This document shows positions 1-64,000 of a stretch of DNA of 64,000 bases, one piece after another; position 1 is the stretch's first letter; the number at the start of each line of letters is the position of its first letter. Where the stretch lies: the NCBI RefSeq assembly GCF_008692195.1, contig NZ_RXOM01000044.1, forward strand, positions 177,823 through 241,822, in the 5' to 3' direction. This stretch comes from Salegentibacter sp. R32 (GTDB lineage Bacteria; Bacteroidota; Bacteroidia; Flavobacteriales; Flavobacteriaceae). Position numbers and translations under genes: made by a program. A model generated the notes under the pieces. The model saw only the letters and a list, made by a program, of their open reading frames with translations. It was not told where the DNA came from and ran no database searches.

Positions 1-590
1 TTGACGGGACACAGCTGACTTTCGACGCCAACACTACCAGTTTTGTAGAAAACCCCGATGGCAGTTATACATTTACAAATGAATCAGGGGACACGATAAC
101 CATAGATATCATTAATGAGGTAGTGACCGATATCCAAAATGAAGGCGATGTCTACAATGAAATCATCAACCTCTTGGAAAGCAACAGTGATGTACTGACG
201 GACAACGGCGATGGAACCTTCACGCACACTTCGGTAGACGGTACGCAGTTGACCTTCGACGCGAACACGGTCACTTATACAGAAAATCCTGACGGCACCT
301 ATACGTTCACCAACGACAACGGGGAGAGCTTGACCGTGGATGTCATCAATGATGTGGTGACCGATATCCAGGACGGTGGGGATGTCTACACCGAGATCAT
401 CAATTTACTGGAAACCAACAGCGATGTACTGACGGACAATGGCGATGGCACCTTTACGCACACGGCGGTAGACGGGACGGAGGTTACTTTCGATACAAAT
501 ACAACTAGTTTTGTTTATAACGATAATGGCACTTATACTTTTACTAATGAAGATGGAGATACTTTGACTCTTGAATATCTTGCCAATAAT
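1..590 (+). repeat. Tandem 234-bp coding repeats (one partial, two full copies)
   Basis: Copy boundaries recur at GTGACCGATATCCA (positions 123 and 357), giving a 234-bp period. The 5' partial copy spans 1-122, the second 123-356 and the third 357-590. Copies are near identical at DNA level in their first halves, and the third diverges into AT-rich sequence from about 490. The array probably continues upstream of the window. Confidence 0.85.
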
Positions 591-1103
591 GGTATCACTA
601 GAAATGAGGATACATTTCAATTAGGAGGAGATTTAATTCAGCCTACTACTATAACTACTACTGCAACGAATACATTAGCAATTGAAGGACTTGAAGAAGG
701 GGAATCTCCTGGTAATGATATTGTAGTAATGGATTCGCAAGGTATTTTAAAAAAAGTTAAAGCGGCAATGCCTAAATTCTTTTATATGCCTTCTATTTTA
801 GTTCCTACATCCTCTGATCAGGTTCCTGCAGGAGAAACTTATGGAGTGATTGATTTATATCAAAAATATCAAGAACAATTTGGAGGTACGGGTTCGGTTC
901 CCTTGATAACAAATAACAGTAACACAGGAAATACATTGCCGGTTTTGCCAGCTACAGAACTTAATTATTATGTTACTTGGTACGATAATTCCGTTTTTTA
1001 TAATATTTCTATTTCAGATACCGGCGTTTTAAATTATAGTGTTTATGGAAGTTCTGCAGTTACAGAATTATCGTTTATGAATATTGTTTTTGAAGTAAAA
1101 TAA
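1..1103 (+). CDS. Repeat-containing surface protein, 5' truncated by window edge
   Basis: The reading frame is open from base 3, so the gene starts before the window and only its C-terminal part (about 366 codons) is seen. It begins with a partial and then two full copies of a 78-residue repeat (234 bp) built around motifs like TDNGDGTFTHT and NPDGTYTFTNDNGE, as in long flavobacterial surface proteins. After about residue 195 the repeats stop and a non-repetitive C-terminal domain of about 170 residues follows; I do not recognise it, and no canonical T9SS type A or B signature is obvious in it. The gene ends 13 bp before the next ORF and appears to lead the operon ending in the PorP/SprF gene. 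Likely a secreted adhesin-like protein (inference). The repeats are clearly richer in G and C than the rest of the gene. Confidence 0.7.
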   Translation, partial: DGTQLTFDANTTSFVENPDGSYTFTNESGDTITIDIINEVVTDIQNEGDVYNEIINLLESNSDVLTDNGDGTFTHTSVDGTQLTFDANTVTYTENPDGTYTFTNDNGESLTVDVINDVVTDIQDGGDVYTEIINLLETNSDVLTDNGDGTFTHTAVDGTEVTFDTNTTSFVYNDNGTYTFTNEDGDTLTLEYLANNGITRNEDTFQLGGDLIQPTTITTTATNTLAIEGLEEGESPGNDIVVMDSQGILKKVKAAMPKFFYMPSILVPTSSDQVPAGETYGVIDLYQKYQEQFGGTGSVPLITNNSNTGNTLPVLPATELNYYVTWYDNSVFYNISISDTGVLNYSVYGSSAVTELSFMNIVFEVK

Positions 1104-1116
1104 TCCTTCAGCAGAT

Positions 1117-2556
1117 ATGAATCTATTCAACAAATATATAGTAGGCATATTTTTATTCATTATTGGATATTCTCATAATTATGCCCAATGTTACCCTGGA
1201 AATATTGTTACTTCCACCTTTGCTACCGGAGGGACCGGGAATTATTTAGATAGGATTATTTGGTTAACGTGGGGAGCGCAATCTTCAGCGGACACCTATG
1301 GAAAAGCAGGGGAGATTCTAAGTGATGGTGAAACTTCTTATGCTTCTATTCAATTAAGTCAGAATAAATATTTCTGTTTACAAGCAACGATAGACAACTT
1401 GAACCCTTCTTCTTCAGTTAAAAGTTATATCCCTGGAAATTATGGAGGAGATTCCATGGATGACTTATACAATATAGGCGGAACAGATAATAATAACCAA
1501 ATGGTCGCTGGAATTATAAATGCAAATGGAGGAGACAGAGTAGACTTTACCGTTAGTTGTGAGGCTTCCTTAGATGGGAATCCGGTAAGAATTAAAGGTT
1601 TGGTTATTGCTGATGCTGAATCTTTATCGCCTTCAGAAGAACTGAAAGTAAGTGCAGATGGGGATTGGAAAATTGTTGAAGTAAAAAAGAATATAGGGGC
1701 GGGATCTTATGAAATACTAAAAACGAATATCGGAGCAGGACTACAGGAAGTACATTTTACACAAGGAAACAATAACAATACAGCGGCAATTACAATACTA
1801 TCTTTTAATGAATCTGCCTACGACTCTGAAGCTAATAATTATGAGGTAACATTTAATGTAGAAGTAAAAGGAGATGGCTTAACAGCTATAGCGCTTGGGT
1901 TACTTATGCCTGAACTTGATAGAGGTGATGCCCCGGATACTTATGGAGAAGCATTACATATTATTGATAATTCTGTTTTTACGGCAGACCAAGTGCCTAT
2001 AGGGACAACAATAAACCTTAATACAAATAGTTATACACCTGCAGTTGAAATACCGGCTACCAATGTGGGATATTTGGGAAACGTTCAACCAGATCCGGAC
2101 AGTGCTTCTCTATACAGCATAGATGCGTTGGCAGATGATAACGACGGAGGAAATCTAAATGAAGAAGATGTACTTCCTCCCAATTTAAAACGATTTTATT
2201 ATCGAAATTTCAATTATATAGCTGGAGAAAATTTTCAGGTAGATGTGCCATATAAAACGGTGGATCCTTCTTATTTACAGGCTTGGATAGATTTCAATGT
2301 AAATGGGGTGTTTGAACCTGCGGAAGGAGTAATGCAAACCTTAGCTCCGGGAACTGGAACCACAACCTTAAGCTGGACAGTGCCAAACGATGTGGTAATA
2401 CGCCCAACCTATATGCGCTTACGGCTTTCAGATAATTATTATGGGATGCTCACCCCAGAAACCACTTTATTAAAAGGTGAAGTAGAAGACCATCGTATGT
2501 ACGTAGTGAAACCAGCAATCACGAATCCATTTATCCCATCGGTAACACAAGAATAA
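1117..2556 (+). CDS. Secreted CshA/GEVED-type surface protein
   Basis: 479 aa. The N-terminus is a signal peptide (hydrophobic residues 8-20, likely cleavage after YAQ). Residues about 25-265 resemble the CshA-type non-repeat adhesin domain (WLTWG motif, then a long beta-rich segment). The C-terminal third (about 345-470) is a GEVED domain, ending with the diagnostic GEVEDH motif preceded by the usual DADDGVxxE-like and AWIDFN segments. It sits 13 bp after the repeat adhesin and 6 bp before the T9SS type B protein, so it is almost certainly co-transcribed. The context suggests an extracellular structural or adhesive component exported with its neighbours. No T9SS C-terminal domain of its own is evident, so how it is anchored is open. 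Confidence 0.75.
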   Translation: MNLFNKYIVGIFLFIIGYSHNYAQCYPGNIVTSTFATGGTGNYLDRIIWLTWGAQSSADTYGKAGEILSDGETSYASIQLSQNKYFCLQATIDNLNPSSSVKSYIPGNYGGDSMDDLYNIGGTDNNNQMVAGIINANGGDRVDFTVSCEASLDGNPVRIKGLVIADAESLSPSEELKVSADGDWKIVEVKKNIGAGSYEILKTNIGAGLQEVHFTQGNNNNTAAITILSFNESAYDSEANNYEVTFNVEVKGDGLTAIALGLLMPELDRGDAPDTYGEALHIIDNSVFTADQVPIGTTINLNTNSYTPAVEIPATNVGYLGNVQPDPDSASLYSIDALADDNDGGNLNEEDVLPPNLKRFYYRNFNYIAGENFQVDVPYKTVDPSYLQAWIDFNVNGVFEPAEGVMQTLAPGTGTTTLSWTVPNDVVIRPTYMRLRLSDNYYGMLTPETTLLKGEVEDHRMYVVKPAITNPFIPSVTQE

Positions 2557-2562
2557 TTTATA

Positions 2563-3795
2563 TTGAAAAAAACGCTCTATATATCGTTATTGATTAGTTT
2601 TTTCTGCGGAAGTATTTATGCGCAAACCGTAAATACCGGAATGTTGTATGTGAGTGAAAATACTAAGTTTTCCAGTGTTTCCAATTTTAAAAATAAACCT
2701 GAAGCTACATTTTACAATGATGGACGTACAAGTTTATATGCTCATATTTTTAACGAAGGAATTTTCGATTTTTATAATCAGACCGGCGTACTTCGATTAG
2801 TAGGAAATCAATTACAGGAAATTAACGGTGAAGAAATATTTACCACCAATTTATATTTAGAAAATAATACTCCACAAGTGGCTTTTCAGTTAAGTTCAGG
2901 AATCAATATTTATCGGGATGCAAACTTTACCTTAGGAATTTTAGAAAATAGAATTAGTGGAGGAAAAGTCAATTTTCTTCAAGATGGTTTTGCACTTAAC
3001 GCTTCAAATTCCAGTTTTGTTGATGGACCGGTTAATAAATACGGCGATACCGACTTTCAATATCCTATTGGTCATAAAAACTATTACCGTCCTGCGATAA
3101 CTTCCCTATTGAATTCAGTAAATACCTATAAAGCAACTTATTTCCTCGAAAATCCCGGAGCACTTTATGACCTTCAGCTAAAAGAAGGTTTAATCGATAA
3201 AATTGATAATCGTGAATACTGGGAAATTAAAATGACGAATGAAGAAGAAGTAACCTTATCATTAACGTGGAATTCAAACACCACCCCAAGTTTCATCTTA
3301 AACAAAACTTCTACCGAAGATGCTGTTCATATTGTACGGTGGAATGCTATTACGCAACGTTGGGTAGATGAAGGTGGAGTCAGTAATACTTCAGAAAATA
3401 CAGTAACTGCCGCTGTTCGGTATTCAGGTATTTACACCTTGGCGTTAATGAAGTACGATGAAGTAAATCCCTGTGATATTGTAGTTTTTAATGCCGTAAC
3501 GCCCAATGGCGATGGATTTAATGATTATTTAGAAATCAGTAATGAGGAAACTTCTTGTGCCCATAACTTAGTAGTGAAAATTTTCAACCGATGGGGCGTA
3601 AAAGTTTTTGAAACCAATAATTATGGAGAACCCGGTCAAGTATTTGATGGTTATTCCACCGGGAGATTAACCGTTCAAGAACAATCACAACTGCCTTCTG
3701 GGACTTATTTCTATGTATTGGAATACGATTATAACCAAGGAGAAGTATTGTCTAAACATCAAAAAGCCGGATATATTCACTTAAGCACCGACTAA
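2563..3795 (+). CDS. Secreted protein with T9SS type B (CHU_C) sorting domain
   Basis: 410 aa. The start is a TTG: no ATG precedes the clear signal peptide (KKTLYISLLISFFCGSIYAQ), and the gap to the upstream stop is only 6 bp. The middle is a beta-rich region of unknown function. The C-terminal 90 residues form a gliding-motility-associated C-terminal domain (type B T9SS signal): the core motif VTPNGDGFNDYLEI is followed by KIFNRWGVKVFE and PSGTYFYVLEY. Type B cargo typically depends on a PorP/SprF-like protein encoded next door, and one follows 11 bp downstream. This is probably the sorted surface component of the operon. Confidence 0.88.
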   Translation: MKKTLYISLLISFFCGSIYAQTVNTGMLYVSENTKFSSVSNFKNKPEATFYNDGRTSLYAHIFNEGIFDFYNQTGVLRLVGNQLQEINGEEIFTTNLYLENNTPQVAFQLSSGINIYRDANFTLGILENRISGGKVNFLQDGFALNASNSSFVDGPVNKYGDTDFQYPIGHKNYYRPAITSLLNSVNTYKATYFLENPGALYDLQLKEGLIDKIDNREYWEIKMTNEEEVTLSLTWNSNTTPSFILNKTSTEDAVHIVRWNAITQRWVDEGGVSNTSENTVTAAVRYSGIYTLALMKYDEVNPCDIVVFNAVTPNGDGFNDYLEISNEETSCAHNLVVKIFNRWGVKVFETNNYGEPGQVFDGYSTGRLTVQEQSQLPSGTYFYVLEYDYNQGEVLSKHQKAGYIHLSTD

Positions 3796-3806
3796 GCAAG
3801 AAGAAA

Positions 3807-4718
3807 ATGAAACAGTATTATTTCCACATTCTATTTTTCTTTTTTCTTAGCGTGGCTTTTGGGCAGCAAGACTCGCAGTATACACAATATATGTATAACA
3901 CAATGAGTATAAATCCCGGATATGCCGGAACTCGGGAAGTATTGAGTGTGATTGGGGCTTATCGTGCGCAATGGATTGGTTTAGAAGGAGCTCCTAGAAC
4001 TTTAAATTTTGCAGCACACACTCCGCTAGGCGGAAGAAGTCTTGCCAATCTAGGATTAGATGTAACTAGTGATAACATTGGCGCGTCCACCCAAAAATCC
4101 ATTGCAGCCAACTTCTCTTATATTCTTACATTAGACCGAGGGGAAGATACAAGATTGGCCTTTGGCGTGAAAGGCGGGGTGGATAATTTGGATATTGATG
4201 TAAACAAACTTACGTTGGCCGATATTAACGACCCGCGTCTTTCTAATTTAAGTGAATTTTCACCTGTGGTAGGTCTAGGAAGTTATTTATATACCGATAA
4301 CTGGTATTTAGGAATATCAACTCCCAACTTATTACAGACTGAACGTTATGATGATGCCACTGTGGCAACTTATACCAATAAAGCTCACATTTATGCAATA
4401 GGAGGATACGTTTGGGAAGTAAATAGGGATTTTAAATTTAAGCCTGCATTTTTGGTGAAGTCAGTTACCGGAGCTCCACTTGCGGTAGATTTATCGGCTA
4501 ATTTTTATTTTAATAATAAATTTACGGTGGGCGCTTCCTATAGATTAGGTTCCGCAGTAAGTGCGCTTGCAGCCTTTCAGGTTTCAGAACAAATTATGAT
4601 TGGCTATGCTTATGATTACGAAACTACTGAGTTAAGTAATTACAACAGCGGCTCCCATGAAATTATACTAAGGTTTGAATTATGGGCCAATTATCGCAAT
4701 AGGTTTAGATGTTTTTAG
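3807..4718 (+). CDS. PorP/SprF family T9SS outer-membrane protein
   Basis: 303 aa, the typical family length. Signal peptide (about residues 1-19, ending AFGQ), then the family opening QDSQYTQYMYNTMSINPGYAG, GAYRAQWIGLEGAP and alternating beta strands of an outer-membrane barrel. In Flavobacterium johnsoniae SprF is needed for secretion and attachment of the type B cargo SprB, and SprF paralogs sit beside other CHU_C proteins. Position as last gene of the four-gene operon supports the same role for the upstream type B protein. The operon has no obvious terminator directly after it; 132 AT-rich bases follow. Confidence 0.9.
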   Translation: MKQYYFHILFFFFLSVAFGQQDSQYTQYMYNTMSINPGYAGTREVLSVIGAYRAQWIGLEGAPRTLNFAAHTPLGGRSLANLGLDVTSDNIGASTQKSIAANFSYILTLDRGEDTRLAFGVKGGVDNLDIDVNKLTLADINDPRLSNLSEFSPVVGLGSYLYTDNWYLGISTPNLLQTERYDDATVATYTNKAHIYAIGGYVWEVNRDFKFKPAFLVKSVTGAPLAVDLSANFYFNNKFTVGASYRLGSAVSALAAFQVSEQIMIGYAYDYETTELSNYNSGSHEIILRFELWANYRNRFRCF

Positions 4719-4850
4719 TAAAAATAAAGAAGTTAAACATTTGTTAAAACATAACTTTATTGGATATTATCTGATTTTTAAATCTAAATTTAATGATAAC
4801 TTACAGCTGTAAATATTCAAATATTTTATTAATTCTTTAAAAATTTAATT

Positions 4851-5321
4851 ATGAAAAAATTAATTTTATTTGCATTCATTTTAGTTATAGGAGGTATTGA
4901 TTATATCCACAGTGAAAACAATTCACTTAATACTTTAAGTATTGAAAAAGAGGAAGCTTTCTATGGAAAAAAAAGAATAAATGTCACAATTACAAGCGAT
5001 GAAGGGTGTGATGTTCATATAAAAGGAACAGTTTCTTATTCTCTTATTCCACCTCAAGTAACTGGTTTTAGTGGTTCAGTTTCAATAAGTGGTGGTAATT
5101 GTCCTGATGTTACAATGACATTTAGTTCAATGATAGTCAATAATCCTGATACTCTTCCAGAAGTACCTAATGCACCATTAGTTTTAGAATTGGATACAGG
5201 TAATTGTGGTGAAATTAATCAAGCAAGATTTATCGAAAATAATGAAACAGCGTATTTTTTAAACAATTCAACAGAAGTTTCTAGTACTTTAGTAAGGGAA
5301 TTAAATAGTGCCTGCAGATAG
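4851..5321 (+). CDS. Small secreted protein of unknown function
   Basis: 156 aa, not recognised. N-terminal hydrophobic segment (residues 3-18) fits a signal peptide, with cleavage probably near IHSEN. The mature part is acidic and beta-rich with four cysteines (EGCDVH, GGNCPD, TGNCGE and a C-terminal SACR), which could form two disulphides in an exported protein. It is flanked by 132 bp upstream and a strong hairpin downstream, so it may be its own transcription unit. Codon use is very AT-rich, like the next gene. Confidence 0.6.
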   Translation: MKKLILFAFILVIGGIDYIHSENNSLNTLSIEKEEAFYGKKRINVTITSDEGCDVHIKGTVSYSLIPPQVTGFSGSVSISGGNCPDVTMTFSSMIVNNPDTLPEVPNAPLVLELDTGNCGEINQARFIENNETAYFLNNSTEVSSTLVRELNSACR

Positions 5322-5341
5322 ATTTATTTGTGAACTTTTAT

Positions 5342-5379
5342 AGTTATAGCCTAAATATTAAATAATTTAGGCTATAACT
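5342..5379. terminator. Bidirectional hairpin terminator
   Basis: Perfect 15-bp inverted repeat (arms 5342-5356 and 5365-5379, 8-nt loop) directly after the 156-aa gene. GC pairs lie mid-stem and there is no long U-tract, so termination strength is uncertain; it could also act as a stabilising 3' hairpin. Confidence 0.55.
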
Positions 5380-5404
5380 TAGTAATAATATAAACACAAT
5401 TATT

Positions 5405-6040
5405 ATGAGAATTAAAATCATATTAATAATCATTTTAGTATTTAATTTCAGTTACGGGCAATCTAGTTATGAAGCTAATTATAATTGTCGATATTATTCT
5501 GAATCGATATTTTCAAATAAGGATATAATTTTAAATGTTTATAAAGAACAAAATGATTTGGATAAGGAATTATTATTGATGGTTATAGATTTTAATATTA
5601 AAGTTAATAATGATTATATGTATATTAAAGCAAAAATTAATCAAGAAAATAGTTTAATTCCTTTAGATGAAAATAATCTTGAAGAAATTTATATTATTGA
5701 CTTGCAAAAATCAATTTTATATAATGTAAAAAAAGATAAATTTTATACTACCAATATAGATAATAAGCTTCACACTATGAAAGAGATGGAGGGTATTAAG
5801 GAAATGGAAATTCTCGGTAAAAAAGCTTATGTGAAATTGAATACAACTATACCTAACAATATAATGCCTTTTTTTATAATGAATCCAAAAAAAGAAGGAG
5901 GAATAGAATATTTATTTTACGAACATACTTTTTATCAATTAAAAGAATGGTCAAAAAGTGACAATACTTTAAATTATAGGGAAAAATTCGTGAATGCTCC
6001 TTCCTCTTCTGAAATTCCAAGTTTCAATTTTTTCAAGTAA
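5405..6040 (+). CDS. Secreted protein, possibly a divergent GLPGLI-family member
   Basis: 211 aa with an N-terminal signal peptide (hydrophobic residues 3-16, ending SYGQ). Lys/Asn-rich and beta-rich. Its layout (early YE.NY segment, a late block with MPFFIMNPKKEGGIEYLF where the family has its Pro-Gly-Leu motif, a short C-terminal tail) and its place directly upstream of a beta-barrel receptor recall the GLPGLI family. The GLPGLI hexamer itself is missing, so the assignment is weak. The gap to the receptor gene is 82 bp; co-transcription is possible but not shown. Confidence 0.5.
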   Translation: MRIKIILIIILVFNFSYGQSSYEANYNCRYYSESIFSNKDIILNVYKEQNDLDKELLLMVIDFNIKVNNDYMYIKAKINQENSLIPLDENNLEEIYIIDLQKSILYNVKKDKFYTTNIDNKLHTMKEMEGIKEMEILGKKAYVKLNTTIPNNIMPFFIMNPKKEGGIEYLFYEHTFYQLKEWSKSDNTLNYREKFVNAPSSSEIPSFNFFK

Positions 6041-6122
6041 GTTTTACTTAGCTTAGCTTGCAATGTTTTCGTTTTAAAAGAGTCTTATAAAGTAGAATGC
6101 TTAACCAAGCTAACTTCGACTT

Positions 6123-8879
6123 ATGAAATTTAACCTTAGAACAACTTATGTTGTACTAACAGTATTTTTGTTTTCCTTTCTTTTAAAGGCACAAGATTTT
6201 CAAGTAAAAGGAAAAGTAATAGATGCTGAAAAAGCACCTTTAGAGTCGGCTACCATTTATATTGAAAAAGCACAAGACAGTACGCTGGTAGATTATACCA
6301 TATCAGATGTAGATGGAAAGTTTTCAGTAGAAGGAAGTACTGATGCCAACTTCATTAATATTTTTATAAGTTTTACAGGCTTCAATACTTATGAAAAGCA
6401 GTTCTCTTTAGAAGAAAATTCCAACATAGATTTAGGGGAAGTAACCATGAAATTTTCTACCAATAGTCTGGATGAAGTATTGGTGAAAGGAGATCGCGCT
6501 CCCGTTACCATCAAAAAAGATACCTTAGAGTTTAATGCAGCATCTTTTAAAACACAACCAGATGCAAATGTAGAAGAAGTATTAAAGCAATTACCCGGCG
6601 TAAATGTAGATAACGACGGGACTATCACCGTTAATGGGAAAGAAGTCTCCCGGATTTTAGTCAACGGAAAAGAGTTTTTTGGCGACGACCCCAAGATTGC
6701 GACCAAAAACTTACCCAAAGAAATTATCGATAAAATTCAGGTGGTCGATACCAAAACCAAATCAGAAGAATTTACAGGAGAAGAAGGGGATTCAGAAAAC
6801 AAAACCATTAACCTTACCGTAAAAGAAGATAAAAACAAAGGATATTTCTCAAGATTAACAGCAGGCGGAGGAACCGATGAACGCTATGAATTAAGCGGGA
6901 TTGCCAATTATTTTAAAGATGAATTGCGATTGAGTGTTTTAGGAAGTTCTAACAATATCAACTCTTCCGGTTTTACTTTTGATGAAGTTTTTGATGCGAT
7001 GGGTCGAAGTGCCTATTCAATTAATGGCTCCGGAGGCGGTGGCGGAATCACAAAATCTGACAATGCCGGTTTTAATTTTGCTAATGAATGGAATGAAAAA
7101 GCCGATTTAAATTCAAATTACTTTTTCAACAGAGCCGATAACAGAACAGCAACCACCACTACACGTGAGAATATTTTACCAGATCGTACCTATTTTAATA
7201 ATTCAGAATCTACATCGGAACGGCAAAACGATAATCATCGTGCCCGGGTGAATTTTGAATTCAAACCCGATACCTTAACCCGAATTTCTTTTCGCCCCAA
7301 TATAAATGTGAATAAAGGTTTTTCAACCAATAATTCGTTCACTGAATCTTTTGAGGAAGACGGAACACCTATCAACAATGTGATAACAGAACAAAACGGT
7401 GAAGTTTTCAGCACTAATTATAGCAATCGATTTGATGTAACTAGAAAATTTGGAAGTAAAGGGGCGTTTATTCGCTTAGGTTTCAACAATACAAATAATA
7501 CTTCCGAAGACGATCAAGTTTATTATTCATCGAGGGAAATTTATGACGAGGCTGGAAATTTGGAAAACACAGAAATTCAAGATCAATATATCGATGAGGA
7601 TAGTCAAGAAGATGAATATGAAATTGAAATAGATTCACGTCTGCCACTTACCGAAAAACTTTCATTGGATATTGAGTATTCCTATCGGAAAAATAACCGT
7701 ACCAATACCCGATTAGTTTATGATAGGGAAGAAGGAGAAGAAGACTATAATAGTTTAAATGATAACTTGAGTAACGATTTTGAATCTGAAACTTTTGACC
7801 ATCAGCCAGAATTAGGTTTGGTTTATAATAGTGACAAATTAAGGGCTAGTTTTTCTGGGGGAATTCAAAATATACGCTTAAAAAATGTAGATTTATTCAC
7901 AAACAATTCTTTTGATAATACCTACAATAACTTGTTTGTTAATTCTTATTTACGCTATGAATTAACCAAAACAAAGTCCATTTACTTTAATTATAGAAGT
8001 TCAAGAAATACACCTAGTTTAAATCAATTACAACCGGTAACCAATACTACCAATCCTTTAAATATTGTGACAGGTAATCCAAACTTAGATCCAACTTTGG
8101 AACATAGCTTTTATGCCAATTTCAATAATTATGATTTTAAATCACGTTCTGGATTTTATGCCTATTTAGGCGGAAGTTTATACAACGATCGGGTAGTTTC
8201 CTTTACGACTACTGATGAAGATTTAGTAAGAACCACTACTTATACCAATGTTGATGGAGCTTATAGTGCATTTGCAGGATTTAGTTTGAATAAAAAAATT
8301 GAATTAGAAAATGGAAACGCGCTAAACCCAAGAGTAGGTTTTAGAGCTAACTTCAACAGAAATGTAGGTTTTTCCAATACGCAAAAATATAATTCAGAAA
8401 CACTCTCTTTATCTCCTCAGTTAGCCCTGCGATATGAAATTGAAGAATTGTTAACCGTAGATCCTAGGTATCAATTAACCTACAACAACGCGAGCTATAG
8501 CTTAGATTCCAGTAGAGATCAAAACTACATCAATCATAACTTGGGAATGGAAGTCACTTCTTACTGGCCTAAAAACTTCATTTTCGGGAATGATATTAGC
8601 TATCAGCATGTAGGCAATATGTCACCCGGATTTAAAAATGATTTCGTTCTGTGGAATATGAGCTTAGGTTATAAACTGTTAGGGGACGATGGAATTTTTA
8701 AAGTGAAAATATTTGATGTGTTAGATGAAAATATTTCAACCTCAAGATATACTGGGGAAGATTTTATACAAGATACTCAACAACTGGTGTTAGAACAATA
8801 CGTGATGTTCAGTTTTACCTATAAGTTTAGCAAGTTTGGAGGGAAAGACCCTAACGACCGAAGAAGAGGAAGATTTTAA
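6123..8879 (+). CDS. TonB-linked outer-membrane beta-barrel protein
   Basis: 918 aa. Signal peptide (1-23, ending KAQ), then a carboxypeptidase regulatory-like beta-sandwich domain (about 26-105), a plug-like domain (about 110-240, with TLEFNAASFKTQPDANVEEVLKQLPGV and VNGKEFFGDDP), and a long beta-barrel ending in alternating aromatic strands with a basic tail. This matches the outer membrane beta-barrel family of Bacteroidota often found beside GLPGLI-type genes. Substrate unknown. A loop around residues 299-304 is a run of glycines. The gene is followed by a strong terminator. Confidence 0.85.
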   Translation: MKFNLRTTYVVLTVFLFSFLLKAQDFQVKGKVIDAEKAPLESATIYIEKAQDSTLVDYTISDVDGKFSVEGSTDANFINIFISFTGFNTYEKQFSLEENSNIDLGEVTMKFSTNSLDEVLVKGDRAPVTIKKDTLEFNAASFKTQPDANVEEVLKQLPGVNVDNDGTITVNGKEVSRILVNGKEFFGDDPKIATKNLPKEIIDKIQVVDTKTKSEEFTGEEGDSENKTINLTVKEDKNKGYFSRLTAGGGTDERYELSGIANYFKDELRLSVLGSSNNINSSGFTFDEVFDAMGRSAYSINGSGGGGGITKSDNAGFNFANEWNEKADLNSNYFFNRADNRTATTTTRENILPDRTYFNNSESTSERQNDNHRARVNFEFKPDTLTRISFRPNINVNKGFSTNNSFTESFEEDGTPINNVITEQNGEVFSTNYSNRFDVTRKFGSKGAFIRLGFNNTNNTSEDDQVYYSSREIYDEAGNLENTEIQDQYIDEDSQEDEYEIEIDSRLPLTEKLSLDIEYSYRKNNRTNTRLVYDREEGEEDYNSLNDNLSNDFESETFDHQPELGLVYNSDKLRASFSGGIQNIRLKNVDLFTNNSFDNTYNNLFVNSYLRYELTKTKSIYFNYRSSRNTPSLNQLQPVTNTTNPLNIVTGNPNLDPTLEHSFYANFNNYDFKSRSGFYAYLGGSLYNDRVVSFTTTDEDLVRTTTYTNVDGAYSAFAGFSLNKKIELENGNALNPRVGFRANFNRNVGFSNTQKYNSETLSLSPQLALRYEIEELLTVDPRYQLTYNNASYSLDSSRDQNYINHNLGMEVTSYWPKNFIFGNDISYQHVGNMSPGFKNDFVLWNMSLGYKLLGDDGIFKVKIFDVLDENISTSRYTGEDFIQDTQQLVLEQYVMFSFTYKFSKFGGKDPNDRRRGRF

Positions 8880-8904
8880 TTTGTGTTTAGTTTATATAGT
8901 TTGC

Positions 8905-8941
8905 AAAAACCACTTTTCGATATTTCGAAAAGTGGTTTTTT
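8905..8941. terminator. Rho-independent terminator
   Basis: Perfect 16-bp inverted repeat, arms 8905-8920 and 8925-8940, 4-nt loop, A-tract on the left and T-tract on the right. It works in both directions and separates the receptor gene from the convergent TPR gene. Confidence 0.9.
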
Positions 8942-9014
8942 AGATATATCAATTAGTATATCTTTTCGAGTATGTTTTCGTAATAAAGAAAGTGAAGAAA
9001 CATACTCGAACAGA

Positions 9015-11084
9015 CTATTCTTTCATAAAAATCGGTTTTTTGGTAAGGTGCCATTTTAAGCGTAAGCCTATTTCTGTAAACCTAAATCCGGCAGCGGTGG
9101 CAGAAGCAATATTACTATGCGTTCCGTAGAAGTTGACTAAAAACCTGTTGGAGAATTTATAACCCAGTTTTCCTTGAAAACGATAGGTAGATTGCTTTTT
9201 ATCATCTTCAATAAATTGAAATCCTGTTGCTGCGGTTACCCCATAAAATAAAGAAGCTTCTTTGGCAACTTCTTCATCTTTTAGAAAATCTACAAAAATT
9301 TCAGTAGCATTAAACCTCGATGGACTAAAATAAACCGTAGGCACTTGATCTTTAAAACTGATATATTGATAGTTGATTCCTCCTTTTAATACCGGTTGTG
9401 TCAAAAAATTATAATACACCGAAGTAAACAACAAATTACGTTGGTTACTATCCGATTGAAACGTATAAAAATACTGCGTAAACCAGCCTATTTTTTTATT
9501 GGTGCTTAAATTGTAATTCAAGTACAAATGATTGGCAGCGATATTCCTATCTAATAAATCGGCATTAAAATTCTGGATATCCCGTTGGTAACCAATTTCT
9601 AAATCTTGCAGTTTATAAGGTTTGATATTGAAAAAGGCTTTCCCCAATACCGCTGTATAATCGTTAGAAAAAGAACTTGCTGAAGAAATTCCGCCCAAAG
9701 CCGTAAATTTAGCTTTCGGGTGAAACTGGTAGCTCACCCCAAAATTAGCATTGTGGGAGGAAGCTTCGTTATTAGTAACTGTATTTTCTGTTTTTCGATA
9801 GGTGTAATCACCTAACAGCGTAAATTTTAAACTGATGGGAAAACTTACTTGGGTTTGTGTAGCGCAGGCTTGGTTATCGCCATTATCAAACGTGTAACTA
9901 ATTCTTTCATCTACATAAGGCGAATAAGACCTATTGAGTTTACCTAAGAAATTAGTCGCATCTTTCTGGTTTTCAAAAATAGTCAACGTCTGTTTCACCG
10001 CTTTATAAGCTTTCTCTGGTTTACCATCAGCAAAATAAGCATTGGCACTTCCTAAGTTTCCGTCAAAGGAAAGAGAATCTTTCGTCAGAATGCTTTCATA
10101 ATCTTCAATACTTTCCTTAAAATCACTTCGGTACATTCCTAAAGTTGCTCGTAACGATAAAATCCAATTTTCATTTCCGTAAGTAGAAATGTAATCTTCA
10201 ATGGTATTCTCAGCTTCTGTGAATTTTCTGTTCCAGATCAAGCTTTGCACAAAACGCTCCTGTGACTTTTTCAGAAGTGTACTGTCTTCTATTTTTTCAG
10301 CTTTTTGTAAAGATTCCTTTGCTAATACTAGCGCACGTTTATCTTTTTTGACAATATGAGCTGCCAAAGCCATTCCGTTCAATGCGGTAATGCTATCTTT
10401 AGGGCTAGTCGCCGTGAGTAAATACACTTCATTGGCTTTTTCGCTTTCTTCCATAATTAAATAAACATTGGCTTGATTGAGCAAGGTTTCTTTATCTAAA
10501 GGAAAATCTTCTAAATTTTCTAACAACAACTGAATGGAGGCTTCATAATCCTGCAACTGCATTTTGGTATAGGCAAAACCCAAGCGAATGTATTTTTTGG
10601 AAGTCATCGCATTGGGATTGTTGGGCGAAACTTCTAAAGCTTTATTCACATAGGTCAAAGCATTTTCATATTCTTTTAGATTAGAAAAAGTGTTGGCATA
10701 GCCCAATAGCGCTGCAAAATTTTCAGGATTGTTTTTCACCAGTTGTGCGTAATAGGTTTTTGCTTCAGCATAGTTTTTATTCCAAAGTAACGATTCTGCG
10801 TAATTTAACTGAACTTCTAAATCGTTCGGATACTCTTCTAATAAAGAAGAAAATAATCCAGTAGCTTTTTCTGGATCACTATTTAGCCCTACGGCCCTTC
10901 CGTAACAGATTCTCGCGGTTTTGTTATTGGGATATTGCTGAAGTACATCAGCGAAAAAAGTTTCAGCTTCTGCAAACTTCCCATTTTCAAGAAACTGAAA
11001 TCCTTCTTTCATCTCTTGAGCTAAGGCTGAAAAACCAATTAAATTGAATATAAAACCAACTAATAATAGTCTGAAAATTTTCAT
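9015..11084 (-). CDS. TPR-beta-barrel protein, putative outer-membrane polysaccharide exporter
   Basis: 689 aa. Signal peptide (1-22, ALAQ). Residues about 24-395 are tandem tetratricopeptide repeats (recognisable W/LNY-G-A-Y/F and P-N/D spacing, for example EYENALTYVNKALEVSPNNP). About 395-689 is a beta-barrel-like region with regularly spaced aromatic strands ending in LRLKWHLTKKPIF. A periplasmic TPR arm joined to an outer-membrane barrel is the architecture of the synthase-dependent polysaccharide exporters PgaA and PelB; this protein is shorter. It is divergent from STAS, flippase and glycosyltransferase genes, which supports an export role (inference). A YaiO-like barrel is the main alternative. 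Confidence 0.65.
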   Translation of the reverse strand: MKIFRLLLVGFIFNLIGFSALAQEMKEGFQFLENGKFAEAETFFADVLQQYPNNKTARICYGRAVGLNSDPEKATGLFSSLLEEYPNDLEVQLNYAESLLWNKNYAEAKTYYAQLVKNNPENFAALLGYANTFSNLKEYENALTYVNKALEVSPNNPNAMTSKKYIRLGFAYTKMQLQDYEASIQLLLENLEDFPLDKETLLNQANVYLIMEESEKANEVYLLTATSPKDSITALNGMALAAHIVKKDKRALVLAKESLQKAEKIEDSTLLKKSQERFVQSLIWNRKFTEAENTIEDYISTYGNENWILSLRATLGMYRSDFKESIEDYESILTKDSLSFDGNLGSANAYFADGKPEKAYKAVKQTLTIFENQKDATNFLGKLNRSYSPYVDERISYTFDNGDNQACATQTQVSFPISLKFTLLGDYTYRKTENTVTNNEASSHNANFGVSYQFHPKAKFTALGGISSASSFSNDYTAVLGKAFFNIKPYKLQDLEIGYQRDIQNFNADLLDRNIAANHLYLNYNLSTNKKIGWFTQYFYTFQSDSNQRNLLFTSVYYNFLTQPVLKGGINYQYISFKDQVPTVYFSPSRFNATEIFVDFLKDEEVAKEASLFYGVTAATGFQFIEDDKKQSTYRFQGKLGYKFSNRFLVNFYGTHSNIASATAAGFRFTEIGLRLKWHLTKKPIFMKE

Positions 11085-11173
11085 TGTAGTTTATTTCTTA
11101 TTGAACAGGTACAAGTTACATATAGCAGCGTTATTATTCATCTACACAACAGAACCATTCATCGAAACTTCAA

Positions 11174-11203
11174 TTTGCTTCATTGAATTAAGGCAGATAT
11201 TTG
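11174..11203 (+). promoter_or_regulatory. Bacteroidota-type promoter for the STAS-flippase-GT operon
   Basis: TTTG at 11174-11177, 18-nt spacer, GATATTTG at 11196-11203 (one mismatch to TAnnTTTG). The predicted start near 11209 gives a leader of about 26 nt before the ATG at 11235. Confidence 0.5.
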
Positions 11204-11234
11204 AATCAAATTATAACACATAAAACTTAAAAAT

Positions 11235-11543
11235 ATGGCTTTTTTTATCACACAAAACAATGAGTTAGTTAAACTTTCAGGTAATCTCACGGTAAGTACC
11301 GCACAATTAGTAAGAACACATATTGAAGCTCTTCTTAGGAATATTGACTTTTTCACTATCGACCTTAGTGAGATAGATAGTATTGACACGGGAAGCGTGT
11401 TAGAACTTAAGAATTTAGTGGAAACAGCTTTTAAAGAGGGAAAGAAAATTGTCTTTATGGGGAAACAGAACGAGAAAATTATAGGAGCATTTAAACGATG
11501 CAACATCAATTTGTTTAGCGGTAAATTTACGATTGCCGCATAG
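11235..11543 (+). CDS. STAS-domain protein (anti-sigma-antagonist type)
   Basis: 102 aa, a stand-alone STAS domain. Expected landmarks are present: N-terminal beta strand, FTIDLSEIDSIDTGSVLEL around residues 40-58, then the helix and the GAFKRCNINLFSG C-terminal segment. In SpoIIAA-type proteins the residue after the conserved Asp is the serine phosphorylated by an anti-sigma kinase; here it is Thr52 (D51-T52-G53-S54), which could still accept phosphate. No RsbW-like kinase or sigma factor is encoded nearby. Its place as first gene of an operon with a flippase and a glycosyltransferase suggests post-translational control of polysaccharide assembly, not a sigma switch (inference). It starts 22 bp before the next gene. 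Confidence 0.8.
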   Translation: MAFFITQNNELVKLSGNLTVSTAQLVRTHIEALLRNIDFFTIDLSEIDSIDTGSVLELKNLVETAFKEGKKIVFMGKQNEKIIGAFKRCNINLFSGKFTIAA

Positions 11544-11565
11544 CCAAAACTAAAAAAGTAAAATT

Positions 11566-12822
11566 ATGATAGCTTCTTCTACCCTTCCTTACAAATTAAC
11601 TTTAAAGCCGGAACAGGTTTTTATGTTGAGTGCCCTTGTGGTTAACGGTGGTAATTATTTGTACAACTTAGTTTTGGGAAGAATTTTAGGTCCCGAAAAA
11701 TTTGCAGATGCCGCTATTTTAATCACCTTATTAATGGTGCTTTCATTTGTAGCAATGACTTTTCAGCTTTCGGTGACTAAGTTTACGGCAGGTTTGGAAG
11801 GAGCAAAACAATTCAGATTTTTTAGTTTTATAAAGAAAGTCGCTATCATCTGCGGGATTGGTTTAGGAGCAGGCATTGCCTTTTTTGCCGGTGATTTACA
11901 GCAAATTTTCCAGACCAATTCCAAAGAAATGTTTTACTTTTTTGCAGCCGGTGTTCCTGTGTACTTTTTAATGAGTACCAATCGAGGCTATTTTCAAGGA
12001 AATAAAAGTTTTTATAAGCTTTCGTTCACCTATCAAACTGAAATGATAAGCAGATTGGTTATCACTTTAATTTTGGTATTAAGTTTAAAAAGCAATACGT
12101 CTTTATTAATTGCAGCAGGAATATTTATTTCTTTCATTTTCGGGCTTTTTCCCTATCAGAAAAGTAAAACAAAGCAGGTTTCTGAAACTAAGTTAGAAAT
12201 GAGTAGTTTAAAATCTATCTTCGGTTTTATTCTTATTACGGCATTTTATGAGCTTACGCAAATCATCATCAACAATAGTGATATTTTATTGGTGAAGCAT
12301 TATTTTGAAGCTTATGAAGCCGGACTTTACGCTTCGTTGGCCTTAATAGGAAGAATGGTATATTTTGTGGCGTGGATGTTTGTGATGATTTTATTGCCTA
12401 CCGTGGTAAAATTGAAAAAAGAAGGTAAAGATCCACTTCCTGTATTTTTTAAATATTTAAGCCTTATTAGTTTGTTGGCAGGAAGCATTGTTGTGGTTAC
12501 TTTCTTCTTTCCTGAAACTATTATCCAGTTAATGTTTGGGGAAGCCTATATCACGATGGCACCACTTTTATGGAAATACGCTTTGGCCACTTCCATCTTT
12601 GCAGTATCCAATGTGTTTGTGTATTACTTTTTATCCTTAGAAAAATATTTACCGGTTATTATTTCAGGTGTTTTCGGAGTAAGTCAAGTAGCTTTCATTG
12701 TATTCTTTCATCAAAGTCTAGCACAAGTAGTGGAAGTGCAAATAGCAATTATAAGTTTTCTATTGGTTATACAGTTAGGTTTGTTCTTTTATCAACAGAA
12801 GAAGAAAATTCACCGAAAGTAA
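11566..12822 (+). CDS. MOP-superfamily polysaccharide flippase (Wzx/PelG-like)
   Basis: 418 aa with about 12 hydrophobic segments spread over the whole length, typical of the oligosaccharide flippase family. The N-terminus carries the family-like NYLYNLVLGRILGPEKFADAAIL motif just after the first membrane helix. It lies between the STAS gene (22-bp gap) and a GT4 gene (80-bp gap to the chosen start). In the Pel system a MOP-type membrane protein (PelG) pairs with a GT4 enzyme (PelF), and the same pair stands here. Whether it flips a lipid-linked unit or exports a growing chain cannot be told from sequence. Confidence 0.75.
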   Translation: MIASSTLPYKLTLKPEQVFMLSALVVNGGNYLYNLVLGRILGPEKFADAAILITLLMVLSFVAMTFQLSVTKFTAGLEGAKQFRFFSFIKKVAIICGIGLGAGIAFFAGDLQQIFQTNSKEMFYFFAAGVPVYFLMSTNRGYFQGNKSFYKLSFTYQTEMISRLVITLILVLSLKSNTSLLIAAGIFISFIFGLFPYQKSKTKQVSETKLEMSSLKSIFGFILITAFYELTQIIINNSDILLVKHYFEAYEAGLYASLALIGRMVYFVAWMFVMILLPTVVKLKKEGKDPLPVFFKYLSLISLLAGSIVVVTFFFPETIIQLMFGEAYITMAPLLWKYALATSIFAVSNVFVYYFLSLEKYLPVIISGVFGVSQVAFIVFFHQSLAQVVEVQIAIISFLLVIQLGLFFYQQKKKIHRK

Positions 12823-12902
12823 ACTTTCATTTATCGAAGAAATCAAATATGAAAGCCTTAAAACAAGACTTTTACCTAAAGAAACAAAATAAAACTATTA
12901 TT

Positions 12903-14099
12903 ATGAAATTAGCAATCGTAACAGCATTCCCGCCCAGCAAAGTAACCTTAAACGAATATGGTTACCACTTAGTAAAAAACTTTGCACAAAAAGAAGATAT
13001 AGATGAATTGGTTTTAATTACAGATTATACGGAAGAGCCAAAGCAATTGGATTTTGACACACAAGGATGTAGAATCACCGTAAAAGATTGCTGGAAGTTC
13101 AACAGTTACAAAAACGTATTCAGTATCTACAAAACCATTCAGGAGGAGAAGCCAGACGCTATCTTATTTAACTTGCAGTTTATGAAATTTGGTGATAAAA
13201 AAATTGCTGCAGCTTTAGGACTTTTATTACCTATGATTTTTAAACTAAAAGGAGTCGCTACCATTGTCTTGCTACATAATATTTTAGAGCAAGTAGATTT
13301 AGGTAGCGCCGGGTTTACTTCTAACAAGTTAATGCAAAAGGTATATAACTTTATAGGAAGTACGCTTACCAAAGTTTTATTAAAAGCTGATGTGGTAGCG
13401 GTAACGATTAGTAAATATGTAGAAATACTTCAAAGTAAATATAAGGCAGAAAACGTGGTGCTTATTCCGCACGGTTCTTTTGAAACCCCGCCACAACCAA
13501 GTTTCGATTTACCAAAAGGACCTAAAAAAGTAATGACCTTCGGTAAATTTGGAACTTACAAAAAAGTAGAAATCCTAATCGAGGCGGTAGAGCAAATTAG
13601 AAAACGCACTAATGAAGCCATAGAAATTGTTATCGCCGGAACCGATAGCCCCAACACACCGGGTTATTTAGCCGGAGTTCAAGAAAAATATAAGCACGTA
13701 CCGAACATTACCTTTACCGGTTATGTGGAAGAAAGTGATGTTCCTGTTATTTTTGGTGAAAGTGCAGTAGTGGTATTCCCTTATACTTCAACTACCGGAA
13801 GTTCAGGAGTTTTACATCAAGCAGGAAGTTATGGAAAAGCCGTGGTATTACCAGATTTAGGAGATTTAGGTATTTTGGTTAGAGAAGAGGGTTACCGTGG
13901 TCAATTTTTCAACCCAACCAGCGTAGAATCTCTTGCTGATGCGGTAGAAAAAATTATCTGTAATGATGCGTATAGAGTTAAATTGGCCAAAGCGAATTAT
14001 CAAGCCGCGTGTTCTTTACCGATGGAAACTATTACCGATATGTATTTACAGCAATTTGAAGCTTTACAAAATGCTAAAATACCAAGTGTATTAGTATGA
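12903..14099 (+). CDS. GT4-like glycosyltransferase
   Basis: 398 aa from the ATG at 12903, chosen because MKLAIVTAFPPS is the normal first beta strand of a GT-B enzyme. The frame is open further upstream (in-frame ATG at 12849 and beyond) but that part overlaps the flippase gene out of frame and looks non-coding. GT-B features: N-terminal Rossmann half, hinge near PHGSFE, C-terminal half beginning MTFGKFGTYKKVEILIEA. Odd point: the usual E-x7-E sugar-nucleotide motif is replaced by TGSSGVLHQAGSYGK, without either glutamate. It overlaps the convergent glycoside hydrolase-like gene by 9 bp. Confidence 0.75.
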   Translation: MKLAIVTAFPPSKVTLNEYGYHLVKNFAQKEDIDELVLITDYTEEPKQLDFDTQGCRITVKDCWKFNSYKNVFSIYKTIQEEKPDAILFNLQFMKFGDKKIAAALGLLLPMIFKLKGVATIVLLHNILEQVDLGSAGFTSNKLMQKVYNFIGSTLTKVLLKADVVAVTISKYVEILQSKYKAENVVLIPHGSFETPPQPSFDLPKGPKKVMTFGKFGTYKKVEILIEAVEQIRKRTNEAIEIVIAGTDSPNTPGYLAGVQEKYKHVPNITFTGYVEESDVPVIFGESAVVVFPYTSTTGSSGVLHQAGSYGKAVVLPDLGDLGILVREEGYRGQFFNPTSVESLADAVEKIICNDAYRVKLAKANYQAACSLPMETITDMYLQQFEALQNAKIPSVLV

Positions 14100-15641
14100 C
14101 ATATAATTGGATGAAAGTTTAAGATTACCCCGCGAATTTATAAATCCAAAGTGCTTTTGGCGGGCTTTGCGCCAAGGCAATCTCCCTACCACATCGGTAG
14201 GGATTTTTTTAAAATCGTAAAGCGTCCAAGACATAAATGCAAGCTGTTCTTTTTCTAGAAAAGCTTGCATTTTTTTATGGTATTCCGCTTGTGCTTCTTC
14301 ACTATTGCTCCACAAGTTCCAAAGTCCATCGTATGAAGTGGCACCAAATTCTTGCAAGACCAAAGGTTTATTTACTTTCTCATTCAATGTTGAATAATCT
14401 TCTTCTAAATCAGATAAATCTTTGTAATAATGAAAAGAAACCAAATCTAGCTTTTCACTTAATAGATGTGCTTGGTCTGGAGTTGACCAGCCCACCGTGA
14501 GTAAATGTTGTTGATCTACTTCTTTTATTTGCGTAATAAGATGCGACAACCAAGCCAAAACATTTTCTTTTCCGCGACTTTCAAAATCTAAATCGGGTTC
14601 ATTTTTTAAATCCCAAGCTAAAATTGCCGGGTGGTTTTTTACCGAACTAACAATTGCTTCAGCGTGGCGGTGTGTTAAGGTCCAATCTAACACCGAATAA
14701 TCCCCATAAAAATCAAAAAGCGTGACCACTACTTTTAATTTACTTTCTTCAGCGATATCTAACACTTTCTTCAGCTTTTTTAGCTTTTCCGGTTTTACTT
14801 CAGCTTTGCCAAAATCTTCATATTGAATAAAAATCCGAACGCTATTCAAACCTTGATTTTTAATAAGCTGAAAATCTTTCTGAATTACCAAAGTATCAAA
14901 ATCGTCTCCAAACATATCCCAAGGAGAATCCTGCGGATAATAGTTAATGCCCTTTACAATAAACGGCTTTCCGTTTTTATAAAGTTTCTTTCCCTTAATT
15001 TTAATTTCTGAAGAAGTTTGTACAGAATCCTTTTTAATTTTGGAAGGAATTTTTACCAAATGTCGAATGCGCCAAAAGCCATCTTCCAAAAGCATCATCA
15101 CTTGATAAGCGGAAGTATCTTCTTGAATAGTGACCAGTTTTTCATTTTGATACACCTTTTGGTATTCCACCACTTCTTCATCGGTAAGAACCACAAGTTG
15201 ACCATCGGCACTGTAAAACTCAACTTTAGGCGAATGATGAAGCGTGGTAGCTTCAATAGAAATGTTTTGCGCTTCATTTAATTTAATAATTTCATGTAGA
15301 TTTACCCGAGCGTTATCAGTGTAAAAATCAGCAATTCCGTGGGTGTTATTGGTTTTGTAAGAGTTGTTCCGTACATACCAAGATTTTAAATAATCGTCTT
15401 CTATTTCTTGAAGAGTAGGTTTTTCCATCGGGCGACCTTCTACAGCAGAAATATCCCAGTTTATTTTGGGTGTATAAATTTTACTGTTGATGACCTCAGC
15501 GTGCAACATTGTAGAACGGTCAGCTCCTGTATTTAGGTAAGCCAAAACCGAACTAATTCCCCAAATAATTAAGCCATTTACCGCTACAAAAGTGACGATT
15601 AATAAAGCCCGATATAAATTTTTATTTAATTTTTTACTCAT
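14091..15641 (-). CDS. Membrane-anchored TIM-barrel glycoside hydrolase-like protein with NTF2-like domain
   Basis: 516 aa. One N-terminal membrane anchor (about 11-34) with the rest on the periplasmic side. Residues about 75-200 look like an NTF2/SnoaL-type domain (DDYLKSWYV, FYTDNARV, GFWRIRHLVK). From 216 a cellulase-type (beta/alpha)8 barrel begins with LYKNGKPFIVKGINYYP. Putative acid/base is Glu348 in WDLKNEPD and nucleophile Glu431 in LVLQEFGA, both expected for clan GH-A (GH5/GH2-like). It may trim or process the polymer made by this locus, as PelA and similar hydrolases do (inference). Start and stop overlap the upstream gene by 8 bp, indicating translational coupling. Confidence 0.75.
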   Translation of the reverse strand: MSKKLNKNLYRALLIVTFVAVNGLIIWGISSVLAYLNTGADRSTMLHAEVINSKIYTPKINWDISAVEGRPMEKPTLQEIEDDYLKSWYVRNNSYKTNNTHGIADFYTDNARVNLHEIIKLNEAQNISIEATTLHHSPKVEFYSADGQLVVLTDEEVVEYQKVYQNEKLVTIQEDTSAYQVMMLLEDGFWRIRHLVKIPSKIKKDSVQTSSEIKIKGKKLYKNGKPFIVKGINYYPQDSPWDMFGDDFDTLVIQKDFQLIKNQGLNSVRIFIQYEDFGKAEVKPEKLKKLKKVLDIAEESKLKVVVTLFDFYGDYSVLDWTLTHRHAEAIVSSVKNHPAILAWDLKNEPDLDFESRGKENVLAWLSHLITQIKEVDQQHLLTVGWSTPDQAHLLSEKLDLVSFHYYKDLSDLEEDYSTLNEKVNKPLVLQEFGATSYDGLWNLWSNSEEAQAEYHKKMQAFLEKEQLAFMSWTLYDFKKIPTDVVGRLPWRKARQKHFGFINSRGNLKLSSNYMSY

Positions 15642-16860
15642 ATTTTCTTTCTCTAATCTCTTTCGTGATACCTAAAGCTTTTAGCTGAAATGAATAGCTT
15701 TTTTCAGGATAAAACTCTTTTGCCAATTGAAACTCCACCATTCCTTTAGAAGAAGTTTTTTGTTTGGTTTCTATCAATTCCCCGTCGTGATAAATCAACA
15801 ATTTTACTTGCGCGCCATCCGGAATTAATTGGCCCATAAAACTTAACAACGGGCCTACTGTTATTTTTCTATTTTCTGCTGAAAATTTCACCGGAAAATC
15901 TTCCAAAATCGATTCATAGGTTAAATTGATTGAATTGCTTTCTGCCACTCCGGGAATGTAGGCTTTTATCTTCCAAGTTTGTGGTGCATCGGGATGAAGC
16001 ATTTTCGCTTTGGCAATTCCGTTAATCGTGGAAGCGTAGGTTTTTAATAGGTGATTTTCTTCCGTGGTGATTAAAAACTCAACCATCGTACCATCAGCAA
16101 TAATATTTTTGAATTCATCTTTAATAATGGAGGTTGAAAATTCCGTGAGTTGATTTCCATCGGCATATTCATGATTTCTATCAAATGAAATTTGAAAGTC
16201 GGTTGCGTTGGAAGGATATATATTAGAGGTAAATTCTTTTGAGGAGGTTCCGTTTACTTCAGAGGAAATTTGCATAATTCCCGATTTGGGTTCACTCATC
16301 ATATTTCGCCAAGCCATCAGGTTTTCAGTAAAAACTTTAAATTCACTAATTGTATTTTTATACTGCTTAAATATCAAAACTTCTGTACTATCGGGCAAAG
16401 GATTGTCGTAAACATCGGTTGGTGAAACTACCAACATGGAAAAATCTTCATAACCCGCTACAATACTTCGGGGTCCCAAATAGGTTTCTAACTGAGTTTT
16501 AGTAGAAGTAGCCGGAACAATTTTTAGAATTCCGCTTAATAGTTGCTCACTTTCACTTAACAAAACCCAAGTTAATGCTCCTGTTTTCCTTGAAAAAAGT
16601 TCAGGAAGTTGAAAAGTAAACCGATTATTTTCTTTTTTGCTTTCCGTTAATAACGTGCTTCCAAACGAATGATGAAGGTAAAGTTTGAGATTTTCAACAC
16701 CGGTAATCTTAAAATTTAGTTGAATAGCTTCCCCTGCTTGAAAAGTGGATTTTTCAGTCAATACTTCTGCCTGAGCTTCTTCTGATTTTTGGATATACGC
16801 AAACGAACAGATGCTTCCTGCTAAACCTAAAAGTAAGATGAATAACTGAAATTTCTTCAT
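15634..16860 (-). CDS. Secreted beta-rich protein of unknown function
   Basis: 408 aa, signal peptide at 1-22 (LLLGLAGSICSFAY). The rest appears to be consecutive beta-sandwich (Ig/macroglobulin-like) domains: segments such as TFQAGEAIQLNFKITG, ISFDRNHEYADGN and VEFQLAKEFYPEKSYSFQLKA have the look of MG-type domains. No catalytic motif is seen. The ATG overlaps the stop of the 1029-aa membrane protein gene by one base (TAATG) and its end overlaps the next gene by 8 bp, so it is the middle gene of a tightly coupled three-gene operon. Probably a periplasmic partner of the other two proteins (inference). Confidence 0.6.
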   Translation of the reverse strand: MKKFQLFILLLGLAGSICSFAYIQKSEEAQAEVLTEKSTFQAGEAIQLNFKITGVENLKLYLHHSFGSTLLTESKKENNRFTFQLPELFSRKTGALTWVLLSESEQLLSGILKIVPATSTKTQLETYLGPRSIVAGYEDFSMLVVSPTDVYDNPLPDSTEVLIFKQYKNTISEFKVFTENLMAWRNMMSEPKSGIMQISSEVNGTSSKEFTSNIYPSNATDFQISFDRNHEYADGNQLTEFSTSIIKDEFKNIIADGTMVEFLITTEENHLLKTYASTINGIAKAKMLHPDAPQTWKIKAYIPGVAESNSINLTYESILEDFPVKFSAENRKITVGPLLSFMGQLIPDGAQVKLLIYHDGELIETKQKTSSKGMVEFQLAKEFYPEKSYSFQLKALGITKEIRERKYE

Positions 16861-19800
16861 TAAAGCGGATTTCCAATATAACTATTTAATTCGACCTTTA
16901 TATAAGAAAATTCATCCGCTTTTATAGCTTGCAAATTTTCTTGATGATGACTTTCTTTTCGGTTAGGAATCACTTTTTTCGCAATAGATTCATTGGGCAA
17001 ACCATTCACATAACAATTTTCTAATGAAGAATTTAAAACTTCAACATCTATTAAATTTTCCCATTCATAAGCAAAGTACTGTTTTCGCTGAATTCTTACG
17101 CCCTCCCGCATAAATTGACTATCGACCCAAATGAGGTTTTTATCTTGATCATAATAGGAAACCAAAAGTTGAGGAATGGTCACCTCTTGTATTCCGTAGT
17201 TAAACAACGTGCCTTCCATACTATTTTCATTCATTTCTAACGCTGAAAGCGAAACTTGTTTGTATAAATCTGAAGTAGCCACATTTCCTGCCGATTGCAA
17301 ATTGAATTTAGTAGGAATATCATCTAATGCTACCGGAGTGAATTCATCGGGATTAAAAGTTTCAGGGATGGACGTTGCTGTGTCCATCCAAGCAATACCT
17401 TCAAAATCTATTCGGTAAGAAGTAACTTCCTTGGGCATCAGCTTATGCTTCATCATATATTTTGCGTTGTAATTAGCCAATTCTTCATTTTCATCATTAT
17501 ATAAAGTTGCTTTCAAGACGACATCGGCAGGAACGTTGTCTACATTTTGCAATTCGCCAATAATGGAATATTGACTGTTATTACATACTAATTTCGCCGA
17601 AAGAATTTCCAGCACCGGTTGTTTCAATACATCTTCATGATGGGTTTGCTGCGTAGTTACCCGACGACGCCCATGATTATAAAACTGCGTGGTATTATCT
17701 GAAAATAATTGATCCGGCGGAATGTCTAAATCAAAACCACTCGGTTCCAAATACCATTTTCCTTGTTTTTTTACCAGTTCGTGATAATAGGTTTTTTCAA
17801 TTTTTTCTAACGGAGTTACCCAGGTGGTTTTAGCGATGGCTTTTGCATGGTTCTTTGTTTGATTTCTTAATTCAACTTCGATGGCATTTAATTTTGCATA
17901 AGAACTCAAAATACCATCGGTCACCGAAACTTCCAACATATACTGGGCTATACTTATTTCTGAATCCGGATCTAAATAGGAATGTGCACGTTCAAACTCT
18001 TTAAAATCTAAGGCATCGTAATAGGCTTCGACAACATTTTTCCCGGTAAGTTGACTGGTATTTTTTACATAAAATAAATACACTCCATAAAACACAACAC
18101 CCAACATGAGAACTGCCCAGAGGTGATTCAGTTTAAAAAGTTTTCTGCTGAAATGATTGTAATTGTTTTCAAACTTCAGAAAATCGGGACGTTCAACTTT
18201 ATTAATTTTTAGGGTTTGGTACCAAATGACCTGCAAATTGATAATGAACGCCAGAATAACAGTAAGCATCGGGATGATGCCCCACATTAATTTGAGGAAA
18301 ACGGGAACGTCTTCTTTGGGTAAAATTTTAGAGAGTGGCGGTACATTTAATTTTTCCCAGACCATGATTCCATTTTCCAATTGTTGTAAACGCTGCCATC
18401 CGCAGAAATAGAGCAAGGGATCGTAAAACTTATCGTTAGAAAAAATGTATTTCAAATTATATTTTTCGGGAACAGTTAAAAATTGCTGTAAAGAGCCAAT
18501 TCCTTCCACTCCCCTAAATTTTGAATTTTCCAAACGCTCTACCGCTCGGGTGGTCAATTCTGGTAATCTTCTTGCGGAATGATAGTTCCCATCTACCGTT
18601 AAGGCACTGGTTTGTGCCGAAAGCCAAGCCATTTGATCTCCAAAGCCCAAGGTTAAAAAACGCCAATGGTCGTGCTGATCTTGATTAAGAAAATTAACGA
18701 TGGGCAACATTTTTATTTTCTGCGGTTGCATGGGACGGAAATATCCGATGGTGATGGTGAAAACCGTCATTAGCAAAAACATTCCTACTAAAAAAGCGCC
18801 CAATACGCGATGATAAATAGCTCCAAATTTCTGCTGCGTATAATTCCGAAGGTCGCCTTCCGCAAAGCGATAAGCAAATTCACCAAAAATAGGTAAGGAC
18901 ATAATGGAAGCCCAAAGTGTAAATCTATCTAAGGTGAGAATATTAAATGCTGTATCACCTAACATCATCCTCGGAATAGGCGTGGTGCCTCCGGTTCCCA
19001 AAATAGTTAATAAGGTAATGGAAAGCCCAAAAAACAAATAGCGTTTGGCATAATACCGATAAAAAATATAGGGCAATAGAAATAGTAAAATTCCCCATGG
19101 AATTAAAAAAAACACCAATCCCGATGAAGTGACTTCTAAAAAATTATCCCGACTTCCATGCGGAATGGGAACTTGGGTAATAGGGTTTTTCTTAGAGTTG
19201 ATCCAATAGGGAAGAATACAAAAAATGATTATGAATAGTGAACTTCCGCCAAAAAGGACAATTCTTTTAAATAATTTGAAAAAGGAGGTAAGGAATAATC
19301 GAAACCTAATTTTCTTAAAAGAACCCACTTGTTCTTTGGAATAATCCATAATGACCATCCCGATCAATGGAAAGATAAAAAATACCATTCCGAAAATGGG
19401 GGTTACGTGATGGGAAGTAACCGTTACTGCAATGAGTGATAAAGCTCTCCATAAATATTTATGCCGTCCGGTTTTAATCCATAGGTAAATTTCCGGCAAC
19501 GAATGCATTAAAATGGATATTCCTATAATGCTGGGTAACTGTCCAAAAATGTGCAAGGTTTCTACAAAGGTGGAAGAAAATACGGCCAATAAAGCTGCAT
19601 ATCCTGCTGCTTTTCTGCTTGCGGTCATAAGCAAGGAAAACCTATAAACTCCAGTTATAAATAAAATGACCGCAATGATTGCCACAGTAAACATCCCGAA
19701 TTTGAGTCCGCCGAGTAAACTTAACAACCCAATTGCTTGATGAACCAATGGGGGATAGCCCATCACGGTAAAACCGGTGTACCATTTATAGTTCCAAGGT

Positions 19801-19949
19801 TCAAACCAGCTATTGGCATAATGCTCTGCAAAAAATAGATGAATTAACGCATCGTAAGTATTTTCTAAGGTAAAAAATACAGCAGAACCGTGAAAAACCA
19901 AGCCAATGATTAAAGCTACAATTAGGTATTTATTGGTTTTTTCTTTCAA
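16860..19949 (-). CDS. Large GT-C-like membrane protein (6-PTPS-related family)
   Basis: 1029 aa. About 12-13 membrane helices in the first 600 residues. The first helix is followed by LENTYDALIHLFFAEHYA, with Asp33 where GT-C enzymes keep a catalytic acid in their first external loop; YTGFTVMGYPPLVH follows. This is the layout of bacterial membrane proteins labelled 6-pyruvoyl-tetrahydropterin-synthase-related; the name is historical and no pterin activity is implied. After a last helix (about 615-635) come an NTF2-like domain (VVEAYYDALDFKEFERAHSY) and a beta-rich C-terminus, both probably periplasmic. The start is a TTG at 19949; no closer ATG precedes the first helix. First gene of a three-gene operon. 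Probably a polyprenyl-sugar-dependent glycosyltransferase (inference). Confidence 0.65.
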   Translation of the reverse strand: MKEKTNKYLIVALIIGLVFHGSAVFFTLENTYDALIHLFFAEHYANSWFEPWNYKWYTGFTVMGYPPLVHQAIGLLSLLGGLKFGMFTVAIIAVILFITGVYRFSLLMTASRKAAGYAALLAVFSSTFVETLHIFGQLPSIIGISILMHSLPEIYLWIKTGRHKYLWRALSLIAVTVTSHHVTPIFGMVFFIFPLIGMVIMDYSKEQVGSFKKIRFRLFLTSFFKLFKRIVLFGGSSLFIIIFCILPYWINSKKNPITQVPIPHGSRDNFLEVTSSGLVFFLIPWGILLFLLPYIFYRYYAKRYLFFGLSITLLTILGTGGTTPIPRMMLGDTAFNILTLDRFTLWASIMSLPIFGEFAYRFAEGDLRNYTQQKFGAIYHRVLGAFLVGMFLLMTVFTITIGYFRPMQPQKIKMLPIVNFLNQDQHDHWRFLTLGFGDQMAWLSAQTSALTVDGNYHSARRLPELTTRAVERLENSKFRGVEGIGSLQQFLTVPEKYNLKYIFSNDKFYDPLLYFCGWQRLQQLENGIMVWEKLNVPPLSKILPKEDVPVFLKLMWGIIPMLTVILAFIINLQVIWYQTLKINKVERPDFLKFENNYNHFSRKLFKLNHLWAVLMLGVVFYGVYLFYVKNTSQLTGKNVVEAYYDALDFKEFERAHSYLDPDSEISIAQYMLEVSVTDGILSSYAKLNAIEVELRNQTKNHAKAIAKTTWVTPLEKIEKTYYHELVKKQGKWYLEPSGFDLDIPPDQLFSDNTTQFYNHGRRRVTTQQTHHEDVLKQPVLEILSAKLVCNNSQYSIIGELQNVDNVPADVVLKATLYNDENEELANYNAKYMMKHKLMPKEVTSYRIDFEGIAWMDTATSIPETFNPDEFTPVALDDIPTKFNLQSAGNVATSDLYKQVSLSALEMNENSMEGTLFNYGIQEVTIPQLLVSYYDQDKNLIWVDSQFMREGVRIQRKQYFAYEWENLIDVEVLNSSLENCYVNGLPNESIAKKVIPNRKESHHQENLQAIKADEFSYIKVELNSYIGNPL

Positions 19950-19976
19950 TAGAAATTGTTCTTATAGTTAACAAGG

Positions 19977-20006
19977 TAAAGATAGCTTCAAGTAAAAAGT
20001 TACAAA
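19977..20006 (-). promoter_or_regulatory. Bacteroidota-type promoter for the 1029-aa protein operon
   Basis: On the minus strand TTTG (20006-20003), 18-nt spacer, TATCTTTA (19984-19977, one mismatch to TAnnTTTG). Predicted start near 19970, giving a leader of about 20 nt before the TTG start at 19949. Confidence 0.45.
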
Positions 20007-20092
20007 AATTTATTGGTCTATAGAAAATTACCGTTCGTCTAAACAAAAAACCTCACTAGTCAAAATATAAAATTTTCATTTAAGCTTTGAAC

Positions 20093-20100
20093 TACTTTTG
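20093..20100 (+). promoter_or_regulatory. Candidate -7 box for the receiver-GT2 gene
   Basis: TACTTTTG matches TAnnTTTG. No good -33 TTG is seen at 17-21 nt upstream, so this is weak. If real, transcription would start near 20106, which excludes the TTG at 20098 and ATG at 20101 as start codons and favours the ATG at 20146. Confidence 0.35.
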
Positions 20101-20145
20101 ATGAAAGAAAATCAAAACAAACAACTATTCAAAAAAATTACTCGT

Positions 20146-21336
20146 ATGAAAATTCTAGCTATAGACGACCAGCAGTTGGTATTATTACCACTTAAAAAGA
20201 AGCTTACCGAGTTAGGGTATGAAGTTGAAACGTTAACTGAATCTAACAAAGCTAAATTTGTATATGAAACTTTTTTACCGGACTTGGTAATTGTAGATAT
20301 TAATATGCCAAATGTTTCCGGTTTAGATATAGTGAAATTTATCAAACAAGAAAAAGGAGATGCAACCCCTATTATGGTTTTATCTGGTAATACAGAAGAT
20401 GACTTGATTGTTGAAGCTTTTGAAATGGGTATTGACGATTATATGAAAAAGCCGCTAAGCTTAGAAGAGGTTTGTGCGAGAGTGAAAAGACTTATTGGGT
20501 TTGCTACTAATCATCAACCCGCCAAAACCCAATCTAAAACTATTATAGAAAAAAGATGTGTGGGAGTGGTAATCCCTTGCTACAATGAAGAAGAGCGTTT
20601 ACTTAGCAAAGAGTTTTTAAATTTTGTGGAAGAACATTCCGGTTATCATTTATGCTTTGTGAATGATGGAAGTACAGATAGAACTTTAGAAGTTTTAAAA
20701 GAGCTTAAAAAAGGACGTGAAGAATATATAAGTGTTTATGATTGTTTTAAAAATGGTGGTAAAGCCGAAGCGGTGAGACAAGGAATGCTTTACTTAGAAA
20801 GGTTTCGATACTTAGATTACATCGGTTTTTTAGATGCCGACCTTTCTACCAACTTAAATGATTTTGATGCTTTGGTAAACACGATAGAATCTTCTTCATT
20901 TAAAATTGTAAGCGGTTCTAGAATTAGCAGAATGGGTGCGAACATCACTAAAGAATCTGCCAGAAAAATTATTAGTTTATCTATTAATTACATTATAAGA
21001 AAAATCTTGGGTATGGATTTTAAAGATACCCAATGTGGTGCAAAAATAATGAATAGAGAAATAATTAATGTTGCTTTTCAAAAGAAGTTTGTGACCAAAT
21101 GGCTTTTTGATGTGGAGATTTTTATGCGAATGAAAAAGCATTTTGGTACGAGAAAAGCTCAAGCATATATTTGCGAACAACCTTTAAATAGATGGGTACA
21201 TGCTGATGGTTCTAAGTTATCGATGAAGGATTCTATGAAGATTGTTTTTCAATTAGCTGAAATAGCTTGGGTGTACAGAAGGAAGAAAAGCAAAAACGTG
21301 GAGGTATTTTCGCCCACATTTCAAATGGGTAAGTAA
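20146..21336 (+). CDS. Response-regulator receiver fused to a GT2 glycosyltransferase
   Basis: 396 aa from the ATG at 20146 (an in-frame ATG at 20101 would add 15 residues; 20146 gives the standard MKILAIDD receiver start). Receiver domain 1-118 with a full phosphorylation site: acidic pair D7/D8, phospho-acceptor D51 in IVDINMP, S80 and K102 (KKP). Residues 140-370 are a GT2 domain of the dolichol-phosphate-mannose-synthase/ALG5 type: VVIPCYNEEE, FVNDGSTDRT and the metal-binding DAD at 230-232. No membrane helix follows, so the enzyme is cytosolic; it probably charges a polyprenyl phosphate with a sugar for a GT-C enzyme such as its divergent neighbour (inference). No histidine kinase is in the window. 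A terminator follows. Confidence 0.88.
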   Translation: MKILAIDDQQLVLLPLKKKLTELGYEVETLTESNKAKFVYETFLPDLVIVDINMPNVSGLDIVKFIKQEKGDATPIMVLSGNTEDDLIVEAFEMGIDDYMKKPLSLEEVCARVKRLIGFATNHQPAKTQSKTIIEKRCVGVVIPCYNEEERLLSKEFLNFVEEHSGYHLCFVNDGSTDRTLEVLKELKKGREEYISVYDCFKNGGKAEAVRQGMLYLERFRYLDYIGFLDADLSTNLNDFDALVNTIESSSFKIVSGSRISRMGANITKESARKIISLSINYIIRKILGMDFKDTQCGAKIMNREIINVAFQKKFVTKWLFDVEIFMRMKKHFGTRKAQAYICEQPLNRWVHADGSKLSMKDSMKIVFQLAEIAWVYRRKKSKNVEVFSPTFQMGK

Positions 21337-21392
21337 GTTTTTCATAATGGTTAGTTTTTTTTTGATTTTTAAATGTTAATTACCCCACGTTG

Positions 21393-21427
21393 AGTCGGCC
21401 TTGCTTTATGCGGGCCGGCTTTTTTTA
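21393..21427 (+). terminator. Rho-independent terminator after the receiver-GT2 gene
   Basis: GC-rich 8-bp stem (21393-21400 with 21413-21420, one T-G pair) followed by a run of T from 21420. Confidence 0.85.
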
Positions 21428-21432
21428 TTAAA

Positions 21433-21460
21433 AAAAGAGCTGCAATTGAACAGCTCTTTT
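21433..21460 (-). terminator. Rho-independent terminator after the choice-of-anchor A gene
   Basis: Perfect 10-bp inverted repeat, arms 21433-21442 and 21451-21460. Read on the minus strand it is followed by a T-tract (A-run at 21430-21436 on plus). Confidence 0.85.
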
Positions 21461-21479
21461 CGTGAAAAATTATTGAAGA

Positions 21480-24400
21480 TTATCTGAAAATTACCTTTGT
21501 AGTTCCATAATTTGTTTTGGAAGAAGTAATATTACAGAAAAGCATACCAGGAGCTACGTTAAGATTAAATCTTAAATCATTTCTACCTTCGCTTAATTGT
21601 ATATTTTTTGAATAAACTATCTTCCCTGTAATATCGTATAATTTGAGTTCTGCAGAAGTTTTATCTTCACTGTACAACATACAGTTTAAATCTCCTTCAG
21701 AAGGATTAGGGTAAACCATAAACTCATTTTTCATATTTATTAATAAATCTTGATAACCTTCAGGAGCAGTTTTAGTGAATTTTACATTTTCAATGGTTAA
21801 GTCTAAGTCATTCGTTTCGGCTTCTACGGGTAAAAATGTAAAAGTTAACATAGTTAAATCATCTAGAGTAATTGATTTATTAGTGCCGGAAGAAGCGAAA
21901 AATTCAAAAGGTACATAATAGGTTTGTTCTTCTTCTCTTACGTTGATGTTAGCTCTGTATTGTTTTTTCCATTCTTCAATAGAAGATTTTAAAAGTCCTA
22001 GCTCTAATAAACCACTTCCTTTAGCTGTAAAAGAAAGATATTTATATTCCGTATAATCTGATGGTAAATTACCTGGTAATAAAGATTTATATAAAGTTAG
22101 ATAGTCGTATTCGCTATGAGCTTTAATATGAACATTTCTGTGAACAGGCATTTCATCTTCTTCATAAATTCTTTCAAAATTGTTAGAAACACGATATTCT
22201 TCAATAGTTGTATAAGTTGCATCGTAATCTAAGCCCCAGTTTCCGTCTGCGTGATAAAACACATCTTGAATTTCGCCATTTACGTTTATTCTTCCATCGT
22301 ACTCATAACCGTCTTTAATATCGATTTTTACAGTTTGGACGTCATCAGATTTAAATGGATTGTATCGTAATGCGAAACCATTTGTTTCACTGTATACTTC
22401 ATCCATCATAATTTCAACACTTTGGTCTTTTTTGTTACTTCTTAATTTTAAAATTAAATCTGTACCATCTCTATCTACCTTAGCAACGTAAGTTTTCGGT
22501 AACTTCTGTGTTTCAGTTTGAATAACAGAAGTATAATTCTTTAAGTTGTTGATAATGTCTTTTACTAGGTTTTTAGTGCTTTCAGGTTTTGTAGCCCAAA
22601 CTTGAAAGTTAAAAACTTCATTGGAAGGAATATATCCATTTACATACCAGTTGGATTGTAGGGTGTAATTCTCTTCATTTGAATTTTCTCCTACTGCAAA
22701 AGAAATGGCATATTCGGTCACACCGTTTCTCTGTTTTATAGCTTGCATGATAAAATTGTAACCTTCAATTTGAACTGGTTGAATGTTTAGAATTTCAGCA
22801 CCTTTCAATCTATCACAAGAAGCTTTGGTATGATTGTAAACTCTATCAATAGTTTTAATACCTAATACTACTCCTTTTGTTTTTCCTTCTACAGAAAAAT
22901 CTACACTTAATACCTCTTCAGCTACTGTATAATCTAAAATATCTGTTGGCGAGGTGATATAAGATGTGTTACCGGGAACTAGTTCTGCAGGAAACATATC
23001 TAAAAGAGTTTGCCCATTTTGCCCTCTGCCAGCCAAGTTAGATTTTAGCTCTCGTTTATTGAATTTTGCTGCATTTTCCTTTTTAAAGTTAGTAGCGATG
23101 CTTCTCTTTTTGCGTTGAACGTATTGCTTAGACACCACGTCTCCTAAACTTTCGCTTTCCAGTCCGCCATCGTTTCCTGTGTTTACGTCTTCAGATTCTA
23201 TTGTTACAGGAATCATAGTGGTATTTACACAGCCATTAAGGTCGGTGGTAGTAACAAAAACTTCATAATAGCCTGCCTGAGTAAAATCAAAAATTACCGT
23301 GCTTTGGTTAGGGTATAAATTGCTTCCTACTCCAGAAAGTTCCCAAGAGTAATTAGTAAACTCACTGCTGTTGGTAAGTGTAAATTCTTTGGTTACTGTT
23401 CCTGAACCACTGGTTAAAGTAGTCTGTGAAACAATTGCTGGGGTAGTTGAAAACACTTCAACTTGAATTACTTCAGAATCTGAACCATAAGTATTGGTAG
23501 TGGTTAGCTCTACTGTATAAATACCAGCTGAACTATAAGTTTTTGAAGGATTCATATCTGTACTTGTGGTTCCGTCTCCAAAATCCCAAAGATAGCTTAA
23601 AGGAGCTTCAGGTTGAGTTGCTGCTCCTGTATTAGAAGTGTTGGTGAAAGTAAATTCGTTATCAACTAAACATTGTTCTGCTGAGTTAACACTAAATTCT
23701 GCTATTGGTGGAACTCCAGTAACAGGGGCGCATCCTGTAAGTGAAGGTTGAAAAACAGCATAGTGCATTTCGCCACCACTATGAACCAACGATTTACCAA
23801 TTACTTGTCCTTCAATATTAGATTGATTAACTGTTTTTACAATATCTGCGAAAGGAGCATAAACAGTACCTTCCACAGTAGAATTTCCTTGAATGTTTAA
23901 GGTAGTAGTATTATAGAAGTTGTATAAAATGTATGGACAGTTTTGGAAACCTACGCCTGCTTGATTCCACACATTCCAGTTAAACGTCCCGGGAGCATCT
24001 ACATTAATTACTAATATTTTTGAAGCATTTGGTTGTTGGTTATAGGTAAATACTTGAACATTGTTCATGTCGGTGCCGCTAACATTCAAGTAGTTAATCC
24101 CGTTCTGTAAATTTATTTTTACCTGATTTGGAAGATTTGTGTTAGGAATGGATTGCCCATTAGGATTTGTTAATTGTGCATTTCCTGTGCATTGAGCAAT
24201 ACTAGAAGAAATAGTTCTCATTTCTTGAAAAGCACTCGAAAAATCTATAAGGTTATCTTCAAAAACCGGATTGTTATTTACACCAACGTTTAATTGATTA
24301 GAGTTGGCTTGCAACATAATCTTTGGGGAGGAATTATAGTTTGAGCCGGGTGTAATTCTAATAGGTGAAGCCGCATTGTTTTGATCATAATACCAAACAT

Positions 24401-24752
24401 AAGAGCCTTGCCCATCACCAATTTTTGCATAAGTATTTTGGTTAACTTGTAGAGCATTACCGGATTGATAGTTTACTTTCCCTCCAACCAAGAGACCAAT
24501 TTTATTGCCTCCTACTTCAAAATCTCCTGTGTGATTCACAGCAACTTGATAATTCCCTTGAAGGGTTAAATCATTACCGCAAGCGACCGGACCTTCAGAT
24601 TCGTTTGTTGAAAGGGTCATGTTGTTTTCGAGAAAAACATTAAATCCTTTTGCCGGGTTGGTCGGTGATTGTGCATAAGATTCATTTGAAATGAATAAAG
24701 CAAATGAAACCACGAATATTGCAATTGCAACCTCTTTAATATTGAATGACAT
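21480..24752 (-). CDS. Secreted choice-of-anchor A/PKD protein with T9SS type A sorting domain
   Basis: 1090 aa. Signal peptide (1-27, ESYAQ). About 30-340 is a choice-of-anchor A beta-helix-like domain (GFNVFLENNMTL, LTLQGNYQVAV, NSTVEGTVYAPFADI). Two PKD domains follow (about 350-435, with YLWDFGDGTTST, and about 437-520). The middle (about 520-1005) is not recognised and contains a basic stretch KKRSIATNFKKEN and a possible carbohydrate-binding-like beta segment near 900-1005. The last 80 residues are a T9SS type A target domain (VYPNPSEGDLN, LYDITGKIVYSK, GTTKVIF). It is likely displayed or released at the surface; it may interact with the polysaccharide of the adjoining locus (inference). 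Confidence 0.88.
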   Translation of the reverse strand: MSFNIKEVAIAIFVVSFALFISNESYAQSPTNPAKGFNVFLENNMTLSTNESEGPVACGNDLTLQGNYQVAVNHTGDFEVGGNKIGLLVGGKVNYQSGNALQVNQNTYAKIGDGQGSYVWYYDQNNAASPIRITPGSNYNSSPKIMLQANSNQLNVGVNNNPVFEDNLIDFSSAFQEMRTISSSIAQCTGNAQLTNPNGQSIPNTNLPNQVKINLQNGINYLNVSGTDMNNVQVFTYNQQPNASKILVINVDAPGTFNWNVWNQAGVGFQNCPYILYNFYNTTTLNIQGNSTVEGTVYAPFADIVKTVNQSNIEGQVIGKSLVHSGGEMHYAVFQPSLTGCAPVTGVPPIAEFSVNSAEQCLVDNEFTFTNTSNTGAATQPEAPLSYLWDFGDGTTSTDMNPSKTYSSAGIYTVELTTTNTYGSDSEVIQVEVFSTTPAIVSQTTLTSGSGTVTKEFTLTNSSEFTNYSWELSGVGSNLYPNQSTVIFDFTQAGYYEVFVTTTDLNGCVNTTMIPVTIESEDVNTGNDGGLESESLGDVVSKQYVQRKKRSIATNFKKENAAKFNKRELKSNLAGRGQNGQTLLDMFPAELVPGNTSYITSPTDILDYTVAEEVLSVDFSVEGKTKGVVLGIKTIDRVYNHTKASCDRLKGAEILNIQPVQIEGYNFIMQAIKQRNGVTEYAISFAVGENSNEENYTLQSNWYVNGYIPSNEVFNFQVWATKPESTKNLVKDIINNLKNYTSVIQTETQKLPKTYVAKVDRDGTDLILKLRSNKKDQSVEIMMDEVYSETNGFALRYNPFKSDDVQTVKIDIKDGYEYDGRINVNGEIQDVFYHADGNWGLDYDATYTTIEEYRVSNNFERIYEEDEMPVHRNVHIKAHSEYDYLTLYKSLLPGNLPSDYTEYKYLSFTAKGSGLLELGLLKSSIEEWKKQYRANINVREEEQTYYVPFEFFASSGTNKSITLDDLTMLTFTFLPVEAETNDLDLTIENVKFTKTAPEGYQDLLINMKNEFMVYPNPSEGDLNCMLYSEDKTSAELKLYDITGKIVYSKNIQLSEGRNDLRFNLNVAPGMLFCNITSSKTNYGTTKVIFR

Positions 24753-24769
24753 TTTTGTAGAATTTTTGT

Positions 24770-24802
24770 CAAAATTAAGAAAAATTAAGTTTAACTAACC
24801 AA
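24770..24802 (-). promoter_or_regulatory. Promoter for the choice-of-anchor A gene
   Basis: Minus strand TTG (24802-24800), 22-nt spacer (slightly long), TAATTTTG (24777-24770), a full match to TAnnTTTG. Predicted start near 24764, a short leader before the ATG at 24752. Confidence 0.45.
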
Positions 24803-24972
24803 TTAAAAATCAATTATCTATAAAGTGTTTAGAATATCCGATGAAGTGAGTTTTTTGAAAATGTTTTAAGCTTAACTTTAATGTGTATGTAATTAAAATT
24901 TAATAGTAAATGTTAGTTTTTAGAGTAAATTTTCTATTAATTTATATTTTAAAACGATTAATACTATAGAAA

Positions 24973-25629
24973 ATGAAATTTTTTATTGATACTGCCAATT
25001 TAGAACAAATTAGAGAAGCTCAAGATTTGGGTATTTTAGATGGAGTTACCACTAACCCTTCTTTAATGGCGAAAGAAGGAATTACCGGTAAAAATAATAT
25101 TTTGAAGCATTATGTAGAAATATGTGAAATAGTTAGCGGTGATGTATCTGCGGAAGTGGTAGCTACAGATTTTGAAGGAATTGTGAAAGAAGGAGAAGAA
25201 TTGGCTGAACTTCACGAGCGGATTGTAGTGAAAGTTCCGATGATTAAGGAAGGAGTAAAAGCTATTAAGTATTTTTCAGATAATCATATAAAAACCAATT
25301 GTACGTTAGTGTTTTCTGTGGGACAAGCACTTTTAGCTGCAAAAGCGGGAGCCACGTATGTTTCGCCATTTATAGGAAGATTAGATGATATTTCTACAGA
25401 TGGGTTGGATTTAATTGCAGATATTAGGCAGGTTTATGATAATTATGGTTTCGAAACTCAGATTCTTGCGGCATCCATAAGACATACGATGCATGTAGTG
25501 AATTGTGCCAAAATCGGAGCAGATGTAATGACGGGACCTCTTTCTTCTATTGAAGGTCTGTTGAAACATCCATTAACCGATATTGGTTTGGAAAAGTTTT
25601 TAGAAGATGCTAAAAAATTGAATTCTTAA
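24973..25629 (+). CDS. fsa: Transaldolase-like fructose-6-phosphate aldolase
   Basis: 218 aa, the short single-domain TalC/FSA form of transaldolase. Starts [20 protein letters not shown] and has [13 protein letters not shown]; the Schiff-base lysine lies in the RIVVKVPM segment (about residue 85). Further motifs are [24 protein letters not shown] and ILAASIRH. It acts in cytosolic sugar-phosphate metabolism, either sedoheptulose/fructose transaldolase exchange or F6P cleavage; which one cannot be decided here. It is a single gene with its own 220-bp upstream region and shares a terminator with the convergent dehydratase gene. Confidence 0.88.
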
Positions 25630-25652
25630 TTAGTAATGGTATTATAAACTTA

Positions 25653-25684
25653 TAAAAGGTTACACTCAATTCTGTAACCTTTTA
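25653..25684. terminator. Shared bidirectional terminator overlapping the dehydratase stop codon
   Basis: Perfect 12-bp inverted repeat (arms 25653-25664 and 25673-25684, 8-nt loop). The right arm and loop encode the last codons (KRLQN then stop) of the minus-strand dehydratase gene, so one hairpin serves both convergent genes. Confidence 0.8.
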
Positions 25685-27609
25685 TTTGTATGAGATAATT
25701 TATCTTTTTCATTTTTATGGATAGCAGAAGAGTATTCAGGAACTAGTTTTTTTAAATCCATCAACGTTTTTTCAGTTTTATAATTCTCTATATTTGAATT
25801 TAAAGAATGTAGTAAAGAAATCTTTGATTGATCAAAATAATGAGAAGCTTTGGCAATCATAATTTTATTATGATGCGTTGGTAATGTTGTTTCTTTATCT
25901 GCAAGTAGCTCTTCGTATAATTTTTCTCCCGGTCTAAGCCCTGTAAATTCAACCTTGATATCTACGTTGGGAGTTAATCCTGTTAAACGAATTAATTGAT
26001 GGGCTAAATCTACAATTTTCACAGGTTTACCCATATCAAATACGTAAATCTCTCCACCTTTTCCCATGGCGCCAGCTTCTAAAACTAATTGGCAAGCCTC
26101 ATCAATCGTCATAAAATAGCGGGTGATTTCAGGGTGAGTTACCGTGACTGGGCCGTTGTTTTTTATTTGCTTTTGAAAATGTGGTATTACAGAACCATTA
26201 GAACCTAAAACATTTCCGAATCTTGTAGTGATGAAATTAACTTTGGTATTTAAATCTTTAGATAAAGATTGTATGTAAAGTTCTGCCGCTCTTTTGGAAG
26301 CGCCCATGATATTGGTAGGATTGACTGCTTTATCGGTAGAAATAAATACAAAACGTTCAGCTTTGTATTTTATGGCTAGATCGGCAATGATTCTAGTTCC
26401 CTTGTAATTTACACTTAATGATTCAACCGGATTGTCTTCCATCATAGGGACATGTTTGTAGGCAGCCCCATGGAATACAATTTCAGGAAGATAAGTTTTG
26501 AATATTTGACTAATTCTATTTTTGTCTCTTACGTTGGCAATGATTTTTTCAAATTTAAGATTGGGATAGTCTTTTTGCAATTCAACCGTAAGTTCATGTA
26601 AAGGGGTTTCTGCTTGATCTAATAAAAGTATCTTATCAGGATCAAATGAAATAAGTTGTCTTACAATTTCACTTCCAATAGATCCAGCAGCCCCGGTAAC
26701 CAATACGGTTTTGTTTTCATATATCTGAAAAAGTTTTTTGTTATTCAGTTTAATAGGATTTCTTCTTAATAAATCTTCAATTTTAATTTCTTTGAGATTT
26801 TTGAAATCAGTATGATCCCAATCTACGATTTTAGGTAATTTGTATATTTTTATTTTCAGTTCTAATAACTCATTAATAGTATCTTTTGAGGACTTTTTTA
26901 ATTTGGTTAATGTTTGGTCGCTTACAATAAGTGATTTAGAATAGTAATTGGAGTGTTTAATTTCATCTATACTGTAAATAGGTAAATTAAAAATTTTATT
27001 TCTAGTAGAATTACTGTCTATACTTATAAAGCCAATTATGTTAAATTGATTAAAGTTTTGAGAGACTAAACCTTCTGCCATAGCAACATCGGAAACCGAA
27101 GTACCTAAAATATATGCTTTTTTTAATGATTTATGATTAGAATGATTTATTAGCTCATAAATTCTTTTCACTGTAATTCTGAAGAAAAATAATAGCGAAT
27201 AAGCAATAAAGCCGTAAATTAAAATTCCGGCATCATAAATTAGTTTATGAGAGAAGAAATAAAAATCAATATGATTTATTACTAAAACTGTGGCAACACA
27301 ACTTACAGTGACCTGTAGTTGTTTTATAGCGTCTTTAAAACTAGAATATCTAACGAGTCCTTGATAAGATTGAAAAATAAAAAAGAAAATGCATTGTATA
27401 AACAATATAGCTCCTAGTTCCCATGTTATATTCAAAAATGATAAACCACTTGGCTGTAGTGTAGAAACAAAAAAGAATGCGGTATTGATTGCTATAAGGC
27501 ATAAAAGTAAATCAATAGAAAAAATTATCCATCTAGGGACATAATTTTTAACTATTTTTTGTGCAAGTTTGAGGATTGTAATTTTGATTTGTAAGCTCTT
27601 TTTCAACAC
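25666..27609 (-). CDS. Membrane-bound UDP-sugar 4,6-dehydratase (WbpM/PglF/CapD type)
   Basis: 647 aa, the full-length class. Four membrane helices lie in about 25-148, then a first nucleotide-binding-like domain, then the catalytic extended-SDR domain with TGAAGSIGSEI at 305-315, VFHGAAYKHVPMMEDNP, and STDKAVNPTNIMGASKRAAE. The usual SDR tyrosine is replaced by Met (MGASK), as in long-form WbpM homologues. It probably converts UDP-GlcNAc to the 4-keto-6-deoxy sugar feeding the O-unit. The start is GTG at 27609 (a TTG follows directly); no ATG is available before the first helix. It is divergent from the OPX/Wzc-like genes and on the opposite strand to the rest of the locus. Confidence 0.88.
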   Translation of the reverse strand: MLKKSLQIKITILKLAQKIVKNYVPRWIIFSIDLLLCLIAINTAFFFVSTLQPSGLSFLNITWELGAILFIQCIFFFIFQSYQGLVRYSSFKDAIKQLQVTVSCVATVLVINHIDFYFFSHKLIYDAGILIYGFIAYSLLFFFRITVKRIYELINHSNHKSLKKAYILGTSVSDVAMAEGLVSQNFNQFNIIGFISIDSNSTRNKIFNLPIYSIDEIKHSNYYSKSLIVSDQTLTKLKKSSKDTINELLELKIKIYKLPKIVDWDHTDFKNLKEIKIEDLLRRNPIKLNNKKLFQIYENKTVLVTGAAGSIGSEIVRQLISFDPDKILLLDQAETPLHELTVELQKDYPNLKFEKIIANVRDKNRISQIFKTYLPEIVFHGAAYKHVPMMEDNPVESLSVNYKGTRIIADLAIKYKAERFVFISTDKAVNPTNIMGASKRAAELYIQSLSKDLNTKVNFITTRFGNVLGSNGSVIPHFQKQIKNNGPVTVTHPEITRYFMTIDEACQLVLEAGAMGKGGEIYVFDMGKPVKIVDLAHQLIRLTGLTPNVDIKVEFTGLRPGEKLYEELLADKETTLPTHHNKIMIAKASHYFDQSKISLLHSLNSNIENYKTEKTLMDLKKLVPEYSSAIHKNEKDKLSHTNKRLQN

Positions 27610-27743
27610 ATTAAAGTTATAAAATGATTAAATATAATTTTTTTAATCTGATTACAATTTTTTTTAACTTTTTAATAATCAGGCTGTGGGGGATGAGGTG
27701 AAATTTGTTGCAAATCTACATTTTTTTAGAAACAAAAGTTACA

Positions 27744-27751
27744 TATATTTG
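27744..27751 (+). promoter_or_regulatory. -7 box (TATATTTG) five bases from the OPX start codon
   Basis: Perfect TAnnTTTG match, ending 5 nt before the ATG at 27757. No TTG is found at the normal -33 distance. If used, the mRNA would start at or next to the ATG and be leaderless. Confidence 0.45.
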
Positions 27752-27756
27752 CGCGT

Positions 27757-28521
27757 ATGAAAAAAATTTTACTTTTATTACTGATTATTTCTTTGGGAAG
27801 TTGTGCTACCAAAGAGGAAGTGGTTTATTTTCAGGACAGTAATTCCCTTCCTTTGATTAATATAGATTCTATATATCATCATCCAAAAATTCAGGTAAAT
27901 GATATTTTGAAAATAGATTTGACCGCTTTAGAGCCAGAAACCTTAATGCCATTTATGTTTGAAAAAACTTTAACCTCTCAAGGGGGGAATAGACAGATGG
28001 ATTTGTTAAAGTTAGAAGGCTATCTAGTAAATAAGGACGGGAATGTAAATTATCCGGGTTTAGGAAAAGTGTACGTGGAAGGTAAAAGTACTCAAGAAGT
28101 TCAAAAGCTTCTTTCGGATAGGCTTTCTCAATTTGTAAAAGATGTAAATGTTAAGGTTAGATTAGTGAATTTTAAATTTACAATAATGGGAGAGGTTAAG
28201 GCGCCTGGTACATACACTATTGCTGAAGAAACAGTAACATTGCCGCAAGCCTTAGGAATGGCAGGCGATTTGACAATACAAGGTGAACGTAAGAATGTCA
28301 CAATTTTTAGAAGTGAAGATGGAATATTAACTACAAAAAGTATTGATCTTACCAAAACAGACTGGATGAATACCCCTTATTACTTTTTAAAACAAAATGA
28401 TATGGTTTATGTGGAACCTAATAACCCAAAAATAAAATCTGCTGGTTTTATAGGTAATGTGGGTAATATAATCTCGGTGATGTCAATATTAATGAGTGCT
28501 GCAGTTTTGATTTTTAGATAA
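27757..28521 (+). CDS. OPX-family polysaccharide export lipoprotein (Wza-like)
   Basis: 254 aa lipoprotein: signal peptide with lipobox LGSC and acylated Cys16. Poly-export domain about 42-122 (HPKIQVNDILKIDLTAL), then an SLBB domain about 130-210 (FTIMGEVKAPGTYTI), and a hydrophobic C-terminal segment (about 232-253) that is common in Bacteroidota OPX proteins. It should form the outer-membrane or periplasmic export channel working with the Wzc-like kinase encoded 9 bp downstream. First gene of the plus-strand half of the locus. Confidence 0.9.
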   Translation: MKKILLLLLIISLGSCATKEEVVYFQDSNSLPLINIDSIYHHPKIQVNDILKIDLTALEPETLMPFMFEKTLTSQGGNRQMDLLKLEGYLVNKDGNVNYPGLGKVYVEGKSTQEVQKLLSDRLSQFVKDVNVKVRLVNFKFTIMGEVKAPGTYTIAEETVTLPQALGMAGDLTIQGERKNVTIFRSEDGILTTKSIDLTKTDWMNTPYYFLKQNDMVYVEPNNPKIKSAGFIGNVGNIISVMSILMSAAVLIFR

Positions 28522-28530
28522 GTAAGATAA

Positions 28531-30897
28531 ATGGAAGGATACCAGACAAATAATTTGGAAGCTAATAATGCTGAAGACGAAAACTTAAAATATATACTAT
28601 ACAAATACCTGCGTTATTGGCCTTGGTTTTTAATATCTGTTTTAATTTTTTTATTGGTTGCTGTATTATATTTAAAATATGCTACTCCTATATATAGAAC
28701 TACTTCTGAAGTAAAAATTCTAAAAGATGATGAAGGTGGAATTGACTTATCTGGTTTAAGTAATACTTCAACTTTATTTAATTACAATAAAGTTAATTTA
28801 GAAAATGAGATACAAATTTTTAAATCTAAAAGATTACAAAGAGATGTAATTAGAAAATTAAATCTCAACACTTCCTATTATGAAGTTTCTAGTTTTGAAG
28901 AAGAATTGTTATTTGGGGAAAATGTGCCTTTTAAAGTCGAATGGTTACGTGTCGATTATTCTGAGCTAGAAGATATAGTTTATGAGGTTAATTTTAAAAA
29001 CGATTCAGTTTTTACTTTGTATAATGAAAATAAGGATGCCACCTTTACTTATTCCTTACGGGATACTATCAATAAATTTTCAACTTCATTTATCTTAAAG
29101 CCTAAAATTTCAAGTAATACTAATCTCACAAATAGTAGCTACAAAATAGTATATCACACAGAGGATAAATTATTGAATTATCTTGCTAAAAATTTAATAA
29201 TAGAACCAATTGGAGATAAAAGTGATATTCTTCGTCTTAGTATAAATGGACCAAATCGATACAAAAATGAGGCTATTGTAAATACATTAATAGATGTATT
29301 TAATCTAGATGGTATAGAAGATAATAGGCTTATTTCTAAACGCACTAAAGAATTTGTAGAAGAACGTTTGGAGTTACTGGTTCAGGATTTAGATACTGTC
29401 GAGTCGGGATTGGTAGAATTTAAAGAAAAGAACGATGTAGTTACGGTTGAATCTAGCGTAGAGGAGTTGTTTAATAAAGAGGCAAGCTCTGAAGCTGAAA
29501 AATTCAAGATAGAAACTCAATTAGCGCTCGCTAATGATTTTGAGGAATTATTAAAAAGTCAGACAGAATATGATTTATTACCGGCAAATTTGGGGATAGA
29601 AAGTAAAGCTATTAATGAGTTGACCAATAAGTATAATGAACTGATTATAGAAAAAAATCGTTTGCTTGTTTCCTCGACAGAGGAAAATCCGGTAGTACTA
29701 AAATTAAATGATAAATTAGAACAGCTTAAGAATAATATACTTGTTAGTTTAGATTCATATCTAAAAGGTTTGCGAACTTCTTATGCAAGGTTAAAAGGAA
29801 GGGAGAATCAATATTCTGGCGAGATAAATAGTCTTCCTCAAAAAGAAAAGGAATTAAAGACTATTTTACGTCAGCAAGGTATAAAAGAACGGCTATATCT
29901 ATTTTTGTTACAAAAGAGAGAAGAAGCTGCACTTTCTTATGCAATTACCTCTCCTACTATAAAGATAGTAGATTATGCTTATACAAATACTCTACCTGTG
30001 GCTCCTAGAAAGAAAATAATTATTCTTGCTGGATTGATGTTAGGTTTACTATTACCATTTGGTGTTTTGTATTTAAAATTTCTTTTTAAGACGAGTGTTG
30101 AAAATAGAGAAGACCTTGAAAATTATTTAGAAAGGCGAATACCTATTATAGGGGAAATCCCTCTACTTGCTGCTAGTCACCCTAAACTTATTACAAAAAG
30201 TGATCAATCAATATTGGCAGAGTCATTTAGAATAGTCCGAACTAATATTATATCTCAATTTAAAAGAAATGGAGCTAAACATGATAAAGTTATATTTGTT
30301 ACTTCTTCTATAAAGGGAGAAGGAAAAACATTTACAGCGTTGAACTTATCCAAGATTTTTTCTTCTTTTTCTAAAAAAGTTCTCTTAATAGGATGTGATT
30401 TAAGAAATCCTCAAATTCATCAATATTTTGAGATAAATAAAAATATACCCGGTCTTTCAGATTTTTTGAATAGTAATTCGTCAGATTTTAGTAAATATAT
30501 TCAACAGTCTTCTTCTCATTTTGAAAACTTGGATATTTTGTATTCAGGAAGTGTGCCTCCGAACCCTGCAGAATTATTATTAAAGAATGATAAGTTTTCA
30601 GAACTGATAAGAGATGCAAGAGAGGCTTACGATTATATAATTGTAGATACTGCTCCTACGGTTTATGTGACTGATAGTCTTCTGATTTCTGATAATGCGG
30701 ATGTGACGGTGTATATGGTTAAACAGGATATGACAGATAAAAAATTAATAGATCATATTAAAAATTTAAATAAAGATAACAAATTGAATAATATCTCTAT
30801 AGTATTAAATGGAGTTAAAAATGATGTGAATTATGGCTATGGTTATGGATATGCATCAGATGACGAAAATAAAGATCCATTTTGGAAATTTTGGTAG
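28531..30897 (+). CDS. Wzc-like polysaccharide co-polymerase/tyrosine kinase
   Basis: 788 aa. Membrane helix 1 near 31-50, a large periplasmic Wzz and coiled-coil region, helix 2 near 495-515 with the Pro-containing co-polymerase motif (TLPVAPRKK just before it), then a cytosolic BY-kinase domain. Walker A SSIKGEGKT is near residues 592-600, Walker A' LLIGCDLRNP near 617-626, Walker B IIVDTAP near 703. The C-terminal tail ends NYGYGYGYASDDENKDP, a tyrosine cluster suited to autophosphorylation. It controls chain length and export together with the OPX protein. No cognate Wzb-type phosphatase is found in the window. Confidence 0.92.
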   Translation: MEGYQTNNLEANNAEDENLKYILYKYLRYWPWFLISVLIFLLVAVLYLKYATPIYRTTSEVKILKDDEGGIDLSGLSNTSTLFNYNKVNLENEIQIFKSKRLQRDVIRKLNLNTSYYEVSSFEEELLFGENVPFKVEWLRVDYSELEDIVYEVNFKNDSVFTLYNENKDATFTYSLRDTINKFSTSFILKPKISSNTNLTNSSYKIVYHTEDKLLNYLAKNLIIEPIGDKSDILRLSINGPNRYKNEAIVNTLIDVFNLDGIEDNRLISKRTKEFVEERLELLVQDLDTVESGLVEFKEKNDVVTVESSVEELFNKEASSEAEKFKIETQLALANDFEELLKSQTEYDLLPANLGIESKAINELTNKYNELIIEKNRLLVSSTEENPVVLKLNDKLEQLKNNILVSLDSYLKGLRTSYARLKGRENQYSGEINSLPQKEKELKTILRQQGIKERLYLFLLQKREEAALSYAITSPTIKIVDYAYTNTLPVAPRKKIIILAGLMLGLLLPFGVLYLKFLFKTSVENREDLENYLERRIPIIGEIPLLAASHPKLITKSDQSILAESFRIVRTNIISQFKRNGAKHDKVIFVTSSIKGEGKTFTALNLSKIFSSFSKKVLLIGCDLRNPQIHQYFEINKNIPGLSDFLNSNSSDFSKYIQQSSSHFENLDILYSGSVPPNPAELLLKNDKFSELIRDAREAYDYIIVDTAPTVYVTDSLLISDNADVTVYMVKQDMTDKKLIDHIKNLNKDNKLNNISIVLNGVKNDVNYGYGYGYASDDENKDPFWKFW

Positions 30898-31340
30898 TTT
30901 AGAAAGCTCTTTTTTTAATCAATGAATTTGGCTTCAGGTTAATTTTATTTTAATGCTTTTTGTATTTGCCCATATATTATAAATAAGTTGATTGCTTATA
31001 TTTTATGAAAGTAAAAAGAAAAATCTAAAATTATTATCTGCTATTAAATTTTATAAATAGATAAGTAAAAAAATATTTAATAGTAATTAAAGTTTAGGGA
31101 GCAAAATAACTTAATACCTCTTATAAAGTTAAGATTCTTAATAATTAACATTAATGGACTTGAGTTATTGTAAATATAGAAGAGAGAGGCTCAATATTTA
31201 CTACGACATAAAGGCATTGGATATTCCTCAGCAAGTCAATGAGTCAAATTTTCAGAGATATTTATTTCCTTTTTTTAGCATTAGCATATTGATCTTTTAA
31301 TTGTTGTGTACTGTTGAACTCTTAATCATTGAGTCAATAG
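30898..31340. other. Intergenic region left of the IS remnant
   Basis: 443 bases, AT-rich. The only open frame seen is a 48-codon ORF at 31154-31300 with no recognisable motif. No terminator is obvious after the Wzc-like gene. The last five bases (31336-31340, AATAG) are the left copy of the IS target duplication. Confidence 0.6.
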
Positions 31341-31352
31341 TGGCCTCCTCCC
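31336..31352. repeat. Left target duplication (AATAG) and IS terminal inverted repeat
   Basis: AATAG at 31336-31340 is followed by TGGCCTCCTCCC at 31341-31352. The latter matches 11 of 12 bases with the reverse complement of 32534-32545. Confidence 0.8.
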
Positions 31353-31396
31353 AAATTACGAACCAGTCAAAAGTAGAAAATCTGAGTCATTTTTAT

Positions 31397-32205
31397 TTAT
31401 TTCAATAACTTATTGGGGGACATATCTCCCAATGAGCTATGTGGTCTAAAACCATTGTAATCTTCCCTCTAGTGGTCAAATTTCTTCTGGACATGAACCA
31501 GTTCACGTTCAAACATTCATCCCTGAACGATCCATTAAAACTTTCGATAAAAGGGTTGTCTGTAGGTTTTTCCGGTATGTGAGAAGTCCAATTCTATTTT
31601 ATTTTCATAAGACCACTTATCCGAAACTTTACTTATAAACTCACTCCATTGTCTAGCTTGATTCTTTTTGGCAGCTGATTAATCTCAAAGGTAATATTTT
31701 CCATCACTTGTACCACATCACTTCCTTTTAAGGATTTTCCTGCATAGATGGCAAGACATTTTCGACTATAATTATCCACTATAGTTAAGGCTCTGAATCG
31801 AGTGCTATCGTACAACTGGTCAGTAACAAAGTACATACTCCAGCATTCGTGTAAACTAGAAGCATTTCCAGGCACTGGCTTTCTATTGGCAGCTGAGCGA
31901 TGCCTTTTCCTACATTTAGATCTTAGGTTAAGACCTTCTCACAATAGAGCCTATACACCCACTTGTGGTTATCTAAAAAACCTTCTCGGCGCAATAGGAT
32001 ATAAATTCTCCAGAACCCGTAACGAACCCGGGTAGCAGCAATTTCTTTCATACGCATGCGCACCAATTCATCACCACGGCTAATACTTTTATAGTAGAAA
32101 ACACTTTTAGAAAGCAGCACCAGAGCACAACAGCGATTAATGGAAATATCATATTCCATCCGTATTTTACCGACCAACTCCCGCCGATTAGCTGGTCTTA
32201 GGACT
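31397..32205 (-). pseudogene. IS3-family transposase orfB (DDE integrase), frameshifted
   Basis: Pieces in changing frames can be aligned in order. KVLRPANRREL and the HTH_21 segment (RVRYGFWRIYILLRREG) come first; a frameshift near 31935 precedes ASSLHECWSMYFVTDQL and RFRALTIVDNYSRKCLAI. Then KLDNG, a frameshift near 31645, EFISKVSDKWSYENKIELDF, a further shift near 31580, PTDNPFIESFNGSFRDECLN, and a shift near 31480 before DYNGFRPHSSLG. The first catalytic Asp (normally WSMDF) is Tyr here (WSMYF); the second Asp (LDNG) and the Glu (FIESF) remain. Stop at 31397-31399. Confidence 0.85.
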
Positions 32206-32210
32206 TTTTT

Positions 32211-32462
32211 TCAATACATCCTGAGGATCTGTTTATCCAAGCTTAAGTCTGCCATAAGCTTCTTTAATTGGGAATTTTCCTCCTCCAAATTCTTTAACCT
32301 TCGCAATTCGGATACCCCTAATCCTCCGTATTTTTTCTTCCAATGGTAGGAGGTTGCCTCACTGATCCTCATCTTGCGACATACCTCCGATAGGCGCGTT
32401 TCAGTCTCTGCTTGCTTGATGGCAAAGACAATCTGTGACTCTGTAAACTTTGATCGTTTCAT
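32211..32462 (-). pseudogene. IS3-family orfA (helix-turn-helix), frameshifted at its end
   Basis: 83 codons from the ATG at 32462. Typical orfA: MKRSKFTESQIVFAIKQAE, then the HTH segment RKMRISEATSYHWKKKYG and a leucine-zipper-like LEEENSQLKKLMADLSLDK. The frame ends RMY-stop just before the A7 slippery run. Adding one G would restore the usual ending RDVLKKKS and place the slippery run inside orfA, so a 1-bp deletion is likely. Confidence 0.85.
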
Positions 32463-32533
32463 AAGCAAATATTATTTTTAAAGTTAAACATTTATTTGCT
32501 CAGATCCTCTAATTTTAAATTGTACAGTTTACC

Positions 32534-32550
32534 GGGAGGAGGTCAAATAG
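32534..32550. repeat. Right IS terminal inverted repeat and target duplication (AATAG)
   Basis: GGGAGGAGGTCA at 32534-32545 is the right inverted repeat; AATAG at 32546-32550 copies the left flank. Confidence 0.8.
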
Positions 32551-32974
32551 TAATAAAATGGTTGATTGAAAAGGTTGATGATTTTAAAATAATTTCTATT
32601 ATTTTCAATATAAAAAAGAAGTATGCTGATCACTGAGAATATTGTTACTTAATAGGATAAAAACCGTCGTCTTTTTTTAGTAGTCTTTTTAGGTTCTTTG
32701 GAAATTAATAAAACTTTAAACCATATATGTGTAGAATAGTTTCTGAGAGGAAGTGGTGATCCGATCCTTATCGAAATTATTAAAAGCATTTTATTTTTTC
32801 AGAATACTTAATCTAAATATGTGTAGGATGTTAAAGTTTAAGGTGTTTTAGTAAAGGAGAAGTTTCGTTTATTTACCTTTTTTTAGTGCTTAAACAATTT
32901 CAGCCCAAATAAAAAAGGTCAACCATAACTTGGTTAACCTTTTAAAATCTAATTTTTTTTAAAGAATTAAATAA
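32546..32974. other. Intergenic region right of the IS remnant
   Basis: 429 AT-rich bases without a supportable gene. It holds the right target duplication at its left end and the ompA-family terminator (32913-32943) at its right end. No other structure was seen. Confidence 0.6.
32913..32943 (-). terminator. Terminator of the OmpA-family gene
   Basis: 13-bp stem with one mismatch (about 32913-32925 with 32931-32943). On the minus strand the stem ends in a T-run (A-run at 32911-32916 on plus), just after the stop of the OmpA-family gene. Confidence 0.75.
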
Positions 32975-34255
32975 TTATTTAAGCTTGAATGTAACCCTTC
33001 TTACGATTTGTCTTGCATTAGAAGAAGATTTTTCTACAGAATCATCAATTCCTGCTCCTCTGTAGCTTAGTCTAGACTCATCAATACCAGTCGCAGCAAT
33101 GATATTATAAACTTTCTTAGCTCTTCTCTCAGATAATTCTTTATTGTATTGCTCTCCACCAATTTCATCTGCATATCCAATTAATTCAGCGGAAGCATTT
33201 GGATTTTCATGCATATACTTTACAAGGTAATTAATAGCTTCTAAAGAATATGTTTCAGGTTGGTCGCTATTAAACTTAAAATATACATTTACATAGCCGT
33301 CATTAAGTAATTTTTTTATAGCACTAGAGCCACTTCCGCTACCATATGAATTATTTTCTTCTGCTTTAGGGACATATCTATTATCAAGCGAGGACTCAAT
33401 TTCGTCAGGTATGCCATTGTTGTTTTTATCAACAGCTTCACCTTTTGAGTTTACTGCAACTCCATTAGTAGTATTAGGTTCTCTATCTAAATAATTAGGG
33501 ACACCATCTTGATCTTCATCCATTAAATCTTTTTCAAGTTTAGCAACTCGCTTTTGAACAGAATCCAATTCATTTTGTAATTTTGTTTTTTCGGATAAAT
33601 CTATCCAATCAGCATGTTGTTCAGCTTTACCTAAATATATATTAAGTCCTATCGATCCGTTCATTAGCATTCCGTCAAAACCTCTTGTTGATGTTTTGCG
33701 ATTGCCATCCCAAGAAATATCTTGTCTTACATTTCCCATTATACTTAAATCACCAACTAAAGCAAAGTGATCGCTTAAACGTATTTGAGGGGTTAAACCG
33801 GCGATAAACGTGCCCATGTAATCCTCTTTGTCGCTGTAAATAGAATCATCTCCTGGTTCTAACCTAGAAACCCCAGCACCTCCATGAGCTAATATATTAA
33901 ATGTATTTGTCCATTCTCTGAAACCGAGTATTGAGCCAATATTAACAACACCTTCTAAAGAAGTTCTGTAGAATTTAGAATCGAATGCAGGAGAATCATC
34001 ACCTTCTTGAATATTATTGTAGCCAAGATTAAATTTTAAACCAAATTTATCATTTATCATATACCTGAGTCCCAAATCGGCATTCCAAGCACCGGGTGTA
34101 GGGGAATAATAGCCATTAGAAACTGGTCTTGCGGCTTTATTGAGTCCGCCCATTACCTCAATAGACCAATGATTAAAGTTTTCTGTAGAATTTTCTTCTT
34201 GAGCGCTAGCTGTAAATGCTATAAACAAAGAAAATAATAGTGTAAGTTTTTTCAT
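32975..34255 (-). CDS. OmpA-family outer-membrane protein with TSP3-type linker
   Basis: 426 aa. Signal peptide (1-18, FTASAQ), an N-terminal beta-barrel (about 25-215), a short coiled segment, calcium-binding thrombospondin type-3 repeats (DEDQDGVPNYLD and DKNNNGIPDEIE, about 247-290), and an OmpA C-terminal peptidoglycan-binding domain (about 318-425). The latter keeps the diaminopimelate-binding Asp and Arg in GYADEIGGEQYNKELSERRAKKV. It links the outer membrane to the wall. A single gene on the strand opposite to the polysaccharide genes, with its own terminator, so it interrupts the locus without clearly belonging to it. Confidence 0.92.
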   Translation of the reverse strand: MKKLTLLFSLFIAFTASAQEENSTENFNHWSIEVMGGLNKAARPVSNGYYSPTPGAWNADLGLRYMINDKFGLKFNLGYNNIQEGDDSPAFDSKFYRTSLEGVVNIGSILGFREWTNTFNILAHGGAGVSRLEPGDDSIYSDKEDYMGTFIAGLTPQIRLSDHFALVGDLSIMGNVRQDISWDGNRKTSTRGFDGMLMNGSIGLNIYLGKAEQHADWIDLSEKTKLQNELDSVQKRVAKLEKDLMDEDQDGVPNYLDREPNTTNGVAVNSKGEAVDKNNNGIPDEIESSLDNRYVPKAEENNSYGSGSGSSAIKKLLNDGYVNVYFKFNSDQPETYSLEAINYLVKYMHENPNASAELIGYADEIGGEQYNKELSERRAKKVYNIIAATGIDESRLSYRGAGIDDSVEKSSSNARQIVRRVTFKLK

Positions 34256-34830
34256 AATATTAAATTAGTTTAATTCTTTTTCCTTTCCAGTTTTTCAAAT
34301 TTTGGGTAAAGATAAAAATAGATTAATGACAAAAAAAAGAAACTGTATAAATTATGATTTTATTAACCGTTCAGTAGTATTTTAAAGAAGTAAGTCTTTT
34401 TATTGTTAGATTCAAGAATATAGATAGACAACTTGAATGGTTACTATTCTTTAATTGATTAAGGTCTAAATTAATTGTTAACTAAATAACTTAATGATTA
34501 GATAAAATTTTAAACGAAAGTCTTTTTTTAAGAGTGTATGAAAAGTAGATATTGTAGTTTTGCTTTTTTTAATATTAAATAAGTATTTGGTTTATATTAG
34601 ATAAAATACTTAATAAGCTTACAGTGAATAATCTATTGTTGAATTAGTTTTCTTGAGATTTGTATAAGATAAAAGGTAAAGGTGTTCATCTGCACTTTCT
34701 TTTATCTTTAATAAATTTTCTGAAATTTGGACTATTACAGTTGAAGTTTCCAGTAGACAACTGTTTTGTTTAAAATAAATTCTTGATAAAACTATAATCA
34801 CAAAATATAACCTGTTAAAAATAATTTATA
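34256..34830. other. Long intergenic region upstream of the O-unit operon
   Basis: 575 AT-rich bases between the OmpA-family gene and the flippase gene. A 60-codon minus-strand frame at 34619-34801 looks spurious. One TAnnTTTG match (TAGTTTTG, 34555-34562, plus strand) could be a -7 box giving a leader of about 260 nt before the flippase; no matching -33 box is seen. Otherwise nothing recognisable. Confidence 0.5.
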
Positions 34831-36060
34831 GTGGTATTATCTCTTAAAAAGAATTTTAGTTTCGCTTTAATAGGAAATTTGGTATATGCAGCTTGCCAGT
34901 ATTTAATATTATTAATCTTTATTAAGGTTTTCCCTACTGAAGATGTTGGTATGTTTATATATGCAGGGGCATTTACAACTCCTTTGATGATGGCCTTAGA
35001 TATGCAGTTGCGAAATTTTTATATAACAGACCCTTCTACACATTTAAAATTAAATGATTATTTAAGCTTTAGATCTTTTTTTAACTTGATTGGAGTCCTA
35101 GGGTTATTTTTAGCCGCTATTTTTTTTAAACCTGAGTATGTATGGGTTATTTTTTTAGTTTCACTAATTAAAGTTTTTGAATCGCAAATTGATTTGATGT
35201 ATGGTGTTTATCAAAAAGGCCATCGCTTGGATTATGTAGCATATTCAAGAATTTTAAGAGGTGTGGCAGCGGTAATTACGGTGCTAATTGTATCCTTGTT
35301 TTTTGAAAATCTAATAATCTCACTTGTTTCTTATGTCTGTGTCTGGCTTTTAATTTATTTGTTTTATGAAAGGAAGAAAGTAGTGCAAAGAGGATTCGTT
35401 ACTTATGAATCTTTAAGGTTGATAATTGTTAAAAAAGAGAATTTAAAAAAGCTATTAGTTTTATGCTCACCAATATTTTTGGCAATATTGATTGATAAAT
35501 ATTATTTAAATTATCCTAGGTTAAAAGTAGAAGATATCTTAGGTGTGGAAATGTTAGGGGTTTTTGGAAGTTTGTTGTATTTTAAATCAATGGGTGGGCA
35601 GTTTATTAGTTCTTTGGCTCAATCAGCCATTCCGAAATTGTCTAATTATATTCTAGAAAAAAAAATAAAGTCCTTTAATAAATTACTTTTTAAAATGGTA
35701 TTAATAGGTTTTTTCATAGGTGCTTTATTGTCTGTAATAGCTTATATTGGAGGGGAAAATTTACTTTTGTTGTTATACAATGAGAAATATGCAAAATATT
35801 CAAATGTTTTATTAGTAGTTTTGCTTGGAGCTACTATTACATTTAGTTACATATTCATTGCTACAGCTTTAACTTGTATTAGAAAACAATGGGTTAAGTT
35901 GCCAATATCAATTGTTTCTTTTGCGTTGTTAATTGGTTTATTCTATACTATGCCATCTAGTCGATTAATTGATGTTGCATATATAGTATTATATACGGAA
36001 GGATTTACGTTTTTGTTGTATTATACAGTTTTTATTCTGTTTATAAAAAAACAATTGTAA
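34831..36060 (+). CDS. Wzx-type O-unit flippase
   Basis: 409 aa with about 12 hydrophobic segments along its length, as in the MOP superfamily Wzx transporters. N-terminus SFALIGNLVYAACQYLILL with IKVFPTEDVGMFIYA after helix 1 is typical. The start is GTG at 34831, directly before the first helix. It would move undecaprenyl-linked repeat units to the periplasmic face. First gene of the plus-strand O-unit operon, 11 bp before an acyltransferase gene. Confidence 0.85.
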   Translation: MVLSLKKNFSFALIGNLVYAACQYLILLIFIKVFPTEDVGMFIYAGAFTTPLMMALDMQLRNFYITDPSTHLKLNDYLSFRSFFNLIGVLGLFLAAIFFKPEYVWVIFLVSLIKVFESQIDLMYGVYQKGHRLDYVAYSRILRGVAAVITVLIVSLFFENLIISLVSYVCVWLLIYLFYERKKVVQRGFVTYESLRLIIVKKENLKKLLVLCSPIFLAILIDKYYLNYPRLKVEDILGVEMLGVFGSLLYFKSMGGQFISSLAQSAIPKLSNYILEKKIKSFNKLLFKMVLIGFFIGALLSVIAYIGGENLLLLLYNEKYAKYSNVLLVVLLGATITFSYIFIATALTCIRKQWVKLPISIVSFALLIGLFYTMPSSRLIDVAYIVLYTEGFTFLLYYTVFILFIKKQL

Positions 36061-36071
36061 AAAAGGAAAAT

Positions 36072-36581
36072 ATGATTAAAAAAATTTATTTACGATATTT
36101 AGCGTGGAAAAAACCTGTAAAATATGCTAAGAAATTGGGAGTTAATATAGGGGGTGATAATAGAATTGTTTCTTGTAGACACGGCATGTTTGGGTCTGAA
36201 CCATACTTAGTTACTATAGGTAGTAATTGTCTTTTTTCAGGTGAAGTGCAATTTTTGACTCATGATGGTTCATTAGATATATTTAGGGATGAAATTCCTG
36301 AAGCATTTATTTATAAACCAGTAGTTGTAGGAAGTAACGTTTTTATCGGGTTTAGGGTTACAATTATGCCTGGTGTAACAATAGGGGATAATGTAGTTAT
36401 AGGCGCTGGTTCTGTAGTTACTAAGAATATTGAGTCAAATACAGTAGTGGCGGGGGTGCCTGCCAAGGTCATTAGTTCAGTCCAAGACTATAAGAAAAAG
36501 ATACTTCCCCATATAGATAAAATTAATGGCCTCAATAATTCTATAAAAAAACAATATTTGAAAAATAAATATAATTTGTAA
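36072..36581 (+). CDS. Hexapeptide-repeat (left-handed beta-helix) acyltransferase
   Basis: 169 aa. Basic N-terminal helix, then left-handed beta-helix hexads (VVVGSNVFIGFRVTIMPGVTIGDNVVIGAGSVVTKNI) and the family-closing VVAGVPAKVI. Putative catalytic His is in FLTHDG (residue about 62). Probably O-acetylates a sugar of the repeat unit, in the cytosol before flipping. 6 bp before the next gene. Confidence 0.85.
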   Translation: MIKKIYLRYLAWKKPVKYAKKLGVNIGGDNRIVSCRHGMFGSEPYLVTIGSNCLFSGEVQFLTHDGSLDIFRDEIPEAFIYKPVVVGSNVFIGFRVTIMPGVTIGDNVVIGAGSVVTKNIESNTVVAGVPAKVISSVQDYKKKILPHIDKINGLNNSIKKQYLKNKYNL

Positions 36582-36586
36582 AAAGA

Positions 36587-37735
36587 ATGAGAGTGCTAAC
36601 AATTATTAGTAAACTTGAAATGGGCGGTATAGAGAAAACACTACTTTCGTGTATTCCTTATCTTTTAGAAAAAGGAATAAAGATGGATATACTTTGTTCA
36701 TTGGGAGGTAGTTTAGATGCGGAATATGAAAAATTAGGAGTTAAGTTGATTGGCTTTGGCTCTCATAAAAAACCATTTAAAGATGCTATTTTTTTGAACT
36801 CCATTCTTTTAAAAAATGACTATGGCCTTGTCCATAGTCGGTATGGGCATACCTCTGGGCTGTTTGCTAAGGTTTGCTATAAGCTTAATATTCCAATTTT
36901 GGTTTCCATTCATAATGAAAAAGCTATGTTTCGTAATAACTGGAAAGGTAAGCCTGTCTTAGGAAGACTTCGTGAGATTTATTTAACTTATCACAAAAAT
37001 CTCACGATTAAATATGCTTCTAAAATAATCGGGCATTCCAAAGCCAATTTACGTTATTATATCCCAGAAGAAAAGATAAATAATTTAACTGAAGATGACC
37101 AATATACTATTTTATATAATGGGGTTGATTTCGGTAAATTTGAAAACTATCCGAAGCTTTCAGAAAAAAAAGAAAATCAATTATATACATTTAAAAAAAA
37201 TATAGATAAGGTATTTGTACATATAGGAAGTTTTAAAGAACAAAAAAACCATGAATACTTAATTAGTTTATTTGAAAAATTAAATCCTATAGAAAATAAA
37301 TTTGGACTTATATTAATTGGCGACGGAGATTTATTACCACAGATTAGAAATCAAGTAAAAAACTTAGGTTTAGAGAATCAAGTTTTATTTACAGGAATGG
37401 AAGTTAACATAGCACCTTATTTATATACTTCTAATATTTTTATTTTCCCTTCCTTGTATGAAGGCTTTGGGAATGTTTTAATAGAAGCCCAATATTGTAA
37501 TTTGGTTATAGCAGCATCAAATATTTTGCCCCATTATGAAGCTGTGTATAACGCTTATCATCGCTATTTTTTTAGTCCCAATCATATAGATGAAGCTAGG
37601 AATAAATTACTAGAATTGTTGAACAATAGTGATAATCAATTAAGAATAAATGAAGCACACAAGTTTGCTGAAAAGTTTTCGGTAGAAAATATGGCATCGA
37701 ATATTTTTGAGATTTATAAAAATTTTAAGACTTGA
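36587..37735 (+). CDS. GT4 glycosyltransferase
   Basis: 382 aa GT-B enzyme. N-terminus MRVLTIISKLEMGGIEKTLL has the Gly-Gly-rich donor-site start. The C-terminal half begins near VFVHIGSFKEQKNHEYLI and has the E-x7-E motif in SLYEGFGNVLIEAQ. A retaining transferase that adds one sugar to the lipid-linked unit; the sugar cannot be told. 57 bp before the polymerase gene. Confidence 0.88.
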   Translation: MRVLTIISKLEMGGIEKTLLSCIPYLLEKGIKMDILCSLGGSLDAEYEKLGVKLIGFGSHKKPFKDAIFLNSILLKNDYGLVHSRYGHTSGLFAKVCYKLNIPILVSIHNEKAMFRNNWKGKPVLGRLREIYLTYHKNLTIKYASKIIGHSKANLRYYIPEEKINNLTEDDQYTILYNGVDFGKFENYPKLSEKKENQLYTFKKNIDKVFVHIGSFKEQKNHEYLISLFEKLNPIENKFGLILIGDGDLLPQIRNQVKNLGLENQVLFTGMEVNIAPYLYTSNIFIFPSLYEGFGNVLIEAQYCNLVIAASNILPHYEAVYNAYHRYFFSPNHIDEARNKLLELLNNSDNQLRINEAHKFAEKFSVENMASNIFEIYKNFKT

Positions 37736-37792
37736 AATGCTTTACTAAGTTTAATAATTAATTTAAGTATATGCTTATTGTGCTAACCTGAT

Positions 37793-39199
37793 ATGGAAAT
37801 GAAAATAGATAACTTATCAAAAAGCTTTATTCTACCCCTATTCATTTTTACACTTTCTTCAACATTGTTTTATACTGTATATAGTGGATGGTTCTCATTT
37901 TTGGTAGTATGGGTGGCGATGTTGTTATTTAGTTGTGTGTATTTAAAGAATAAATTTAAAGAAAGAAATGTACGTATAGTCTTTATAATTTCTTTTTGTA
38001 TCTATAGTTTATATATGTATATCACGAATTATTTATACGTTGAAGATCCTAGTAGGGAGTTTTTTATGATGGTTGATTCTATGCGGTTTTGGAATAATTC
38101 AGATTATAGAATGAATTCATTTCAGGATTTTTGGTCTCAGTATTTGAGGATTTTACCAGAAACTATTCGTTATCCCCTCTTTAGTTTTATTAATTTGTTA
38201 CTTTCTTTATTTGCTCAGATAATAGATCAAAATAATATATTAGTGCAAAAAATGCAGAGCGTTTGGTTAGGCTCTTTTTCAATGCCTTTTATATATTTAT
38301 CTTTTAGAAAATATTTTCCTCAAAATAAATCTTTAAAATATACTATTTTTTTTAGCATTTTTTCTTTTGTATGCATTTATTCTATAGTCTTTAATAGGGA
38401 TCCTCATATATATTTTTTATTTACTCTAGGAACATATTTACTTATCAATTACGATAGAAAAAAAAATGTTCTTTTAAAACTTATTGTATTATTAATTTTA
38501 ATTGCTGGCTTTCGATTAGAACACGGTCTCTTCTTTGTAATATATATATTGAGCTATTTTTATTTTAAGTCAAAGAAAAATAAAAATATATTATTAATGT
38601 TAGTGGTATTCATGCCAGTATCTTTAATTGCTATTTCACCAATATTAATAAATAAATTTCAAAGAAACACAGAAGTATATACAGAACGTGTAGAAAATGT
38701 AGATAGGGAAGAAGCCTCGGCAGGGGCAGTTTTTTCAAGACTTCCTCCAGGAGTTAAACAGGTTTTTATGGCTACAAATAGTCAAATAGCTCCAGCAGTT
38801 CCATTTTGGAGAGGCTTGTTTCCCGATAGACAAAGTAAGGCATATCAAAAATATTCAGTAGCTGGTTATTTTACCCCTTGGCGATTTATGGAGAGTGTTG
38901 CCGCTGTAGTATGGATATACATTTGGGGGTTTATTTTATATGGTTTTCGAAAAAAAATGTTTAAAAAAGTTCCCTTAGAAATAAAATTTTTATTTGGAAT
39001 AAGTATATTGCTTCTCCTTGCGGCATCTTCCATTATTAATGTTCGGAGAATATATTGTGTATATCCAGCAATGTTCATTTTAGCTATGTATTTTTATACA
39101 TTTATATCTAGGAGAAAGAGAAAAAAAATTATACAAAATACTACTTTTGTATTAATAGCATTGTATGGTATTTATATTGTTTTTAAAGGAGGTATTTAG
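37793..39199 (+). CDS. Polytopic membrane protein, putative Wzy polymerase
   Basis: 468 aa with about 11-12 membrane helices. A longer non-membrane stretch (about residues 290-360, FQRNTEVYTERVENVDRE to FTPW) would be the large periplasmic loop typical of Wzy. Wzy proteins share little sequence, so the call rests on topology, location and the absence of another candidate in the locus. Charged motifs inside the membrane region (FNRDPHIYF, GFRLEHGLFF) could be functional. The ATG at 37793 is used; a second in-frame ATG lies 6 bp on. Ends 1 bp before the next GTG. Confidence 0.65.
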   Translation: MEMKIDNLSKSFILPLFIFTLSSTLFYTVYSGWFSFLVVWVAMLLFSCVYLKNKFKERNVRIVFIISFCIYSLYMYITNYLYVEDPSREFFMMVDSMRFWNNSDYRMNSFQDFWSQYLRILPETIRYPLFSFINLLLSLFAQIIDQNNILVQKMQSVWLGSFSMPFIYLSFRKYFPQNKSLKYTIFFSIFSFVCIYSIVFNRDPHIYFLFTLGTYLLINYDRKKNVLLKLIVLLILIAGFRLEHGLFFVIYILSYFYFKSKKNKNILLMLVVFMPVSLIAISPILINKFQRNTEVYTERVENVDREEASAGAVFSRLPPGVKQVFMATNSQIAPAVPFWRGLFPDRQSKAYQKYSVAGYFTPWRFMESVAAVVWIYIWGFILYGFRKKMFKKVPLEIKFLFGISILLLLAASSIINVRRIYCVYPAMFILAMYFYTFISRRKRKKIIQNTTFVLIALYGIYIVFKGGI

Positions 39200-39200
39200 G

Positions 39201-40358
39201 GTGAGAGGAAAAATGATATTATTATTTTTTACAATATTTTCTATAAATAGTTGTGCACAATCTGAAGTTCCTCAAAATATAATTCCTAAGAAATGTGAAG
39301 TTGATCGAATAGAGAAGCTTTACCAAAAATATTACAAGAAGGCCATTGATTTAACAACTTTGTTGCCCAATGGGTTTTCAAGAAAAGGGGATATAGATTA
39401 TACGCAGGAACTGCAACGGGGTTTAGATAAGTATAATACTATATTAATGCCTGATTTTCCGGTTCTTATAAATGATATCGGACTTACTATTTCCGAAAAT
39501 ACTGCAGTATTATTTCAACCAAATTCAAAAATAATTTTAAAACCTTCCACTAAAGGAACTTATGAGGTTTTGCGCATTCATCAAGTAAAAAATGTAAAAA
39601 TTTTTAATGCAAATATTTTAGCTGATGCAGAAAAACATCTTGGGGATAAAGGAGAATGGGGCATGGGAATAGCTATTAGGAGTAGTGCCAATGTGAAAAT
39701 TTTTAATGCAAATATTAAAAATTGCTGGGGAGATGGGATTTATATAGGTCAAATCTGGAATCGTAGTGAAAGTAGAACCACTCTAGAAAAAGAAAGTGAG
39801 AATATCGATATCTATAATACAGTATGTAATCATAATCGAAGGAACGGTTTATCTATTGTAGCAGGAATAAATATTAAGATTTATCATTCCGTTTTTGCCA
39901 ATAGTTATGATACTTTTCCTAAATCAGGTATAGATATAGAACCAGGTCCTGGGAAAACCAACAATATTGAAGTTGTTAATTGTGTCACCTATAATAATAA
40001 AGCGAGAGGAATAGACTTGATGTTACGTAAACTGCCTAAATTAGGTGATAATCATATTAACTTGACCATTTCTGATCATCTTGATGAGTTATCGCCAATA
40101 GGTATTCGCATTGCTGGTTATAAAGATTTAATACCTAGTGAAAAATATCGTATAATATCTGGGAAAATTGTTATAGATAATCCAGTACTAAGAAAGAATA
40201 GAATTAATGGAATAGATTTTGAAATTAATCAACGATTAGCCCCGTATATTCAGATTTGTAACCCGAAAATAACGAATATATTAGGTGATAAAATAAAAAT
40301 AAGTGCTCAGGTTAATTTAAATAAAATAGAAAAAAACAATATAATCGAAATAGAGTAG
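39201..40358 (+). CDS. Right-handed beta-helix lipoprotein
   Basis: 385 aa from the GTG at 39201, chosen because MRGKMILLFFTIFSINSC gives a proper lipoprotein signal with a basic start and lipobox ending at Cys18; the ATG at 39213 is the alternative. The mature protein has pectate-lyase-like parallel beta-helix rungs (NVKIFNANI twice, NIDIYNTVCNHN, GLSIVAGINIKIYHS, GIDIEPGPG, NIEVVNCVTYNNKARGIDL). Such proteins in capsule loci may be lyases, epimerases or modifying enzymes; a DIEPG-type acidic cluster could be catalytic. Exported and lipid-anchored, so it would act on finished polymer (inference). Confidence 0.78.
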   Translation: MRGKMILLFFTIFSINSCAQSEVPQNIIPKKCEVDRIEKLYQKYYKKAIDLTTLLPNGFSRKGDIDYTQELQRGLDKYNTILMPDFPVLINDIGLTISENTAVLFQPNSKIILKPSTKGTYEVLRIHQVKNVKIFNANILADAEKHLGDKGEWGMGIAIRSSANVKIFNANIKNCWGDGIYIGQIWNRSESRTTLEKESENIDIYNTVCNHNRRNGLSIVAGINIKIYHSVFANSYDTFPKSGIDIEPGPGKTNNIEVVNCVTYNNKARGIDLMLRKLPKLGDNHINLTISDHLDELSPIGIRIAGYKDLIPSEKYRIISGKIVIDNPVLRKNRINGIDFEINQRLAPYIQICNPKITNILGDKIKISAQVNLNKIEKNNIIEIE

Positions 40359-40511
40359 TTATAGACTGTTTTTTTTATTAAACTAATTTTAATAGAGTGA
40401 ATAAGATTAGTTTATTAATTTTGTGCCACTTTTCGTTATAAGGAGAATTTTTTAAACACTATATCTGTGATTTATGTAAAATTCTGACAAATAACTTTAT
40501 ATAATAATTAG

Positions 40512-40538
40512 AAAAATTACTTTTGAAAAGTAATTTTT
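40512..40538 (+). terminator. AT-rich hairpin, possible terminator or attenuator
   Basis: 13-bp perfect inverted repeat (40512-40524 and 40526-40538) with a single-base centre, so the real loop must open some inner pairs, followed by more T. It lies 16 bp before the next ATG and could reduce read-through inside the polysaccharide operon. Confidence 0.45.
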
Positions 40539-40554
40539 ATTTTTAAATTGAATA

Positions 40555-41121
40555 ATGGCTGGAAGGGATAAATTTAGATTGTTAAAACCTATTTTAAATA
40601 GTATTTCATGGATATTTAAAATTGTTCCTAGTTTTATATGTCTTTTTTTATGGCATTCTATAATGCCATTTAATGGTTTGATAGCCAAGATGATTCGGTA
40701 TATTATACTAAAAGCCAAAGCACAATGTGTTGGTGATAATGTAAGTATAGGAGCAAACACCATAATTAAGAATTTGAAAAATTTTTCTTGTGGAAATAAT
40801 GTGAGTATTCATGAAAATTGTATGATTGATTGTAATGGAGGGATTAGGTTAGGTAACAATGTATCAATAGCTCACGCAACTTCACTTGTCGCTGCTAATC
40901 ATACTTGGAATGACTTCGATATTCCTATTAAATACAATCCAATTACTAAACGGGGGATAGATATTAGAGATGATGTTTGGGTAGGTTGTGGGGTGCGAAT
41001 CCTAGATGGAGTTGTTATAAATAGTAGAAGTGTCGTGGCGGCAGGAGCAGTAGTTAATAAAAGTATACAAAAAAAATCGCTAGTAGCAGGGGTTCCTGCT
41101 AAGTTTATAAAAAACATTTAA
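40555..41121 (+). CDS. Hexapeptide-repeat acyltransferase (WcaF-like)
   Basis: 188 aa. An N-terminal amphipathic or hydrophobic stretch, then left-handed beta-helix repeats (VGDNVSIGANTIIKN, CGNNVSIHENCMIDC, LGNNVSIAHATSLVAANH) and the WVGCGVRILDGVVI ... VAGVPAKFI ending of the maltose/galactoside acetyltransferase-like family. His in VAANHTW is the likely catalytic base. Second acetylation enzyme of the locus. Its stop overlaps the next start by one base (TAATG). Confidence 0.85.
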   Translation: MAGRDKFRLLKPILNSISWIFKIVPSFICLFLWHSIMPFNGLIAKMIRYIILKAKAQCVGDNVSIGANTIIKNLKNFSCGNNVSIHENCMIDCNGGIRLGNNVSIAHATSLVAANHTWNDFDIPIKYNPITKRGIDIRDDVWVGCGVRILDGVVINSRSVVAAGAVVNKSIQKKSLVAGVPAKFIKNI

Positions 41122-42335
41122 TGAGAGCACTCTTCGTTCATGACCACATTTTTTATAGAAAAGATAATGAGTACTATAGTTCTGGGGGTTTACCTACATT
41201 TGCATGGAAAAGATATTTAGAAAATGTTGATTACTTATACATAGTTTCTAGGGGAAGAGAGATTGATGAAAATGAAAGTAAATTTGGATTAATAAAGTCC
41301 TCCACATCTAATGTTAAATTCGATTTACTTTTTCAAGTTAAAGGTGGATTTGATTATTATAAATTTAAACCTGATATTAACAATAAGCTAGAGGAATATA
41401 TTCAGAAGGTTGATTTTGTCATCATACGTGTTCCTTCTACTATTGGATATTTTGCATATAAATTATGCAAAAAGCATAGCAAACCTTATGTTACTGAAGT
41501 AGTAGGGTGTGCTTGGGATAGCACATGGAATTATGGTTCTTTGCTTATTAAATTACAGGCTCCTGTGCGATATTTTCAAATGAAGAAAATCGTTAAAAGC
41601 TGTATGGCATCAACTTATGTAACTCAATATTTTTTACAAAAAAGATATCCGTCACAATCTAGACTAACAACATATGCCTCAAATGTACAAATCCCTATTG
41701 TAAGTGCTTCAGTCAAAGAGAATCATCTTCAATTAATTAATAGAAAGCAGGAAGATAACGATAAAGTATTTAAGATTGGTATTATTGGTAATCTAAATAC
41801 TAAGTATAAAGGTTTTGATATAGCGGTAAAAGCTTTAAAAAAACTCAAGGAAAACTCACCAAGTCTTAAATTTCAATTTTTTTTAGTTGGTGGTGGAGAT
41901 CAAAATTACATTAAAAAGCTAATTAAAGAAAATCAATTAGAAGAAAACTGTAAAGTTGTCGGTCGGCTTCAGGTAGGTGAAGAAATATTTGGTTTTCTAG
42001 ATTCACTTGATTTATATATTCATCCATCAAAACAAGAAGGTTTACCTAGAGTAATAATCGAAGCGATGAGTAGGGCTTGTCCTGTTCTTGCATCTAGTGT
42101 GGCCGGAATACCAGAATTAATTAATGAAGAATTTTTACATAAGCCGGGAGATGTACATAAACTTTATGAAGATTTAAAAAAAGTTCTTTCTAATTCGAAT
42201 TTAAGGATGAAAATGGCAAGTGATAATTTTGAAAAGGCAAAAAAATATGGTGCAGAATTATTAGAAAAAAGAAGAATTGATTTTTTTGAAAAAGTAGTAA
42301 GTAAAGTGAATGCATTAAGTAAGGAGTCCAAATGA
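41121..42335 (+). CDS. GT4 glycosyltransferase
   Basis: 404 aa. N-terminus MRALFVHDHIFYRKDNEYYSS; the C-terminal half starts FKIGIIGNLNTKYKGFDIAV and carries the E-x7-E motif in KQEGLPRVIIEAMSRA, then SSVAGIPELI. A retaining transferase of the O-unit pathway, cytosolic face. Translationally coupled on both sides: 1-bp overlap upstream and a 4-bp ATGA overlap with the next GT4 gene. Confidence 0.9.
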   Translation: MRALFVHDHIFYRKDNEYYSSGGLPTFAWKRYLENVDYLYIVSRGREIDENESKFGLIKSSTSNVKFDLLFQVKGGFDYYKFKPDINNKLEEYIQKVDFVIIRVPSTIGYFAYKLCKKHSKPYVTEVVGCAWDSTWNYGSLLIKLQAPVRYFQMKKIVKSCMASTYVTQYFLQKRYPSQSRLTTYASNVQIPIVSASVKENHLQLINRKQEDNDKVFKIGIIGNLNTKYKGFDIAVKALKKLKENSPSLKFQFFLVGGGDQNYIKKLIKENQLEENCKVVGRLQVGEEIFGFLDSLDLYIHPSKQEGLPRVIIEAMSRACPVLASSVAGIPELINEEFLHKPGDVHKLYEDLKKVLSNSNLRMKMASDNFEKAKKYGAELLEKRRIDFFEKVVSKVNALSKESK

Positions 42336-43471
42336 AGATAGCCTTAGTAGAAAATTTTGGTTCAGATTTTTATGGAGCACGTCTTCGTTATGCTTTGTTC
42401 TTACAAAGGAAAGGACATGAAGTTATAGCAATAGTTCCTAATGATGGTTTTGTAGAGAAAATTGAAAAAGAGGGAGTTAAAACTATTAGTGTTAATATAG
42501 ATATACGTAAAAGAAACTTAAAAAGTATGCTTTCTTTTATCAGGCAATTATACATGATATTTAAAAACCAAAAATTTGATGTCGTCCATTTATATCGGTT
42601 ACAACCTAATCTTTTGGGAACATCAGTAGCTTATTTTGCCAATAAGAAAAGTAAAATTATTAACCATATCACAGGCTTGGGAGTAGCATTTACTAATAGT
42701 GGTATTAGGTATAAAATTATTCAGTTAATAATAAAAGGTGGTTATAGGATTAATTATAAGTTTTTTAATGCCTTATTTATTTTTCAAAATTTTGAAGATA
42801 AAAAAGAATTTGGCAATCGTAAGAAGTATCTAGTGATTAAAGGCAGTGCGGTGAATGAAGATAAATTTAATAAAAGTGTAGTGCCAAAATTAAACTTAAA
42901 ATCAAAAATTTTAGGAAATATCAAAAATACAAATTCACTCAACTTAATTTTTGTATCCAGATTGTTGAAGCAAAAAGGATTGAACTATTTAGTGGATAGT
43001 GTTATAGAATATAACTCTATGTACCGTGATAGTCCTATAAATTTGATAGTTGCAGGCTGGATAGATTCTAATAACCCTAATTCATTTACAGAACAAGATA
43101 TTGAAGAATTTAATAAAAATCAACATATATTTTTTTTGGGTAAAAGAAATGATATCAATGAGCTAATTGCTATTTCAGATATAGCGGTTTTACCAACCTA
43201 TTACCGTGAAGGTACACCTAGATTTTTATTGGAATCCATGGCAATGGCAAAGCCAATTATAACAACCAATATGCCTGGATGTAACCACTTAATTAAAGAC
43301 TCAAAAAATGGAATATTAGTTGAGCCTAAAGATAAGCAACAGCTACTCAAAGCCATTGAGACATTATTAAAACAAGATTTATCGTTATTAGGGCAGAATA
43401 GTAAAAAAATATATGAAGAAGAATTTTCAGAAAAAGTGGTATATGGTAAAGTATTAAAAAGTTATTACTAA
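42332..43471 (+). CDS. GT4 glycosyltransferase (WbpT/PglA-like range)
   Basis: 379 aa. MKIALVENFGSDFYGARLRYALFLQRKGHEV N-terminal half with HITGLGVAFT, characteristic of GT4 enzymes that add a sugar to the first N-acetylated residue. Second half has LIFVSRLLKQKGLNYL and the E-x7-E motif in YREGTPRFLLESMAMAKP. Given the neighbouring initiation genes it may add the second sugar (inference). 12 bp before the epimerase/reductase gene. Confidence 0.88.
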   Translation: MKIALVENFGSDFYGARLRYALFLQRKGHEVIAIVPNDGFVEKIEKEGVKTISVNIDIRKRNLKSMLSFIRQLYMIFKNQKFDVVHLYRLQPNLLGTSVAYFANKKSKIINHITGLGVAFTNSGIRYKIIQLIIKGGYRINYKFFNALFIFQNFEDKKEFGNRKKYLVIKGSAVNEDKFNKSVVPKLNLKSKILGNIKNTNSLNLIFVSRLLKQKGLNYLVDSVIEYNSMYRDSPINLIVAGWIDSNNPNSFTEQDIEEFNKNQHIFFLGKRNDINELIAISDIAVLPTYYREGTPRFLLESMAMAKPIITTNMPGCNHLIKDSKNGILVEPKDKQQLLKAIETLLKQDLSLLGQNSKKIYEEEFSEKVVYGKVLKSYY

Positions 43472-43483
43472 TAATATTTTTAT

Positions 43484-44389
43484 ATGATTATAAATATCAC
43501 AGGTTCTTCGGGCTTTGTTGGACAAAATTTAATTCCTTATCTTAAAAAGAAGAATTACGGACTCAATAGCGTTTCCCTTCGTGACAATGAATGGAAACAA
43601 AAAATAGACGCTCAAGCTCAGGCAATAATTCATTTAGCAGGAAAAGCGCACGATACTTCCAATACAGCAAATTCTGAAGAGTATTTTAAAGTTAATCTTG
43701 ATTTGACGATTGAGGTTTTTCAAGAATTCTTAAAATCTGAAATACAAGACTTTTTCTTTTTTAGTTCCGTAAAAGCGGTAGCTGATACAGTTAAGGGAGA
43801 ATTAACTGAGGAGGTGAAACCAAATCCTAAAACATCCTATGGTAAGTCTAAACAAGAAGCAGAAGAGTATCTTTTAGCTCAAAGATTACCTGCAAATAAG
43901 CGTTTGTTTATTATACGTCCGTGTATGATTCACGGTCCCGGAAACAAAGGCAACTTAAATTTATTATATAAACTTGTAGATAAAGGAATTCCTTGGCCAT
44001 TAACTTCCTATGAAAATAGACGCTCTTTTTTGAGTATAGAAAATTTATGTTATTTAATTTACCAGTTGCTAATACAAAAAAATGTTCCAAGTGGAGTATA
44101 TAACTTTTCTGATGACGAATCTCTTTCTACTAATAAATTAATCCGCATTATTGCACAGGCATCGGGAAAGCAACCTAGATATTGGAGGGTTAATAAAAAT
44201 CTAATTGAGAATTTAGCACGTTTAGGAGATAATTTACACTTACCATTAAATTCAGAACGCTTAAAAAAACTTACTGAAAATTATGTGGTTTCCAATACAA
44301 AAATAAAACAAGCATTAGAAATAGAATTCTTGCCAATATCTACCGAAGAAGGAATGTATAGAACTATACAAAGTTTCAAAAAACAATAA
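43484..44389 (+). CDS. NAD-dependent epimerase/reductase (WbpV/WreQ-like)
   Basis: 301 aa extended-SDR protein. Nucleotide-binding start NITGSSGFVGQNLIPYL, IIHLAGKAHDT, FFFSSVKAVAD and the catalytic Tyr-Lys in TSYGKSKQEAEEYL, then IIRPCMIHGPGNKGNL. This is the subgroup that, next to a WbpM-type dehydratase and a WbpL-type transferase, reduces the 4-keto sugar to UDP-QuiNAc or UDP-FucNAc. It lies 10 bp before exactly such a transferase. Function is inferred from family and context; other 4-epimerases look alike. Confidence 0.82.
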   Translation: MIINITGSSGFVGQNLIPYLKKKNYGLNSVSLRDNEWKQKIDAQAQAIIHLAGKAHDTSNTANSEEYFKVNLDLTIEVFQEFLKSEIQDFFFFSSVKAVADTVKGELTEEVKPNPKTSYGKSKQEAEEYLLAQRLPANKRLFIIRPCMIHGPGNKGNLNLLYKLVDKGIPWPLTSYENRRSFLSIENLCYLIYQLLIQKNVPSGVYNFSDDESLSTNKLIRIIAQASGKQPRYWRVNKNLIENLARLGDNLHLPLNSERLKKLTENYVVSNTKIKQALEIEFLPISTEEGMYRTIQSFKKQ

Positions 44390-44399
44390 TTAGCATCTT

Positions 44400-45359
44400 A
44401 TGGAATACTTATTACTTGGTATAGGTTTAATTCTTTCAGAATTATTTTATTTTAAAATAGCAGACCACTACGATATTATAGATAAACCTAATCAACGAAG
44501 TTCTCATAGTGAAATTACCATTCGTGGGGGAGGGGTGATTTTCGTGATAGCAACCTTAGCTTGGTTCTTTACTAATAATTTAAGTTATCCATACGCAATA
44601 TTTGGCTTGGTTCTCATTAGTGGAATTAGCTTTTTAGATGATATATATGAACTTTCTACTAAATTAAGATTGGGAATTCAGTTTACCGCAGTTTTATTGT
44701 TGCTTTACCAAACGGGTATATTAGACTCTTATGGAATCGCTTATACGATAATTGCTCTAATTATTATAGTTGGATTTAATAATGCTGTTAATTTTATGGA
44801 TGGAATTAATGGGATTACAGGCTTATATGCTTTGTGTGGGATGATAAGCCTTTGGTATATCAATCAATCTGAATTTTTTACAGAATCCTCCTTTTTGTTA
44901 TATAATATAATAGGAGTGTTGGTCTTTCTTTTTTTTAATCTAAGAAAAAAGGCAAAGTGTTTTGCTGGTGATATAGGGAGTGTAAGTATTGCTTTTTTAT
45001 TGTCCCTGTGGATTTTAATGTTAATATTGAAAACAGGTAATATTGCCTATTCAGGATTAGTATCAGTATATGCCGTAGATGCTGTATTAACAATTGTGCA
45101 TAGATTATTTAAAAAAGAAAACATTTTTGAACCCCACCGTTCACATTTATATCAATATTTAGCAAACGAAATGGGGTTTAGTCACATAAGTGTTTCATTA
45201 GGATATTTCTTTATACAATTGCTGGTCAATTTTATTTTAATATTTTCTTTACCGTATTCTTATGTTAATGAATGGTTTCTATTGCTAGGAATATTAATTT
45301 TTTTAAGTATCATTTATATTATTCTAAAAGCCTTCATCCTAAAAAAAATATCCAATTAA
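44400..45359 (+). CDS. Initiating polyprenyl-phosphate HexNAc-1-P transferase (WecA/WbpL-like)
   Basis: 319 aa, about 11 membrane helices, MraY/WecA family. Motifs: DKPNQRSSHSEITIRGGG (cytosolic loop 1), SFLDDIYELSTKLRL (metal-binding Asp pair), NFMDGINGITG, CFAGDIGSVSIAFLL and the His-rich loop FEPHRSHLYQYL. It transfers a HexNAc-1-phosphate, likely a 6-deoxy form, to undecaprenyl phosphate and starts the O-unit. Last gene of the plus-strand locus. Confidence 0.92.
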   Translation: MEYLLLGIGLILSELFYFKIADHYDIIDKPNQRSSHSEITIRGGGVIFVIATLAWFFTNNLSYPYAIFGLVLISGISFLDDIYELSTKLRLGIQFTAVLLLLYQTGILDSYGIAYTIIALIIIVGFNNAVNFMDGINGITGLYALCGMISLWYINQSEFFTESSFLLYNIIGVLVFLFFNLRKKAKCFAGDIGSVSIAFLLSLWILMLILKTGNIAYSGLVSVYAVDAVLTIVHRLFKKENIFEPHRSHLYQYLANEMGFSHISVSLGYFFIQLLVNFILIFSLPYSYVNEWFLLLGILIFLSIIYIILKAFILKKISN

Positions 45360-45400
45360 ATCTATTGCATCCTTTATTGCATATATTGATTATCAGAATT

Positions 45401-46861
45401 TTAGACTTCTGGTAAATCCCCTAGCCCTTTCGTTGGTAGTTCTGAGCTTCCCATTAAAAATTTATCTACTTCATAAGCTGCTTCTCGACCTTCTGAAATG
45501 GCCCAAACGATTAAGGATTGTCCTCGGCGCATATCGCCGGCAGCGAAAAATTTCTTTCTATTGGTCTGGTAGTTTTTTTCAGTTTCAAAATTGGTGCGTT
45601 CATTGGTTTTGATTCCTAATTGTTCAGCTAAAGTTTTTTCGGGACCTGTAAACCCTAAAGCTAATAACGCTAAATCACAAGGCCATTCTTTTTCAGAACC
45701 TTCGATTTCTTTGAGTTGCGGACGGTTATTTTCATTTTTAATCCATTCCACTTCTACCGTTTTTAAGGCTTTTAAATTTCCTTGCTCATCTTTTAGAAAG
45801 TCTTTGGTAAGAATGCTCCAGCTCCGTTCAACTCCTTCTTCGTGAGAAGAGCTGGTTTTTAGGGTAAAATGCCAATACGGCCAAGGATGTTCTTTGGTTC
45901 GATTTTCAGTTGGCATCGGCATAATTTCAAAATTAGTAACCGATTTTGCTCCGTGTCTATTCGAAGTTCCTACACAATCTGAACCGGTATCTCCACCACC
46001 AATTACAATCACGTGTTTGCCTTTTGCTGATAGTCTTTCTTTAGGTTCTGCTAAGCCATCGACCACACGGTTATTGTGTGCTAAAAACTCCATCGCTTGT
46101 ACCACTCCATCAGCGTCGGCTCCGTCAATAGGAAGCGGACGACGTTGTGTAGCGCCACCACATAAAACGACCGCATCAAATTCTTCCAATTGCTTGGCGT
46201 CGTAGTTTTTTCCGACGTGAATTCCGGTTTTAAAATTGACACCTTCAGCTTCTAGTTGTTGTACGCGACGATCGATTACATGTTTTTCCATTTTAAAATC
46301 CGGGATTCCATAGCGTAATAATCCGCCTACTTTTTCATCGCGTTCAAAAACAGTTACAGTATGACCGGCTCTTCTTAGTTGTTGTGCGGCGGCCAATCCT
46401 GCCGGACCGGAACCTACAACAGCAACTTGTTTGCCGGTTTCGGTTTGTGGTGGTTCGGGTTTGATCCAGCCTTCTTCAAAACCTTTTTCGGCTATATATT
46501 TTTCAATGAGTTCAATAGCGACGGGAGGTTCAATAATCCCTAAAACACAAGCCGACTCACAAGGAGCAGGACATAATCTTCCGGTAAATTCTGGGAAATT
46601 GTTAGTTGAATGTAGAATTTGCACCGCTTTTTTCCATTCATTTTGATAAACAGCATCATTAAAATCGGGTATTAAATTCCCTAACGGGCAACCGCTGTGG
46701 CAAAACGGAATTCCGCAGTCCATGCAACGAGCGCCTTGTGTGTTGAGTTCTTTTTCGCTTAATGGTTTTGCAAATTCTTTATAATTCTTGATTCTTTCTG
46801 CGGGGTCAATATTGTCTTCCGTCTTTCTGTCGTGTTCAATAAATCCTCTTAACTCTCCCAT
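45401..46861 (-). CDS. gltD: Glutamate synthase small subunit
   Basis: 486 aa. Near the N-terminus are Cys clusters for low-potential Fe-S centres (ARCMDCGIPFCHSGCPLGNL and GRLCPAPCESACV), then the FAD site VVGSGPAGLAAAQQL and the NADPH site VIVIGGGDTGSDCVG. It passes electrons from NADPH to the large subunit for conversion of 2-oxoglutarate and glutamine to two glutamates. ATG overlaps the gltB stop by one base (TAATG), so it is translationally coupled to it. Confidence 0.95.
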   Translation of the reverse strand: MGELRGFIEHDRKTEDNIDPAERIKNYKEFAKPLSEKELNTQGARCMDCGIPFCHSGCPLGNLIPDFNDAVYQNEWKKAVQILHSTNNFPEFTGRLCPAPCESACVLGIIEPPVAIELIEKYIAEKGFEEGWIKPEPPQTETGKQVAVVGSGPAGLAAAQQLRRAGHTVTVFERDEKVGGLLRYGIPDFKMEKHVIDRRVQQLEAEGVNFKTGIHVGKNYDAKQLEEFDAVVLCGGATQRRPLPIDGADADGVVQAMEFLAHNNRVVDGLAEPKERLSAKGKHVIVIGGGDTGSDCVGTSNRHGAKSVTNFEIMPMPTENRTKEHPWPYWHFTLKTSSSHEEGVERSWSILTKDFLKDEQGNLKALKTVEVEWIKNENNRPQLKEIEGSEKEWPCDLALLALGFTGPEKTLAEQLGIKTNERTNFETEKNYQTNRKKFFAAGDMRRGQSLIVWAISEGREAAYEVDKFLMGSSELPTKGLGDLPEV

Positions 46862-49800
46862 TACGCCGTTTTTAATTCGTTGTTATTTTTCTTTTTCTCT
46901 TCTTCAATTTTTTTCAATGCCTTTTTAAATTCAGTTGGCATCACTTTGATAAACTGTTGAGATGTTTCTTCCCAGTTTTCTAAAATTTCTTTAGCAACTT
47001 TACTTTCGGTGAATTTGAAATGATTGCTAATCAGCTGTTTTAATTCATTTTTATTTTCTTCGGAAGGATCTTCTAATTCAATCATTTCCATGTTGAAATT
47101 ATGATGATCCAATTCATTTTTCGGGTTGAAAATGTAGGCAATTCCGCCACTCATTCCTGCGGCAAAATTTCTTCCGATTTTCCCGAGAATCACCGCTACA
47201 CCACCGGTCATATATTCACAACCATGATCGCCAATTCCCTCGATCACAGCTTTAGCTCCGGAATTTCTTACACAAAAACGCTCTCCGCCAATCCCGTTGA
47301 TGTAAGCTTCTCCAGAAATAGCCCCGTATAAAGCTACATTACCGATAATGATATTTTCGTTCGATTTAAATGTTGCTGAAGCGGGTTTGCGCACACTTAA
47401 TTTCGCGCCGGAAAGTCCTTTTCCGAAGTAATCATTCGTGTTTCCGATCACATTTAAGTTAAGTCCTTTTGTGGCAAAAGCACCAAAACTTTGTCCGGCA
47501 GACCCGGTGAAATTGATATTTAGGGTATTTTCAGGTAGTCCGGCTTCTCCGTGAATTTTAGAAATTTCGTTACTCACAATCGCTCCGGTAGTTCGGTTCA
47601 TATTATGAATTGGGAAATCGAGACTCATTTTTTCTTTTCTATAAATCGCCGGATGCGCTTTGCTTAAAATTTCAAAATCTAAGACTTTTTCTAATTGATG
47701 ATCTTGCTTCTCTGTTCGGTAGAGCGGCATATCTTCCGGAATATTTGGCTTGTAAAGAATATTCGATAAATCGATGCCTTGCGCTTTATAATGCTTAATA
47801 GCCCGGTTCATATCTAATTTCTGACTTTGCCCAACCATTTCGTTTAAAGTTCGATAACCTAAATCTGCCATAATCTGGCGAAGTTCTTGCGCGACGAAAT
47901 ACATATAATTGATCACGTCTTCCGGTGTTCCTTTAAAGTTTTTACGCAATTCAGGATCTTGGGTAGCAATCCCAACCGGACACGTATTTAAATGGCAAGC
48001 ACGCATCATAATACAACCTGAGGCGACAAGCGGAGCAGTAGAAAAACCAAATTCTTCAGCACCTAACAACGCAGCAATCGCTACATCACGTCCGGTTTTT
48101 AACTGACCGTCACATTCCACCGTAATTCTATTTCTAAGGTTGTTGAGCAATAAAGTTTGTTGCGCTTCTGCAATTCCTAATTCCCAAGGTAAACCTGCGT
48201 GACGCAAAGAAGTTAGTGGTGAAGCTCCAGTACCACCGTCGTAACCTGAAATCAATACGACATCGGCTTTCGCTTTGGCAACTCCGGCAGCAATCGTACC
48301 AACACCAACTTTAGAAACTAACTTTACATTAATTCTCGCTTCACGATTCGCATTTTTTAAGTCGAATATTAATTGCGCTAAATCTTCTATCGAATAAATA
48401 TCGTGGTGTGGAGGTGGTGAAATTAATCCAACATAAGGTGTCGAATTTCTGGTTTTTGCAATATCCGGATTCACTTTTGCACCGGGTAATTGTCCACCTT
48501 CTCCGGGTTTTGCACCTTGCGCCATCTTGATCTGAATTTCCTGTGCGTTACTCAAATAATTAATGGAAACACCAAACCTTCCGGAAGCGACTTGTTTAAT
48601 CGCACTGTTACGCCAGTTTCCGTTAAGGTCTTTGTGAAAACGGTCTGCATCTTCACCTCCTTCGCCGGAGTTGCTTTTTCCTTTTAGGCGGTTCATCGCG
48701 ATGGCTAAATTTTCGTGGGCTTCTTTACTGATGGAACCAAACGACATCGCACCGGTTTTAAAACGCTTTACAATATCGGTCCACGGTTCAACTTCTTCGA
48801 TAGGAATCGGATTAAGATCGCGGAATTTAAATAATCCTCGAAGTGTCATTAAGCGTTCATTCTGTTCATTGATAAGTTTAGAATATTCACTATAACTTGT
48901 GGGATTATTTTGTTTAACGGCTTGTTGTAATTTTGCTACACTTGCGGGATTAAACATATGGCGTTCACCATTTCTTCGCCAGCGATAATCACCGCCAATG
49001 TCTAAGTCTAAACCAACTTCTGTTGTTTTGGGGTGAAAAGCTTTATGGTAACGTTTCTGAATTTCTTTTTCAATTTCATAAAGACCGATTCCTTCAATTC
49101 GGGTAGGCGTGTTGCAGAAATATTTATCGACAAACTTTTTATTGAGCCCAAGAATTTCAAAAATCTGAGAACCGCGATATGAAAGTAGCGTAGAAATTCC
49201 TATCTTATTCATGATCTTTACGATTCCTTTTCCGATAGCTTTGTTGAAATTTTGAATCGCTACTTCCGGTTCTTCTTCAATTTCATCTTCATTAGCAAGG
49301 TTGAAAATAATTTCATTCACCATATACGGGTTAATCGCACTGGCTCCGTAACCAAATAATAATGCAAAATGATGCGGCTCTCTTGGTTCAGCAGATTCAA
49401 TTACAATTCCGAAAGAAGAGCGACGATCGTGATCTTTTACCCGGTGATGCACGAAAGAACAAGCTAGTAAGGAAGGTATCGGAGCGAGTTTGTCGTTTAC
49501 ATCACGGTCGGAAAGAATAATGATATTACAACCTTCGTCGACAGCATCGTTAATTTCAAAAATCATTTCTTCTAATCGTGCCTCTAAACCGTTCAAGCCT
49601 TTTTCAGCTTCATATAACATCGATATAGATTTCGCTTTAAAATCGGGATGATCGATATATTTAATTTTATCTAAATCTTCATTAGAAATGACAGGATTCT
49701 GAATTCTTAACTTTTTGCAATGCTCGGGAACGATGTCGAATAAATTCTTGTCTTCCCCAATCGTTAAGCTAATATCAGTAATAATTTCTTCGCGAATCCC

Positions 49801-51378
49801 ATCGAGCGGCGGATTGGTAACTTGAGCAAATAGTTGTTTGAAGTAGTTAAATAACAATTGCGGCTGGTCTGATAAAACGGCTAAAGGAATATCGGCTCCC
49901 ATCGACCCAATCGCTTCTTTGCCTTGTGTGGCCATTGGCGTGATGATGGTTTTAATATCTTCTAAGGTGTAACCGAATAGTTTTTGACGCTTATTAATTT
50001 CAACTTTTTCTATCGGGGTTTTGTTTCCGGTGTACGGAATATTGGCTAACGGAAGCAGATTATCGTTCAACCATTCTCGGTAAGGACGTTTGGTAACAAT
50101 ATCGTATTTTACTTCTTCATCTTCAATAATTCGACCTTTAACCATATCGACCAAGAACATTCTTCCTGGTTCTAGGCGACCGTGAAATTCTACGTTACCG
50201 GGTTTTATATCGGTTACGCCGGTTTCTGAAGCCATAATCACATAACCATCTTTGGTTACCGTATAGCGAGAAGGTCGCAAGCCATTTCTGTCTAATAAGG
50301 CGCCAATGTAATTTCCGTCGGTAAATGGAATGGAAGCCGGACCGTCCCAAGGCTCCATAATACAAGCGTTGTATTCGTAAAAAGCTTTTTTCTCGTCAGA
50401 CATCACCGGATTTTTTTCCCAAGCTTCTGGAACCATCATCATCATCGCTTCGGGTAAAGAACGACCGGTGTGGAGCAATAATTCTAAAGCCATATCCATC
50501 GAGGCAGAATCTGATTTTCCTTCCATCGTGATCGGAATGATCTTTTTCAAATCTTTACCGAAAAATTCACTTTCAAATAACTCTTCCCGCGCTTTCATCC
50601 GGCTTAAATTCCCGCGAAGCGTGTTAATTTCTCCGTTGTGGCACATATAGCGGAAAGGTTGCGCTGAATCCCAAGTTGGGAAAGTATTGGTTGAAAAACG
50701 TTGGTGAACTAAAGCAAGTTTGGTAACTACATCGTCATCATTTAAATCTGGGTAATAAATATTGATATCGTTAGGCATTAAAAGCCCTTTATAAATAATG
50801 GTATTGGTAGAAAGGCTGGAAACGTAAAAATTATCCTTTTCTGAAAGTTCTGAATCATCAATACGATGTTCAGCAATTTTACGAGCAGCGAATAACTTGG
50901 CGTTAAATGCTTCTGAAGAATCTTCTTTGGGTTTGGCAATAAATGCTTGGTAAACTTTAGGTTCAGAAAGTTCGGCGATGCTTCCTAAGCAAGAGCGATC
51001 TACCGGAACTTCTCGCCAGCCAATTAAATCGAGTTCTTGTGCTTCAATTTCTTCTTCAAAAATCTCTTTACAAATTTTTAGTTGATTGCTGCTTTTGGGT
51101 AAAAATACCATTGCCACAGCGTATTCTTTAAAATCGGGTAAATCGAAATCGCATACTTTTTTGAAGAATTGATGCGGAATTTCAATAAGAATCCCGGCGC
51201 CATCTCCGGTTCTTCCATCGGCGCCGACGGCACCACGATGTTCAAGCCGAATTAAAATATCGATGGCTTTGTGAATAATATCGTTGGTTTGCTTCCCTTC
51301 AAGGTTGCAAATAAAACCGGCTCCACAATTATCATGTTCAAATTCCGGTGAGTAAAGTCCCTGTTGTTGTGGCTTCAT
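46861..51378 (-). CDS. gltB: Glutamate synthase large subunit
   Basis: 1505 aa, full length. Class II glutaminase domain after a 17-residue propeptide; the catalytic nucleophile is Cys18 (HDNCGAGF). Then come the central domain, the FMN-binding synthase domain (about 800-1200) with GGEDADRF and SGYDGGTGASPLTSL, the 3Fe-4S cysteines in CIMMRACHLNTCPVG, and the C-terminal GXGXG beta-helix (about 1250-1450). It makes glutamate from glutamine and 2-oxoglutarate with GltD. A 241-bp gap separates it from the acyl-CoA dehydrogenase gene, which has its own terminator. Confidence 0.97.
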   Translation of the reverse strand: MKPQQQGLYSPEFEHDNCGAGFICNLEGKQTNDIIHKAIDILIRLEHRGAVGADGRTGDGAGILIEIPHQFFKKVCDFDLPDFKEYAVAMVFLPKSSNQLKICKEIFEEEIEAQELDLIGWREVPVDRSCLGSIAELSEPKVYQAFIAKPKEDSSEAFNAKLFAARKIAEHRIDDSELSEKDNFYVSSLSTNTIIYKGLLMPNDINIYYPDLNDDDVVTKLALVHQRFSTNTFPTWDSAQPFRYMCHNGEINTLRGNLSRMKAREELFESEFFGKDLKKIIPITMEGKSDSASMDMALELLLHTGRSLPEAMMMMVPEAWEKNPVMSDEKKAFYEYNACIMEPWDGPASIPFTDGNYIGALLDRNGLRPSRYTVTKDGYVIMASETGVTDIKPGNVEFHGRLEPGRMFLVDMVKGRIIEDEEVKYDIVTKRPYREWLNDNLLPLANIPYTGNKTPIEKVEINKRQKLFGYTLEDIKTIITPMATQGKEAIGSMGADIPLAVLSDQPQLLFNYFKQLFAQVTNPPLDGIREEIITDISLTIGEDKNLFDIVPEHCKKLRIQNPVISNEDLDKIKYIDHPDFKAKSISMLYEAEKGLNGLEARLEEMIFEINDAVDEGCNIIILSDRDVNDKLAPIPSLLACSFVHHRVKDHDRRSSFGIVIESAEPREPHHFALLFGYGASAINPYMVNEIIFNLANEDEIEEEPEVAIQNFNKAIGKGIVKIMNKIGISTLLSYRGSQIFEILGLNKKFVDKYFCNTPTRIEGIGLYEIEKEIQKRYHKAFHPKTTEVGLDLDIGGDYRWRRNGERHMFNPASVAKLQQAVKQNNPTSYSEYSKLINEQNERLMTLRGLFKFRDLNPIPIEEVEPWTDIVKRFKTGAMSFGSISKEAHENLAIAMNRLKGKSNSGEGGEDADRFHKDLNGNWRNSAIKQVASGRFGVSINYLSNAQEIQIKMAQGAKPGEGGQLPGAKVNPDIAKTRNSTPYVGLISPPPHHDIYSIEDLAQLIFDLKNANREARINVKLVSKVGVGTIAAGVAKAKADVVLISGYDGGTGASPLTSLRHAGLPWELGIAEAQQTLLLNNLRNRITVECDGQLKTGRDVAIAALLGAEEFGFSTAPLVASGCIMMRACHLNTCPVGIATQDPELRKNFKGTPEDVINYMYFVAQELRQIMADLGYRTLNEMVGQSQKLDMNRAIKHYKAQGIDLSNILYKPNIPEDMPLYRTEKQDHQLEKVLDFEILSKAHPAIYRKEKMSLDFPIHNMNRTTGAIVSNEISKIHGEAGLPENTLNINFTGSAGQSFGAFATKGLNLNVIGNTNDYFGKGLSGAKLSVRKPASATFKSNENIIIGNVALYGAISGEAYINGIGGERFCVRNSGAKAVIEGIGDHGCEYMTGGVAVILGKIGRNFAAGMSGGIAYIFNPKNELDHHNFNMEMIELEDPSEENKNELKQLISNHFKFTESKVAKEILENWEETSQQFIKVMPTEFKKALKKIEEEKKKNNNELKTA

Positions 51379-51569
51379 ATAGTCTTTTTCTTTAGCTTAA
51401 ATTTTTCAGTTTAAAGGAAACGATAAGGTAAAGAAAAAGAGGTTTATATCCTAAAATCGCAGATTATTTCACGTTTTTTTAATTAAATGTTGAATTTTTG
51501 ATAATATCTGAATAAGAAGCCGATAAAATCTTAATCTGAAATTTTAAGTGCTGAAATATTGAGAAATAA

Positions 51570-51598
51570 AAAACCCGATTCTTAAAAAATCGGGTTTT
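51570..51598 (-). terminator. Rho-independent terminator after acyl-CoA dehydrogenase
   Basis: Perfect 11-bp inverted repeat (51570-51580 and 51588-51598) with CCCG/CGGG core. On the minus strand it is followed by a T-run, 22 bp past the stop codon. Confidence 0.9.
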
Positions 51599-51619
51599 CT
51601 AAATAATTTATAACGATTC

Positions 51620-52762
51620 TTAATCGCGAAGTAATCCTCTGGAAATCACTATTTTTTGAATCTCTGAAGTTCCTTCGTAGATTTGAGTGATCTTTGCGTC
51701 ACGCATTAAACGCTCTACGTGGTATTCTTTTACGAAGCCGTTTCCGCCGTGAATTTGTACCGCTTCTACCGTTGCATCCATCGCAGTTTTTGAAGCATAC
51801 AGTTTTGCCATAGCACCAGACATATCGTAGTTGTTGCCTTGGTCTTTATCCCAAGCTGCCTTCATTACTAAATGACGCGCTGCTTCAATTTCTGTATACA
51901 TATCGGCTAATTTGAAAGCAATCGCCTGATGGTTACAAATCTCTGTACCAAAAGCTTTTCTAATTTTAGAATATTCTCTTGCTAATTCGTAAGCACCACT
52001 CGCAATACCTAAAGCTTGTGCTGCAATACCAATTCTTCCACCGGAAAGTGTTTTCATGGCAAATTTAAATCCGAAGCCATCTTCACCGATTCTATTTTCT
52101 TTAGGAACTTTTACATCGTTGAAGTTAAGCGTATGCGTATCGCTACCTCTAATTCCCAATTTATCTTCTTTAGGACCAACTTCAAAACCATCCCATCCTT
52201 TTTCAACAATAAAAGCGTTAATCCCTTTATGGCCTTTTTCTCGGTCGGTTTGGGCGATAACTAAATAATAATCGGCGCTTCCGCCATTAGTGATCCAGTT
52301 TTTAGTACCGTTTAAAATGTAGTGATCACCTTTATCGATCGCCGTAGTTTTTTGAGAAGTTGCGTCACTTCCTGCTTCTGGTTCACTTAAACAAAAAGCA
52401 CCAATCGATTCTCCGGTTGCTAATTTGGTTAAGTATTTTTGTTTTTGCTCTTCGTTACCAAAAGTTTCTAATCCCCAGCAAACTAAAGAGTTGTTTACAG
52501 AAACGATTACCGAGCAAGAGGCATCTACTTTAGAAAGTTCTTCCATGGCCAACACGTAAGAAATGGCATCCATTCCGCCGCCGCCATATTCTGGAGAAAC
52601 CATCATGCCTAAAAAGCCTAGTTCTCCCATTTTCTTTACCTGTTCAGCGGGAAATTCTTGTTTATTATCTCTTTCTATGACTCCCGGAAGTAACTCTGCT
52701 TTCGCAAAATCTCTTGCTGCATCTCTAATCATTAGATGCTCTTCAGTAAGCTTAAAATCCAT
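51620..52762 (-). CDS. Acyl-CoA dehydrogenase (short/medium-chain type)
   Basis: 380 aa, standard length. Motifs: GFLGMMVSPEYGGGG, FCLSEPEAGSDA (FAD binding), WITNGG, LGIRGSDTHTLNF, EYSKIRKAFG, and the catalytic base in QIYEGTSEIQK (Glu of YEGT). FAD enzyme of fatty-acid or branched-chain acyl-CoA oxidation; the substrate chain length is not readable, though the length and motif set fit the butyryl-CoA dehydrogenase range. Electrons would pass to ETF. Monocistronic, with its own promoter and terminator. Confidence 0.93.
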   Translation of the reverse strand: MDFKLTEEHLMIRDAARDFAKAELLPGVIERDNKQEFPAEQVKKMGELGFLGMMVSPEYGGGGMDAISYVLAMEELSKVDASCSVIVSVNNSLVCWGLETFGNEEQKQKYLTKLATGESIGAFCLSEPEAGSDATSQKTTAIDKGDHYILNGTKNWITNGGSADYYLVIAQTDREKGHKGINAFIVEKGWDGFEVGPKEDKLGIRGSDTHTLNFNDVKVPKENRIGEDGFGFKFAMKTLSGGRIGIAAQALGIASGAYELAREYSKIRKAFGTEICNHQAIAFKLADMYTEIEAARHLVMKAAWDKDQGNNYDMSGAMAKLYASKTAMDATVEAVQIHGGNGFVKEYHVERLMRDAKITQIYEGTSEIQKIVISRGLLRD

Positions 52763-52799
52763 TATATATTGTGTTTGTCAAATTTTTAGTGAAACTTCG

Positions 52800-52830
52800 C
52801 AAATATAGCTGTAAGTAATGAAATTATCAA
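52800..52830 (-). promoter_or_regulatory. Bacteroidota promoter for acyl-CoA dehydrogenase
   Basis: Minus strand TTG (52830-52828), 20-nt spacer, TATATTTG (52807-52800), a perfect -7 box. Predicted start near 52794, giving a leader of about 32 nt. Confidence 0.7.
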
Positions 52831-52841
52831 TGATAATCGGT

Positions 52842-52849
52842 TATTTTTG
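52842..52849 (+). promoter_or_regulatory. -7 box (TATTTTTG) five bases from the anmK start codon
   Basis: Full match to TAnnTTTG ending 5 nt before the ATG at 52855, the same spacing as at the OPX gene (27744). No TTG sits at a normal -33 distance. If used, anmK mRNA would be leaderless. Confidence 0.45.
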
Positions 52850-52854
52850 CGAAT

Positions 52855-53943
52855 ATGAGAAGAAAACAATTTCGTGTTTTAGGAGTCATGTCAGGAACCT
52901 CGTTAGATGGTATCGACCTGGCTTACTTAGCGTTTACCAAGGAAGAACACTGGGAAGCTTTTATTTTAAAGGCAGAAACGATTGCGTATCCTCAAAAATG
53001 GGTTGAGGCTTTAAGGACTTCTGCGGAATTATCTCGAACTGAAATTACTGCTTTAGATGAAAAATATACTGATTATTTAGCTGAAGTTATTCAGCAATTC
53101 ATTCAGAAAAATAAAATAGAAAAGCTTGATGCGGTTTGCTCTCACGGTCATACGGTTTTGCATCAGCCGGAAAAAGGCTTTACTGTTCAGATCGGGAATT
53201 TACCCAAGCTGGCAAGATTGCTTCAGCAAAAAGTAGTTTGCGATTTTCGAGTGCAAGATGTAGAATTGGGCGGGCAAGGAGCTCCGCTAGTGCCTGTTGG
53301 TGATCGTTTATTGTTTGGGGATTATAATTATTGTTTGAATTTAGGTGGATTTGCAAATATTTCGAAGGAAACTGAAACAGAAATCGAAGCTGAAGCCGAA
53401 TCTAAAAGAATAGCTTACGATATTTGTCCGGTAAATACGGTGTTGAATGAATATGCTTCTCGATTGGGTTTTGCCTTTGATCGTGATGGAGCAATTGCCC
53501 GAAATGCTGAGGTGAATCAAGACTTATTAAAAGAGTTAAATTCGTTGAGTTTTTACCAACAAAAACCGCCAAAATCTTTGGGAATTGAGTGGGTAAATTC
53601 AGTGATTTTCCCAATTTTAGAAAAAAGTGAAAGCACTTCCGAAGAAATTATTGCCACGTTTACTGAGCATGTGGCGGTTCAGCTTTCAGAAAATATTCAA
53701 AATAATTCATCTAAAAAAGTATTGGTGACCGGTGGAGGTGCGTTTAATATCTATCTGATTGAACTTCTTCAGCAAAAAACAAAAGCTCAAATTATTCTTC
53801 CGCAGAACGATCTAATCGAATTTAAAGAAGCCTTGATTTTTGGCTTTTTGGGAGTTTTGCACTTAGAAAATGAAATTAACGTTTTAGCAAGTGTAACGGG
53901 AGCTTCAAAAAACCATTCTTCAGGAAAAATTTTCGAAGTCTAA
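52855..53943 (+). CDS. anmK: Anhydro-N-acetylmuramic acid kinase
   Basis: 362 aa. ASKHA-type kinase with RVLGVMSGTSLDGIDLAYL at the N-terminus, SHGHTVLHQPEKGFTVQIGN, DFRVQDVELGGQGAPLVPVGD and VLVTGGGAFNIYLI. It cleaves and phosphorylates 1,6-anhydro-MurNAc from peptidoglycan turnover to MurNAc-6-P for reuse. Divergent from the acyl-CoA dehydrogenase gene with 92 bp between them. Confidence 0.95.
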   Translation: MRRKQFRVLGVMSGTSLDGIDLAYLAFTKEEHWEAFILKAETIAYPQKWVEALRTSAELSRTEITALDEKYTDYLAEVIQQFIQKNKIEKLDAVCSHGHTVLHQPEKGFTVQIGNLPKLARLLQQKVVCDFRVQDVELGGQGAPLVPVGDRLLFGDYNYCLNLGGFANISKETETEIEAEAESKRIAYDICPVNTVLNEYASRLGFAFDRDGAIARNAEVNQDLLKELNSLSFYQQKPPKSLGIEWVNSVIFPILEKSESTSEEIIATFTEHVAVQLSENIQNNSSKKVLVTGGGAFNIYLIELLQQKTKAQIILPQNDLIEFKEALIFGFLGVLHLENEINVLASVTGASKNHSSGKIFEV

Positions 53944-53982
53944 AAAATTAAGATTTCATTCACAAACACCTTTCCGTTTAAC

Positions 53983-53990
53983 TATATTTG
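53983..53990 (+). promoter_or_regulatory. -7 box for the Glu/Leu/Phe/Val dehydrogenase gene
   Basis: TATATTTG, a perfect -7 match, 92 nt before the ATG at 54082. No clear -33 TTG. Predicted start near 53996, right at the base of the hairpin at 53997-54037. Confidence 0.5.
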
Positions 53991-53996
53991 TGAGCA

Positions 53997-54037
53997 AAAA
54001 ATTTGAGCAATAAATTGAATTTATTACTCAAATTTTT
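53997..54037 (+). other. Long hairpin in the predicted leader of the amino-acid dehydrogenase mRNA
   Basis: 19-nt arms (53997-54015 and 54019-54037) with one mismatch and a 3-nt TGA loop. It ends in a T-run, so it could be the anmK terminator. It also sits just after a perfect -7 box, so it could instead form the 5' end of the next mRNA and protect it. Confidence 0.55.
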
Positions 54038-54081
54038 GATGAATCACATCTGATTAAAACTAAAAACCTAAACATTTACAG

Positions 54082-55308
54082 ATGAAAGAACTACTCGAAC
54101 TTTACGAAAATAAACAACCTGAAATAGTATTTAACTGGAAAGACTCTGAAACTGAAGCTGAAGGCTGGACGGTCATCAACTCTTTGAGAGGTGGTGCTGC
54201 CGGAGGTGGGACACGGATGCGTGAAGGTTTAGATATGAATGAAGTGCTTTCTTTGGCAAAAACCATGGAAGTGAAATTTACCGTTTCCGGTCCAGCGATT
54301 GGAGGGGCAAAATCCGGAATTAATTTTAATCCGCAAGACCCTCGTAAAAAAGGTGTTTTGGAGCGTTGGTACAAAGCGGTTTCACCATTATTGAAAAGTT
54401 ATTACGGAACGGGAGGCGATTTGAATGTAGATGAAATTCACGAAGTAATCCCGATTACTGAAAATTGTGGAGTTTGGCATCCGCAAGAAGGGGTTTTTAC
54501 CGGGCACTTTCAACCAACCGAGGCCGATAAAATTAATAGAATTGGGCAACTTCGTCAAGGGGTAATCAAAGTGTTGGAAAACACCACCTATTCACCAGAT
54601 ATTACCCGTAAATATACTGTGGCCGATATGATTACCGGTTATGGAGTGGCAGAAGCCGTTCGTCATTATTATGAAATTTATGGTGGTGATGTAAAAGGAA
54701 AACGGGCCGTGGTTCAAGGTTTTGGGAATGTAGGTTCTGCAGCGGCTTATTATTTAGCGCAAATGGGAGCTAAAGTTGTAGGAATTATTGACCGTGCGGG
54801 AGGTTTGATTAAGGAAGATGGTTTTTCTTTTGAAGAAATTAAGGGGCTTTTCTTAAACAAAAAAGGAAATACTTTAAATGCAGAAAACTTGATTCCGTTT
54901 GAAGAAATCAATGAAAAAGTATGGAGTTTAGAAACTGAAATTTTTGCTCCTTGTGCGGCTTCAAGATTAATCACACAAGACCAAATTTCTAAAATGATTG
55001 AAACCGGATTGGAAGTGATTTCTTGTGGAGCGAACGTTCCTTTCGCCGATAAAGAAATTTTCTTCGGAAGCATTATGGAATATACGGATCAACGAGTAAG
55101 TTTAATTCCGGATTTTATTTCTAACTGCGGAATGGCGAGAGTTTTTGCTTACTTTATGGAGAGAAGAGTGCAAATGACCGATGAGTCTATTTTTAACGAT
55201 ACTTCCATGACAATAAAAAGTGCCATTAAAAATACATTTGATAACAATAGCAGCAAAACCAACATTAGCAAAACTGCATTTGAGATTGCCCTTAAGCAAC
55301 TCGTATAA
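54082..55308 (+). CDS. Glu/Leu/Phe/Val dehydrogenase family protein
   Basis: 408 aa. Dimerisation/catalytic domain with GGAAGGGTRMREGLDMNEVLSLAKTM, the GGAKSGI lysine motif and YYGTGGDLNVDE (catalytic Asp region). The Rossmann domain starts VVQGFGNVGSAAAYYLAQ, with CAASRLI and ISCGANVPF later. It catalyses reversible oxidative deamination of an amino acid with NAD(P). The specificity (Glu, Leu, Phe, Val) cannot be assigned by eye; the length is between typical leucine and glutamate dehydrogenases. 27 bp before nhaB. Confidence 0.87.
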   Translation: MKELLELYENKQPEIVFNWKDSETEAEGWTVINSLRGGAAGGGTRMREGLDMNEVLSLAKTMEVKFTVSGPAIGGAKSGINFNPQDPRKKGVLERWYKAVSPLLKSYYGTGGDLNVDEIHEVIPITENCGVWHPQEGVFTGHFQPTEADKINRIGQLRQGVIKVLENTTYSPDITRKYTVADMITGYGVAEAVRHYYEIYGGDVKGKRAVVQGFGNVGSAAAYYLAQMGAKVVGIIDRAGGLIKEDGFSFEEIKGLFLNKKGNTLNAENLIPFEEINEKVWSLETEIFAPCAASRLITQDQISKMIETGLEVISCGANVPFADKEIFFGSIMEYTDQRVSLIPDFISNCGMARVFAYFMERRVQMTDESIFNDTSMTIKSAIKNTFDNNSSKTNISKTAFEIALKQLV

Positions 55309-55335
55309 CTCAAATTAACTTTTATAACTTAAAAA

Positions 55336-56805
55336 ATGTTGCGAAATTTTTTGGGCAATAGCCCATTATGGTTGAAATATACCATAATCTCTTTTTTGGT
55401 CTTAAATATTTTTTTCAATTTTTTGTTAGGACCAACTATTACCGCTTGGCTTTTTATAGCTGAATTTATTTTTTGCTTAGCCATGGCCTTAAAATGTTAT
55501 CCGTTGCAAACCGGTGGTTTACTGGCTTTGGAAATTTTGATTTTAAAATTAACTTCCCCGGAAGCAGCAAAGCATGAAGTGATTCAGAATTTTGAAGTTA
55601 TTTTCCTGCTCATGTTTATGGTGGCAGGAATTTATTTTATGAAGCCTTTGCTGATGTATATTTTCAGTAAGGTATTTACTCAAATAAAATCGAAACTTTT
55701 TCTTTCGTTACTCTTTTTGTCGCTTTCAGCCATACTTTCAGCATTTTTAGATGCGCTAACGGTAACAGCTGTATTGATTAGTGTCGCTGTTGGTTTTTAT
55801 GGAGTTTATCATAAAATTCAATCGGCAGATACCGATTATAATGATAGCGGAATTTTAGACCGAAAAGAACTGAGCGGAGAAACCTTAGAAGAATTTCGCG
55901 CATTTTTAAGAAGTTTAATTATGCACGGTGTGGTAGGAACTGCATTGGGAGGAGTTTGTACGTTGGTAGGAGAGCCGCAAAACCTTTTGATAGGTGAAAA
56001 AATGCAATGGGACTTTATAGACTTCTTTGTAAAAATGGCTCCAGTGACACTTCCGGTTTTGGTAGGTGGTTTGCTAACTACAATTATTTTAGAAACAACT
56101 GGATGGTTTGGCTTTGGTCAAAAGCTTCCACGAGTCGCGAGAATAATTATTGAAAATTACACCGATGAACAGGATAAGAACAGAACTTCTTCAGAAAAAT
56201 TCGGATTAATTGTTCAAGCAATATCAGCGGTCTTACTTATTTTTGGATTGGCCTTACACTTGGCTCCGGTGGGTATGATTGGTTTGGGATTAATTATTGT
56301 TCAAACCGCTTTTATGGGGATTACCGATGAGCATAGTTTAGGGAAGGCCTTTGAAGAAGCCTTGCCTTTTACAGGGCTTATTGTGGTGTTTTTTGTGATT
56401 GTAGCGATGATTCACGAACAACATTTATTTCATCCTATTATCGATTGGGCCTTAACTTTTGATTTGGAACATCAACCGGCTATTTTTTATGCTGCCAATG
56501 GTCTTCTTTCTTCTATAAGTGATAATGTATTTGTGGCAACCGTTTATATTGGCGAAGTAAAAAATGCTTTTGAACAAGGAAATATTACAGCAGAACATTA
56601 CGAGAGTTTGGCAATTGCGATTAATACGGGAACTAATTTACCTAGTGTTGCAACCCCCAATGGACAGGCAGCTTTCTTGTTTTTATTAACCTCTTCCTTG
56701 GCGCCATTAATTAATTTATCCTATTTAAAAATGGTGAAAATGGCGTTGCCTTATACTATTGTATTAACCGGATTAGGTTTATTGGGAATTTTGTTTTTTT
56801 TGTAA
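55336..56805 (+). CDS. nhaB: Na+/H+ antiporter NhaB
   Basis: 489 aa, about 12 membrane helices. The N-terminus [22 protein letters not shown] matches the NhaB family; further landmarks are [56 protein letters not shown] and [19 protein letters not shown]. It exports sodium in exchange for protons in the inner membrane, in keeping with a marine or saline habitat. Follows the dehydrogenase gene closely and is 84 bp before exbB. Confidence 0.9.
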
Positions 56806-56889
56806 TGAATTAGAAATAACTTAGCTTTATGGCAGAGATTATAATTTCTGAATTTATTTAACGTTATCTTTATTAAACTGACTTAACAT

Positions 56890-57582
56890 ATGCTAGCTAC
56901 ATTTTTGCAAGAAGCGGCTGAAGAAACAGCCGAGCAAATGCCAGAAGAAAAGACTTTGTCTTTTATTGAATTAATTTTAGATGGAGGGATTGCAGGTACA
57001 GTTGTGATTGCCATTTTATTTATTTTATTAGTCGTGGCCTTATATATTTATTTTGAAAGACTGTTTGCGATAAAAGCAGCATCAAAAACCGATAATAACT
57101 TTATGGCGCAGATTAAAGATAACGTTGCTAATGGTAATATCGAAGCAGCAAAAATTAGATGTGCCCAAGAAAATTCTCCTGTAGCTCGTTTAACTGCAAA
57201 AGGAGTTTCCAGAATTGGGAGTCCGTTAGAAGACATTAATACCGCTATTGAAAATGCCGGTCGATTGGAGGTTTATAAATTAGAAAAAAATGTTTCAATT
57301 TTAGCTACGATTGCCGGTGCAGGGCCTATGATTGGTTTCTTAGGAACTGTAATTGGTATGGTTTTGGCATTTCACGAATTGGCGTCCAGTAGTGGTCAGG
57401 CAGAAATGGGAACTTTAGCTGAAGGAATCTATGTAGCTATGACAACCACGGTAGCCGGTTTAATTGTAGGGATTATTGCCTATATTGGGTATAACCATTT
57501 AGTGGTAAAAACTGATAAAGTGGTTCATCAAATGGAAGCTACCGCAGTAGATTTCTTAGACTTATTAAACGAACCCGCTTAA
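56890..57582 (+). CDS. exbB: MotA/TolQ/ExbB proton channel protein
   Basis: 230 aa, three membrane helices (about 33-55, 140-165, 178-200) with the conserved cytosolic loop after helix 1 and GAGPMIGFLGTVIGMVLAF / TTVAGLIVGIIAYIGY. Forms the proton-driven motor with the ExbD-type protein encoded one base downstream. The TonB-like gene in the same operon favours ExbB over TolQ. Confidence 0.92.
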   Translation: MLATFLQEAAEETAEQMPEEKTLSFIELILDGGIAGTVVIAILFILLVVALYIYFERLFAIKAASKTDNNFMAQIKDNVANGNIEAAKIRCAQENSPVARLTAKGVSRIGSPLEDINTAIENAGRLEVYKLEKNVSILATIAGAGPMIGFLGTVIGMVLAFHELASSSGQAEMGTLAEGIYVAMTTTVAGLIVGIIAYIGYNHLVVKTDKVVHQMEATAVDFLDLLNEPA

Positions 57583-57583
57583 T

Positions 57584-57973
57584 ATGAATTTAAGAGGAAG
57601 AAATAAAGTAAGTCCAGAATTTAGTATGTCTTCCATGACAGATATTGTGTTTCTGTTGTTGGTTTTCTTTATGCTAACTTCGCCTGCAGTAACCCCGGAA
57701 GCATTAGATTTGCTTTTGCCAAAAGCGAAAGGGAAAACATCTAACAAACAAAATGTAGCCGTAAGTATTAATAAAGATTTAGAGGTTTTTATTAATTCAG
57801 AAAAAATAAATCAGAACCAATTGGAGTTAGAACTTCAAAAGCGTTTGCGGGGAGAAGAAGACCCAACTATTATTTTAAGAGCAGAACAGAGTGTTCCTGT
57901 TCAAGATGCGGTAAATGTTATGGATATTGCCAAAAGAAATAAATATAAAATTGTATTAGCGGTGAAACCGTAA
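57584..57973 (+). CDS. exbD: ExbD/TolR biopolymer transport protein
   Basis: 129 aa. One membrane helix (about 17-35, MTDIVFLLLVFFMLTSP) containing the conserved proton-carrying Asp, then a periplasmic ExbD domain (ILRAEQSVPVQDAVNVMDIAKRN). Works with the adjacent ExbB-type channel. 1 bp after exbB and 6 bp before the TonB-like gene. Confidence 0.93.
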   Translation: MNLRGRNKVSPEFSMSSMTDIVFLLLVFFMLTSPAVTPEALDLLLPKAKGKTSNKQNVAVSINKDLEVFINSEKINQNQLELELQKRLRGEEDPTIILRAEQSVPVQDAVNVMDIAKRNKYKIVLAVKP

Positions 57974-57979
57974 TTATAT

Positions 57980-58861
57980 ATGGCTTTTTTTGAAACTAAA
58001 TATGAAAAGAAATCGGCAACGATTACAGCAATTATCTCAGGAGTAATCTTGATTTTGTTGTTTTTGTTCGGTTTTACCTATTTAGACCCGCCACCGGAAA
58101 ATGGTATTGCGGTTAATTTTGGTACTTCAGATGTTGGCTCGGGAGATGTTCAACCTACCGAACCGGTAAAGTCTGCTCCAAAACAAAGTACAGCGCAGCC
58201 CACACCTCCACAACCTACCGAAACTACCCCGGAAGTAAATGAAAAAGTAACCACTCAGGAAACTGAAGATGCTCCGGTGATTAAAGACGAGGAAGAAAAG
58301 AAAAAAGTAGAAGAAAAGCAGCCGGAAGAAAAACCTAAGGAAAAGCCTGTTGAAACTGAAGAGACCCCAAAAAAAGTAAAAGAAGAACCTAAAGAAGTGA
58401 AAAAGCCCGATCCTAAACCGGACAAAAATACTTCAGACGCGTTAAACAGTTTGATTAATGGTCCTAAAAAGGATGGGAAAGCCAATGGAGGGGAAGGAGA
58501 TGATAATCAATCGGGAGATAAAGGTGACCCCAATGGCGACCCTAATGCCACTTCTTATTACGGACAAGGAAAAGGTCTTGATGGGGATGGAAATTACCGT
58601 CTAGGAGGTAGAAAAGCTTTGAATAAAGAAAAGTTTGTACAGGACTGTAACGAATCTGGAATTGTGGTCGTGAAGATTGAAGTGAATCAGCAAGGGAAAG
58701 TAATCAATGCAATTCCCGGGGCAAAAGGAACTACCAATAATGCCAGTTGTTTAATGGAGCCGGCAAGAAGAGCAGCTTTGGCTACCAAATTTAATAGTGA
58801 TGCCGATGCTCCTGTGAAGCAAACCGGTTATATAGAATACGAATTTAAGCTTTCCGAATAG
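57980..58861 (+). CDS. TonB-like energy transducer
   Basis: 293 aa. One N-terminal membrane helix (about 13-33), then a Pro/Glu/Lys-rich periplasmic linker (about 50-165, runs such as KEKPVETEETPKKVKEEPK), a Gly/Asp-rich stretch (NGGEGDDNQSGDKGDPNGD), and a C-terminal TonB-type domain (about 205-293; VVVKIEVNQQGKVINAIPGA, ARRAALATKFN). Carries proton-motive energy from ExbB/ExbD to outer-membrane receptors. The Gly/Asp-rich insert is typical of Bacteroidota TonB proteins. 11 bp before folC. Confidence 0.88.
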   Translation: MAFFETKYEKKSATITAIISGVILILLFLFGFTYLDPPPENGIAVNFGTSDVGSGDVQPTEPVKSAPKQSTAQPTPPQPTETTPEVNEKVTTQETEDAPVIKDEEEKKKVEEKQPEEKPKEKPVETEETPKKVKEEPKEVKKPDPKPDKNTSDALNSLINGPKKDGKANGGEGDDNQSGDKGDPNGDPNATSYYGQGKGLDGDGNYRLGGRKALNKEKFVQDCNESGIVVVKIEVNQQGKVINAIPGAKGTTNNASCLMEPARRAALATKFNSDADAPVKQTGYIEYEFKLSE

Positions 58862-58872
58862 GTATTCATTTT

Positions 58873-60093
58873 ATGATTTCATACCAAGAAACCCTTGATT
58901 GGATGTTTCAGCAACTTCCAATGTATCAAAGGCAAGGTAAGACTGCCTTCAAAAAAGATTTAACCAACATTTTAAAATTTTCAGAAGTACTTCAGCAACC
59001 ACAGAATAACTTCAAATCTATTCATGTAGCGGGAACCAATGGTAAAGGTTCTACCAGTCATATGCTGGCTTCGGTGTTTCAGGAAGCAGGCTATAAAGTT
59101 GGTTTATACACTTCACCTCATTTACGGGATTTTCGGGAACGTATTAAAGTCAATGGAAAAGAAGTTCCAGAAAGTTTTGTGGTCGATTTCATTCAGAAGC
59201 ATCGTAGCTTTTTAGAAACCCAAAAATTATCTTTTTTTGAAATGACCGTAGGAATGGCATTTCAATATTTTTCAGAACAAGAAGTAGATATCGCTATTGT
59301 TGAAGTAGGAATGGGCGGAAGGTTGGATTCAACCAATATTTTAACGCCAGAGCTTTCTATTATCACTAACATCGGCTTAGACCATACGCAATTTTTAGGT
59401 ACTACTTATCGGGAAATTGCTGTAGAAAAAGCTGGGATTATCAAAAAAAATAATCCCGTAGTTATTGGAGAAACGACCAGTGAAACTAAAGAGGTTTTTG
59501 TTTCCAAAGCTAATTCTTCTAATAGTTGTATTGTTTTTGCTGAAGAAAATGATTTCCCCTCCTTAGAATGTGATTTAAAGGGAGAGTATCAAAAATACAA
59601 TGTAAGAACTGTTTTGCACGCCCTAGAGTTGCTTAAATCTAAAGGATGGCAATTGGATAAATCTTCTATTGAAAATGGATTAAAATCTGTTAAAAAGAAT
59701 ACTGGTTTACGAGGACGTTGGGATATTTTGAAAGTACAGCCCAAAGTAATTTGCGATACAGCTCATAACAAAGAAGGCTTAACGTATGTGATGAATCAGT
59801 TAAGTAAAGAGAAATATGAGCATTTGCATATGGTGTTGGGAGTAGTAAACGATAAAAACTTAGAGGATGTATTGCCTTTATTTCCTAAAAAAGCATCTTA
59901 CTATTTTGCTAAACCTGCTATTCCAAGAGGACTGGATGCTGATGAATTAAAAAAAGTTTCAGAGAAATTTAATTTAAAAGGAAAAGTTTATTCTTCTGTT
60001 GAAAAAGCTTATCTGGCTGCAAATGAGAAAGCTAATTTGAATGACTTGATTTTTGTGGGAGGAAGCACCTTTACGGTAGCTGAAATAATTTGA
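58873..60093 (+). CDS. folC: Bifunctional folylpolyglutamate/dihydrofolate synthase
   Basis: 406 aa Mur-ligase-like ATPase. P-loop HVAGTNGKGSTSHMLA, substrate loop YTSPHLRDFRERIKVNG, VEVGMGGRLDSTN, TNIGLDHTQFLG and CDTAHNKEGL. It adds glutamate to dihydropteroate and polyglutamylates folates. It appears to be the last gene of the exbB-exbD-tonB operon (11-bp gap); the tRNA promoter follows its stop. Confidence 0.95.
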   Translation: MISYQETLDWMFQQLPMYQRQGKTAFKKDLTNILKFSEVLQQPQNNFKSIHVAGTNGKGSTSHMLASVFQEAGYKVGLYTSPHLRDFRERIKVNGKEVPESFVVDFIQKHRSFLETQKLSFFEMTVGMAFQYFSEQEVDIAIVEVGMGGRLDSTNILTPELSIITNIGLDHTQFLGTTYREIAVEKAGIIKKNNPVVIGETTSETKEVFVSKANSSNSCIVFAEENDFPSLECDLKGEYQKYNVRTVLHALELLKSKGWQLDKSSIENGLKSVKKNTGLRGRWDILKVQPKVICDTAHNKEGLTYVMNQLSKEKYEHLHMVLGVVNDKNLEDVLPLFPKKASYYFAKPAIPRGLDADELKKVSEKFNLKGKVYSSVEKAYLAANEKANLNDLIFVGGSTFTVAEII

Positions 60094-60111
60094 AAAAAAA
60101 TAATTTTTTAC

Positions 60112-60141
60112 TTTGTATAATGTAAAAATGGTTTATATTTG
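60112..60141 (+). promoter_or_regulatory. Consensus Bacteroidota promoter for the tRNA-Val genes
   Basis: TTTG (60112-60115), 18-nt spacer, TATATTTG (60134-60141). Both boxes are perfect. Predicted start near 60147, about 15 nt before the first tRNA. Confidence 0.8.
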
Positions 60142-60161
60142 CATCCGCGTTACGGCAATAA

Positions 60162-60236
60162 GGGCGCGTAGCTCAGTTGGTTCAGAGCACTTGGTTTACA
60201 CCCAAGGGGTCAGGGGTTCGAATCCCTTCGCGCCCA
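60162..60236 (+). tRNA. tRNA-Val (anticodon UAC)
   Basis: 75 nt cloverleaf: 7-bp acceptor stem GGGCGCG/CGCGCCC, D arm GCTC/GAGC, anticodon stem CTTGG/CCAAG with loop TTTACAC (anticodon TAC), T arm GGGG TTCGAAT CCCT. CCA is not encoded. Confidence 0.97.
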
Positions 60237-60242
60237 CAAGAA

Positions 60243-60272
60243 AACCTGAAGTTTTAACTTCGGGTTTTTTTA
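60243..60272 (+). terminator. Terminator between the two tRNA genes
   Basis: 10-bp stem with one G-T pair (60243-60252 and 60257-60266), TTTA loop, then a T-run to 60271. Either the second tRNA is reached by partial read-through or it has its own weak promoter. Confidence 0.8.
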
Positions 60273-60285
60273 TTTAAAATGAAAA

Positions 60286-60360
60286 GGGCTATTAACTCAG
60301 TTGGTTCAGAGTGTCACGTCGACAACGTGGAAGTCACTGGTTCGAATCCAGTATAGCCCA
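60286..60360 (+). tRNA. tRNA-Val (anticodon GAC), with C at position 33
   Basis: 75 nt cloverleaf: acceptor GGGCTAT/ATAGCCC, D arm ACTC/GAGT, anticodon stem TCACG/CGTGG (one T-G pair), loop TCGACAA giving anticodon GAC, T arm ACTGG/CCAGT with TTCGAAT loop. The base before the anticodon is C where T33 is nearly universal. CCA not encoded. Confidence 0.82.
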
Positions 60361-60371
60361 CGACTTATTTT

Positions 60372-61646
60372 TTAGATAATATCTAGAATTCTTTCCAGTT
60401 TCATTCCTCTAGAACCTTTTATGAGGATGGTTGAATCTTTAATTTTTTCTTCTTTTAAATATTCTATAAGCGATTCAAAATCTTTAAATTTTTGAACGCT
60501 TTGAGTTTTTGTTTTGTAGAAATTACTTCCACAAACATAAGCTTGAGAGAAATTATATTCCTCTAATAAATTAATGATGTTTTGATGTTCTTCTGGAGCA
60601 GTATTACCTACTTCAAACATATCTCCTAAAATAACCGCTTTCTTTTGGGCGTCCATTGCTTTTAAGTTTTCTAAAGCGGCTTTCATGCTGGTTGGGTTAG
60701 CATTGTAGGCATCAAGAATAATCTGATTAGTATTTTTTTGAATAATTTGTGACCTGTTGTTATTGGGCAAGTATGTTTCAATAGCTTCTTTTATGGACTG
60801 CTGTGGAACTTTAAAATATAAACCTATACATATTGCTGCAGCAATATTTTTTGAGTTATAATTTCCTATTAATTTAGAACGAATCTCTAAATCTTTTGTT
60901 GAAATTTCTACATAAGGAGAAGCTTTTATAAAAGTAATTTGATAATTAGCTTCGCTACCCTCACTGAAAGAGATTACTTCTGTTCCTTCACTTTTTTCAA
61001 CTTGTATTTCATCATCATAATTGATGAAAATTGTTTTCTCATTTTGAATCAAATGCTTGTAAAGTTCACTTTTACCTCTGATAACTCCTTCAAAACCTCC
61101 AAAACCTTCTAAGTGTGCTTTGCCGAAATTGGTGATATATCCATAATCTGGTTGAGCGATTTTACAAAGTGCTTCAATTTCACCTTGATGATTAGCTCCC
61201 ATCTCTACAATGCCCATTTCGGTATTTTTATTCATAGAAAGTAAAGTAAGCGGAACTCCAATATGGTTGTTTAAATTCCCTTCGGTGGAAACTGTATTGA
61301 ATTTCTTGTTTAAAACTTCCCTAATAAGTTCTTTAGTAGTGGTTTTGCCGTTGCTGCCGGTAATAGCAATTATAGGGATGTTTAAAAATTTTCGGTGGTA
61401 ATTGGCTAGCTGTTGTAAAGTATTTAAACAGTCTTTTGTATAAATATATTGATTGTTTTTAGTACTGATTTCTTCATCAATAATAGCATGACTTGCTCCA
61501 TTTTCTGTAGCACTTTTTGCAAAGTTATTGCCATTGAAATTATCTCCTTTTAATGCGAAAAAAAGATTTCCTTTCTTTAGTTTTCTAGTGTCTGTACAGA
61601 TTCCAGTACTTTCTAAAAATAGTTGGTGTAGTTGATTTATTTCCAT
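60372..61646 (-). CDS. murF: UDP-MurNAc-tripeptide:D-Ala-D-Ala ligase
   Basis: 424 aa Mur ligase. P-loop ITGSNGKTTTKELI, NNHIGVPLTLL, VEMGANHQGEIEALC, TNFGKAHLEGFGG, LIGNYNSKNIAAA and LDAYNANPTSMKAAL. It adds D-Ala-D-Ala in peptidoglycan precursor synthesis, in the cytosol. Downstream of gldJ on the same strand (64-bp gap holding a terminator-like hairpin); the gldJ-murF order is known from Flavobacterium johnsoniae. Converges on the tRNA-Val genes, 11 bp from the second. Confidence 0.95.
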   Translation of the reverse strand: MEINQLHQLFLESTGICTDTRKLKKGNLFFALKGDNFNGNNFAKSATENGASHAIIDEEISTKNNQYIYTKDCLNTLQQLANYHRKFLNIPIIAITGSNGKTTTKELIREVLNKKFNTVSTEGNLNNHIGVPLTLLSMNKNTEMGIVEMGANHQGEIEALCKIAQPDYGYITNFGKAHLEGFGGFEGVIRGKSELYKHLIQNEKTIFINYDDEIQVEKSEGTEVISFSEGSEANYQITFIKASPYVEISTKDLEIRSKLIGNYNSKNIAAAICIGLYFKVPQQSIKEAIETYLPNNNRSQIIQKNTNQIILDAYNANPTSMKAALENLKAMDAQKKAVILGDMFEVGNTAPEEHQNIINLLEEYNFSQAYVCGSNFYKTKTQSVQKFKDFESLIEYLKEEKIKDSTILIKGSRGMKLERILDII

Positions 61647-61662
61647 AAAATAAATATATTAA

Positions 61663-61690
61663 AAAAGCCCTCTCGTAAGAAAGGGCTTTT
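61663..61690 (-). terminator. Terminator or attenuator between gldJ and murF
   Basis: 9-bp GC-cored stem (61663-61671 and 61682-61690) followed by a T-run on the minus strand (A-run at 61661-61666 on plus). It would lower murF transcription from the gldJ promoter. Confidence 0.8.
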
Positions 61691-61710
61691 GAAAACTTTA
61701 TTGAAATATT

Positions 61711-63381
61711 TTAATCTCTTGCTCTTTTTCCTTTTTGAGATTTAGAACCAACACGTGACATTGCATTTCTAAATCCAATATAGTCTGTTGCCATATCTTG
61801 TGGGAAATATCTTCTTTGTGCAGGGTCTAACCAGTAAGCTCTATCTCTCCATGAACCTCCTTTAAATACTCGAACCTCATTATCGATTAAAGTAGTTCTA
61901 TCTGAATTAGTATCGTATTGTCTATCTAATCCTTTAGATACGCCTGTAGAATCTTTTATAGCAGTCACTTGGTGTTGCGGAGAGTTGTACATTCTCTCGT
62001 TATTGCTAGATTGTCCGTAATATCTAGATGATGCTTTATCTCCATCTCTAAAATCTCTGTTATCACTATCGGTAAATTGAGTCCTTAAATAGGTGTCTTC
62101 TTCAGTTACTTCTTCTTGAACAATTTCACCTGGTAAACTTCTAGCTACAATACTTCCATTGCTTAAAGTATCAAATACGATAGAGTCTGAAGTAACTAGT
62201 TTTACAGTACCGTCTTTAGTAATAGCGTTTTTGGTGAACACATTTCCTCTGTAATAGTTGAAGTCGTTAAACTCATCATCTACAATAGGTCTATAAACAT
62301 CGGCAACCCATTCCGCTACGTTTCCGGCCATATCGTAAAGCCCAAAATCATTAGGGGGATAGGATTTGATTTCGGCAGTAATATCTGCTCCGTCATCACT
62401 CCATCCGGCAATTCCTCCGTAGTCTCCATCACCTTGTTTAAAGTTTGCTAATTGGTCACCTCTTTGTCTTCTTCCTCCTTGACGGGTATATTGGCCATCC
62501 CAAGGATATTTTTTTCTACCTCTATAGGTGTTGTATTCCCTAATTCCGGCAAGACCTAAAGCTGCATATTCCCATTCAGCTTCAGTTGGTAAACGATAGG
62601 CTGGTAAAAGTACTCCGTCTTTACGTTGAACGAAATTATGTGTTGAGTCTTGCTTGTCTTTTCCTATTAACTCAACAAGTCTTTCGCTATTTTTTCCTTT
62701 GCTTAATGAATCATTTCCCCCATATACTTTAGTAGGGGCGTTTATATAGGTTTCAGTGTTGAAAGTGGTGTTTGCATCAGCGGCATATTTCGCTCCTTCA
62801 GAAATGTAACCTTTTTCTTCAAGATTCATTTCGTTTACACGATCGGTTCTCCACTTACTGAATTCAGTTGCTTGAATCCAATTTACCCCAACTACCGGGT
62901 AATTTTGGTAAGCTGGGTGACGCAAATAGTTGTTAGTCATTGTTTCGTTATATCCTAAACGATTTCTCCATACCAATGTGTCTGGAAGTGCACCTTTATA
63001 AATATTTGCATATTTTTTTTCAGTAGGAGGAAATGTCATCTTCAACCAATCTAGATATTGTAAATACATTCTGTTGGTGACTTCAGTTTCGTCCATGTAG
63101 AAAGATTGAACGTGTTGTTGGCTAGGACTGTTGTTCCAGTCATGCATTACATCATCTTGAACACGTCCCATAGTGAAGGTGCCTCCTTCAACAAAAACCA
63201 AACCGGGACCCGTTTCTTGTCCTTGGTAGTCTGTTTGGTACTTTAGTGAGCCGTCTTTTCCGTCGAGTCTCCAGCCAGTGGCTCTAGAATTGTCTTTGTA
63301 GTCTCTAGACTTGTTGCAGCTTACTACAGAGGTAGCAAGAGCAATAATCATCATCGTTTTAAGAGCAAAATTAAATCTCAT
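61711..63381 (-). CDS. gldJ: Gliding motility lipoprotein GldJ
   Basis: 556 aa lipoprotein, lipobox VVSC with acylated Cys22. Formylglycine-generating-enzyme-like (SUMF1) fold: FVEGGTFTMGRVQDD, FYMDETEVTNRMYLQYL, PVVGVNWIQATEFSKWR, YRLPTEAEWEYAALG, DMAGNVAEWVADVY, FKGGSWRDRAYWLDPAQR and IGFRNAM. GldJ is structural, not enzymatic; it is required for gliding and for stability of the T9SS motor partner GldK in F. johnsoniae. Here it is followed by murF and divergent from porU. Confidence 0.95.
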   Translation of the reverse strand: MRFNFALKTMMIIALATSVVSCNKSRDYKDNSRATGWRLDGKDGSLKYQTDYQGQETGPGLVFVEGGTFTMGRVQDDVMHDWNNSPSQQHVQSFYMDETEVTNRMYLQYLDWLKMTFPPTEKKYANIYKGALPDTLVWRNRLGYNETMTNNYLRHPAYQNYPVVGVNWIQATEFSKWRTDRVNEMNLEEKGYISEGAKYAADANTTFNTETYINAPTKVYGGNDSLSKGKNSERLVELIGKDKQDSTHNFVQRKDGVLLPAYRLPTEAEWEYAALGLAGIREYNTYRGRKKYPWDGQYTRQGGRRQRGDQLANFKQGDGDYGGIAGWSDDGADITAEIKSYPPNDFGLYDMAGNVAEWVADVYRPIVDDEFNDFNYYRGNVFTKNAITKDGTVKLVTSDSIVFDTLSNGSIVARSLPGEIVQEEVTEEDTYLRTQFTDSDNRDFRDGDKASSRYYGQSSNNERMYNSPQHQVTAIKDSTGVSKGLDRQYDTNSDRTTLIDNEVRVFKGGSWRDRAYWLDPAQRRYFPQDMATDYIGFRNAMSRVGSKSQKGKRARD

Positions 63382-63412
63382 AATTACAATAAGGTTTGTA
63401 AAATTTGGGTTT

Positions 63413-63442
63413 GCAATATAGTGATTAACGCCAAATTAACAA
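63413..63442 (-). promoter_or_regulatory. Candidate promoter for gldJ
   Basis: Minus strand TTG (63442-63440), 19-nt spacer, TATATTGC (63420-63413, mismatches in the last two bases of TAnnTTTG). Predicted start near 63406, leader about 25 nt. Confidence 0.4.
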
Positions 63443-63589
63443 GATTGTTTTGTTAATTAGTGAAAAACCTATAGTTCTGTTAGCACTTTTATAACGATAA
63501 CTTCCCATTCTTAGTGCATTATCAATATAAAAATTTATTTTTGAAACTTTAAATATAATACAATTATTTAAAATCCGTTAATATTATCG

Positions 63590-64000
63590 ATGAAGTTTAA
63601 AATTACAATTTTTCTGTTGGTATGCTGTGCTTGGGCTTTTGCTCAACAAAAGACTTTTTCTGTTAATTGGGGAGATTGGTATTCATCTTTAGAGGTGGAG
63701 GAGGTTTCTGGTCTTTCGTTATCTTATAATCCTGAAACGAGAAGTTTTCTTTACCAAAGCCAATGGAAGAGTGGTGGTGTTTCTGCCGAAGGGATTTCAG
63801 GTGTGAACTATGTTTTGGCTCCACAATCAGTTTTAGGGAAAGTAAATGTTTCCGAAGTCCCCTCAAAGATAGGATTCAAACTTGAAAATGCTAAAGCCAG
63901 AGATGAATCTTATGCTGTACTGCATTTAAATCCTGTTGTAAAGAGACAAGGAAATGTTTACTTAATAACTTCATTTGTGCTTAATTATCGAAATTCAGTT
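63590..64000 (+). CDS. porU: T9SS sortase PorU, N-terminal part (cut by window end)
   Basis: First 137 codons of a gene running past the window. The ATG at 63590 starts a signal peptide (MKFKITIFLLVCCAWAFAQQ). The following KTFSVNWGDWYSS segment and the beta-rich pro-region (YVLAPQSVLGKVNVSE, LNPVVKRQGNVYLITSFVLNY) fit the start of PorU, the gingipain-like peptidase that cleaves T9SS C-terminal domains and attaches cargo to the surface. The catalytic Cys/His lie beyond the window. Divergent from gldJ with 208 bp between, an arrangement expected for flavobacterial porU. Confidence 0.82.
   Translation, partial: MKFKITIFLLVCCAWAFAQQKTFSVNWGDWYSSLEVEEVSGLSLSYNPETRSFLYQSQWKSGGVSAEGISGVNYVLAPQSVLGKVNVSEVPSKIGFKLENAKARDESYAVLHLNPVVKRQGNVYLITSFVLNYRNSV

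Follow-up and report, generated by a model that had tools for sequence, protein, structure and literature searches.

A conserved and apparently undescribed polysaccharide synthesis and export locus of Flavobacteriaceae, mostly linked to an NO-type sensor module

Results

In the window, a stretch of 64,000 nucleotides from Salegentibacter sp. R32, eight open reading frames (A to H) are all present at positions 9015..21336, and together they make up one conserved locus. Pfam searches with the eight proteins identified TPR (A), STAS (B), a flippase of the Polysacc_synt_3 family (C), GT4 (D), a GH2_C-type TIM barrel (E), and a receiver with a GT2 domain (H); F and G had no Pfam match above cut-off. 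We followed the genes by tblastn in 87 loci, 80 of them named (kept from 143 relatives) and seven unnamed. Matches were obtained for A in 72 loci, C in 74, D in 78, E and F in 86 each, G in all 87, and H in 84. Of the 15 loci in which A was missed, seven are truncated at a contig end. Gene order, as read from the tblastn coordinates, is constant across most of the 87 loci. With every gene except STAS matched in 72 to 87 loci, the co-occurring set of eight genes proposed in an earlier note on this DNA is real, and its reading as a conserved polysaccharide secretion locus stands.

A survey of 247 Bacteroidota genomes placed G (E≤1e-5), D, and A (both at E≤1e-60) in the identical eight genomes. 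Among the Flavobacteriaceae genomes sampled, 112 of 397 carry G, a count that takes in partial or broken copies (G437, G523, G323, and G512). Homologues with less than 85% coverage, or far off the query length, were dropped from the alignments, which used 45 of 81 rows for G, 39 of 62 for A, 33 of 68 for C, 32 of 72 for D, 32 of 78 for E, 38 of 80 for F, and 37 of 66 for H. In a tree of 43 rows, roughly half of the total, most genera represented at least twice cluster together; the exceptions are Tenacibaculum, which is split, a Winogradskyella group that takes in strain ALC-1, and a lone Flavobacterium row that joins Lutibacter. Since most genera cohere, recent transfer was rejected as the main history inside the family. 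Apart from the locus, the sensor module described below, and I-like genes, no flanking family occurs in more than five of 20 genomes. Open-access (PMC) literature on Flavobacteriaceae or Bacteroidetes exopolysaccharide with STAS, Pel, or a response regulator, or on HsbA with HptB and NosP, gave no description of the locus, and neither did the titles and opening abstract lines of open-access work on partner switching with STAS and exopolysaccharide and on H-NOX in Flavobacteria or Bacteroidetes. This gene set for polysaccharide synthesis and export is conserved and, apparently, undescribed.

Gene A (9015..11084, minus strand) encodes an outer-membrane polysaccharide exporter of 689 aa with a signal helix. 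Its structural model (pLDDT 91.6) has a TPR-type arm of 21 helices followed by a 16-strand β barrel, and its top matches are PelB, BcsC, and PgaA-type secretin, in line with the TPR-arm-plus-barrel architecture that had been expected. On the plus strand, C (11566..12822) is a MOP-type flippase (Polysacc_synt_3, E 1.9e-15) and a conserved neighbour, and D (12903..14099) is a GT4-like glycosyltransferase whose start was set at 12903 and not at the listed 12570. Gene E (14091..15641, minus strand) encodes a membrane-anchored TIM-barrel glycoside hydrolase with one N-terminal hydrophobic segment and invariant Glu348 and Glu431 (32 rows); profile and fold searches recognised only the TIM barrel, and the first 200 residues received no assignment. 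The protein encoded by F (15634..16860, minus strand), found in 86 of the 87 loci, also has one N-terminal hydrophobic segment and is thought to be β-rich. PDB profile searches gave a single match for F (E 0.38) and nothing informative for G, C, or D, the last searched at E≤1e-10 only.

Adjoining the locus, gene I (21480..24752, minus strand) encodes a secreted adhesin with pAdhesive_15 and PKD domains and a T9SS sorting tail. It matched loosely similar genes in 36 of the 87 loci, mostly at 22-31% identity, and is a possible matrix partner. Further along, ORFs at 27757-30897 that we labelled Wza- and Wzc-like by reading belong to the next locus.

Gene G (16860..19949, minus strand) encodes a 1029-aa membrane glycosyltransferase with an NTF2-like domain and a β-rich C-terminal part. 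Its model points to a GT-C fold, with STT3, AglB, ArnT, and PglB as top matches, and so supports the GT-C-like character assigned earlier; the model is weak (pLDDT 66.6), and residues 402-545 are unreliable. Gene H (20146..21336, plus strand) encodes a receiver fused to an ArnC/DPMS-like GT2. The listed frame begins at 20098, but the start is probably at 20146, on a conserved Met, and start codons were checked. The best solved-structure matches of the GT2 part, ArnC, sll0501, and DPMS, agree with the proposed pairing of a polyprenyl-type GT2 with a GT-C protein. The receiver is intact, as had been read, with Asp67, Ser96, and Lys117 invariant across 37 rows; it is absent from the best H match in 12 of 84 loci. 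Such a fusion would let a phosphorelay act upon a biosynthetic enzyme. H is the sole GT2 of the locus and has no hydrophobic segment by hydropathy, and a membrane-embedded processive GT2 synthase of the cellulose or PNAG type is absent among the eight proteins. Compared with ArnC-ArnT and related GT2/GT-C pairs, the GT2 of this locus differs in its receiver, its lack of a hydrophobic segment, and its place in a polysaccharide export locus.

Gene B (11235..11543, plus strand) encodes a stand-alone STAS protein. Both it and the receiver-GT2 had been taken as parts of the locus; both are present in the window, but neither is universal, the STAS query matching only 21 of the 87 loci. The gap between C and A is shorter than 230 bp in 12 of the 68 loci holding both genes. 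In a 30-row alignment, Ser or Thr occupies the classical STAS position in 13 rows, the window's Thr included, and SpoIIE phosphatase occurs in two of the eight cluster genomes, the window's own not among them. HATPase_c_2 matches occur in all eight, in frames of at least 336 aa, as in ordinary kinases, bar one 135-aa frame (G158). On the Ser/Thr and SpoIIE counts, we rejected the claim that STAS serves as a classical phosphorylation switch in Flavobacteriaceae; here it probably does not, and may instead be a scaffold or interaction switch. We likewise rejected the idea that loss of the receiver goes with a second STAS gene: it fits only L045, L072, and L073, whereas L101 keeps its receiver alongside two STAS genes, and in L074, L086, and L100 the receiver is missing with none or one STAS gene.

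LytTR-type operators consist of direct repeats, spaced by about 21 bp, that precede the promoters of target genes. Two minus-strand candidates of this type lie in the window, at 20012..20041 (16 of 16 positions; 92 bp upstream of G) and at 11136..11165 (15 of 16; 52 bp upstream of A). The repeat was first found at G promoters and then tested on A promoters. At a spacing of 21 and at least 14 of 16 positions, it is present in 51 of 78 G promoters, against 0.3 in shuffles, and a 22-bp spacing also pairs in 25 of the 78 at 14 or more. A promoters carry it, at the same 14-position threshold, in 24 of 62 cases compared with 0.18 in shuffles, while none was found upstream of C (0/67), D (0/71), E (0/77), or F (0/79). 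On either strand, the repeat also occurs near the starts of 10 of 16 REC1 genes (the receiver of the sensor module), where it points away from REC1, and of nine of 14 I-like genes; the window has none upstream of I. The other flanks hold 28 repeats at 15 or more positions in 0.85 Mb, against two in one shuffle, and for 21 of these no gene start on the same strand was assigned within 700 bp. By count alone the window is weak, with four matches at up to two mismatches where 1.28 are expected and five of 100 shuffles reach four. We regard the repeat as a putative LytTR operator, with the LytTR regulator as its presumed binder.

The linked module consists of a receiver (REC1), H-NOX, kinases, FIST (NosP-type), Hpt, and a LytTR regulator. 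Of 20 genomes with a single contig, 18 have it, whole or reduced, no further than 26 kb from G, and G344 and G585 have no module near G, and Hpt lies within 7 kb of A in six of eight further genomes; linkage was thus found in 24 of the 28 genomes measured, with the module in several positions relative to the locus. For G471 and G585, the region examined for this linkage showed no gene A. The genome of the window has the module unlinked, as REC1-Hpt-LytTR on one contig (C19) and H-NOX-HK-FIST-HK-LytTR on another (C5), so control there would be in trans; neither part has an upstream repeat of at least 14 of 16 positions. A LytTR orthologue of at least 250 bits is present in all eight cluster genomes and in five of the 239 others (Fisher p 4e-12, an optimistic value, as the cut was set after scores were seen and related genomes are not independent). 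Pfam found the HNOB domain in three of three H-NOX proteins tested, the proximal His is present in 19 of 19 rows, and the Arg of YxSxR, an H-NOX motif, in 18 of 19. FIST_N and FIST_C domains are both present in L087 and L107. In G084, the same module and two STAS genes accompany a flippase and a Wzy_C protein, together with a Wzz-like one whose match falls below cut-off.

Homologous clusters occur on Deinococcus plasmids, drawn from a plasmid collection outside the Bacteroidota survey; three of the four records were read. D homologues are 44-49% identical in the four plasmids, and G homologues about 36%. The F profile matches L104, whose cluster adjoins MBOAT and AlgF genes, and the GT2 and GT4 profiles match one single ORF in L105 and likewise in L106. 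The three clusters that were read pair STAS with SpoIIE and HATPase_c_2 domains, with Ser at the site in six of six. They resemble SpoIIAA/RsbV-type partner switching, from which the Flavobacteriaceae differ (Ser/Thr in 13 of 30 rows, SpoIIE absent from six of eight genomes). The Deinococcus version, the sensor relay, and the shared repeat were all missing from the earlier note.

Discussion

The locus had been likened to Pel, and part of this likeness holds. As described in passages of PMC7112168, Pel from Pseudomonas and Gram-positives comprises PelA-G, and the locus has in common with it a PelB-kind TPR-barrel exporter and the roles of flippase, GT4, and anchored hydrolase; it has no PelG-family flippase or PelD-like protein. 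Relative to Pel, it adds a GT-C protein, a receiver-GT2, and STAS. The resemblance is borne out for the exporter fold and finds no support in the flippase or the GT4: C had no match to the PelG family (PF16933) at E≤0.01, none of the eight cluster genomes had one over cut-off (one weak match lay below), and C and D match general flippase and GT4 models only. The search libraries presumably include PelF and PelD models. No GGDEF or GAF match, as in a PelD-type c-di-GMP receptor, was found in the eight proteins. We therefore rejected Pel membership; a diverged Pel operon with its c-di-GMP control swapped out, against which the bare TIM barrel of E also speaks, is very improbable.

On the best reading, the locus probably exports a polysaccharide and is controlled by an NO-type phosphorelay. 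The GT2 part of H would load sugar onto polyprenyl phosphate, D and flippase C would assemble and move the chain or chain units, and G, with F and hydrolase E at the outer face, would pass the lipid-linked sugar to the polymer and trim it, to be released through A and perhaps kept at the surface by adhesin I. In most carriers examined, the adjacent H-NOX and FIST proteins, putative heme sensors presumably with NO as ligand, would drive histidine kinases and Hpt, which would act on the LytTR regulator; this in turn would bind the 21-bp-period repeat that marks the promoters of A and G. The relay may also reach the H receiver, by phosphotransfer from Hpt, and so gate donor supply besides transcription. 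A related circuit is known from Vibrio fischeri, where in HnoX-HahK-SypF-SypG-syp, according to passages of PMC12369376 and PMC8738867, an NO sensor acts with a kinase, an Hpt, and a response regulator to control polysaccharide genes. The locus shares these elements with that circuit and differs in its gene set, in the usual adjacency of sensor, relay, and exporter, in its LytTR regulator, and in the added FIST.

Other arrangements of the same genes have to be weighed against this exporter. In a Wzx/Wzy-type repeat-unit pathway, C would be Wzx, G a polymerase or ligase, and A would take the place of Wza. The MOP-type flippase fits, as do the lipid-linked sugars that GT-C proteins take as substrate and the Wzy_C and below-cut-off Wzz-like neighbours of the module and two STAS genes in G084. 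Yet the eight proteins contain no Wzy_C, Wzz, or export-lipoprotein Pfam match and no match to an initiating phosphoglycosyltransferase, and the exporter is of the PelB/BcsC-like kind that in known systems accompanies synthase-dependent export, which leaves this pathway unlikely, if the most serious of the alternatives. We find it improbable that the GT2 and GT-C proteins, ArnC/ArnT- or oligosaccharyltransferase-like, decorate an envelope protein or lipid in place of a secreted polymer: the nearest folds of G, the ArnC match of the GT2, and the adjoining adhesin gene would suit such glycosylation, but a conserved exporter, flippase, GT4, and hydrolase are out of place in a plain decoration pathway, and MBOAT and AlgF in Deinococcus L104 indicate a polymer.

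The sensor module could also be a chance or hitch-hiking neighbour without control over the locus. In the genome of the window the module stands apart from the locus, and its LytTR occurs in five genomes without the cluster; against this stand its linkage in 24 of 28 genomes, in several positions, and the concentration of the repeat at A, G, I-like, and module starts, and we consider mere neighbourhood rather unlikely. Returning to the relay-controlled exporter, we can offer one extension only tentatively, at somewhat less than even chance: NO sensing may be wired to output twice, through the LytTR operator on transcription and through receiver phosphorylation on GT2 donor supply, with c-di-GMP unneeded. 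The core machine of Deinococcus, run by a SpoIIE/STAS switch, would then mean that control is exchangeable between phyla, with the machine itself retained.

Matrix polysaccharides of marine Flavobacteriaceae, common colonisers of algal surfaces, are poorly understood. GGDEF was found in one of the eight cluster genomes, the window's own; c-di-GMP enzymes thus seem scarce in carriers, in line with the rarity of c-di-GMP signalling in Flavobacteriaceae given in the earlier note. The Deinococcus version suggests a single polysaccharide machine with interchangeable control. In this marine bacterium, the genes for a sticky sugar polymer of the surface may form a switch for slime that gas sensing and a phosphate relay operate, and the presence of the locus in 112 of 397 genomes of the family, together with NO-type sensors and the putative operator, makes on/off switching of a surface polymer a testable idea.

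Gene content of the cluster and its spread among Bacteroidota

The window derives from a Mesonia-like flavobacterium, and its GT-C protein, G, is 95% identical to the Mesonia oceanica counterpart. The eight-gene putative exopolysaccharide cluster A-H (9015-21336) encodes an exporter (A, minus strand), a STAS protein (B, plus), a flippase (C, plus), a GT4 enzyme (D, plus), a hydrolase (E, minus), protein F (minus), the GT-C protein (G, minus) and a receiver-GT2 protein (H, plus). It is followed by I (21480-24752), whose product is a secreted adhesin that combines pAdhesive_15 and PKD with a type IX sorting tail. Genes that we term I-like are loose relatives, mostly 22-31% identical to parts of I; the one at locus L115 has DUF4114 in place of pAdhesive_15. 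Just past the cluster lies a second polysaccharide locus (25666-45359), whose ORFs we read from their translations as CapD-like, Wza-like and Wzc-like proteins, a flippase and several glycosyltransferases; the contig's second PF01943 match corresponds to this flippase, at 34831.

A search with G, from which the best 80 of 143 relatives were kept, together with seven further genomes gave 87 loci, in which A was found in 72, C in 74, D in 78, E and F in 86 each, G in 87 and H in 84. The STAS query matched only 21 of the 87, because this gene evolves fast and is absent from some loci. When 247 evenly sampled Bacteroidota genomes were searched, each of G, D and A was present in eight, and the eight genomes were identical for all three genes. 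Within Flavobacteriaceae, G is present in 112 of 397 genomes, spread over 80 of 237 genera, a few copies being partial or broken. Most genera stay together in a tree built from 43 G rows, which argues for a history mainly of descent with loss. GT-C gene remnants broken by internal stops, seen in two genomes (G323:C598 and G512:C93), are consistent with loss of the gene. A short GT2-like protein (115-167 aa among the rows listed) adjoins H at L075 (8165-8596), and related ORFs occur in 33 of 80 loci; in the one that was scanned, the match covers no more of the GT2 model than its first half, and the protein is possibly a non-catalytic partner.

A sensor module is often linked to the cluster

Kinase, Hpt and LytTR genes first came to light when the flanks of the cluster were read. 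Hpt, searched for specifically, was present in all eight cluster genomes, no more than 7 kb from A in six of them. Four genomes (G103, G218, G158 and G182) share the order REC1 (a receiver), H-NOX, PAS kinase, FIST, kinase, Hpt, LytTR, with H-NOX and FIST assigned by Pfam; G134 and G130 have the module without FIST, and G088 has a reduced version on a different contig. In the H-NOX rows the His is conserved, as is the YxSxR motif save for Lys in place of Arg in one row.

As an unselected measure of linkage, we took both flanks in 20 single-contig genomes among the G carriers of the 397-genome family sample. Module genes lay on A's usual side in 18 of them (Hpt in 18, at least one kinase in 18, H-NOX in 17, REC1 and LytTR in 16 each, FIST in 15) and were not found near the cluster in the other two, G344 and G585; no unrelated family occurred in the flanks of more than five. 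The 80 named loci have short flanks, and at least one module gene was present in 16 of them. The window's own genome has module parts, but on contigs C5 and C19, and in M. oceanica REC1, Hpt and LytTR lie directly beside H (L022, 6918-8433), a placement that suggests rearrangement between close relatives. A LytTR orthologue scored at least 250 bits, a cut-off set after the scores were seen, in 8/8 cluster genomes versus 5/239 others. G218 has an additional LytTR regulator of this type beside H (L019, 4100-4804), so that its cluster is bordered by such regulators at both ends.

A candidate operator upstream of A and G

Regions upstream of G have in common a direct repeat, TAGAYNAAY-N12-TAGAYNAAY. 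With a 21-bp spacing and at least 14 of 16 positions matched, it occurred in 51 of 78 G upstream regions, versus 0.3 in shuffles. A 22-bp spacing was also present in 25 of the 78, as if G promoters had a third half-site. The repeat having been discovered at G promoters, A promoters formed a separate test: 24 of 62 carried it at the same threshold, versus 0.18 in shuffles, and none was found upstream of C, D, E or F. Across the 64-kb window, the two top-scoring matches coincide exactly with the promoters of A and G. In single-contig genomes, the repeat also lay near the starts of REC1 (10/16) and I-like genes (9/14), on either strand, and at only 1 of 18 Hpt genes within the module. The repeat near REC1 points away from that gene, and 21 of 28 strong flank sites have no assigned same-strand gene start.

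A Deinococcus version of the cluster

A tblastn search of plasmids with G matched four records, all from Deinococcus, with homologues about 36% identical over 83-92% of the protein. Flavobacterial profiles matched G, C, D, GT2 and STAS in all three neighbourhoods read (L104, L105 and L106); E (strongly) and F were matched only in L104, and A in none. GT2 and GT4 profiles match a single ORF in L105 and again in L106, which directly supports a common task. A free receiver adjoins G in these two loci, and the L104 receivers are farther away. SpoIIE and HATPase_c_2 domains occur in all three neighbourhoods, and the classical site is occupied by Ser in all six Deinococcus STAS proteins. Near the L104 cluster are MBOAT and AlgF genes, as an acetylated polysaccharide would lead one to expect. 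Second GT-C paralogues (L105, 21415-25209; L106, 5060-7879), which do not have the conserved YDALIH stretch, are perhaps inactive subunits.

Proposed control of the cluster

The order in which the cluster's enzymes would act is inferred from their families. NO is the likely ligand of the module, since both H-NOX and the FIST protein NosP are established sensors of NO (PMC8738867). c-di-GMP may possibly play a role in the window's genome, given its one GGDEF protein (G000:C27:338-850, on a 50.7-kb contig and close to its start); none was found in the other seven cluster genomes. The novelty of the cluster and its control is claimed relative to the open-access literature. In Vibrio fischeri, as described in PMC12369376, HnoX, a kinase, Hpt and a regulator are already linked to polysaccharide genes, and we propose that a circuit of this kind likewise acts here. 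In G084, which does not have the cluster, the NO-type module and the TAGAYNAAY repeat occur together with two STAS genes and with genes encoding a flippase, a Wzy_C protein and another that is Wzz-like (L117, 3430-16977), as if the control unit could be attached to a different polysaccharide operon.
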